Below, piece after piece: positions 1-34,268 of a stretch of DNA of 34,268 nucleotides. Position 1 is the stretch's first letter. Every line of letters begins with the position of its first letter. Below the pieces are notes generated by a model. That model worked only from the letters and a program-made list of their open reading frames with translations. It did no database searches and was not told where the DNA came from. Location of the stretch: NCBI GenBank assembly GCA_905235565.1, contig CAJOLR010000018.1, positions 1 through 34,268 of the forward strand. Direction: 5' to 3'. The stretch is from an uncultured Bacteroidaceae bacterium (lineage in GTDB: Bacteria; Bacteroidota; Bacteroidia; Bacteroidales; Bacteroidaceae). The position numbers and the translations under genes were made by a program.

Positions 1-33
1 GCCAAGGAACGATAAACCGGCCGCTTCACCGCA

Positions 34-510
34 TTGGAAAGATACAGCGGCAGCATCACCTTTACAGAAGGCCGTGGAGCCGGCAATGCCATCCGTGATG
101 ATGATCTGAAACAGCTTTTTGATTCACTCCAGTTCCTCAGATATGAGTATGCCCACAAGCAGTTCATCAAGGGTGATAACCGTGAGACTGTCGGTGTAAT
201 ACTGGGGCTTCCCACTATCATACTGACACTTGTAGCGGTCACTCACAGGGCCGAAGATGATCCTGAACTATCCAAGAAACTATACGCCATATCGGGTGCA
301 TTGGCCGTACCTACCATAACCTACTATGTTTGGGGACGTGTAACAAAAGGAAAGGCAAAACGCTCCATAGACAAGCTGGTCGATGAGTATAACGCCGAGC
401 TGGAGCTAAGACAGGCAGCCAAACTCCTTCAGTTTGAGTTTGAACCTACGGTATTCCTTCCTAACAGCCAGTCCCCTGCCCTTGGCCTTACGGTCAGCCT
501 TAATTTTTAA
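34..510 (+). CDS. Hypothetical membrane protein, 5' end missing or frameshifted
   Basis: I do not recognise this protein. The readable part is about 158 residues with two hydrophobic segments, roughly residues 50-68 and 82-101, separated by a charged loop. A charged helical stretch follows, and the end (GLTVSLNF) looks like a beta-strand. The frame has no ATG near its beginning: a TTG at 34 is the only nominal start, an in-frame TAA sits at 13-15, and there is no methionine codon in the whole frame. The sequence between that stop and 34 reads plausibly as protein, so the likely situation is a longer gene broken by a frameshift or stop close to the window edge. Its end faces the GH115 gene across a bidirectional terminator. 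The function is unknown; I am fairly sure the region was coding, but not that the gene is intact. Confidence 0.5.
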   Translation: MERYSGSITFTEGRGAGNAIRDDDLKQLFDSLQFLRYEYAHKQFIKGDNRETVGVILGLPTIILTLVAVTHRAEDDPELSKKLYAISGALAVPTITYYVWGRVTKGKAKRSIDKLVDEYNAELELRQAAKLLQFEFEPTVFLPNSQSPALGLTVSLNF

Positions 511-690
511 TTGAAAACTGAAAATCGAGAATTGAGAATCAGCAGGCACCTGCGTAAAGCCCGCGACATTAAAAAACCTTCGGATTGATTCCGAAGGTTT
601 TTTATAATTCTCAATTGTCCGCTCGACCCGAAGGGGCGCTTTCACAAAGCGAAGCGACTGAAAGAATTCTCAACTCTCAATTTTCTCTTT
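509..690. repeat. Inverted AATTGAGAATT-type intergenic repeats bracketing the terminator
   Basis: Positions 520-540 and the reverse complement of 665-685 agree at 18 of 21 bases (GAAAATYGAGARTTGAGAAT). A shorter related copy sits at 604-618. The pair brackets the terminator and a small perfect dyad at 637-651 (CGCTTT-CAC-AAAGCG). The right copy runs over the GH115 stop codon. AATTGAGAATT-like intergenic strings are familiar in Bacteroides-type genomes; whether this is a mobile relic is inference. Confidence 0.45.
571..603. terminator. Bidirectional Rho-independent terminator
   Basis: A perfect 13-bp stem (AAAAAACCTTCGG with CCGAAGGTTTTTT) closes a 7-nt loop. It has a T-run on either strand and lies between two converging genes, so it can end transcripts from both sides. 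Confidence 0.85.
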
Positions 691-3235
691 TGTATGGAGA
701 TTCCGGCATGAACAGGAAGCTCTTTATGTAGCCTCCGGCATCTATTACAATCTTCTCGAATACTGTTCCGGGTTCGATAGGACGGATGGTCAGGGTGTGC
801 TCACCCTTGGCAGCCTTGCCCAACTGTACGCGGTCGTCCTTTACTCGGGTTGCAACTGTGGGGTAATAGACTGAATAGATGTTGCGCTGGTCCTCATTCA
901 GACGCTCGTTGAACACGACCTCTATCTCATCGCCGCCATCCAGGCTTACCATATAGCGGTGTCCCTCAAGACGATAGAATGTCAGGGTTGCGTTTACTGC
1001 TATTACAGCCTGCAGATTATCCACATCCTCTGTCAGGTTGAACTTATAGGTCATGCTGGCGCCGTCGGTAGGTTGGCTGTAAGGCATCAGGGCTACGCCG
1101 GACAGTGTGCGGCCCATGAATGGGATTGTAGTCCACTTGGCAGAGCCTGAAGTTACGGCTTTCTGTGCATAGAAGTGCTCGGCCTCCATTGCCACTACTC
1201 CGTCCTTCTGGGTGAATACGTAGCCGCCTGCATTCTCGCCCTCCTCTACGCGGGTTACGCGGGGCTGCGTGTCGGCACGGAAATTATCGTTCCAGCTGGT
1301 ATAGCCTATGTGCTTCTGGATCATCATGCCGTTCCACTTTCCGCCAGCCATCTCCTTGTTATAATATGCACACAGTTCGGCGTCACGCTTAAAGTCACGC
1401 TCGCAACGCTCTGCCCAGTAGTTGGCGGCAGGATCGTTATTGCGTGCCAGTTTCTGGTTCATGGCCTGGCTGTAGTACATATCGTATATGTTACCCATTG
1501 CCTGTACGGGGAACAGTATAATCTGCTGATATGCATCACGGTACTCGGGCTTAAGGCGCAGGTACTGGCGCAGTGCCTCTGCCTCCAGGCGTGCGTAATC
1601 ATCGCAAACCTGCTCAAACTCGCCGGTCTCCAAAGTGTAATACTGGCGGGCATCCAGCATCTCGGCGCTTATGCGGCCGTTGTACTTGCAGCATAGATTG
1701 AGTATGCGGGCTGCCTCCTGAGCCTCCTCCTCGCCGAAGAACTCCAGACAGAAGTCGTATGTGTGGTCCAGCAGGGTCTCAACGGTGAATGCCGTGGGGT
1801 TCCAGGCCATATCCAGGAACAGTGTGATAGGATACTCCATAGGCTTCAGGTCACCTACGTTCAGCACCCATATCTTATCTACACCATAGTCATATGTAAG
1901 TTGCATCTGCTCCCACAGGTGCTGTATGGGAGTGATATTGAGCCACTTTGAGTTACGGGGCGCACCTACATAGTCTACGTGGTAATACATACCCCAGCCG
2001 CCCTTGCGCTTGCGTTCCTCGGCATTTGGCAGACGGCGTATGTCACCCCAGTTGTCATCGGACAAAAGGATTATCACATCGTCAGGCACGCGCAGGCCCT
2101 TATTATAATAGGTCTGAACCTCCTTGTAGAGTGCCCATACCTGCGGACGCTGCTCGGCTGGCTTACCTGTAACCTCCTTTATTATCTGGCGCTGGTCGGC
2201 GAACAATCCCTCCAGCATCTTCATGTTATCCTCGTCGCTGCCGCGCAGTTCGGCATCACCGTCACCACGCATACCGATTGTTATCAGGTCTTCGGTATTC
2301 TTGGCGCGCTCCACTCCCTCACGGAAGAACCTCTGCAGTTCCTGTTTGTTGGTGGTATAGTCCCACTGGCCGCCGTATGCACGCGGGTTACGGGCCCATT
2401 CCTGATGGTTGCGTGCCATCGGCTCGTGGTGGCTGGTTCCCATAATCACGCCCATTTCATTGGCCGTCTTGGAGTTCTCGGGGTCATCGGCATAGAATGC
2501 CCAGTCCCACATGGCCGGCCACATGAAGTTACCGCGCAGACGCAGTATCAGCTCAAAGCACTTGGCGTAGAACTCATGTCCGCCGCGCTGGGTGCCGAAT
2601 GTATTGGCCACCCAAGTGGTAAGGCACGGGGCCTCATCGTTCAGGAATATGCCGCGGTATGTTACTGCTGGCTCACCGGCGGTGTATGTACCCTTGGCCA
2701 GGGATACGTTCTGCTGGGGCTGGATAGGAACATCGGCCCAATAGTACCAGGGCGATACGCCTATCTGCTCGGACAGCTCGTATATACCGTAAATGGCACC
2801 GCGCATATCGCTTCCGGCTATCACCAGAGCCTCGTCAATTCCTTTTATGGGATTGGCTATCACGCTCATGATATACTTTTCGCGCTTGCCCTGCAGCTCC
2901 TTCTTGTCAATCTTCTTACCCTTGATTATCTGGGCTATGAACTTGCTGTCAACCGTACCCACAATCACCGGTTTTCCGGACACTGATGCTGCGTCATAAA
3001 CCACCTTGGCCTCCTGCCCTCCAACAGCCTTAAAGTCCTGCTGCAGGGCCTTCAGGGCTATCTGCACACCGGTCTTATCGGCCTCATCGGCCAGAATCTG
3101 AACCGGTTTGCCGTTCTCTATCAGCGTAAACCTGTCACTTGATAACCCGTTGAATGAAATGCCTTTGTTATCGGCAGCATTGGCCGATGCACACGTCAGC
3201 GCCAAAACGCTTAGGACCATTAATATCTTTCTCAT
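677..3235 (-). CDS. Secreted GH115 alpha-glucuronidase
   Basis: This is an 852-residue exported enzyme of glycoside hydrolase family 115. The family removes (4-O-methyl)-glucuronic acid from xylan side chains, including internal ones. A signal peptide spans residues 1-20 with likely cleavage after ANA. An N-terminal alpha/beta domain precedes the catalytic barrel, which carries recognisable family stretches: YRGIFLNDEAPCLTTW, LRGNFMWPAMWDWAF, MGTSHHEPMARNH, TIGMRGDGDAE and LLSDDNWGDIRRLP. A helical region and a C-terminal beta-sandwich domain (about residues 680-852) complete the usual length. The start ATG follows directly on a leader containing a good -7 box. No SusC/SusD pair is adjacent, so it is not in an obvious polysaccharide utilisation locus here. 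The upstream M6 peptidase gene lies on the same strand but is separated by this gene's own promoter. Confidence 0.93.
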   Translation of the reverse strand: MRKILMVLSVLALTCASANAADNKGISFNGLSSDRFTLIENGKPVQILADEADKTGVQIALKALQQDFKAVGGQEAKVVYDAASVSGKPVIVGTVDSKFIAQIIKGKKIDKKELQGKREKYIMSVIANPIKGIDEALVIAGSDMRGAIYGIYELSEQIGVSPWYYWADVPIQPQQNVSLAKGTYTAGEPAVTYRGIFLNDEAPCLTTWVANTFGTQRGGHEFYAKCFELILRLRGNFMWPAMWDWAFYADDPENSKTANEMGVIMGTSHHEPMARNHQEWARNPRAYGGQWDYTTNKQELQRFFREGVERAKNTEDLITIGMRGDGDAELRGSDEDNMKMLEGLFADQRQIIKEVTGKPAEQRPQVWALYKEVQTYYNKGLRVPDDVIILLSDDNWGDIRRLPNAEERKRKGGWGMYYHVDYVGAPRNSKWLNITPIQHLWEQMQLTYDYGVDKIWVLNVGDLKPMEYPITLFLDMAWNPTAFTVETLLDHTYDFCLEFFGEEEAQEAARILNLCCKYNGRISAEMLDARQYYTLETGEFEQVCDDYARLEAEALRQYLRLKPEYRDAYQQIILFPVQAMGNIYDMYYSQAMNQKLARNNDPAANYWAERCERDFKRDAELCAYYNKEMAGGKWNGMMIQKHIGYTSWNDNFRADTQPRVTRVEEGENAGGYVFTQKDGVVAMEAEHFYAQKAVTSGSAKWTTIPFMGRTLSGVALMPYSQPTDGASMTYKFNLTEDVDNLQAVIAVNATLTFYRLEGHRYMVSLDGGDEIEVVFNERLNEDQRNIYSVYYPTVATRVKDDRVQLGKAAKGEHTLTIRPIEPGTVFEKIVIDAGGYIKSFLFMPESPYKREN

Positions 3236-3277
3236 AACTATATTTGGTTGAATTGTTAGCTGAAAGTATCACGGAGT

Positions 3278-3285
3278 CAAAGATA
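3278..3285 (-). promoter_or_regulatory. -7 promoter box (TATCTTTG) for the GH115 gene
   Basis: On the minus strand TATCTTTG matches the Bacteroidetes -7 consensus TAnnTTTG about 43 nt before the GH115 ATG. No convincing -33 TTG lies 19-21 nt upstream, so the call rests on the -7 box alone. Confidence 0.5.
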
Positions 3286-3291
3286 CTGATT

Positions 3292-4758
3292 TTATCTTTT
3301 CAATTCCAGTTTACCGTTGTGAATATATATCCCAGGTGTTGTGGGAGCACCCGTAACTTTATGTCCGTCAATGGAATACCATGTGTCCGCATTCTTATAG
3401 GCCACTTGTCTGATGCTTGAAGGCAACACTGCAAATGAGAATGATGCCAGACTGTCCGTTACGGATATTGATGTTATAGGCTTTGACATCAAATACGTCC
3501 CGTCCTTATTGGCATTGTTCAAGGTTGCGGCAGGAGTGGAATTGTTGGTTAGTTCATTATTCCCGTTGTGCGGATACGCCCAACCGCTTACGTCACTGTT
3601 TGACGGCACCGGAATGGCTGCGTCATTGGCCGGGATAATCAGATAACGTTGCTGTTTTGTTGAGTTCACATAACCTGTAAGAAAAACATTCTCATCATAA
3701 TCCACATGAAAGACCAGAATTCCGCTGCCCGGCAGTTCGGCGTCCCACCCTTTCTTCTGTCTGTTCTCCAAGAGATAATATTCGTCAGGATTACCTTCAT
3801 TGCGGATAATGAAGGCCTTGGCTGTATCGGCAAGAGCCGGAACATCTGTTATTACCGTGTCCGATGACAACTCCACGGGCTTAAGCCAGCCCATAAACAT
3901 ACGCTCAAAGGCCGAATAACCGCAGGGCACGTATCCGCCACCGTTCAGGTTGCCAGAGTCCATCAGATCCCAATATCTTACGTAAAATGTACTACCGTTA
4001 CTATATAAGTCCGGTAACCCAAAACAGTGGCTGTATTCATGACAGAGCGTACCGAATGTCCCGCTTTTATCCGTCAATCCTCTTTCTGGCGAACAAAAGT
4101 ATGAATCAATCATATAGTCATTTCCGCCGCTGCTCACGGTTATCGGTTTACAGTCTTTGTGTTTACTGAGCCACCACTGATGCGGCCAAATGGTATTTCC
4201 GCCCCATTCATCATCCATTCCCAAACCGGCGAATACTATCATCAGCTGATTTACATATCCGTCACCGTCCCAGTCATACGGTGCCCAGTCATCAACCTGG
4301 GATCTGATACTGTCAATCACATCCTGAACCAGATATTTGGAGTTCTCGTCATCAAAATACGTACTTCTGTATTTCTTAATGCTGTCCGCCACAATGTAAT
4401 GGATATCAAACGTCAGTCTGAACTGCCCGTAACTCTGCTCATAGAAATAATCATGCAGAGAGCCTATGTATGGTTCCTTGATGTAGTTCTCAGTATTCAG
4501 GATATTGTTCCACTTTTGCATGGTCACATTCTCATTACCGCCGAACGGTTTATCCTTGAATGCCGCCAGGACAACCAGTTGACGACGGTCGCCTATATAC
4601 GGATTCTCACCCTGGGTCCTGCTTTGGGCTCTTTCAGTGAGCATTATATGGCTTTCAGACAATTGCGGACGGCAGTTTCTGACACGGATTATTTCCTGAG
4701 CCTGAGCCGATAATGCAAAGCCCAGCGAAACAATATATAAAAGAGTCCTTCTGGTCAT
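3292..4758 (-). CDS. Secreted M6 family (immune inhibitor A-like) metallopeptidase
   Basis: This is a 488-residue zinc peptidase. A signal peptide covers about residues 1-20 (cleavage after AQA). The M6 signature HEYSHCFGLPD is at 240-250, with H240, E241 and H244 as expected zinc and catalytic residues and the downstream D250 typical of M6 (HExxHxxGxxD). A DWDGDGYVN stretch at 162-170 looks like a calcium-binding loop. The last 30 or so residues (YSIDGHKV, then GIYIHNGKLELKR) resemble the short C-terminal tail seen on many Prevotella/Bacteroides secreted proteins, which may be a surface-sorting or cell-envelope tail; that role is inferred. The gene starts 21 nt after the UPF0280 stop with no terminator between them, so readthrough from the homocysteine operon is possible. 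Its substrate cannot be told from the sequence. Confidence 0.9.
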   Translation of the reverse strand: MTRRTLLYIVSLGFALSAQAQEIIRVRNCRPQLSESHIMLTERAQSRTQGENPYIGDRRQLVVLAAFKDKPFGGNENVTMQKWNNILNTENYIKEPYIGSLHDYFYEQSYGQFRLTFDIHYIVADSIKKYRSTYFDDENSKYLVQDVIDSIRSQVDDWAPYDWDGDGYVNQLMIVFAGLGMDDEWGGNTIWPHQWWLSKHKDCKPITVSSGGNDYMIDSYFCSPERGLTDKSGTFGTLCHEYSHCFGLPDLYSNGSTFYVRYWDLMDSGNLNGGGYVPCGYSAFERMFMGWLKPVELSSDTVITDVPALADTAKAFIIRNEGNPDEYYLLENRQKKGWDAELPGSGILVFHVDYDENVFLTGYVNSTKQQRYLIIPANDAAIPVPSNSDVSGWAYPHNGNNELTNNSTPAATLNNANKDGTYLMSKPITSISVTDSLASFSFAVLPSSIRQVAYKNADTWYSIDGHKVTGAPTTPGIYIHNGKLELKR

Positions 4759-4779
4759 AACAATCCAAAATTAGTCATT

Positions 4780-5529
4780 TCAATTGAATAAACGCAATTC
4801 AAACTGTCCTGATATTGCCATGCGGTCATCTTTTACGGCCAATGCGCCCAGGATTCCGGGGATATCCCGGATGCGGTCCATTACAGGCTGAAGGTCGGCT
4901 GCGGATTGTATGCGGTTGGCCATGGCGGTGGCGTAACTGTCGGCCAGCATCACGTCCCGGCACACAATCATCATGGCATCGGCCCGGCCCAGGCTGAGCG
5001 ATGGGCCTACCGTGCCGCTGGATGTGCATATTCCGCAGGGAAATGCAGCAGCAGGTATGTGCAGGCCTACTTTCTCGGACAGCGGGGACTGGCCGGCAAA
5101 GACGCTGATGTCCATATCGCCGCTTACCTGAGCATAGATATCGCCGCCGTTCTCAACAATCACCTCCTTTACTCCGTAACCGGATTTTATGCAGTCTGCC
5201 ACCTTCTGAGCCACGGCTCCGGCTACGGCACTCATGGGGCCAATTCCGGTCTTGTGGCTCACGCGCGACATCTCTTTAAGTATTTCAGGCGCTTCCAGAC
5301 CGGCATCATAAGGTGTCAATGCGGCCTTGTATTGCGTATCTGTCAATAAATAAGCATCCATAGAGCGCCGCAAATCAACCAGGAATGTATAGGCCGCATC
5401 CTCCATAGAAGCACGATAGGAGCCGCTGTCGACTCCTATCCAAAGGTCTGATTCAAGGAACTTTACGCAGAACCAGCGTCTCCCGTCACTGGAGAAACGA
5501 CTGCGGTAACTGCGCTCCCTATATTCCAT
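4780..5529 (-). CDS. UPF0280 (COG2122, ApbE-like) protein of the anaerobic homocysteine pathway
   Basis: A 249-residue soluble protein of the UPF0280 family, distantly related to the flavin transferase ApbE. Recognisable stretches are GIGPMSAVAGAVAQ, EVIVENGGDIY and CTSSGTVGPSLSLGRAD. In methanogens a COG2122 protein has been genetically linked with COG1900 and NIL-ferredoxin proteins in making homocysteine from aspartate semialdehyde and sulfide; its exact reaction is not established. Here it is the last gene of that same trio, its ATG overlapping the ferredoxin stop by one base (TGATG), which implies translational coupling. The conserved glycine-rich segments are intact and the length is normal for the family. 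The family call is firm and the pathway role comes from context. Confidence 0.88.
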   Translation of the reverse strand: MEYRERSYRSRFSSDGRRWFCVKFLESDLWIGVDSGSYRASMEDAAYTFLVDLRRSMDAYLLTDTQYKAALTPYDAGLEAPEILKEMSRVSHKTGIGPMSAVAGAVAQKVADCIKSGYGVKEVIVENGGDIYAQVSGDMDISVFAGQSPLSEKVGLHIPAAAFPCGICTSSGTVGPSLSLGRADAMMIVCRDVMLADSYATAMANRIQSAADLQPVMDRIRDIPGILGALAVKDDRMAISGQFELRLFN

Positions 5530-5939
5530 CAGTCTGCAAATTCAATATGGAACAGCTTGAGCGGGCAGGCGGTTATGCACATCTTGCACACCACGCACTT
5601 ATCGGGCTGGAACCTTAACTTCCAGTCCGGAGCACCAATTGAAAGGGCGCCGGACGGACAGGCCGATGTGCACGCGCCGCAACTCACGCATTTGGCGTCA
5701 TCGAATGTAATCTTCTTCTCCAGCGGGCTTACATCCACCCCACTCGTCTGCATGAAATCAATGGCCTGACGGATATGATCTGAATCGGAATCCAGTTCCA
5801 GCACCAATTTACCGCTGCGGCCGCCGTCGATATCGGCCTTGATGATGCTGACCATTATGTCATACTTCTTAATCAGCTCATAGATAAGCGGGCGGCTGGC
5901 CTCGCCATCGGGGAATGATATAACTACTTTCTTTGTCAT
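5529..5939 (-). CDS. NIL-domain 2x[4Fe-4S] ferredoxin (aspartate-semialdehyde sulfurtransferase partner)
   Basis: A 136-residue protein with an N-terminal NIL domain (about residues 1-75, also found at the end of methionine ABC transporter ATPases) and two 4Fe-4S motifs: C84-x2-C87-x2-C90-x3-C94 and C115-x2-C118-x2-C121-x3-C125. In anaerobes this protein type pairs with COG1900 enzymes and is needed for homocysteine formation, probably supplying electrons for reductive sulfur transfer. The gene begins 11 nt after the COG1900 stop and overlaps the next gene by one base, so the three form one transcription unit. All eight cluster cysteines are present. It is probably cytoplasmic because no signal peptide is visible. 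Confidence 0.9.
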   Translation of the reverse strand: MTKKVVISFPDGEASRPLIYELIKKYDIMVSIIKADIDGGRSGKLVLELDSDSDHIRQAIDFMQTSGVDVSPLEKKITFDDAKCVSCGACTSACPSGALSIGAPDWKLRFQPDKCVVCKMCITACPLKLFHIEFAD

Positions 5940-5950
5940 AACCTTCTGTT

Positions 5951-7096
5951 TTACTGATTAATCTCCTTAAGTCCCTGAAGTGACGTTCCCGTAGGCATCG
6001 GCCTAACCGGAGCGGTCAGTTCAAACTCTCCCTTCTCAATCCAATCCTTCAGGATGGCGGCAATACGGCGTGCCTTGTTGAGACTTGACAGAGGTGCGGT
6101 ATGGATCTTCTTGCCCATGAACTCTATCTCGCCTGAGCGCAGCTGCTCATAGTTGACCTTGCCAATAAGTTCACCACGTCCGCCGTAATCCTCAATAAAC
6201 GTATCTATCTGACAGTTACGTATACTTACGCGGTGTGCCAGATCCTCATCCAGCAGCGGAATCGGTACGCCTATGCCCACATACATCGTAACACCGTATT
6301 TCTCAAAATATGCGCCGCGCAGGAACTCGCTTGACATCTCCCTCATCTCGCCCATCACAGCCAGAGTGCGGGCATTGCCCATAGGCACGCCATACTCGTT
6401 AAGAGGTTTTGAGCAGTTGAACTGAGTGCCGTTCCAGACTACGTAACCCTGTGTGCCACAAAGGAATATGCGGGTTCCCAGGCCGATGGTACGGCATTCG
6501 GGATCATTCAGCAGCGGTGAAAGTTCACCGGCCGAGCTGTATGAGGCATTCTTCATGCGGGGCAGCAGCGTGCCCATGTATGTATATAAGGTACGGTCCG
6601 TGGAGTTCACGGCCACGTTGTAGTTCTGATATGCGTTTCGCGGGTTCATCAGGATGGCCTCGTTGATGGTCTTGAGGCTTATCTCCGTCTTGATATGCTT
6701 GCGCGGGTAGCAGTCAGTACCCTTGCCCCAGGCTTCCAGTGTCACGTTCTTGCCGTCAATCAGCTCCTGGATAATGTGTGCGCCGCCGTATGCGGGATTC
6801 TGCGGATTGCAGTCTGTAGCACCCACAAACGTATCCACAGCAGCCAGACCGCCGCTTACAGGCACACCGTTCAGCTCAATCCTCTCCATGCGGATAGGCG
6901 GATTTGCGTGACCAAAATTCAGGATAGCGCCGCTTGAGCACATAGCACCAAACGTTGCGGTGGTAACCACATCAACCTTGTCAAGAATCTCCTTGGGTGA
7001 CATCGTCCTGGCCATTTCCGACACCTCCTCGGCCGTCAGAACCACCGCCTTACCCTTGCGGATCTTCTCATTAATCTCCTCGTAACTCTTACTCAT
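5951..7096 (-). CDS. COG1900/DUF39 L-aspartate semialdehyde sulfurtransferase (homocysteine biosynthesis)
   Basis: A 381-residue protein of the DUF39 family. The characterised archaeal members take part in converting aspartate semialdehyde plus a persulfide sulfur into homocysteine, bypassing O-acyl-homoserine. Conserved cysteines lie in the expected signatures: C53 in TFGAMCSSGAILNFGH, C96 in VGATDCNPQ and C129 in GKGTDCYPRK. Position C53 corresponds to the cysteine thought to carry the persulfide. The protein ends with no room for the CBS domain pair that some archaeal homologues carry. It is the first gene of the trio and has its own leader with a -7 box. The family assignment is strong; the reaction is inferred from family work and the conserved gene trio. 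Confidence 0.9.
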   Translation of the reverse strand: MSKSYEEINEKIRKGKAVVLTAEEVSEMARTMSPKEILDKVDVVTTATFGAMCSSGAILNFGHANPPIRMERIELNGVPVSGGLAAVDTFVGATDCNPQNPAYGGAHIIQELIDGKNVTLEAWGKGTDCYPRKHIKTEISLKTINEAILMNPRNAYQNYNVAVNSTDRTLYTYMGTLLPRMKNASYSSAGELSPLLNDPECRTIGLGTRIFLCGTQGYVVWNGTQFNCSKPLNEYGVPMGNARTLAVMGEMREMSSEFLRGAYFEKYGVTMYVGIGVPIPLLDEDLAHRVSIRNCQIDTFIEDYGGRGELIGKVNYEQLRSGEIEFMGKKIHTAPLSSLNKARRIAAILKDWIEKGEFELTAPVRPMPTGTSLQGLKEINQ

Positions 7097-7113
7097 TGTA
7101 AAGTGTTTTTGTG

Positions 7114-7121
7114 CAAAGATA
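7114..7121 (-). promoter_or_regulatory. -7 promoter box (TATCTTTG) for the homocysteine operon
   Basis: The minus strand carries TATCTTTG about 18 nt before the DUF39 ATG, matching TAnnTTTG. The nearest upstream TTTG is only 13 nt away, too close for a normal -33 box. I saw no SAM-riboswitch-like fold in the 199-nt gap (7097-7295). Confidence 0.5.
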
Positions 7122-7264
7122 AATAAAAATGATACAAAGGTCTGAGTTTCCCTAAAAAGGTTGACTCGGATTGCAGCCTACGTCTCCCCCAACCCAATTC
7201 GCCACAAATCAACCCCATTTTACCACAATTATAAATTATATATACTATTAGTATCATTATGAAC

Positions 7265-7272
7265 TAATTTTG
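7265..7272 (+). promoter_or_regulatory. -7 promoter box (TAATTTTG) for the acyl-lipid operon
   Basis: TAATTTTG matches TAnnTTTG 23 nt before the acyltransferase ATG. The upstream 30 bases are very AT-rich but lack a TTG at the right distance. Confidence 0.45.
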
Positions 7273-7295
7273 CACCTCAATCAAAAACAAACCTT

Positions 7296-7847
7296 ATGTG
7301 GCGAAAATTCTGCGGATGGATCCTGAGAGTCTGGGGCTGGGAGACAAGCCCTTTCCTGCCCCCCGAACCCAAGTGCATACTTCTGGGCGTTCCCCACACA
7401 TCGATGCTGGACTTTGTGGTAGCTTACCTGTTCTACGTATCGATAGGCGGCAAGACCTTCTGCATGGTCAAGAAAAGCCTCTTCTTCCCGCCCTTAGGCT
7501 GGATCCTGAGAGCCATCGGCGGAATACCTGTGGACCGCAGGCATCCCGCATCGGTAGTACGCTCCGTAATCAAGGAGATGGAAAAAAACGATCTGATGCA
7601 CCTGGCAATAGCCCCCGAGGGCACCCGCAAGCCTGTAGCCCGATGGAAAACCGGCTACCACTTCATCGCCAAGGCCGCCAACATTCCAGTCTATCTGTGC
7701 TACTTTGACTGGGGCAGGAAAAAAGTTGCTGTAGATCAGAAATTTGAACTTACCGATGACGCTGGTGCCGATACCCGCCGCATCCAGGAGATTTATGAAC
7801 AGATGAATTTAAAGGGACGCCACCCCGAGAAATACCTTACAAGATGA
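7296..7847 (+). CDS. PlsC-like lysophospholipid acyltransferase
   Basis: A 183-residue member of the glycerophosphate acyltransferase (PlsC) fold. The catalytic H-x4-D motif is H34-TSML-D39, and the substrate-binding EGTR motif is at 108-111 (APEGTRK). The protein is short for PlsC (usually 200-250) and lacks a clear N-terminal membrane anchor, though residues 40-75 are hydrophobic. It belongs to the small single-domain subgroup common in Bacteroidetes. Its stop overlaps the ATG of the acyl-CoA synthetase gene by four bases (ATGA), so the two are translationally coupled and probably act on the same acyl pool. The exact acceptor (lysophosphatidate, glycine lipid or other) cannot be told. Confidence 0.85.
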   Translation: MWRKFCGWILRVWGWETSPFLPPEPKCILLGVPHTSMLDFVVAYLFYVSIGGKTFCMVKKSLFFPPLGWILRAIGGIPVDRRHPASVVRSVIKEMEKNDLMHLAIAPEGTRKPVARWKTGYHFIAKAANIPVYLCYFDWGRKKVAVDQKFELTDDAGADTRRIQEIYEQMNLKGRHPEKYLTR

Positions 7848-9487
7848 GACACAGATTTACAACACTTGCAGATCTGCTTGAATATACAACAACAGTAAAC
7901 CGCAGCCGCCTTGCATCGGATTTTGTAGATGGGGGATGCAGCTATACATTCTCTCAGTTCAGGAACAAGGCCGATGAGCTGTCGGGCCTGCTCGGCACAT
8001 TCGGGCTCAATCCGGCCGACAAGGTAGCCATACTGTCCGAGAACATGCCCAACTGGGCCATAGCGTTCTTTTCTATAACCGCTCACGGACGCATAGCAGT
8101 ACCCATGCTGCCTGATTTGTCGGCCAATGAGGTGGAGAACATACTCACCCACTCCGAGACTAAGGCCATATTCGTAAGCCGCAAGCAGCTGCCCAAAATA
8201 AGCAAGGAAACATATAACAGGCTGAATGTCATAATAGATATAAGCACATTTGACCTTATCAAGGCCCTTGATGAAAGCTACACCTGCGACGGACGCAGCA
8301 AAGTGCCCGATGCCACCGATATAGCCGCCATCATATACACATCGGGCACCACAGGCAACGCCAAAGGAGTGATGCTGAGCCACCGCAACTTCTGCCACAA
8401 TGTACTGGAGGCATGGTACGCGCACAAGGTTTATCGACGCAAGGATGTGTTCCTTTCCATCCTGCCGCTGGCCCATACATACGAGATGAGCATCGGAATG
8501 CTCTACCCGTTCTCAACCGGCTGCCCCGTCTATTACATCCAGAAGCCCCCCACTCCAACCATACTGAGTCAGGCGCTGCTCAAGATACGCCCCACCACAA
8601 TCCTGTCGGTGCCGCTTATCATAGAGAAAGTCATCCGCGGCAAGATATTCCCCACCATAGCCGGCAGCAAGTATCTGCGCTACCTTAAGAAACATTTCCC
8701 GCACATACTCTACTTATTGGTGGGCAGGAAAGTCAAGCAGCAGTTCGGCGGCCGCGTGAGGTTCTTCGGCATAGGCGGCTCCAAGCTGGACCGTGAGGTC
8801 GAGGAGTTCCTGCGTCATATAAAGTTCCCATACGCAATAGGCTACGGACTCACAGAGACCGCTCCGCTCATCTGCGACGCCGGCCCCAAGCGCACCCATT
8901 CAGGCACCACCGGAACCGCATCATTCGAAGTCCAGGTACGTCTGGCCGATGTCAACCCCGAGAACGGACAGGGAGAGCTTCAGGTAAAAGGCCCCAACGT
9001 AATGCTTGGATACTATAAGGATTACGCCCGCACCCGCGCCGTAATGACCGATGACGGCTGGATGCGCACCGGCGATATCGCTACCGTCGATAAGAAAGGC
9101 CGGTACTCCATCCTGGGCCGGTCGGGTAACGTAATCATTGGCGCATCGGGCGAAAACATCTACCCCGAGGAGATTGAGAGCGTCATCAATAAGATATCGG
9201 ACGTAAACGAATCACTCGTGATAAGCTGCGCAGGACAGCTTGTGGCGCTGGTGCAGTTCAACGACGGTGCCATAGACTGGGACCTGGAGGGTCAGGAGAA
9301 ATTCCTGGAGGCCATAGAGAAACGTAAGAAAGAGGTGATGGAATTCGTAAACTCCAAGGTGAGCCATTTCCTCAAGATCAAGGACGTGGTGGTAATGAAA
9401 GAACCATTCAACAAAACCGCTACCCACAAGATCCGCCGCTTCCTCTACCAAGACAAGAAAGACAACAATAAAACCGATAAGAAATGA
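7844..9487 (+). CDS. AMP-forming long-chain acyl-CoA (or acyl-ACP) synthetase
   Basis: A 547-residue ANL-superfamily adenylating enzyme that activates fatty acids with ATP. The phosphate-binding signature YTSGTTGNAKGVMLSH is at 165-180, the GYGLTETAPL motif is in the middle, the WMRTGDIA hinge region precedes the small C-terminal domain, and a C-terminal lysine in the NKTATHKIRRF stretch is the likely adenylation lysine. The length is normal. There is no signal peptide, so it is cytoplasmic or membrane-associated. Four-base overlaps on both sides tie it to a PlsC-like acyltransferase and a hotdog thioesterase, suggesting recycling or remodelling of acyl chains. Whether the acceptor is CoA or acyl carrier protein is not visible. 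Confidence 0.9.
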   Translation: MRHRFTTLADLLEYTTTVNRSRLASDFVDGGCSYTFSQFRNKADELSGLLGTFGLNPADKVAILSENMPNWAIAFFSITAHGRIAVPMLPDLSANEVENILTHSETKAIFVSRKQLPKISKETYNRLNVIIDISTFDLIKALDESYTCDGRSKVPDATDIAAIIYTSGTTGNAKGVMLSHRNFCHNVLEAWYAHKVYRRKDVFLSILPLAHTYEMSIGMLYPFSTGCPVYYIQKPPTPTILSQALLKIRPTTILSVPLIIEKVIRGKIFPTIAGSKYLRYLKKHFPHILYLLVGRKVKQQFGGRVRFFGIGGSKLDREVEEFLRHIKFPYAIGYGLTETAPLICDAGPKRTHSGTTGTASFEVQVRLADVNPENGQGELQVKGPNVMLGYYKDYARTRAVMTDDGWMRTGDIATVDKKGRYSILGRSGNVIIGASGENIYPEEIESVINKISDVNESLVISCAGQLVALVQFNDGAIDWDLEGQEKFLEAIEKRKKEVMEFVNSKVSHFLKIKDVVVMKEPFNKTATHKIRRFLYQDKKDNNKTDKK

Positions 9488-9963
9488 ACTTGAAAAAGAT
9501 AATCAACCCCTGGATAGGTTCGCCAAGTTACAACTGTTTTGTATGCTGCCCCACAAATCCCAAGGGCCTGCACATGGAGTTTTATGAGGATGGTGACTAT
9601 GTGGTAACCAAGTTCAAACCTACACGTGATTACGAGAGCTGGTACAACACCCTGCACGGTGGAATCCAGGCGCTGCTGATAGACGAGACCGCCGGCTGGG
9701 TGGTATGCCGAAAGCTCAAGACCAACGGCGTCACCTCAAAGATGAACATGGAATACCTCAAACCCGTCAGTTCACAACTGGACGAGATTACTGTCCGCGC
9801 CAAGATAAGCAAGATGATGCGCAACGTAGCCTTCATCGAGGCCGAACTCATGGATGCCGATGAGACCGTCCTGACACGTGCCGAACTTATCTACTTCTGC
9901 ACCCCCAAGTTCAAGCTGAACGAAAACAACTTCCATGAATTCAAACTGGAAGGGGAAGAATAA
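9484..9963 (+). CDS. PaaI-type hotdog-fold acyl thioesterase
   Basis: A 159-residue hotdog-fold protein of the PaaI/YbgC type. The active-site region is H58-G-G-I-Q-A-L-L-I-D67-E68-TAGW, with the usual HGG and acidic residue on the central helix. Two cysteines (C21, C22) near the N-terminus recall a short Cys-containing lead segment seen in Bacteroidetes members. It overlaps the synthetase stop by four bases (ATGA) and ends the operon. It probably hydrolyses acyl-CoA, balancing the preceding synthetase; the substrate is inferred. Confidence 0.85.
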   Translation: MNLKKIINPWIGSPSYNCFVCCPTNPKGLHMEFYEDGDYVVTKFKPTRDYESWYNTLHGGIQALLIDETAGWVVCRKLKTNGVTSKMNMEYLKPVSSQLDEITVRAKISKMMRNVAFIEAELMDADETVLTRAELIYFCTPKFKLNENNFHEFKLEGEE

Positions 9964-9993
9964 TAACAATTGATAATTGACAATTATATTATT
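9961..9993. terminator. AT-rich hairpin between convergent genes (possible terminator)
   Basis: AATAATAACAATTG can pair imperfectly with CAATTATATTATT across a short spacer between the stop codons of the hotdog thioesterase (+) and the acyl-ACP thioesterase (-). There is no GC-rich core, so a terminator role is uncertain. Confidence 0.3.
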
Positions 9994-9994
9994 T

Positions 9995-10726
9995 TCAGTT
10001 CCATCGGAACTGGACCCGGGCTAGCTCTCGGGAGTCGTCCGATGCCTGAATGCTGTGAAGCGAGGTGTCGCCGTTCATCCTGGTGTGAACCAGGATCTTC
10101 TCGCCAAACAGACCCTCCTTGCGGAAGTTTATTATCAAGCCGGCAGGAACATGTCCGATGCGGTACTGCGGCTCCAGACTCTCGCTTGCCCAAAGTGAGT
10201 ATATAGCATTGTTAACGTGATCGTTACGGTCAATATCATCGTAACGCACCAGGAAACGCTCGGTGTAATCATCGCGCTCAGGAGCCGGCAGTTTTGGGAA
10301 TCGGTCCTCCAGGATAACCTTCTCGCGGATAGGCTCATACTCCGGCAGGCAATCCTTAAGATGCATGGGCCGCCGCGTAGTAAAGTCAATCACAATCCAC
10401 TGGCTGCAAGCCCGTATGATACGCTCTCCGTCAGCGCTCCACACCTCAAACTCACGTTCCGTATACAGGGCCGAAAAGTCCGATGGCCAGCTCTTTAGCG
10501 TAATCTTCTCGGCCAGATGCGGCATACGGTCAATCTGCACATTCATGGCAATCAGCACCCAGGCCTTACCCACGGTACGCAGATAATCATAGCCGATGCC
10601 AATCTCGTTGGCGCTGTCATCGGCTATATCCTGGAAAAGATTGAGCAACGTGAGCAAACGGAGCGTATCGTTACGGTCGCATTCAAAACTCTTGACCGTA
10701 TACGTGTGTATCTGTTTCCTTACCAT
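9995..10726 (-). CDS. Acyl-ACP thioesterase (FatA-like)
   Basis: A 243-residue acyl-[acyl carrier protein] thioesterase made of two hotdog repeats. The first repeat spans about 1-130 and the second about 150-243. The catalytic signature is D166-R-N168-D-H170-VNNAIYSLW, where the Asn and His are the known catalytic pair of plant and bacterial FatA/FatB enzymes. It releases free fatty acids from ACP in the cytoplasm. The start lies 2 nt after the GH3 stop, so it ends the five-gene minus-strand operon although its function is unrelated to that of its neighbours. It faces an acyl-activation operon, so genes that free and re-activate fatty acids lie side by side. Confidence 0.9.
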   Translation of the reverse strand: MVRKQIHTYTVKSFECDRNDTLRLLTLLNLFQDIADDSANEIGIGYDYLRTVGKAWVLIAMNVQIDRMPHLAEKITLKSWPSDFSALYTEREFEVWSADGERIIRACSQWIVIDFTTRRPMHLKDCLPEYEPIREKVILEDRFPKLPAPERDDYTERFLVRYDDIDRNDHVNNAIYSLWASESLEPQYRIGHVPAGLIINFRKEGLFGEKILVHTRMNGDTSLHSIQASDDSRELARVQFRWN

Positions 10727-10728
10727 TA

Positions 10729-13020
10729 TCAGCGAATCGCCACCTCCAGCTTGGCTGCAACATTGCCGGCATCATGAGCCAGCAGGAGTTCTATCTTACC
10801 GGGTTCAAGAACCCAGTCGTGCCTGGCCTCATCCCAGTACTTGAGTGACTCTACCGGAATATCCAATGTCACAAAAGCCGATGCCCCGGCATTTACCTTA
10901 ATCTTCCTGAATGCCTTAAGTTCCTTGTAAGGCCACTCAACCTTGGAGTCAACCCTATGGACATACAGCTGAGGCACGTCAAGCTGGTCATACTTTCCGG
11001 AGTTCCCGGCTGTGAATGATACGCTGATTACCTCACCGTCAGAGAATTGAGACTTGGATACAGCAAACCCCGAATACTCTACCTTTGAGTATCCCAGACC
11101 GTAACCAAAAGGATACATCACCGGTTTCTGCTTTGTGTCGAACCAGCGGTAACCCACCAGGATATCCTCGCTGTACAGTGCCGTGCCACGTCCGGTAGCG
11201 CCCTTGAGCAACTCCTCGGCCTTGCTGTCCTCCTGTACCAGCGATACAAACACATCCTGGTTGACAGGAGCATCGGTCTGCGGGAAACTGCCTGTAGCGT
11301 ATGCGGGACTGTCCTCAAGCTTGATGGGATATGAGAACGGCAGACGGCCGCTGGGTGATATCTTGCCAAGCAGGATATCGGCCAATGCATTACCGCCCTC
11401 GGTACCGTTGAACCAGGACTGAACTATTGTGGAGCAGCATGACTGAACGCGGTTCAGGTCAACCGGAGCACCGGCCACTGCAATGAACACCACGTTGGGA
11501 TTCACTTTGGCTACAGCCTCCAGCACATTCTCCTGATTGTAAGGCAGATCCATGCTGCGGCGGTCACTGCCCTCGGTCTCATGCTGACGGTTGTCACCAC
11601 CTATGAACAGAACTATATCGGCACCCTTGGCAGCCTTGACAGCCTCATCCTGAAGCTTGGCAGCGGTATCGTCCGGCTTAGCAGAAGCGGCAGGAGCACC
11701 TCCACGACGGCCGAATCCGCCAAATCCGCCGCGAGCCTGCTGTGATGTATAGCCCTGGGCATAGACAATCTTGGCCTTATCACCAATCCTGTTACGCAGT
11801 CCGGCAATGGGAGTAATCTCATAGAGAGCCTTAACGCCGGCACCTACTCCACCGGTAGCCATTATCTTGTCGGCATTGTCACCTATCACGGCAACAGTCT
11901 TGACCTTATTCAGGTCTATAGGCAGCAGACCGCCGTCATTCTTAAGCAGAACAATAGAGTTTGCAGCAACCTCGTATGCTATCTTAGCCTGCTCAGGCTT
12001 GGCTGTCATCTCCTTGTTGGCCTTATCCTCCGGAACAGGCTCCACTGCCAGACGCACGCGCAGGATCTCACGTACACGCTCATCGATTACGCTCTCGGCA
12101 ACAGCTCCGGATTTAACAGAATCCAGCAGAGCCTGCCCCAGATAGTTGGAGTTGGGCATCTCCACGTTCAGGCCGGCGGTCACAGAACCCACGGTGCTGT
12201 GGGTGCCGCCCCAGTCCGATATAACCATACCTTTGAAACCCCAGTCCTGACGCAGTATCTGGTTAAGCAGCTGATAGTTCTCGGCGCACCAGTAGCCGTT
12301 TATCTTATTGTATGCCGACATCACACCGAATGCGTTGCCCTCAACCACTGTAGCCTCAAACGGCGGCAGATAAATCTCACGCATGGCACGAGGGCTGACG
12401 ATAGCGTTCACGCTGCCGCGGTTGGTCTCCTGGTTGTTGATGGCAAAATGCTTTACGCAGACGGCCACGCCGTTGTCCTGAACACCCTTTGTATATTCTA
12501 CCGATAACCTTGAACTAAGGAAAGGATCCTCGCTCAGATACTCGTATGTGCGGCCTCCGGTAGGAATACGCTGGATATTTATAGCCGGTCCTAAAATCAT
12601 ATCCTTACCGCGCAGACGGGCCTCCCGTGCCATTCCAGTGCCGTATATATATGCCATCTCCTCACTCCATGTGGCTGCCAGGGCAGATCCTGTGGGGAAG
12701 AATGTGGCAGAGTCTGTCTTAAGATGGATGGAGTTCCATGAATGAGGCTCCATCTCCTCGCGGATACCAAAGGGGCCGTCGGCATAAACCATATCGGCAA
12801 TACCCTGAGCGGGCACACCCTCGGACGTGAACATATGCTTGCCGTGAAGCATGGCAACCTTCTCCTCGAGTGTCATCTGCTTGATGATACCGGTAATCTT
12901 CTTCTCATTCCGCATCAGAGGGTCATCATACCCTTTGACATCACGTGACAATGTCGCATCACCCTTGCATGCGCTTAAGAGAGCTGCCGAAAGGGCAACT
13001 AAGAGCAAATTCTTTCTCAT
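10729..13020 (-). CDS. GH3 beta-glucosidase-type lipoprotein
   Basis: A 763-residue family 3 glycoside hydrolase. A lipoprotein signal ends with the lipobox LLSAC (C18). The (beta/alpha)8 domain holds K190-H191 and the catalytic nucleophile D269 in MVISDWGG. The second alpha/beta domain contains a likely acid/base region, HETEGSDRRSMDLP. A fibronectin-III-like domain fills the last 110 or so residues. The family acts on beta-linked gluco- or xylo-oligosaccharides; the exact substrate is not readable. Oddly, residues 431-445 form a Gly/Phe/Arg-rich insert (GGFGGFGRRGGAPAA) in the second domain, in a low-complexity style also found in the secreted protein encoded at 18162-19178. The gene follows the C11 peptidase by 14 nt and precedes the thioesterase by 2 nt. 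Confidence 0.93.
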   Translation of the reverse strand: MRKNLLLVALSAALLSACKGDATLSRDVKGYDDPLMRNEKKITGIIKQMTLEEKVAMLHGKHMFTSEGVPAQGIADMVYADGPFGIREEMEPHSWNSIHLKTDSATFFPTGSALAATWSEEMAYIYGTGMAREARLRGKDMILGPAINIQRIPTGGRTYEYLSEDPFLSSRLSVEYTKGVQDNGVAVCVKHFAINNQETNRGSVNAIVSPRAMREIYLPPFEATVVEGNAFGVMSAYNKINGYWCAENYQLLNQILRQDWGFKGMVISDWGGTHSTVGSVTAGLNVEMPNSNYLGQALLDSVKSGAVAESVIDERVREILRVRLAVEPVPEDKANKEMTAKPEQAKIAYEVAANSIVLLKNDGGLLPIDLNKVKTVAVIGDNADKIMATGGVGAGVKALYEITPIAGLRNRIGDKAKIVYAQGYTSQQARGGFGGFGRRGGAPAASAKPDDTAAKLQDEAVKAAKGADIVLFIGGDNRQHETEGSDRRSMDLPYNQENVLEAVAKVNPNVVFIAVAGAPVDLNRVQSCCSTIVQSWFNGTEGGNALADILLGKISPSGRLPFSYPIKLEDSPAYATGSFPQTDAPVNQDVFVSLVQEDSKAEELLKGATGRGTALYSEDILVGYRWFDTKQKPVMYPFGYGLGYSKVEYSGFAVSKSQFSDGEVISVSFTAGNSGKYDQLDVPQLYVHRVDSKVEWPYKELKAFRKIKVNAGASAFVTLDIPVESLKYWDEARHDWVLEPGKIELLLAHDAGNVAAKLEVAIR

Positions 13021-13034
13021 ATATATTTAAAAAA

Positions 13035-14264
13035 TCAATATCCCGTATCTATACTCCAGTCAGTCTTCCGATAATCGGCATTCAATCCCTTGGCATCATA
13101 CTTTTCCAATGGTATGTATACGCTCAGACCGCAGTAAGTGTTCACCTTTATCTCATCCAGTTTGTCTCCGGGGAAAATATAGTCGGTTGATACCTTGTAT
13201 TCAACACATTTCTCAAGCTGAAGCCTGAACTCTGTCAGATATTTCCTGTCAACGTCAAGCTTGTCAACCACATCCTCCAGATCATAGAAAACATGGTTGT
13301 TGAACCTGTCAAACAGCTGAATAGGCTCTGTATCCATCACCTGGATGGTATCACGGTATTCGTCTATCACCTTACTGAAACATCTGGCCAGGCTGTCCAG
13401 CCCGGATGTCTTTACAAGAGATATTCCTCCCATCTGCTCCCATCCTCTCATGGAATTGTAATAATCATAGAACTCACGGCAGATATCTCTCAGCTTGCCG
13501 TTGGTCAGATAGTTTGTCACCATGTGGTACGGGAATCCATAACTAACTATCTCATAGCAAGATGATATGATATAATCGGCCTTGTTACGCAATGCGTACA
13601 GTACCTCCACACAACCCATGTAGCACGCATCAAAGGCTATGTAATCAAATATTCCTTCCGGTATGGCTTCCTTCAGGCCGTCCAGATCCATGCAAGAGTA
13701 ACTGGGTTTCTGCCCCTTCCTGTCCTCCCATAGGAAAGCCTTGGTATCGGGAGTCTCGGCATAAGGGCTGAATGTCCTGCGCTCCATACCGTCACGGGAC
13801 TGGGCATAATTCATGTTGGGCGCCACATAATGCAGCTGTGCTGTCGGCAGCCAGCCGGTACCGTGTGACCACAGCACCAGTCCGTAAGATTCGGACGGAT
13901 ACTTCTGGTGGACATAATCTATCACCTCACGCATCACCATAGGATCCGTCGAGTCACGGTTTGGATACTTGGCAACAGTATCTATATTGCCTTCATGGAT
14001 GCGCAGCAGATTTGTTGTTGATGTAGTGTCACTTGTCTTCCGGTCCACAAATACAATCAGGTTGGTGTTGTCATCAACATTCCTGAGACTTCCGTTCATG
14101 GAGTAAATATTGGAGTTGGCAATATGATATAGGTTATTGTCAGCACCTATATATACAAGCACCGTACGCCTGTAGATGTCATCGGCCTTATCTGTCTCCA
14201 GACATGATGCCATCAGAACAGGCACCATAACGGCCAGCCAAACGCTTTTGAATACTTTTATCAT
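13035..14264 (-). CDS. C11 (clostripain family) cysteine peptidase lipoprotein
   Basis: A 409-residue putative lipoprotein (lipobox LMASC, C21) with a caspase-like clostripain fold. The catalytic His is H134 in LVLWSHGTGW and the catalytic Cys is C214 in IAFDACYMGCVE. The family usually cleaves after Arg or Lys, and relatives such as fragipain activate other secreted proteins. The N-terminal strand RRTVLVYIGADNNL is typical. Its start overlaps the PepSY-like stop by four bases (ATGA), so the two are coupled. As in other C11 enzymes, self-processing may occur, but no cleavage site can be assigned. The substrate may be a neighbouring exported protein; that is inference. Confidence 0.9.
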   Translation of the reverse strand: MIKVFKSVWLAVMVPVLMASCLETDKADDIYRRTVLVYIGADNNLYHIANSNIYSMNGSLRNVDDNTNLIVFVDRKTSDTTSTTNLLRIHEGNIDTVAKYPNRDSTDPMVMREVIDYVHQKYPSESYGLVLWSHGTGWLPTAQLHYVAPNMNYAQSRDGMERRTFSPYAETPDTKAFLWEDRKGQKPSYSCMDLDGLKEAIPEGIFDYIAFDACYMGCVEVLYALRNKADYIISSCYEIVSYGFPYHMVTNYLTNGKLRDICREFYDYYNSMRGWEQMGGISLVKTSGLDSLARCFSKVIDEYRDTIQVMDTEPIQLFDRFNNHVFYDLEDVVDKLDVDRKYLTEFRLQLEKCVEYKVSTDYIFPGDKLDEIKVNTYCGLSVYIPLEKYDAKGLNADYRKTDWSIDTGY

Positions 14265-14704
14265 ATCTCAACCGCCCTGTCTATATCTATCAGTCTGAAT
14301 GAGCTGTTGAAACATAGCTCAACACCATTGTCAAGTGATATCTCATACAGCTTGCTGTCATGCTCGATACGCGTCACTATCCTGCCGGGGAACTCCTTGG
14401 CCACAAAAGACCTTATCTTTGACGGGATAAGCATATCCGGCACTGCGCCCTTGGTACATTCGCACTCCGTAAACGTTCCGTCCTTGGCAAACTGCATCTT
14501 GATGCCGTCCGACAGTTTCAGTTCATACTGGGTCAGACTTGCCCTGCGTTCAATCTCCACCTTTTTTATCTTTTTGTCGGGGAACGCTTTCAGAACAACC
14601 TTCTGCGCCTTTTCGGGCAATTTGTCAAAGGTAATCTCTATATCCTCGGCAAACACCGGCAAAGCCAGCATCAGAGTCAATATCGTATAAATCAGCCTTT
14701 TCAT
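14261..14704 (-). CDS. Exported PepSY-like protein
   Basis: A 147-residue periplasmic protein with a signal peptide (residues 1-19, cleavage near VFA|ED). It has two repeats of the PepSY-like fold (the putative beta-lactamase-inhibitor-like family of Bacteroidetes). The paired pattern LPEKAQKVVLKAFP...VEIERRASLTQYELKL and IRSFVAKEFPGRIVTRIEHDSKLYEISL supports this. PepSY-type domains often bind or restrain peptidases. The neighbour downstream, overlapping by four bases, is a C11 peptidase, so an inhibitor or chaperone role for that enzyme is a reasonable guess but not shown. Confidence 0.8.
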   Translation of the reverse strand: MKRLIYTILTLMLALPVFAEDIEITFDKLPEKAQKVVLKAFPDKKIKKVEIERRASLTQYELKLSDGIKMQFAKDGTFTECECTKGAVPDMLIPSKIRSFVAKEFPGRIVTRIEHDSKLYEISLDNGVELCFNSSFRLIDIDRAVEI

Positions 14705-14711
14705 TTCCGGA

Positions 14712-15962
14712 TTATTTTAATGGACACAAAGTGCCGCCACCTGTCTTGTACACCTTTCCGCCCAACGGAGCGTTAGCCGGATCTGCCGGGTCATAATATA
14801 TGGTATGCTTACCCTGCAGGCTCTTTACAGCCTTCTCCACAGGCTGCTCAAACTCAATCGATGTCAGGTATGACTCACCGTTTGATTTCCACTGTGACTT
14901 GGCACCCAGCTTAACCCTTACATCCGCACTGCGGTTCTCACGGGCATTTATCTGTCCTGTGTATTTGGCGCCGCTCTTTAGTATCAGGTACATTCCGCTT
15001 ATGCTGTCAACGTTGATATCACCGGTAAGTGCCTGCTTTTCGACAAACAGAGACACATGACCGCCGTTCTTACCCTCCTCGCCCCAGTCATCGGACCTGA
15101 CAGACATCAGTTCCTTGTCCTTACATTTTATCTTGTTGCCCGATAGGGTTATCGAGGCGTTGTCGGTATTGGTAACCAGGAACAGAGGCCCTTCATTGAC
15201 AGTGATGCTGTTCTTGGACAGGTTAAGCATACCGTGCCCCTCCTTGTTGTGCACTCCGTACACCAGAAATCCGCATATTCCTCCGGACTTCAGTACGCTT
15301 TTCTGCAGTGTCAGTGTACCGCCGTCCACATTTCCGATAGTCCACTTGGCCGAGTTCAGATGGCATTTGTAACCATTCAGTGTGCCCGAAGAGTAAAAAA
15401 GAGGAGATGCCTGGCCGCTGCTGCCCCCGATAGCCTCGCTGACATCCATGTTACCGCCCTGGGACGTGTAGAACAATGCCGATTGGTCAGAGTATGTATT
15501 TACTTCGGTCTCTGACACATAAACCACTCCGTCCTTAAGGGCGTTCAAGGCCGATGAGTTGTTCCTTGTTGTGGCCACCAGTCCCTTGTTCAGCTTTACA
15601 AACGTTCCGGAGCCGATTGCCGATAATCCGTCGGCCAACGGAGTGTTGGACCTTATCTCGCAGTCATCAATGGTAATCCGGCTCCCCTTATCGGCCAAAA
15701 GCACCGAGTTCAGGCCATTGAACCTGCGGTTTTCATCATTTATACCGCCGGCGGTCTTGGCCATGCGCAGCTTGATGACATACAGATTGACCTGGTTTGT
15801 GGCATAAACCACACTGGAACCCTGTTCATAAGCCTCCAGAGAGACATATGACTTGTTCTGATCCTTTTCCTTTGCACCGTCGGCATAAAAGGTTGCCGTC
15901 TGGCTGAGCGCCAGATTACAGAGCAAAACAATTACTGCAAGTATGAGAGACCTTTTCAACAT
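14712..15962 (-). CDS. Exported beta-helix-like protein of unknown function
   Basis: About 416 residues. I choose the ATG at 15962 (MLKRSLILAV) over an upstream GTG because it directly begins the signal peptide, which ends near LALSQ. The mature part has short repeating strands of Asn, Ser, Gly and alternating hydrophobics (for example GSRITIDDCEIRSNTP, GGTLTLQKSVLKSGG, NASITLSGNKIKCKD), the look of a right-handed parallel beta-helix of the pectate-lyase or adhesin type. Catalytic residues cannot be picked out. The C-terminus (PLGGKVYKTGGGTLCPLK) is not a known sorting tail to me. It is the first gene of the five-gene operon, 7 nt before the PepSY-like gene. A surface or periplasmic role is inferred. 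Confidence 0.7.
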   Translation of the reverse strand: MLKRSLILAVIVLLCNLALSQTATFYADGAKEKDQNKSYVSLEAYEQGSSVVYATNQVNLYVIKLRMAKTAGGINDENRRFNGLNSVLLADKGSRITIDDCEIRSNTPLADGLSAIGSGTFVKLNKGLVATTRNNSSALNALKDGVVYVSETEVNTYSDQSALFYTSQGGNMDVSEAIGGSSGQASPLFYSSGTLNGYKCHLNSAKWTIGNVDGGTLTLQKSVLKSGGICGFLVYGVHNKEGHGMLNLSKNSITVNEGPLFLVTNTDNASITLSGNKIKCKDKELMSVRSDDWGEEGKNGGHVSLFVEKQALTGDINVDSISGMYLILKSGAKYTGQINARENRSADVRVKLGAKSQWKSNGESYLTSIEFEQPVEKAVKSLQGKHTIYYDPADPANAPLGGKVYKTGGGTLCPLK

Positions 15963-15975
15963 AAGCACCTTTTAT

Positions 15976-16007
15976 TTCGGTAAAGGTAACATTATTTTGT
16001 AAATTCG
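15976..16007 (+). promoter_or_regulatory. Possible promoter for the M3 peptidase gene
   Basis: TAAATTCG (16000-16007) is one base off TAnnTTTG, and TTCG (15976-15979), a weak -33 match, lies exactly 20 nt upstream. The start codon follows 20 nt later. The same 65-bp gap must also hold the promoter of the divergent operon. Confidence 0.3.
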
Positions 16008-16027
16008 CAGAATAAACAATCAAATTT

Positions 16028-18112
16028 ATGAGAAGGATTTTTTTATACGTAACCTGTATCACCCTTTTAACCGCATGCACTATGCAAAACAACCCTTTAT
16101 TGACAGATTCGACGCTGCCCTACGGCGCACCTCAGTTTGACAAGATCAAGCCGGAGCACTACCTCCCGGCATTCGAGCAGGCCTTCCGTGAGGGCAAGCA
16201 GGAGATAGACGCCATAGTCAACAACCCCGATGCACCCACGTTCAGCAACACCATCGAGGCCCTTGAGTTTGCCGGAAGCCGCGTCAACAGCATAGGCAGC
16301 ATATTCTACAACATACTTGAGGCCGATGCCTCTGATGAACTTCAGGAGATTGCCGAGAAGGTATCGCCCATGCAGACCGAGTACTCCATGTACATCAGCC
16401 TGAACGAGGGTCTCTTCAAGCGCATCAAGGCCGTCTATGACCAGCGCGCCGGCCTCAAGCTTGACCCCGACCAGAAGAAACTGCTGGAGGACACCTATAA
16501 ATCTTTTGAGCGCAACGGTGCCAACCTGAGCCCCGCAGACAAGCAGAAATACAGTGAGATAAGCGAGAAACTCTCCCTGCTCACCCTCCAGTTCCAGAAA
16601 AACCAGCTCTCATCCACCAACAGTTTCCAGATGGTGCTGACCGATGAGAAAGACCTGGCCGGACTGCCCGGTTACATACGCGAAATGGCCGCACAGGCTG
16701 CCCGTGACAAGGGAGTTGAAGGCTGGCTGTTTGACCTCTCGGCCCCAAGCTACGGCGGATTCATAAAGTTCAGCGACCGCCGTGACCTTAGGGAAAAGAT
16801 ATACCGCGCCTACAACCGCCGCGCATTCGGCGATGAGTGGGACAACTGTGAGACCATCCGCCAGATAGTTGACCTGCGCTATCAGAAAGCCGCCCTGCTG
16901 GGTTATAAGAACTTTGCCGATTACCAGACAGAGCTCCGCATGGTCAAGAACGGCGATGCAGTCTGGGAATTCATAGAGAAGCTCCGTGCCCCTGCCCTGC
17001 CCAAGGCTAAGGAAGAGGTTGCACAGCTCAACAGGTTCGCCCGCTCCATCGGCTTTGAAGGCGATGAGATACGCCCGTGGGATTTCAGCTACTATGCCGA
17101 AAAGCAGCGCGTGGCCAGGTACAACCTGACCGATGAGGAGCTCAAGCCCTATTTCCGTCTTGAGGACTGCATCGACGCCATATTCAGTCTGGCCAACACC
17201 CTGTATGGAATTACGCTTAAGCCTATCGATGTGCCCGTTTATCATCCCGACGTAAAAGTATATGAGGTTCGTGATGCCGACGGCTCGTTCCTGGCCCTTT
17301 TCTATGCCGATTTCTTCCCGCGTGCCACCAAGCGCAGCGGTGCCTGGATGACATCGTTCCGTGACCTTAAGATACAGGACGGAGTTGAGGAGCGCCCCTT
17401 CATCAGCCTGGTGACCAACTTCACCAAACCTACCGCCGATACCCCCAGTCTTATCACGCACGATGAGTTCACCACCATGCTCCATGAGTTCGGCCACTCC
17501 CTGCACGGAATGCTTGCCAAGGGTCGCTATCCCTCCATGACCGGCACCAGCGTAGATCATGACTTTGTGGAACTTCCCAGCCAGATAATGGAGAATTGGG
17601 CATATGAGAAGGAGTATCTGACCACCTTCGCCAAGCACTACAAGACTGGCCAGCCCCTTCCGGATGAGCTGATTGCCAGGATAAAGACCTCCAAGAACTA
17701 CTTGAGCGCCTATTATCATATGCGTCAGCTGCAGTTCGGCATACTGGATATGAACTATCACACCCGTACCGCTCCAATCCAGGGGGATATCATAAAGTTT
17801 GAGAAACAGGCGCTCCTCTCTACCGATGTACTGACATCCGTTCCCGAGTGCATCATCTCGACATCGTTCAGCCACATATTCAGCGGAGGCTATGCCGCAG
17901 GCTACTACTCATACAAATGGGCCGAAGTCCTGGCCGCCGACGGTTACAGCCTCTTTGAGGAGAAGGGAATCTTTGACAAGCAGACCGCCGGCAAGTTCCG
18001 CCACCTGCTGGAGCAAGGCGGAAGTGTTGAGGCTGCACAGCTGTACCGCGAGTTCCGCGGGCATGACCCACAACCTGAAGCACTGCTCAGGCAGTTGGAG
18101 ATCATAGAATAA
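16028..18112 (+). CDS. M3 family peptidyl-dipeptidase (Dcp-like) lipoprotein
   Basis: A 694-residue zinc oligopeptidase of the M3A family, close in length to Dcp (about 680). The zinc motif HEFGHSLHG starts at H486, with E487 catalytic and H490 as second ligand, and the third ligand Glu lies in the downstream helix (ELPSQIMENWAYE). A lipoprotein signal with LLTAC (C17) places it at the periplasmic face or outer membrane. It would trim peptides by removing C-terminal dipeptides. It is monocistronic, ending in a clear hairpin terminator. Confidence 0.93.
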   Translation: MRRIFLYVTCITLLTACTMQNNPLLTDSTLPYGAPQFDKIKPEHYLPAFEQAFREGKQEIDAIVNNPDAPTFSNTIEALEFAGSRVNSIGSIFYNILEADASDELQEIAEKVSPMQTEYSMYISLNEGLFKRIKAVYDQRAGLKLDPDQKKLLEDTYKSFERNGANLSPADKQKYSEISEKLSLLTLQFQKNQLSSTNSFQMVLTDEKDLAGLPGYIREMAAQAARDKGVEGWLFDLSAPSYGGFIKFSDRRDLREKIYRAYNRRAFGDEWDNCETIRQIVDLRYQKAALLGYKNFADYQTELRMVKNGDAVWEFIEKLRAPALPKAKEEVAQLNRFARSIGFEGDEIRPWDFSYYAEKQRVARYNLTDEELKPYFRLEDCIDAIFSLANTLYGITLKPIDVPVYHPDVKVYEVRDADGSFLALFYADFFPRATKRSGAWMTSFRDLKIQDGVEERPFISLVTNFTKPTADTPSLITHDEFTTMLHEFGHSLHGMLAKGRYPSMTGTSVDHDFVELPSQIMENWAYEKEYLTTFAKHYKTGQPLPDELIARIKTSKNYLSAYYHMRQLQFGILDMNYHTRTAPIQGDIIKFEKQALLSTDVLTSVPECIISTSFSHIFSGGYAAGYYSYKWAEVLAADGYSLFEEKGIFDKQTAGKFRHLLEQGGSVEAAQLYREFRGHDPQPEALLRQLEIIE

Positions 18113-18116
18113 AGAA

Positions 18117-18146
18117 ATGGACCGGTTTTGCCGGTCCATCTCTTTT
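18117..18146. terminator. Rho-independent terminator after the M3 peptidase gene
   Basis: A 9-bp perfect stem ATGGACCGG/CCGGTCCAT with a TTTTG loop is followed by a CTCTTTTATT tract, 4 nt after the peptidase stop codon and 16 nt before the end of the converging Gly-rich gene. Confidence 0.8.
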
Positions 18147-18161
18147 ATTATTAGACGTTGT

Positions 18162-19178
18162 TTAGAAGCCGCCGCCAAAGCCGCCGCCTCCACCGAAGCC
18201 GCCTCCGCCGCCGAATCCACCGGCACCGCCGCCGAATCCACCGGCACCACCGCCGAAGTCTCCGCCTCCGCCGAAGCCGCCGCCACCGAAGTTGCCGCCA
18301 CCGAAGTTACCCATCTGCCTCTCCTCTACCTTATAGTCCTTGGGGAGTTCAAACAGGGACTGGTCAACACTGGTCTCCTCGAGCTTCTCAATGGTCTGAC
18401 CCATCGTTCCCCAATCGGAAACAGTCTCAGACTTCATAGTCAGGTTCTTGTATATCCACAGAGTCTGCTCGGTAGAATAGCCCTGGTTGCTGGTAGTTAC
18501 AGAGTATTTCTTGCACATCACGCCTGCTACTTCCTCCTCGCCAAGCTCCTTGATCTTATTCTTCTTGATGGTCTTGGCATCAAGGTTCTCCCAGTCAAAC
18601 ATCGGAGTGGTCTGAGCGCCCATGCCGCCCATCATGCCACCGCCGAATCCGCCCATGCCACGGCCACCGCCGCCGGCCTGACCACCGCCACGACGTCCGC
18701 CGAATGACGGCATCTTGGTAGCGCTCTTCTCGGCATCGTTGATCTGGTAGTTGTCCTCACCTATGGTAAGTGAACGGGTTGTGCCGGCCTCACCGCGTGT
18801 TGTCACGGTTACGGTCTTCTTACCGTAATCATCAAAATATATCTTGGTAACCATCTGGCTGGGGTCAAAGTTCATCTGACGCTCGCCACGCTGGCCACCC
18901 TGACCGCCACGGCCCTGAGTAGTACCCTGCGGACGCTGACCGCCACCGAACTGGCCGCCGCCCATGCCCATACCGGCACCGCCGCCAAATCCTGCGCCAC
19001 CGCCGAAACCTCCGGCACCGCCGCCGAACTGACCCATATTGTTGGCCATTGTTATAACACCCGATTTGATTCCAAGAACCGGCTCTGCAACTGCTTTCTT
19101 GTCCTTCTTAGCTGCATTGACCGAAAGGCTAACTGCCGCAAGCATCATAGCGGCAACCATAAGTTTTCTCATTTGCAT
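18162..19178 (-). CDS. Secreted Gly/Phe-rich protein with a DUF4412-like core
   Basis: A 338-residue exported protein (signal peptide about 1-22). Three Gly-rich blocks with regular Phe, Met, Gln or Arg punctuation lie at 49-100, 159-188 and 290-338; the last is almost pure GGFGGG repeat to the final residue. Between them is an ordinary beta-rich core: KIYFDDYGKKTVTV (112-125), then NKIKELGEEEVAGVMCKKYSV (207-227) and TLWIYKNLTMKSE (239-251). This core resembles the DUF4412/GLPGLI-like proteins of Bacteroidetes. The first block falls between the first strand (SGVITM) and the KIYFDDYG strand, so low-complexity sequence splits the domain. The DUF3108 gene lies 66 nt upstream on the same strand. 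The start may be either of two ATGs two codons apart. The function is unknown; a surface or matrix role is a guess. Confidence 0.75.
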   Translation of the reverse strand: MQMRKLMVAAMMLAAVSLSVNAAKKDKKAVAEPVLGIKSGVITMANNMGQFGGGAGGFGGGAGFGGGAGMGMGGGQFGGGQRPQGTTQGRGGQGGQRGERQMNFDPSQMVTKIYFDDYGKKTVTVTTRGEAGTTRSLTIGEDNYQINDAEKSATKMPSFGGRRGGGQAGGGGRGMGGFGGGMMGGMGAQTTPMFDWENLDAKTIKKNKIKELGEEEVAGVMCKKYSVTTSNQGYSTEQTLWIYKNLTMKSETVSDWGTMGQTIEKLEETSVDQSLFELPKDYKVEERQMGNFGGGNFGGGGFGGGGDFGGGAGGFGGGAGGFGGGGGFGGGGGFGGGF

Positions 19179-19244
19179 TTTAGTATTTAAGGTTTATACT
19201 TTGATTCTTTCTACTTATATAAGGTTTAATGTCGGAAGTTAAAA

Positions 19245-19997
19245 TCATTCAATCAGCTTCGCCCTGGCCGACCCCACCTTGAACTTGATGTCCATCAGAA
19301 CAATCTTGCGCGCGTTGTCATCGGTCACATATATGGTCAGGATATCCTTGAATTTGGTCTTACCTTTCTCCATATAAGGCTCTACCAGCTGGAATACCAG
19401 GCAGTTATACTTCTTGCCCGACAGCTTGACCGTCTCCTTGCCCTGATAGATCAGGCACTCGTCATGAATCTCGGCCGCATCCACCAGACGGAAATCTATG
19501 TGCTTTCCCTCCTTCAGGCCCGATGTATTCATCGACTTGGCATATCCCGTCACGCTCACCATATCATATACCGCCACATTGCTGCTCTCGGTACGCTCCT
19601 TAACGCGTCCGCTCTTATAGTTCTTGCGCATCCGGGCATTGCAGGTGCCGTCCTGACCGTACGTGAACCGGGCAAACTCCTCATATCTGTCATCGCCCTC
19701 AAAGCAGTGCTTGCGGAAATATACCGGACGCACATTCTCCGCATCCAGATATGTGGTCAGCGTATCGTTCATGCTGAAAATCTTCTCGGCGGCACTTGTA
19801 GTCTTGGCTACAAGGTCCATCCTGACCACCTTCTGCCCCTCAAAAGTGGTGTTGCGCGTAATGAAACTGGCCTCGCCGGCCTTAAGCGGTCCGATGTACA
19901 GCGCATACTTGAGCGTCTGGTCCTTCCAAGTCTGCTGACACAGCGCCATCCCGCTCACCATAAGCATCAAAGCCACAATAGTAACCCACCTTTTCAT
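19245..19997 (-). CDS. Exported DUF3108 protein
   Basis: A 250-residue exported protein with a signal peptide (about 1-20, cleavage near ALC|QQ). The motif set KYALYIGPLKAGEASF near the start, TYLDAENVRPVYFRKH in the middle and ILTIYVTDDNARKIVLMDIK near the end fits the DUF3108 family, predicted beta-barrel-like periplasmic proteins of unknown role. Length and ends look complete. It is upstream of the Gly/Phe-rich gene on the same strand and may be co-transcribed with it. Its promoter region abuts a palindromic repeat at 20042-20083. Confidence 0.82.
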   Translation of the reverse strand: MKRWVTIVALMLMVSGMALCQQTWKDQTLKYALYIGPLKAGEASFITRNTTFEGQKVVRMDLVAKTTSAAEKIFSMNDTLTTYLDAENVRPVYFRKHCFEGDDRYEEFARFTYGQDGTCNARMRKNYKSGRVKERTESSNVAVYDMVSVTGYAKSMNTSGLKEGKHIDFRLVDAAEIHDECLIYQGKETVKLSGKKYNCLVFQLVEPYMEKGKTKFKDILTIYVTDDNARKIVLMDIKFKVGSARAKLIE

Positions 19998-20034
19998 ACT
20001 AATCCTTTTTTATATTAAGATTCATTTTCTCCTG

Positions 20035-20042
20035 CAAAGTTA
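20035..20042 (-). promoter_or_regulatory. -7 promoter box (TAACTTTG) for the DUF3108 gene
   Basis: On the minus strand TAACTTTG matches TAnnTTTG 37 nt before the ATG. Its upstream edge touches the palindromic repeat at 20042-20083. No TTG sits at 19-21 nt, so the repeat does not provide a normal -33 in this direction. Confidence 0.5.
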
Positions 20043-20083
20043 AAAATGATACAATTGGGGGCAGCCCCCTTTTGTACTATTTT
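20042..20083 (+). repeat. Dispersed palindromic element, copy R1
   Basis: A 42-bp imperfect palindrome: left arm AAAAATGATACAATTGGGGG, right arm CCCCCTTTTGTACTATTTT. It is a hybrid copy with a GTATCA-type left arm and a GTACT-type right arm. It lies between the divergent DUF3108 and aminopeptidase genes, and its right arm supplies the -33 TTTG of the aminopeptidase promoter. Confidence 0.9.
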
Positions 20084-20102
20084 GATTAAAATCGTATCTT
20101 TG
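20071..20102 (+). promoter_or_regulatory. Promoter of the aminopeptidase gene, -33 inside repeat R1
   Basis: TTTG at 20071-20074 and TATCTTTG at 20095-20102 are separated by exactly 20 nt, matching Bacteroidetes sigma-70-type promoters. The -33 box is part of palindromic repeat R1. The ATG follows about 25 nt after the -7 box. Confidence 0.75.
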
Positions 20103-20127
20103 AGACAAATTACTAATTCTATTAACT

Positions 20128-21519
20128 ATGCTTTTTGACGCTAAGACATACGCCAGCCGCAGAGCTGAACTGAGAGATAAGGTCAGCAGCGGCCTGATTA
20201 TCCTTCTGGGCAACAACAACGCCCCGTGTAACTACCCAGCCAACGGCTACACATTCCGCCAGGACAGTTCTTTCCTTTATTTCACAGGCCAGGATCGCGA
20301 TGCTCTGGCTCTCGTGATTGATGCCGACAGCGGTCAGGAGTGGCTTCTGGGCGATGACATTGATATTGAAGACATTATCTGGACCGGATTCGTTCCGTCG
20401 GTGGCCGATCTGGCCGCGGAGTGCGGTATCTCAAACAGCGCTCCGTTCTCTAAGTTGGCAGATATGGTGGCCGATGCCCGCAAAGCAGGCCGCAAGGTGC
20501 ATTTCCTGCCGCCCTACCGCCACGACCACATGATCCTGTTGTCCGATATGCTGGGCATCCATCCTCTTAAGACCCGCGATGCTGCATCGGTCCCTCTTAT
20601 TAAAGCTGTGGTGAGCATGCGCTCCATCAAGTCCGATGCCGAGATTGCCGAGATTGAGCGCGCCATGGCTATAGGCTACCAGATGCATACCGCTGCTATG
20701 AAATACTGCAAACCGGGCGTGACCGAGAAGTCCATCGGTGGCATAATGGAGGGAATAGCACACACCTACGGAGCCAAGGTATCGTTCAACAGCATTGTAT
20801 CCATGCACGGCGAGATTTTCCACGGAGACCCGTCGCTCAAGCAGCTTGAACCAGGCCGCCTGCTGCTGGTTGATGCCGGTGCCGAGACTGTGAACAACTA
20901 CTGCAGCGACAACACCCGCACCATGCCCATCAGCGGCAAATTCACACAGAAACAGCGCGATATCTACTCAATCGTGGAGGCCTGCCACGACCTTGTGATA
21001 GAGAAAGCCCGCCCCGACTACAAATGGATGGATATGCACCTGGACGTATGCCGCCTCATGACAGACCGCCTCAAGGACCTTGGCCTGATGAAGGGCAACA
21101 CCGATGATGCCGTAGCTGCCGGAGCGCACGCCATGTTCCTGCAGCACGGTCTGGGCCACATGATGGGTATGGACGTGCACGATATGGAGGGCCTGGGCCA
21201 GATCTACGTCGGTTTTGACGATGAAGTAAGGCCTTCTACGCAATTCGGCACCAACTGCCTGCGCTGCGGCCGCCGCCTCCAACCCGGTTTCGTAATGACC
21301 GATGAGCCCGGCATCTACTTCATCCCCGCCCTGATCGACAAATGGAAGGCCGAAAAGATGCACACCGACTTCCTGAACTACGACAAAATCGAGCAGTACC
21401 GCGACTTTGGCGGCATCCGCCTGGAGGACGACATCCTGATCACCCCTATCGGCTGCCGAGTGCTTGGTGCCGACATCATCCCCTACCATCCGGATGATGT
21501 GGAGGCATTCATGAGCTGA
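20128..21519 (+). CDS. M24B Xaa-Pro aminopeptidase (PepP-like)
   Basis: A 463-residue cytoplasmic metallopeptidase that removes N-terminal residues preceding proline. An N-terminal creatinase-like domain (about 1-165) precedes the pita-bread catalytic domain. The dinuclear metal ligands are visible: D249 (LLLVDAGAE), D261 (YCSDNTRT), H344 (QHGLGHMMG), E393 (TDEPGIYF) and the Glu of GGIRLEDD near the end. The length fits the PepP group. The gene is transcribed alone from a promoter whose -33 half lies in a dispersed repeat, and it ends facing the feo operon. Confidence 0.93.
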   Translation: MLFDAKTYASRRAELRDKVSSGLIILLGNNNAPCNYPANGYTFRQDSSFLYFTGQDRDALALVIDADSGQEWLLGDDIDIEDIIWTGFVPSVADLAAECGISNSAPFSKLADMVADARKAGRKVHFLPPYRHDHMILLSDMLGIHPLKTRDAASVPLIKAVVSMRSIKSDAEIAEIERAMAIGYQMHTAAMKYCKPGVTEKSIGGIMEGIAHTYGAKVSFNSIVSMHGEIFHGDPSLKQLEPGRLLLVDAGAETVNNYCSDNTRTMPISGKFTQKQRDIYSIVEACHDLVIEKARPDYKWMDMHLDVCRLMTDRLKDLGLMKGNTDDAVAAGAHAMFLQHGLGHMMGMDVHDMEGLGQIYVGFDDEVRPSTQFGTNCLRCGRRLQPGFVMTDEPGIYFIPALIDKWKAEKMHTDFLNYDKIEQYRDFGGIRLEDDILITPIGCRVLGADIIPYHPDDVEAFMS

Positions 21520-21576
21520 AGTCTGCAGGTTTTAATCCCCGAACTTTTTGGGGGTATTGACGTCAAAACTACGGCC

Positions 21577-21723
21577 TTAAAGTTTTCCTTCTTTTTTGCA
21601 GAATCCGGAAACAGGACAACCGCAGCAGGAGCAGCCTTTGCGGCGGTTACGATGGATGCTGAATAACGCTGCTAATGCCAGTAGCGCTATTATTATGATT
21701 GCGATTATTGTGGAAGCGTTCAT
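21577..21723 (-). CDS. FeoB-associated Cys-rich membrane protein
   Basis: A 48-residue protein starting at the ATG whose first bases overlap the FeoAB stop (ATGA, 21723-21720). A longer frame with an upstream start exists but would lie inside feoB. One N-terminal membrane helix (about residues 5-22, IIAIIIIALLALAALF) is followed by a basic turn (HRNRRKG) and a Cys cluster (CSCCGCPVSGFC), five cysteines within twelve residues. This is the layout of the small proteins regularly encoded after feoB, thought to assist Fe(II) transport much like FeoC. The cluster may bind iron; that is inferred. Confidence 0.85.
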   Translation of the reverse strand: MNASTIIAIIIIALLALAALFSIHRNRRKGCSCCGCPVSGFCKKEGKL

Positions 21724-24080
21724 AGTACGGCCGATGCAATTAAGTAGCCAAGCCAGGCAACCACCCAGGCAATTGCGCACTGGAATATTACAACGTATAT
21801 GGCCCAGCGGTCACCAAGCTCGCGGCGGATGCTGCTCACTGCGGCCACGCAAGGTGTATAGAGCAGGCTGAAAAGCAGCATCGGAACAGCAGTCACAACG
21901 GTCAGCGACCCGGTCACGCCCAGCACCTCCATTGTGGCAACCACGCTCTCCTTGGCCAGGAATCCGCTCACAAATGATGTCACGATGCGCCAGTCGCCCA
22001 GACCCAGCGGGCGGAACAGCGGCTCCAGCACACCGGCCACCCAGGCCATCATGGAGCCCTCGCCGTCCTGGACCATGTTGAACCGGAAATCAAACGTCTG
22101 CAGCAACCATATCACAATGGTGGCCACAAAGATTACCGTGAACGCACGCTGGCAGAAATCCTTGGTCTTGTCCCAGAGCAGATGGCTCACATTCTTGAGT
22201 CCAGGCATGCGGTAATTGGGCAGCTCCATCACAAACGGCGCAGCCACGTAATTCTTGTGGAACAACTTGGTAATCAGCGCCACAAGTATGCCCACAAGTA
22301 TTGAGAGCAGGTACAGTCCGGCCAGAATCAGGCCGCCCTTACCCGGGAAGAACGCATTGGTAAAGAATCCGTAAATGGGAATCTTGGCGCTGCAGCTCAT
22401 GAACGGAGTGAGCAGGATTGTCAGCTTTCGGTCACGGGCCGATGGCAACGTCCTGGTGGCCATCACAGCCGGCACGGAACAGCCAAAACCGATGAGCAGA
22501 GGCACTATGGAACGTCCCGAAAGACCTAACTTACGCAGCAGCTTATCGGTCACAAAAGCTATGCGGGCCATGTAGCCGCTGTCCTCAATCAGACTCAGGA
22601 AGAAGAACAGGATTATAATAATAGGTACAAAGCTCAGCACGCTGCCAACGCCGCCGAAAATGCCGTCCTCAACAAGCGATACTATTGCGGGGCTGACATC
22701 GGCCCGCTCCAAACCGGCCACACAAATGCCTGCCAGCCACTGGATTCCCTGATCCAGCCAGTCCTGCAACGGAGCGCCCAGCACATCTATTGACAGCCAG
22801 ATTACCAGGCACATAACAACCAGGAAAATAGGGATTGCGGTCCATCGGCCGGTCAGAATGCGGTCAATGCGGCGGCTCCTGACATACTCCCTGCTCTTCT
22901 GCGGCTTGACCACCGTCTGTGAGCACAGGCGCTCAATGAACGAGAAGCGCATATCGGCAATGGCGGCTACGCGGTCCATGCCACGCTCCTCCTCCATCTG
23001 CAGGATTATGTGCTCCATCATCTCCTTCTCGTTCTGAGTAAGTCCCAGAGCCTCCAGGACGGTATCATCGCCCTCCACCAGCTTGCCTGCCGCGAACCGG
23101 CCCGGAATGCCGGCGCGCTCGGTATGGTCCTCAACCAGAGGCATTATGCTGTGCAGGCAGCGGTGAACAGCGCCGCCGTGATCATCCTTGGTGCAGAAAT
23201 CGGTACGTGCCGGAACCTCCTGATACTCTGCCACATGAATAGCATGCTCCACCAGTTCCTGAATACCCTCGCCCTTGGCGGCCGATATCGGTATCACCGG
23301 AATGCCCAGGATGCGCTCCATCTCATTGACGCGGACCGATCCGCCATTACCCGTCAACTCATCCATCATATTGAGAGCCAGCACCATAGGAACGCCCAGC
23401 TCCATCAGCTGAACCGTCAGATAGAGGTTGCGCTCAATGTTGGTGGCATCCACAATGTTGATGATGCAATTGGGCTTCTCATCCAGAATAAACCGTCTGG
23501 AAACCGTCTCCTCCTGAGTATAAGGAGACAGCGAATAAATGCCCGGAAGATCGGTTACAACCGTATTCGGGTGCCCCTTTATCCGTCCGTCCTTGCGGTC
23601 CACAGTCACGCCAGGGAAATTACCCACATGCTGATTGGACCCCGTAAGCTGATTGAACAAGGTAGTCTTGCCGCAGTTCTGCTGTCCGGCCAGCGCAAAC
23701 CTCAACGTGGTACCCTTAGGAAGAGCATTCTCATGCGTATGATCATGGTACTTTCCGGCCTCACCAAGTCCGGGATGCGAGTTATGCTCGTGTAGCGTCA
23801 GATTGTAACCGAAATCAGAGTCCGATATTGAAGCAGGCGGTGCAATTGGGGACTGTCCCCTTTTGTACATTTCTATCCGGGCAGCCTCCTCAAGGCGCAA
23901 AGAGAGTGTGTATCCGCGCACCAGCAGCTCCATCGGATCGCCCATCGGTGCAAACTTAAGCAGCTTCACCTCCACACCAGGCAGCAAACCCATATCCAGA
24001 AAGTGCTGACGCAAGGCGCCCTCACCTCCAACTGCCTTAACCACAGCACTCTCACCAATCTTCAGCTCACGTAAAGTCAT
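21720..24080 (-). CDS. feoB: FeoA-FeoB fusion ferrous iron transporter
   Basis: A 786-residue protein importing Fe(II) across the inner membrane. Residues 1-71 form a FeoA (SH3-like) domain. A linker (72-125) follows, then the FeoB GTPase domain with G1 GQQNCGKTT (132-140) and the DLPG motif (177-180), and a membrane domain with nucleoside-transporter-like gate repeats (SGRSIVPLLIGFGCSVPAVM and a later pair). FeoA-FeoB fusions are usual in Bacteroidetes. The linker is odd in two ways: residues 72-79 (YKRGQSPI) are encoded by a copy of the dispersed palindrome, and residues 97-116 contain six histidines (LHEHNSHP...KYHDHTHEN) that could bind metal. The small Cys-rich gene overlaps its stop. 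The promoter carries two strong dyads. Confidence 0.96.
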   Translation of the reverse strand: MTLRELKIGESAVVKAVGGEGALRQHFLDMGLLPGVEVKLLKFAPMGDPMELLVRGYTLSLRLEEAARIEMYKRGQSPIAPPASISDSDFGYNLTLHEHNSHPGLGEAGKYHDHTHENALPKGTTLRFALAGQQNCGKTTLFNQLTGSNQHVGNFPGVTVDRKDGRIKGHPNTVVTDLPGIYSLSPYTQEETVSRRFILDEKPNCIINIVDATNIERNLYLTVQLMELGVPMVLALNMMDELTGNGGSVRVNEMERILGIPVIPISAAKGEGIQELVEHAIHVAEYQEVPARTDFCTKDDHGGAVHRCLHSIMPLVEDHTERAGIPGRFAAGKLVEGDDTVLEALGLTQNEKEMMEHIILQMEEERGMDRVAAIADMRFSFIERLCSQTVVKPQKSREYVRSRRIDRILTGRWTAIPIFLVVMCLVIWLSIDVLGAPLQDWLDQGIQWLAGICVAGLERADVSPAIVSLVEDGIFGGVGSVLSFVPIIIILFFFLSLIEDSGYMARIAFVTDKLLRKLGLSGRSIVPLLIGFGCSVPAVMATRTLPSARDRKLTILLTPFMSCSAKIPIYGFFTNAFFPGKGGLILAGLYLLSILVGILVALITKLFHKNYVAAPFVMELPNYRMPGLKNVSHLLWDKTKDFCQRAFTVIFVATIVIWLLQTFDFRFNMVQDGEGSMMAWVAGVLEPLFRPLGLGDWRIVTSFVSGFLAKESVVATMEVLGVTGSLTVVTAVPMLLFSLLYTPCVAAVSSIRRELGDRWAIYVVIFQCAIAWVVAWLGYLIASAVL
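23843..23868 (+). repeat. Dispersed palindromic element, copy R2 (core, inside feoAB)
   Basis: The core CAATTGGGGACTGTCCCC followed by TTTTGTAC lies inside the FeoA-FeoB linker coding region. The outer arms are mostly lost. It stays open in the coding frame, giving YKRGQSPI. Confidence 0.85.
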
Positions 24081-24088
24081 TACCTCGC

Positions 24089-24108
24089 TAATTTTGCCTG
24101 CAAAATTA
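24089..24108. promoter_or_regulatory. Perfect 9-2-9 palindrome over the feoAB -7 box
   Basis: TAATTTTGCCTGCAAAATTA is a perfect palindrome around a CT centre. Each half contains TAATTTTG, so a -7 box can be read on both strands. The minus-strand copy (24108-24101) is correctly placed for feoAB. It could be an operator for an iron-responsive repressor; the regulator is unknown. Confidence 0.55.
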
Positions 24109-24131
24109 CTCCATTAAAATAACAGAGCCAA
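24101..24131 (-). promoter_or_regulatory. feoAB promoter
   Basis: On the minus strand, TTG (24131-24129) and TAATTTTG (24108-24101) are separated by 20 nt, as in Bacteroidetes promoters. The ATG follows 20 nt after the -7 box. Confidence 0.65.
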
Positions 24132-24154
24132 TACTCACAAGTGAGTAAAGGCTC
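24125..24154. promoter_or_regulatory. Symmetric 30-bp dyad over the feoAB -33 box (operator candidate)
   Basis: The site reads GAGCC-AA-TACTCAC-AA-GTGAGTA-AA-GGCTC: two perfect arm pairs (5 and 7 bp) with AA spacers at every junction. It overlaps the -33 TTG of the feoAB promoter. It does not look like a classic Fur box. As RNA or DNA it could also form a hairpin. Confidence 0.5.
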
Positions 24155-24169
24155 CAATTGCGTTGATTT

Positions 24170-24205
24170 AGTACAATTGGGGTCTGCCCCCTTTTGTATC
24201 ATTTT
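24170..24205 (+). repeat. Dispersed palindromic element, copy R3
   Basis: Left arm AGTACAATTGGGG, right arm CCCCCTTTTGTATCATTTT: a hybrid copy with GTACT-type left and GTATCA-type right arms. Its right edge runs into the stop codon of the guaA fragment (24204-24206). Confidence 0.88.
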
Positions 24206-24593
24206 ACTCCCACTCGATGGTGCCGGTTGGTTTCGGAGTGAGATCGTACAGCACGCGGTTTACGCCCGGAACCTCGGTGATGATGCGCTGGGTAATGTGG
24301 TGCAGCAGCTTGTACGGAATCTCCTCGATGGTTGCAGTCATAGCGTCGCGGGTATTGACCGCACGTATTATTACCGGCCAATCCCAGGAGCGCTTGTTGT
24401 CCTTGACGCCCGTTGACTTGTAATCTGGAACGATGGTAAAGTACTGCCAAACCTTGCCTTCAAGGCCGTTAGCAGCAAACTCCTCACGCAGGATTGCGTC
24501 CGATTCACGCAGAGCCTCCAGACGGTCACGTGTAATTGCGCCGGTGCAGCGCACACCCAGGCCCGGGCCCGGGAACGGCTGACGATAAACCAT
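24204..24593 (-). pseudogene. guaA: guaA 3' fragment (GMP synthase C-terminal domain)
   Basis: The 129 residues from MVYRQPFPGPGLGVRC to the final PTGTIEWE are the C-terminal dimerisation domain of GMP synthase. The full enzyme is about 510 residues, with a glutaminase domain and an ATP-pyrophosphatase domain ahead of this point. In-frame homology seems to extend two residues upstream (Asp-Asn) and then meets a stop codon at 24608-24606. The sequence before it is unrelated leader of the next gene. The fragment is therefore cut off cleanly just before the dimerisation domain and cannot make GMP by itself. Its reading frame is undamaged, so the event is recent, or this is an assembly junction. 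A complete guaA must exist elsewhere if the organism makes GMP this way. Confidence 0.82.
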
Positions 24594-24635
24594 ATTGTCC
24601 TGTAGTCATATGATTTCTGTTTTTAAATGAATTGA

Positions 24636-25976
24636 TCAATAATAATTTATCACCCTGGTAACATAATTCTGGAACGATACTTCCTTATAACCCAGGGGAG
24701 GTATATCCTCCTGTCGGTCCAACCAGTTATGATGCTCAGAGTCATAGAAGTACTGAGGATACTTTTCCATAGTCACAAAATCCAGATCCTTATACTGGAC
24801 CTGACGCTCCGACAAGTCACGGTTATAGTTATAACTGCACGTATACCAATCTATTGCAAGATGTTCCAGGTCACTGCCGCTGCGGCTGATGAACTTAACC
24901 GGAACCATACGGTGCACATTCTTCAGGAATTCGTATGTCCCCCTCTTCATCTCCACCTTATATAACATTCCGTTCTGAGCATAAGAGCTTCTTGTCACAT
25001 TGCCTGCACTGTAACTGGGCAGCAGCATATTGTCAGAATCGGCCCCCTTGAAATAATCATAACTTACTGTCATCACGGTGTCCTGCAGCACGATAGGTTC
25101 ATCCTCACTTGTCCTGGGCCTCTTCCATCGGATCACATTGATCTTAAGAATCAGGTTCTCAAACACATATGAGCGGTCCTCACCAAAAGCGAAATCCCCA
25201 TCGTAACGCACCAGATGGACCGATGACAAATCAGGCACAATCATGCCCGTCATATCCTCGGCGGCCGGATCGGGATCGTTCCAACCGCTGGCGTCATATG
25301 CCACAAACATGCCTGTATTATCGTATTCATACCTGCTGTTGCGCACCTCAACCCCGCCCGACACGGTAACACTGCATGACAGCCTGTGATTGGCATCATC
25401 ATACGTATAAGTATGCGTTGTGTCAAATCTGGCAAACTCCATATCGGTCACCTCACTTTGGGTCAGGTTACCGCGCTCATCAAATCGGTACAAGGTCTGT
25501 CTGTTTGGGTTCTTACTCTGCGTCACGGCCATATCCTTAACCTTTCCGCGCAAGCCAATGCGCTGTCTTACGGTACGCTTCCAGTACATGGTCTCAAACC
25601 ACGCCTCGCCCGCTTTCTGGCTAATCTTGTAGACCCTCTCATTGGTGCCCGATACCAGCACTATTGCCGTATTCCTGTCCGATGACGTCACGTTTTCGTC
25701 CACCCTGACATGTATGGTATCCCTGCCGGGGCCGCCGCCCTGCTTGGAAATGTGGCACCAGGTGCCATCCTTTGAAACCTTCGCTGTCCATTCCGCATCG
25801 GTCACGATGTATAATACCGTCGAGTCCGGAACGCACTCCAGCTTGCGTATCGAAGAGTCCGTCACCACATCTATCTTAATCTCATCAATCAGAACCTCAG
25901 CACCACGGTCACAACCCACCGAAACCAGTCCGTAGACCAGTCCTGCGGCAATAGCGGCTAACACTGAAAATCTCAT
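24636..25976 (-). CDS. BACON-domain lipoprotein of unknown function
   Basis: A 446-residue putative lipoprotein (signal ending LVSVGC, Cys at about 22). Residues 45-118 look like a BACON domain, the Bacteroidetes carbohydrate- or mucin-associated Ig-like module: DAEWTAKVSKDGTWCHIS, a Gly-rich turn, RDTIHVRVDENVTSSDRNTA and VYKISQKAG. The rest (about 120-446) is rich in Tyr, Asp and Arg with patterns such as LYRFDERGNLTQSEVTD and YEYDNTGMFVAYDASG, reminiscent of YD/RHS-like beta strands, but I cannot name the family. It is surface-exposed by inference. It stands alone, with adenylate kinase divergent and a guaA fragment behind it. Confidence 0.7.
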   Translation of the reverse strand: MRFSVLAAIAAGLVYGLVSVGCDRGAEVLIDEIKIDVVTDSSIRKLECVPDSTVLYIVTDAEWTAKVSKDGTWCHISKQGGGPGRDTIHVRVDENVTSSDRNTAIVLVSGTNERVYKISQKAGEAWFETMYWKRTVRQRIGLRGKVKDMAVTQSKNPNRQTLYRFDERGNLTQSEVTDMEFARFDTTHTYTYDDANHRLSCSVTVSGGVEVRNSRYEYDNTGMFVAYDASGWNDPDPAAEDMTGMIVPDLSSVHLVRYDGDFAFGEDRSYVFENLILKINVIRWKRPRTSEDEPIVLQDTVMTVSYDYFKGADSDNMLLPSYSAGNVTRSSYAQNGMLYKVEMKRGTYEFLKNVHRMVPVKFISRSGSDLEHLAIDWYTCSYNYNRDLSERQVQYKDLDFVTMEKYPQYFYDSEHHNWLDRQEDIPPLGYKEVSFQNYVTRVINYY

Positions 25977-26000
25977 ATCCGGATTTTTGAATTATTTCTA

Positions 26001-26008
26001 CAAACTTA
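26001..26008 (-). promoter_or_regulatory. -7 promoter box (TAAGTTTG) for the BACON lipoprotein gene
   Basis: TAAGTTTG on the minus strand fits TAnnTTTG 24 nt before the ATG. No matching -33 TTG was found. Confidence 0.4.
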
Positions 26009-26124
26009 CTAAAGATTATCGAGTCAGTCACCCCATCGGCACAAAAAGTTTTTATGGATTTTTATAACAGTACATACCGCATAAATACTTAATTTCGCAC
26101 CCAGATAGAACCAAAAAACATAAT

Positions 26125-27108
26125 ATGAAATACTACATCCTATTCGGCCCTCCAGGGGCAGGCAAAGGCACTCAGGCAGGTGCCATATCACAGAAATATA
26201 ACCTTAAGCACATCAGTACCGGAGAGATGCTGCGAGCAGAGATTGCCGCCGGCACGGATCTTGGCAAGCAGGCCAAGGAGCTTATCGATGCCGGAAATCT
26301 GGTACCCGACAGCGTTGTCGAGGGCATGATAGAGAGCACATTCAACAATAACAAGGACGTAGCCGGATTCCTGTTGGACGGATTCCCCCGCACCCTTGGC
26401 CAGGCATCCGATCTGGACGAGATGCTGGCCCGCCGCGGCGAGAAGGTGAACGCCGTCATCTCCATCATGATCAAGGACGAGACCATCAAGCAGCGCATCC
26501 GTCACCGCGCCGAGATCGAGGGCCGTGCCGATGATGCCAATGAGGAGACCATCAACAACCGCATATCGACCTACCACAAGCAGACAGAGCCGCTTATAAC
26601 CTATTATAAAAACGCCGGAAAGTATCACGAAGTAGACGGTGAGTGCGGAGATATTGAGGCCGTACGCAAGGCCATGTTCCGCGTGTTCAAGGGCATCGAC
26701 CGTAAGTTCATGGAGCGTCAGGTGGTACTTGATGACTCACTGCTCGATAAGGTTCAGATGCTGGCCCAGGAGTCACCGCGTCTGCGCATGAATTACGATC
26801 TGCGCAACAGTGAGGATGACCAGAGTCAGCGTATGCTCAACGTAATGCTGCCCGGCACCCACACAACTATCCACAAGCACAACCTGTCCAGCGAGACCGT
26901 GATGCTTATGCGCGGCCGCATGGATACCGTATTCTATAATAACAAGGGCGTAGAGATGCAGCGCATCCACATGGGTGGCGATACCGGAGTATTCGGCGTC
27001 AACATCCCCAAAGGCCAGTGGCACACTTTCGAGGTCTTTGAACTGAGCATCATCTTCATGGCTCAGGACGGACCTTGGTCTCCCCTGGCAAAAGAGAACA
27101 TGCTCTAA
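26125..27108 (+). CDS. adk: Adenylate kinase fused to a WbuC-type cupin
   Basis: A 327-residue two-domain protein. Residues 1-191 are a complete short-form adenylate kinase: P-loop GPPGAGKGT (8-16), ISTGEMLR, LLDGFPRT (83-90) and a short lid (RAEIEGRADDANEET) without zinc cysteines. Residues about 196-327 match the WbuC family of cupin metalloproteins found in surface-polysaccharide clusters, with likely metal ligands H250, H252, E257 and H300 (TTIHKHNLSSETVML and PKGQWHTFE). Adenylate kinases of this type normally stop near residue 190. The join is smooth (KGIDRKFMERQVVLDD), and the internal ATG at 26710 could be the old cupin start. The first part interconverts ATP, AMP and ADP; the cupin role is unknown. 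A polysaccharide locus lies immediately downstream on the other strand. Confidence 0.92.
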   Translation: MKYYILFGPPGAGKGTQAGAISQKYNLKHISTGEMLRAEIAAGTDLGKQAKELIDAGNLVPDSVVEGMIESTFNNNKDVAGFLLDGFPRTLGQASDLDEMLARRGEKVNAVISIMIKDETIKQRIRHRAEIEGRADDANEETINNRISTYHKQTEPLITYYKNAGKYHEVDGECGDIEAVRKAMFRVFKGIDRKFMERQVVLDDSLLDKVQMLAQESPRLRMNYDLRNSEDDQSQRMLNVMLPGTHTTIHKHNLSSETVMLMRGRMDTVFYNNKGVEMQRIHMGGDTGVFGVNIPKGQWHTFEVFELSIIFMAQDGPWSPLAKENML

Positions 27109-27110
27109 AC

Positions 27111-27152
27111 AAAAATGATACAATTGGGGGCTGTCCCCTTTTGTATCATTTT
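27111..27152 (+). repeat. Dispersed palindromic element, copy R4
   Basis: A 42-bp copy with both outer arms of GTATCA type (AAAAATGATACAATTGGGGG and CCCCTTTTGTATCATTTT). It begins 2 nt after the adenylate kinase stop. The stem followed by T-runs could act as a terminator for the converging genes. Confidence 0.92.
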
Positions 27153-27155
27153 GGC

Positions 27156-27197
27156 AAAACAGTACAAAAGGAGGACTGTCCCCTTTTGTACTGTTTT
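27156..27197. repeat. Dispersed palindromic element, copy R5
   Basis: A copy with both arms of GTACTG type (AAAACAGTACAAAAGG and CCTTTTGTACTGTTTT, a perfect 16-bp match) around AGGACTGTCC, where one A is bulged. It sits in tandem 3 nt after R4 and ends on the stop codon of the Wzz gene. Because AAAAGG replaces AATTGG on the left, its direction cannot be read. Confidence 0.92.
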
Positions 27198-28315
27198 TAT
27201 GCTTTAAACTGCTCTTTCAATTTGGGAAGGTAGCCGCGGGCCAGAACAATACCGCAACCCAGAACAACGCCAAAGAAAGTCCAGACTATCAGAGTCTTAG
27301 CGCGGCTGTTTGAGGGTTTATCCGGAACTGTCACGGGCTGTATTATGGTCAGCACCGGAGTATCGCGCTTAACCTGCAGTTTGGCCTGCTCCAGCTGCTT
27401 GGCCAACTCGCTGTAGATAGCATTCGCGGTATTGTATTTGGACTGGATACGGTCACGCTCAATCCTATCCTTGGTATTGGTCACGTTCTGGGTCCTGTCA
27501 GTAATACGGGCCAGCTGCTCCTGATACGTCTCGGTCTCCATCTTGATCTCATCATAACGCGCCTGGATATACTCCAGCTCACTCTCGGACTTCTCTATAC
27601 GGAACCTGGTAATCTCCTCCTGCAGTAACTGCTGTGCCTTGAGTGCCAGCTCGGCCGTCTGTATGGGCTCCGATCCGTTCACGTTTAGGGTAATGTAACC
27701 CTCCTTCTTATCCACTGCCAATGATACGTTCTCGGCCACAACCTTAAGGATCTTGACCTCATCATTGGACAGCAGCAGCGGCTTGGGAGTATCATTGCCA
27801 TTGACCGATACAGGCAGCTCCAGATCCGGTTCCTCCTTACGTATAGCGCCCAGAATCACACCCGGCAGACCAATGGTATACTTCTTGATGTTACCCATCA
27901 CGGTAGGCTTGGCAATCTCGGTTGCATAGGTGAACATACTCACCGCGGTATCCACCTCCGCATAATGCAACGGAGTATACATCAACTCCTTACGGAATGG
28001 AACACTGTTTACAATCTGAGGATAGATAAGCGGTGAAAGTTCGGCCCCGGTGGAACCGGAACTCAGATCAATGCCAGCAAGCGATGCCAGACTGCTCAGC
28101 GACGAACTCTTGCTTGAACCCACCTGCGCCACCATCACAGTGCTCACGGAGTATGTACGTTTCATGGTGAGTGCAGCCACAAATCCCAGAACAATGAACG
28201 CGCACGTCCAGATGATGATGGTCTTTCGGCCGTCCCACAGCTGTTTTACCAGCGACATTATGTCTATGCCCTCCTCATCGTCCATAAGGGGAGCGTTGTT
28301 CATATCTTCCTGCAT
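27197..28315 (-). CDS. Wzz-family polysaccharide chain-length determinant
   Basis: A 372-residue inner-membrane polysaccharide co-polymerase. There are two membrane helices at about 33-52 (IIIWTCAFIVLGFVAALTM) and 345-364 (TLIVWTFFGVVLGCGIVLA), with a large periplasmic part containing coiled-coil helices (about 215-315). The conserved Pro-rich stretch before the second helix (VTVPDKPSNSRA) is typical. No C-terminal tyrosine kinase is fused, so the kinase, if any, is elsewhere. It sets the length of exported polysaccharide together with the Wza-like protein encoded immediately upstream (one-base gap). An alternative start four codons in (MNNAPLMDDE) is possible. Confidence 0.9.
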   Translation of the reverse strand: MQEDMNNAPLMDDEEGIDIMSLVKQLWDGRKTIIIWTCAFIVLGFVAALTMKRTYSVSTVMVAQVGSSKSSSLSSLASLAGIDLSSGSTGAELSPLIYPQIVNSVPFRKELMYTPLHYAEVDTAVSMFTYATEIAKPTVMGNIKKYTIGLPGVILGAIRKEEPDLELPVSVNGNDTPKPLLLSNDEVKILKVVAENVSLAVDKKEGYITLNVNGSEPIQTAELALKAQQLLQEEITRFRIEKSESELEYIQARYDEIKMETETYQEQLARITDRTQNVTNTKDRIERDRIQSKYNTANAIYSELAKQLEQAKLQVKRDTPVLTIIQPVTVPDKPSNSRAKTLIVWTFFGVVLGCGIVLARGYLPKLKEQFKA

Positions 28316-28316
28316 A

Positions 28317-30986
28317 TTACTGAAGTCTGTCTATCAAGATAATAAGTGATAAAACCGATGTCAGGGTAGAGATTGACTGGTTCATAGTATTGCTCCAGTT
28401 AACCTTCTCCTTGGGAGTATCCAGCTTCTCACGCTTCTCGCGGTCAATGCTCACGGTAATCACACCGCCCGGCTGAACGGTCGGATATCGGCGTATGCCC
28501 AGGAAACCGCGCTTTGTGCCGTCGGTCTGATAGTTGGGCATGGTCACAGTCACGCTGTTCTTGTTGGCCACTTTCTGGAAACCGCCAGCGTAATGACGTA
28601 TATACCAGGCTGCATTGTGGCTACCATGATAAACCATGGTCTTGCTGGATGCGCTGAACTCATCGGGCACATACTGACCCATACGGGTTCCTATCTCGCG
28701 GATAATCACAATATTCTCCTGACGCCCAATGTTTATCACATCACCGTCCATCATAATCAGGTCGGCATTTAACTTACCCTTATTGCTCTTGGTATCCTTA
28801 AGGTTAATGCCGATGCTGCCGCGACCTTTCTGAGTACGGAACACGCGTGCGTAAGGATCGGCATCATCAAGCAATCCGCCAGCCATCTCGATAATCTCCC
28901 AGAGTTGGGTCTTGTTGTCATCCAGCAAATACCTGCCGGGAAACTTGACGCGGCCGTATATCTCAACGGTACGGCCGAAAGTAAAGTCCGGAGTCATGCG
29001 GACCACGATCTGGTCAAACGGCTGCAGCTGGAAATCACCCTTGGGATTGTAATCCTCATCCACCTCAAGCGTAATCTGGTCCAATGATGATTTCTTGTCC
29101 GATATGTTCACGCGGAACACCTCCACGCGGTCATACGCGGCACCCACCTCAAAGCCGCCTGCCATGGTGAGCAGGTCATGCACTGTGAGCGACGGATCAT
29201 ATGTTGTGCCGAACGGATTCTTGACGGCGCCGTTAACACGCACTTCGCCGGCGTTGGTGTATGTGGTGTTATCGTATACATTCAACTGGTCGCCCGGCTG
29301 GAGTTCCTTGTCAAGGTCATTATCGAGCGAGATTGTGATATACTCCATCTTGGCGGGATTCTCCAGATTCTTGCGGAAAATGTAAGCCACCGGATATACA
29401 CTGGGCTTCAGACCGCCTGCATACTCAATGGCCTGCCCCACCGTCATGCGGTCGTTAAGGCCGAATGTGCGGCTGAAAGGCTCACGCACCTGGCCGTTCA
29501 CGCTGATTGTAGCTACATCACGGTATGCCGACTGCTGCAGCACCCTTACAACATCACGTGCCTGGAGTTCAAAATCGGCGTTGCCGTTCTCTCCGGGGAA
29601 CGGCACTGTCAGCACCTCCACTGTCTCATCGGACTTGGTACGCTCCACAAACACAAAGTCTGTCTTGGCTGTGTATCTGGGCTTGGCCTTCTCAATCAGA
29701 GCCTGCAGGCTGCTGTTGCCCTCCAGGTCATAATTGCCGCCATAGTAAACATCGCCGTTAATGGCCACGTAATTCTCCATCGGCACATTTGACTTATGTA
29801 TACGTACTGCATCTCCGTTACGCAGGTCAACCGTCTGCTTGCCGTTCATTACATCGGCCAGGTTGAACTCCAGATACTTTCGCTCACCGTTCTCGTAGCG
29901 CTCCACCTGAACGTAGTCCATGTAGGCGTTGTAAACCAGGCCGCCTGCATACTGGATCAGTTCCTTCAGGCCCTCGCCCTGAACCAACTCGTAACGCATG
30001 GGGCGGTTAACGGCTCCACTTATGCTTACAATGTTCTGTGCTACAGGTACAAACAGCACATCGCCGTTCTGCAGGTCATACTGAATCCTGGGGTCCGGGT
30101 TGGTCATGTAAGTGTACAGGTCCAGACGGCTGGTCTTGCCGCCGCGGCTCAGCTGAATGTCACGGACTGAACCTATCTCACGCGGACCTCCGGCAGCTGC
30201 AATGGCGTTGAATACCGAATTCAGGGCTGAAAGGGTGAAACCGCCCTGCACACCCACCTCACCGTAAATGCTCACCTGGACGGTACGGGCGGTGGTGATA
30301 GTCACTGCAATCTGATCTTTGCGGAAAGAGTAATGCAATGACAGTTTGGATATTATAGCCTCGCGGGCCTGAGCCATGGTCATGCCCTTAAGGAAAATCT
30401 TGCTCGATCCTGCCGGCTGTATGGAACCGTCGGCCGATATGCGCTGATGTATCTCGGTCTGTGACGATCCGAATATCGAGATGTGCACCTCGTCGCCCTC
30501 GCCCAGCACGTATGTATCGGGAGCCTGGGCACCGTCGGTTGTGCGGAACACATCCATTGACTTGCCGGTAAACAGGGAGTGGCCGTATATGTCGTTACCC
30601 TCGGTGGCCGAAACGTTATTCTCGGCAAGAGCGGTCTCCAGAGCAGCCTCTGCGGCAACTTCACCGTTGGTTGACTGCGGGACATCGACAGTTGCTGTTA
30701 CGACCTCAGCACCACCGGTTGCAGCAGCGGCGGGGTTCGTATCGGCCGCATTCTTCTCGGCCTGCATCTTGTTCAGGATTGCCATCACACGGTCCTGATA
30801 GTTAGCGTATTCCGTGGGGGAAATGTTGTCCACATCAATACCCTCCTCCATCAGGCGCGTCCTGACCTCGGTCTCATTAAGTCCTCTCTTCTGCAGCTCG
30901 GCCTGAGCCATAGCCATCATTGAAGCACTCTGTGCATACGCCATCATCGGCAAAAAGGCAAGCAAAACTGCCAGCAGTTTCTTCAT
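28317..30986 (-). CDS. Wza-like SLBB-domain polysaccharide export protein
   Basis: An 889-residue exported protein (signal peptide about 1-18, AYA|QS). After a helical region and a low-complexity Ala/Glu/Thr stretch (about 75-130), a polysaccharide export domain begins (TYVLGEGDEVHISIFG), followed by some five or six SLBB repeats (for example VSIYGEVGVQGGFTL, SINGQVREPFSR-like and VEIYGRVKFPGRYLL). Near the C-terminus is a hydrophobic segment (ISTLTSVLSLIILIDRLQ). This is the long multi-SLBB form common in Bacteroidetes, forming the outer-membrane export channel with the Wzz partner. Its promoter uses a -33 TTG inside palindromic repeat R6. Confidence 0.93.
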   Translation of the reverse strand: MKKLLAVLLAFLPMMAYAQSASMMAMAQAELQKRGLNETEVRTRLMEEGIDVDNISPTEYANYQDRVMAILNKMQAEKNAADTNPAAAATGGAEVVTATVDVPQSTNGEVAAEAALETALAENNVSATEGNDIYGHSLFTGKSMDVFRTTDGAQAPDTYVLGEGDEVHISIFGSSQTEIHQRISADGSIQPAGSSKIFLKGMTMAQAREAIISKLSLHYSFRKDQIAVTITTARTVQVSIYGEVGVQGGFTLSALNSVFNAIAAAGGPREIGSVRDIQLSRGGKTSRLDLYTYMTNPDPRIQYDLQNGDVLFVPVAQNIVSISGAVNRPMRYELVQGEGLKELIQYAGGLVYNAYMDYVQVERYENGERKYLEFNLADVMNGKQTVDLRNGDAVRIHKSNVPMENYVAINGDVYYGGNYDLEGNSSLQALIEKAKPRYTAKTDFVFVERTKSDETVEVLTVPFPGENGNADFELQARDVVRVLQQSAYRDVATISVNGQVREPFSRTFGLNDRMTVGQAIEYAGGLKPSVYPVAYIFRKNLENPAKMEYITISLDNDLDKELQPGDQLNVYDNTTYTNAGEVRVNGAVKNPFGTTYDPSLTVHDLLTMAGGFEVGAAYDRVEVFRVNISDKKSSLDQITLEVDEDYNPKGDFQLQPFDQIVVRMTPDFTFGRTVEIYGRVKFPGRYLLDDNKTQLWEIIEMAGGLLDDADPYARVFRTQKGRGSIGINLKDTKSNKGKLNADLIMMDGDVINIGRQENIVIIREIGTRMGQYVPDEFSASSKTMVYHGSHNAAWYIRHYAGGFQKVANKNSVTVTMPNYQTDGTKRGFLGIRRYPTVQPGGVITVSIDREKREKLDTPKEKVNWSNTMNQSISTLTSVLSLIILIDRLQ

Positions 30987-31014
30987 ATCGTTATCGTTAT
31001 ATATTATTTTAATG

Positions 31015-31045
31015 CAAAAATACTACATTATCCCAAATGATACAA
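31015..31045 (-). promoter_or_regulatory. wza-like gene promoter, -33 inside repeat R6
   Basis: On the minus strand TTG (31045-31043) lies exactly 20 nt before TATTTTTG (31022-31015), matching TAnnTTTG. The TTG belongs to the arm of repeat R6. The ATG follows 28 nt after the -7 box. This gives the export genes a promoter separate from manA-manC. Confidence 0.65.
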
Positions 31046-31074
31046 CTGGGGACAGTCCCTTTTTGTATCATTTT
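31035..31074 (+). repeat. Dispersed palindromic element, copy R6
   Basis: A 40-bp copy with two GTATCA-type arms (AAATGATACAACTGGGG and CCCTTTTTGTATCATTTT). On the minus strand its AAAATGA provides the last Lys codon and the TGA stop of the guanylyltransferase gene, so the element forms the end of that gene. Confidence 0.92.
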
Positions 31075-32138
31075 GCAGAAAACTCCTTGATACGCTGCTC
31101 TTCGGAACGCTTGCAAACCAGGAGTTGTCCGTTTTTCTCAGATACGATATACCCGTCCAACCCCTGAAGGACCACCTTTTTCAGACCTTCCGCATGAACA
31201 ACGCAATTACTTGACTCATAAAAGCTTATATTACCGACCGATGCATTATTGCAAGCATCCTTCTGCAACTTCTCATGCAGCGACTGCCAGTTCCCCAGAT
31301 CACTCCACCCAAAATCCGCCGGACAGGTATACACCTTCTTATCGGCCGATGCCGGCTCCATCACCGCATAATCAATCGAAATCTTCTCACACTGCGGGAA
31401 AATCTCCAGAACGGTACCATTAGGAACGGTTGACTTCGTCGAAATAAACCTTCCGTTTGGTACCATCTTATCCATTTGCGCTGCAAGATCCGGCTTATAT
31501 AATCGGATTGATTCGGTTATTGTCCTCACGTTCCACACAAAAATCCCTGCGTTCCAAAGGTAATTTCCATCGGCCAGATACCTCTTGGCAGTATCCAGAT
31601 CCGGTTTCTCCTTGAACGCCTCCACCTGAATGATACAATTGGGGACAGGCCCCTTTTGTACTGTTTTCACATAACCGTACCCTGTTTCGGGCCGGTTTGG
31701 TTTAATGCCGATGGTCACGATCTTGTCATGCCCTGCTGTGAATTCCAATGCGCCCGATATCACGCGCCTGAACTCCTCGGGGTTCATCACCACCGCATCG
31801 CTGGGGGTTACCACCACGTTTGCATCGGCATCCTCCTGCCTGATGCTCCAGCACGCCCAGGCAATGCACGGGGCCGTGTTTCGGGCAGCAGGCTCGGCCA
31901 GAATATGAGCCGATGGAATACCGGGAATCTGCTCCTTTACAATATCCACATAGTCCTTATTGGTCACCACCCAGAAATTCTCCGGTGGGCAGATACCCTT
32001 GAACCGGTCCACAGTAAGCTGTATCAAGCTCCTGCCACAACCCAGAATATCAATAAACTGCTTAGGAAACTCCGGGGTACTGAGCGGCCAGAACCTGCTC
32101 CCGATACCCCCAGCCATAATTACCACATGATTCGCCAT
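31068..32138 (-). CDS. manC: Mannose-1-phosphate guanylyltransferase with repeat-encoded insert
   Basis: A 356-residue nucleotidyltransferase making GDP-mannose from mannose-1-phosphate and GTP. I start at the ATG at 32138 (MANHVVIMAGG), which has the signature GGIGSRFWPLS; a longer frame runs into manA and is not credible. EKP (177-179) and GIFVWNV-type motifs are present. The usual PSDH is PSDA here (T111-PSDA). There is no C-terminal isomerase domain; isomerase is the separate upstream gene. Residues 158-170 (KTVQKGPVPNCII) are encoded exactly by palindromic repeat R7, inserted between GYGYV and QVEAFKEKP, a variable loop in this family. The stop codon is contributed by repeat R6. The gene starts 4 nt after the manA stop. 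Confidence 0.92.
   Translation of the reverse strand: MANHVVIMAGGIGSRFWPLSTPEFPKQFIDILGCGRSLIQLTVDRFKGICPPENFWVVTNKDYVDIVKEQIPGIPSAHILAEPAARNTAPCIAWACWSIRQEDADANVVVTPSDAVVMNPEEFRRVISGALEFTAGHDKIVTIGIKPNRPETGYGYVKTVQKGPVPNCIIQVEAFKEKPDLDTAKRYLADGNYLWNAGIFVWNVRTITESIRLYKPDLAAQMDKMVPNGRFISTKSTVPNGTVLEIFPQCEKISIDYAVMEPASADKKVYTCPADFGWSDLGNWQSLHEKLQKDACNNASVGNISFYESSNCVVHAEGLKKVVLQGLDGYIVSEKNGQLLVCKRSEEQRIKEFSAK
31629..31667 (+). repeat. Dispersed palindromic element, copy R7 (inside manC)
   Basis: A 39-bp copy with a GTATCA-type left arm (AATGATACAATTGGGG) and a GTACTG-type right arm (CCCCTTTTGTACTGTTTT). It occupies exactly 13 codons of manC in frame. All bases agree with the family consensus apart from one in the centre, so it is not decayed. 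Confidence 0.93.
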
Positions 32139-32142
32139 ATCA

Positions 32143-33192
32143 TCATTTTTCGGTTTTTCTGAAAGTCTGCCAGAACCATCGACGTATAATTCCACGTTTC
32201 TGATTATCGATAAACGCGTCCAGAACACGGGTGGAAGCACCCATCGGCTCAATATCGTAATTTGCAATCGCCGCCGGAATAAGGCAGCTGTAGCCCTCCT
32301 TAAGCACGATTCCATCACCCGTCTCCCTAATCCTGATCCTGCAGTCGCCTTTAAGACACATAGTTATAATGAAACTGTCATACTTCTTGAGGTCCCTGTG
32401 AAAACGTTGTCCGATGTCCGTAACGCGGGCGCTGAAAAAAGCCGTCTCCACCACCCTGTTGGCATGATTTGACTTGACTGAATATGCGGTCCTGTACCTG
32501 CTCTCCACCTTATAGTTAAGAGCCTTAGCCGCCAGTTCGGTATGCAGCTGACGCGGTTTTCCGTCCAACCCCGGACGGTTATAGTCATATATTCTGTAAG
32601 TTACGTCCGATGATTGCTGAATCTCGGCCAGCATAATTCCGCCGCAAATGGCATGAACCCGGCCCGCCGGGATGTAAAAAACATCGCCCGCATGAGCCTC
32701 ATGACGAGCCAGTGCATCGGTGATTGTACCGTCCTGAACCATCCGCTTGTACTCATCGGCCGCAAGTGATTTCCCGAAACCGGAATAAATGCACGCACCG
32801 GGCTCAGCATCAATGATATACCACATCTCGGTCTTGCCGTTCTTGCCGTGCTCGCGCTGCGCCATCGCATCGTCGGGATGCACCTGGATTGAAAGGTCCT
32901 TCTGAGCATCAATAAACTTGACCAGCAGCGGCATTTTATCGCCATGATGCCTGGCAACCGCCTTGCCAAGAATCTCCTCTGGGGCCGATGCCACCACCTC
33001 CGGCAGAGTCCGTCCGGCCCAGACACCATTAGCCACCACGCTTGGCGAACTATCAACAGCGCTCACCTCCCAGCTCTCTCCCACATGGTCCTGCTCAGTC
33101 AGTCCCTTCCAACGGCACAGCCTGTCGCCTCCCCACACTATCTCATGCAGGTTCGGCTCAAACAACATCGGATACAAAAGCGCTCTCTCCAT
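32143..33192 (-). CDS. manA: Type I mannose-6-phosphate isomerase
   Basis: A 349-residue zinc cupin-type isomerase converting fructose-6-phosphate and mannose-6-phosphate. Zinc ligands are visible: Q103 and H105 (SIQVHPDD), E122 (GKTEMWYII) and H180 (PAGRVHAICGG). The early motif WGGDRL is typical of the Bacteroidetes/Firmicutes form. It is the first gene of the manA-manC pair that feeds GDP-mannose; the intermediate phosphomannomutase is not in the window. The gene has its own leader with a -7 box. Length is normal and both ends look intact. Confidence 0.93.
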   Translation of the reverse strand: MERALLYPMLFEPNLHEIVWGGDRLCRWKGLTEQDHVGESWEVSAVDSSPSVVANGVWAGRTLPEVVASAPEEILGKAVARHHGDKMPLLVKFIDAQKDLSIQVHPDDAMAQREHGKNGKTEMWYIIDAEPGACIYSGFGKSLAADEYKRMVQDGTITDALARHEAHAGDVFYIPAGRVHAICGGIMLAEIQQSSDVTYRIYDYNRPGLDGKPRQLHTELAAKALNYKVESRYRTAYSVKSNHANRVVETAFFSARVTDIGQRFHRDLKKYDSFIITMCLKGDCRIRIRETGDGIVLKEGYSCLIPAAIANYDIEPMGASTRVLDAFIDNQKRGIIRRWFWQTFRKTEK

Positions 33193-33200
33193 TCTGCCCG

Positions 33201-33208
33201 CAAAGATA
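33201..33208 (-). promoter_or_regulatory. -7 promoter box (TATCTTTG) for manA-manC
   Basis: TATCTTTG on the minus strand lies 8 nt from the manA ATG, so the leader would be extremely short. The upstream -33 position reads TGTG, a weak match. Confidence 0.4.
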
Positions 33209-33260
33209 CAAAAATGCTAACAAAGGGCACAGTTACGTTTGGAACTATAATCACATTGTA

Positions 33261-34148
33261 CTAGACAATGGCTTTTTTAATAGAGTCCACAATATACCTG
33301 ACATCGTCATCACCCACGCATGGACCGGTTGGCAGGCACATTCCAATCCTGAACAGAGACTCACTTACTCCATTGATGTATGCCACGCTTGATGCTGATG
33401 TCTGACAGACTGTCCCGCTTGGCATTTTTTCAGTCTTCAAATCTCCATTTTCAATTGTACGGCAGTAAACCGGCTGTTTGTGCATGGGTTTCCATAGCGG
33501 GCGGGCCTCTATCTGGGCTTTGTTCAAAAAATCCCTGAGCGCTTCCACGTTATCGTTTGGCTGACAATCTGTAATGGCCGATGAGGCTGTATGGATAACT
33601 CCGGCCACACCGCCCACAGCACCTGCCACCATGATCTTGTAGGCATTCTCCTGCCCTACAATTCTTACCGATGGATCAATCGTTATGGTGCTGAGCCAGA
33701 AGTTGGAGTCATACCGGCTGTCCGGATTGTCATGTACCTTAATGCCAGGCACATCTTTCAACAAATCCTTGTACAAAGCCTGCACATGCTTATGATGAGC
33801 AATGTGGTCATTCAGTACTGTCATCTGTCCACGGCCAATACCGGCACATATATTACTCATCCGGTAGTTATATCCTATATTCTCGTGCTGGTAATAAGGA
33901 TAGTTTTCACGGTACTGTGTTGCATACATCATTACTTCACGCCACTCATCGGCATTGGCTGTGATGAGTGCGCCGCCACCGCTTGTGGTAATCATCTTGT
34001 TGCCGTTGAACGATAGCACTCCATATTTTCCGAATGTACCCAATGCCCTGCCGTTCCAAAGGCTCCCCAAACCCTCGGCTGCATCCTCTACCACAGGTAT
34101 TCCATATCGGCTGGCAATCTCCATTATCCTGTCAATCTGATATGGCAT
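33261..34148 (-). CDS. DegT/DnrJ/EryC1-type sugar aminotransferase, N-terminus missing
   Basis: A 295-residue remainder of a PLP-dependent nucleotide-sugar aminotransferase; full members have about 370-400 residues. The PLP-binding lysine is in SFNGNKMITTSGGG, and VVEDAAEGLGS holds the cofactor-ring Asp. The C-terminal domain (SESLFRIGMCLPTGP) is complete. Upstream of the nominal ATG the frame continues with VPVTLYG, a proper family stretch, then loses similarity and reaches a TAG at 34217-34215. About 100-120 residues, including the phosphate-binding GTAA-type loop, are missing, so this copy is probably inactive. A different open frame occupies 34165-34267 on the same strand. The family is clear; it would have made an amino sugar for the adjacent polysaccharide. 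Confidence 0.82.
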   Translation of the reverse strand: MPYQIDRIMEIASRYGIPVVEDAAEGLGSLWNGRALGTFGKYGVLSFNGNKMITTSGGGALITANADEWREVMMYATQYRENYPYYQHENIGYNYRMSNICAGIGRGQMTVLNDHIAHHKHVQALYKDLLKDVPGIKVHDNPDSRYDSNFWLSTITIDPSVRIVGQENAYKIMVAGAVGGVAGVIHTASSAITDCQPNDNVEALRDFLNKAQIEARPLWKPMHKQPVYCRTIENGDLKTEKMPSGTVCQTSASSVAYINGVSESLFRIGMCLPTGPCVGDDDVRYIVDSIKKAIV

Positions 34149-34268
34149 ACCGTATAATGTAACCGGTACGTGTCGATATAGTTCTAAGCTTGATTTTTGT
34201 TGCCGTATTCTTGCCTAACAAAGGAATTTGACTGACTTCCCTGAAAATATCGTTATCATTATCATCAA

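Follow-up and report, generated by a model that had tools for sequence, protein, structure and literature searches.

Seven palindromes located between 20.0 and 31.7 kb of the window, i.e., the stretch of 34,268 nucleotides from an uncultured Bacteroidaceae bacterium analysed here, are very probably non-autonomous, REP-like elements that a RAYT (a REP-associated HuH/Y1 transposase of the IS200 superfamily) has dispersed. They belong to a family of 41-bp hairpins, represented by a covariance model and hereafter called R1. These palindromes can be regarded as a known type of small mobile repeat, because relatives of the host carry them on both sides of a RAYT gene. The original prediction, made from the window, had already pointed to a likeness with REP elements and RAYT (IS200-like) transposases, and this likeness is now supported by ten hairpin-flanked RAYTs in one clade.

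Judging by what is known of the family's biochemistry, the RAYT would bind the hairpin on single-stranded DNA, cleave it and re-join it elsewhere, often nearby. Copies would survive mainly where they are harmless or helpful. Past stop codons, the hairpin and its T-run could end transcription; in protein loops, the element may be tolerated as an in-frame reading.

The palindromes of the window and their distribution

The seven imperfect palindromes, 41-42 bp each, are all found where the original prediction had placed them (20042-31667). On the plus strand, element 1 (20043..20083) lies between the divergent DUF3108 and aminopeptidase P genes. Element 2 (23834..23874), whose left arm is decayed, is situated within the FeoA-FeoB linker, with an in-frame reading on the minus strand, and element 3 (24165..24205) begins at the stop codon that closes the minus-strand guaA C-terminal ORF, with feoAB downstream. 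Elements 4 and 5 form a close pair: the first half (27112..27152) lies between the convergent adenylate kinase and Wzz genes, 3 nt past the adenylate kinase stop, and the second half (27156..27197) is at the wzz stop codon. Finally, element 6 (31034..31074) provides the TGA stop of manC (minus strand), and element 7 (31627..31667) occupies a position inside that gene (manC site A), where it is in frame and encodes approximately 13 residues (KTVQKGPVPNCII).

The exact core CAATTGGGG-N(2-8)-CCCCTTTTG occurs five times in the window versus none in 100 dinucleotide shuffles. The copy at 31035 is a variant (CAACTGGGG...CCCTTTTTG), and so is the copy at 27156 (CAAAAGGAGGACTGTCCCCTTTTG), a near-perfect palindrome without CAATTGGGG. 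Among 125 distinct copies, conservation extends to 20 nt on either side of the centre and is at most 0.3 bits per position from 21 nt outwards; hence, the unit is taken to be 41 bp. RNA folding of all seven copies (10 folds, both strands for three) gives energies of -11 to -23.8 kcal/mol, with z values of -2.2 to -8.0. No Rfam family reaches its gathering score in the window. As had been claimed, the first 20 kb are free of copies: the covariance model returns only a chance-level row at 9954 (E 0.24). A doubtful half-site suggested at 7126 was rejected, since it has no covariance-model match even at E <= 10.

The search of the genome and its relatives that accompanied the original prediction could have returned these copies only. 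Instead, the 2.2-Mb genome of the host (G000) contains 28 distinct places, not seven, at E <= 0.001 and 30 at E <= 0.01 (among the 150 candidates scored out of 966; the model was built with 14 of the places), and matches are present in 25 of the 37 genomes of the host genus. Seven of the 28 places are on the window's contig, which makes up 1.6% of the assembly. In a family-wide search, 13 of 301 genomes matched, all 13 from the host genus, and in another model search none of 64 genomes outside the genus did; some RAYTs outside the genus are adjoined by weak matches to related hairpins. Match counts take both strands of each palindrome (strand-wise) and are limited by the candidates scored, i.e., 150 in the own genome, 61 in the 64-genome search, 150 in the genus search and 20 per genome in the 301-genome search. 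Copies fixed at identical sites across distant species, named beforehand as evidence against the original prediction, are not seen outside the genus, where none of the genomes searched matched, but do occur within it (manC site at 31629). A phage carrier was also considered and rejected, one core variant having no exact match in viral_contigs.

RAYT genes bracketed by the hairpin

A Y1 transposase gene flanked by the same hairpin, which the original prediction had proposed to look for, is present in ten species of the genus, each represented by one genome. These are 10 of its 35 RAYT loci: nine carry R1 on both sides and the tenth starts at a contig end. A locus was counted as flanked when an R1 match at E <= 0.001 lay close to both gene ends, or at the sole end not cut by the contig end. 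Some of the loci labelled 'other' have an R1 match that is weak or on one side only (L112, 35 bits; L106, 29 bits; L115, 38 bits at a distance of 430 nt; approximately 23 bits in L116 and L100). In a tree of the 35 proteins, the R1-flanked RAYTs form one clade (branch 100/100), and the label requires one change versus a mean of 8.9 when shuffled (0 of 500 as low).

The RAYT scores above the cut-off of Pfam Y1_Tnp (E 9.6e-13), and its best NCBIfam family is REP_Tyr_transpos (53 bits, below the cut-off of 80). An alignment of ten RAYTs, nine from the R1 clade plus the one in the genome of the window, shows the HuH motif NHVH and YIHQNP, the latter replaced by YVHQNP in one of the ten. Purifying selection is indicated by dN/dS values of 0.12-0.20 in the 13 of 36 pairs that are in register, the other 23 being left out owing to a one-residue indel or a misplaced start. 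In a phmmer search for a close relative with a solved structure, no hit fell below E 0.1; the top rows (E 0.17-0.18) are transposases.

Copy number tracks the presence of the RAYT. Strand-wise R1 matches number 67-154 in the 10 genomes that have this RAYT at >= 80% identity, and the 12 genus genomes without R1 matches have no RAYT above 41% identity. In seven of the 25 matching genomes (G027, G009, G007, G020, G010, G015 and the window's G000), however, no RAYT of the R1 clade was found and copies are many (54-143 strand-wise matches), loss and an assembly gap being alike possible. On five contigs, 39 of 70 sites lie within 10 kb of the RAYT versus 11.5 expected; tested within one contig at a time, crowding is modest (random-centre fractions of 0.036, 0.10, 0.14, 0.045 and 0.14), and the five regions are orthologous. 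The crowding of the window copies fits this clustering near RAYTs.

In the genus, RAYTs of other clades go with multi-copy hairpins of their own, and the single RAYT found in the window's own genome is flanked by a different hairpin (types at RAYT flanks, in manC, in feoAB and in close pairs were assigned by eye). Among the matches listed, two further hairpin types are concentrated around the RAYTs to which they belong, which lie at different loci (G012 gives a lower bound, and the third family is taken without G005 and G022). In G018, also among the matches listed, the second hairpin family has at least 9 matches on contig 2 versus 8 on the contig of its RAYT.

Short multi-copy inverted-repeat elements are typical of MITEs. 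The R1 copies, known here from sequence comparison and not from observed movement, have this form, and they might be MITEs of another, classical transposase, some of which a RAYT took into its flanks. Such an origin is, however, very improbable, given that the hairpin type switches with the RAYT lineage and that the hairpins of the other clades are likewise dense at their own RAYTs.

In relatives, the R1-flanked RAYT is located near manA-manC, upstream of manA. The window contains both genes on the minus strand, namely a mannose-1-phosphate guanylyltransferase gene which we take to be manC from its motifs (31068..32318; true start near residue 61 of the ORF) and manA, encoding phosphomannose isomerase (32143..33192). 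The RAYT is absent at that place and, as correctly noted beforehand, from the window as a whole. The gap upstream of manA (33193..33263, minus strand), which in relatives holds the RAYT with its elements, retains no more than TAGTACAAT-like letters, which is suggestive only. A RAYT just beyond the contig end was rejected, as this gap has none and is followed by a DegT-family gene. The window copies look orphaned because manA-manC stands there without a RAYT; they are probably an orphaned cluster around a former RAYT gene, the cognate RAYT not being found in the genome. The G000 copies are no more decayed than others (a mean of 10.4 of 12 outer pairs in the 19 of 28 places measured versus 8.9-10.6 in RAYT-bearing genomes), so that a 'relic' status is unsupported.

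Gene ends and in-frame sites

Of 100 copies, with ORFs delimited by a simple ORF caller, 68 are near a stop codon versus 4.9 expected. Most sit just after it, and many provide the stop codon themselves. Outside ORFs, there are 82 copies versus 13 expected, and the remaining 18 are inside ORFs. This location, together with an A-tract, a G+C-rich hairpin and a T-run, is what could be expected of ordinary intrinsic terminators that act in both directions, that recombination has multiplied and selection has retained, and next to which a RAYT would be incidental. Five of the seven window copies have terminator-like scores (20 such sites found versus 11.5 expected from shuffles), and some relatives have other hairpins instead at the guaA end. 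Nevertheless, this explanation is improbable: (i) copies occur inside ORFs, some in frame in manC and feoAB; (ii) sequence conservation over 41 bp far exceeds what a terminator needs; and (iii) the copies bracket one RAYT clade and are confined to one genus in the searches above. A terminator role could be a side effect of elements dispersed by a RAYT.

The in-frame sites differ among relatives. At manC site A (31629), the element is present in 9 of 17 loci and absent in 6; its occupation in 9 loci within the genus indicates that some copies are old and fixed. The feoAB linker lacks it in 17 of 29 readable loci (30 in all), and thus empty sites exist in both manC and feoAB orthologues. Relatives with other RAYT types have other hairpins at those same manC and feoAB sites. 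A second position in the gene, manC site B (31410..31467, minus strand), shows by eye an apparent decayed hairpin of another type (GGGGACGGTTC), and eight relatives have the 41-bp element there. In G021 and G018, the manC hairpin type is unlike the RAYT-flanking type. It is conceivable, if rather doubtful, that hairpins at these fixed sites (manC A and B, feoAB linker) are replaced on the spot when the specificity of the resident RAYT shifts, via conversion or excision and re-insertion at that position; each site would then hold an element of the type that its local RAYT currently recognises.

Strong conservation over 41 bp would also suit sites to which a regulator or a nucleoid protein binds and which are retained at gene ends for that function. 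This role is most unlikely in view of the empty feoAB linkers and manC site A orthologues, the in-frame copies in loops and the 12 of 37 genus genomes without any model match. REPINs consist of two REPs set in inverted orientation at a fixed distance. The 18 distinct close pairs of R1, with a spacing of 42-46 nt, resemble them only in part, since 10 are inverted, 4 are direct and 4 are unclear, and single copies are common, the window included.

Known relatives of the repeat and implications

The tetranucleotide GT[AG]G is found at the hairpin foot in 4 of 172 copies versus a background of 7.3%, which sets R1 apart from GTAG-tagged REPs. The motif GGGGWSAS appears, on either strand, in 166 of 172 copies; since GGGG was required by the search pattern, this count tests WSAS alone. 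The TIRs of TIRtrons are described as non-GTAG repeats that flank RAYT-like HuH/Y1 genes, often as dimers or clusters; some, not all, share GGGGWSAS, and families occur elsewhere in some genomes (Di Nocera et al., 2013; PMC3733652). R1 resembles these TIRtron/TIRYT repeats in being non-GTAG, in carrying GGGGWSAS and in flanking a HuH/Y1 gene, but differs from them, as described there, in its 41-mer sequence and its gut Bacteroidales host, both new here. Similarly, TnpA(Y1) subclass 2.6 is described as comprising Bacteroidetes RAYTs with NH[LIV]H and YIH[QN]NP, whose flanking hairpins are atypical, lack GT[AG]G and have further copies at other genomic positions (PMC6006769). By motifs (YVHQNP in one RAYT apart) and host, and not by that paper's tree or profiles, the R1-clade RAYTs agree with this subclass; the hairpin, also without GT[AG]G, is likened by description and not by sequence.

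R1 shares a cognate RAYT and close pairs with GTAG-tagged REPs and REPINs as reported (PMC3116915; PMC2817692; PMC3686654), but it has a near-symmetric hairpin without the GT[AG]G foot, and its pairs are neither the sole form nor always inverted. For GTAG-tagged REPs, gene-end location and stop codons derived from the termini have been reported (PMC3733652), as have differences in REP class between orthologous RAYTs (PMC3686654), REPs whose RAYT may be lost (PMC3686654; PMC3733652) and, in Thauera, new copies preferentially near rayt (PMC2817692). Palindromes read inside genes are known as Rickettsia palindromic elements and intragenic REPs, and recB carries different REPs at about the same site in two Xanthomonas species (PMC3733652). 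Unlike those cases, R1 has an identified cognate transposase lineage, and different hairpin types occupy identical manC and feoAB sites within one genus. There is, therefore, published precedent for nearly every trait of the R1 system; as far as could be found, the family itself apparently has no earlier name in the literature.

Within one genus, it is possible to compare a REP family and the RAYT clade that goes with it, sister RAYTs that have different hairpins, species where the RAYT was not found and in-frame sites common to several species. In consequence, both the joint change of REP and RAYT and the in-place replacement of repeats at fixed sites are testable. For annotation, caution is advised, as these palindromes provide stop codons and additional protein loops. 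If rewriting in place were true, a bacterial gene would have a species-specific peptide loop matched to its transposase.

The 41-bp palindrome and its copies

The seven imperfect palindromes of the original prediction (window positions 20042, 23843, 24170, 27111, 27156, 31035 and 31629) are all present; their exact core occurs five times in the window and in none of 100 shuffles, the copies at 31035 and 27156 being variants of it. A covariance model, R1, was made from 14 genome copies, including those seven. The proposed genome-wide search takes the family beyond the window: scoring 150 of 966 candidates in the 2.2-Mb, 91-contig assembly (G000) gave R1 matches (E <= 0.001) at 28 distinct places, of which the window contig holds seven. 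Symmetrised counts from 125 distinct copies define a unit of 41 bp, conserved from -20 to +20 with <= 0.3 bits per position beyond, with the consensus AAAA-[TC][GA][GA]TAC[AC]A-WW-GGGG-NCWGN-CCCC-WW-T[GT]GTA[CT]...TTTT. Element ends (n = 250) read GTATCA in 124 cases and GTAC plus two letters in another 124. The inner WW letters are AA/AA, or TT/TT on the opposite strand, in 85/125 copies, leaving the hairpin with a small internal loop.

Placement relative to genes was assessed with a simple ORF caller for 100 copies (93 on five contigs and the window's 7). ORFs contain 18 of them, versus 87 expected, and the intergenic copies lie between (i) tandem genes (56); (ii) convergent genes (18); and (iii) divergent genes (8). 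As many as 68 start from -20 to +60 nt of a stop codon, versus 4.9 expected. Near the end of a frame of >=150 codons (shorter frames at element sides may be chance) lie 75 of 198 element sides, and in 28 of these 75 a TGA or TAG within the element serves as the stop; PMC3733652 gives a precedent for stop codons supplied by REP ends. By consensus, 5/7 window copies are terminator-like.

Two window ORFs deserve mention on their own account. The 129-aa ORF at 24204-24593 (-), downstream of a BACON-domain ORF, encodes the GMP synthase C-terminal domain alone; the remainder of guaA is missing from the neighbouring ORFs, which suggests a split or broken gene or a rearranged contig. Another ORF, at 18162-19178 (-), holds runs of GCC/CCG-rich short repeats.

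Within the host genus, 25 of 37 genomes have R1 matches; 64 relatives from other genera gave none. A sample of the family, 301 genomes (21 from the host genus, ~280 outside; 20 candidates scored per genome), yielded 13 matching genomes at E <= 1e-5, every one in the host genus.

RAYT genes flanked by the element

The REP/RAYT-like layout suspected originally is borne out, as the R1 hairpin flanks one clade of RAYTs (REP-associated Y1 transposases) in relatives. Forty Y1_Tnp loci were fetched, 39 from the genus and L128 from another genus of the family, and 35 proteins were used (L121, L125, L127 and L129 had no frame by motif; L124 was cut). A RAYT was called R1-flanked when R1 matched at E <= 0.001 near both gene ends, or near the single end that a contig end did not cut off. 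Ten qualified: L091, L093, L094, L098, L099 (which starts at a contig end), L108 (weak matches, 36 and 31 bits), L109, L110, L113 and L114. Excluded were L112 (35 bits, one side), L106 (29 and 21 bits), L115 (38 bits, one side, 430 nt off), and L116 and L100 (~23 bits). These ten form one clade on the 35-protein tree (support 100/100), and the label requires one change versus a shuffled mean of 8.9, with 0/500 shuffles as low.

The RAYTs carry Y1_Tnp above the Pfam cut-off and the motifs NHVH and YIHQNP (YVHQNP in one). Of 36 RAYT pairs 13 are in register, and their dN/dS is 0.12-0.20. At the sister protein, L116, the flanking hairpins are of the TACCAAAC[AG]GAACCGTCCCCAATGGTA type; their ends agree with those of R1 and their middles differ. 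Elsewhere in the genus RAYTs are flanked by still other hairpins, among which GGGGAC or GGGGTC cores are common; such hairpins also occur at several RAYTs from MAGs of Prevotella, Muribaculaceae and Bacillota (24 loci). Weaker R1 matches (E 8.5e-5 and up) accompany RAYTs outside the genus (e.g., L213, L247, L248, L267 and L269; 58 of 80 loci searched), so related hairpins exist elsewhere. L267 and L269 are RAYT-like fragments from two MAGs, one labelled 'bacterium' and one Caldisericia, with weak matches on both sides (E about 2e-4 to 7e-3), so hairpins similar to R1 may flank distant RAYTs. Where contigs of the RAYT-bearing relatives are named, they belong to Bacteroidales/Bacteroidaceae MAGs, and sheep, horse, water buffalo or red deer appear in some of the names.

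The manA-manC neighbourhood and crowding near RAYTs

In relatives, the R1-clade RAYT sits upstream of manA-manC: manA is present in loci L091, L093, L094, L098, L109, L110, L113 and L114, and also adjoins the sister L116. The distance is ~2.3 kb by coordinates in G018, and in G013 and G008 manA has a more distant type of RAYT <1 kb away; G012 was left unjudged, its RAYT and manC being on separate contigs, the RAYT at the start of its own. In the window, manC and manA span 31.1-33.2 kb and no RAYT lies upstream of manA, where ~68 nt lead to a DegT-family gene; TAGTACAAT, resembling the element's left end, is the only hint remaining there, and a weak one. This aminotransferase ORF, at 33261-34148 (-), occupies the relatives' RAYT place and matches only profile positions 126-285 of 360, hinting at local rearrangement. 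The only Y1_Tnp match in G000, L130 (contig 6, 982-1779), has 52% identity to the R1-clade RAYT and is flanked by a different long palindrome with ACACATTGGGGACGG. No R1-clade RAYT was found in seven genomes with 54-143 strand-wise R1 matches, including G000; gene loss and an assembly gap would look alike here, and REPs surviving where the RAYT may be lost are described in PMC3686654 and PMC3733652.

Five of the ten contigs with an R1-clade RAYT (~659 kb) were read whole, close pairs being merged and copies flanking the RAYT dropped. Within <=10 kb of the RAYT lie 39/70 R1 sites versus 11.5 expected, these contigs being orthologous regions (random-centre fractions, contig by contig: 0.036, 0.10, 0.14, 0.045 and 0.14). 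Another RAYT clade within the genus (L097, L100, L107 and L118) has GACGCAAAGGGGTCGTTT hairpins, with 13 to 69 matches per genome in four genomes (genome-wide, one mismatch allowed). On the RAYT's contig are 15/69 in G002 (a 10-kb contig; 3 flanking the RAYT), >=13/55 in G012 (5 flanking), 8/36 in G018 (4 flanking) and 5/13 in G016 (4 flanking). Nevertheless, GACGCAAAGGGGTCGTTT is also dense away from the RAYT, with 9 matches on G018 contig 2 and 9 on G002 contig 116. For CACAAAGGGGACGG... in G013, 14/94 matches are on the RAYT's 49-kb contig (4 flanking). The window's seven copies, <= ~13 kb from the relatives' RAYT position, are consistent with crowding; their number in itself proves little, because the finding was picked for its many copies. 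In Thauera, REPs are stated to form preferentially near rayt (PMC2817692).

Hairpin types at shared sites

Four gene sites were compared across the genus. At manC site A (17 loci), R1 is present in nine genomes (G000, G021, G002, G022, G005, G023, G006, G018 and G010), a different type in G013 and G008, and no hairpin in 6. At manC site B (16 loci read), 8 have R1, 5 none, and others occur in G013, G011 (the sister type, a weak R1 match of 33.9 bits) and G000 (apparently decayed). At the feoAB linker (29/30 loci read, by eye), 9 have R1, 17 none, G018 an R1-like core with other arms, and G013 and G008 another type. Downstream of guaA (9 loci with the gene's end visible), G000 and G021 carry R1 and G012, G018, G016 and G009 carry other hairpins; G024, G031 and G029 have neither. 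By eye, the manC hairpin is of the type flanking the genome's own manA-linked RAYT in 8/10 genomes (G023, G022, G005, G002, G006, G013, G008 and G011; disagreeing, G021 and G018). This pattern can arise either from an ancestral hairpin that later changed type or from repeated insertions into permissive sites. REPs within genes are known, and recB of two Xanthomonas species carries differing REPs at about the same site (PMC3733652); differing REP classes at orthologous RAYTs appear in PMC3686654.

PMC3733652 already reports non-GTAG repeats, some with GGGGWSAS, flanking RAYT-like genes; R1 shares GGGGWSAS (166/172 copies), and GT[AG]G at the hairpin foot is rare (just 4/172). Likewise, Bacteroidetes subclass 2.6 RAYTs have atypical hairpins with copies elsewhere in the genome (PMC6006769); GTAG-tagged REPs and REPINs of RAYTs are the subject of PMC3116915. 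A literature search of open papers found neither the 41-mer nor REPs of the host genus in print. R1 is a real RAYT-linked REP-like family of an already known kind, and its specialist interest lies in the turnover of hairpin types at fixed in-frame sites.
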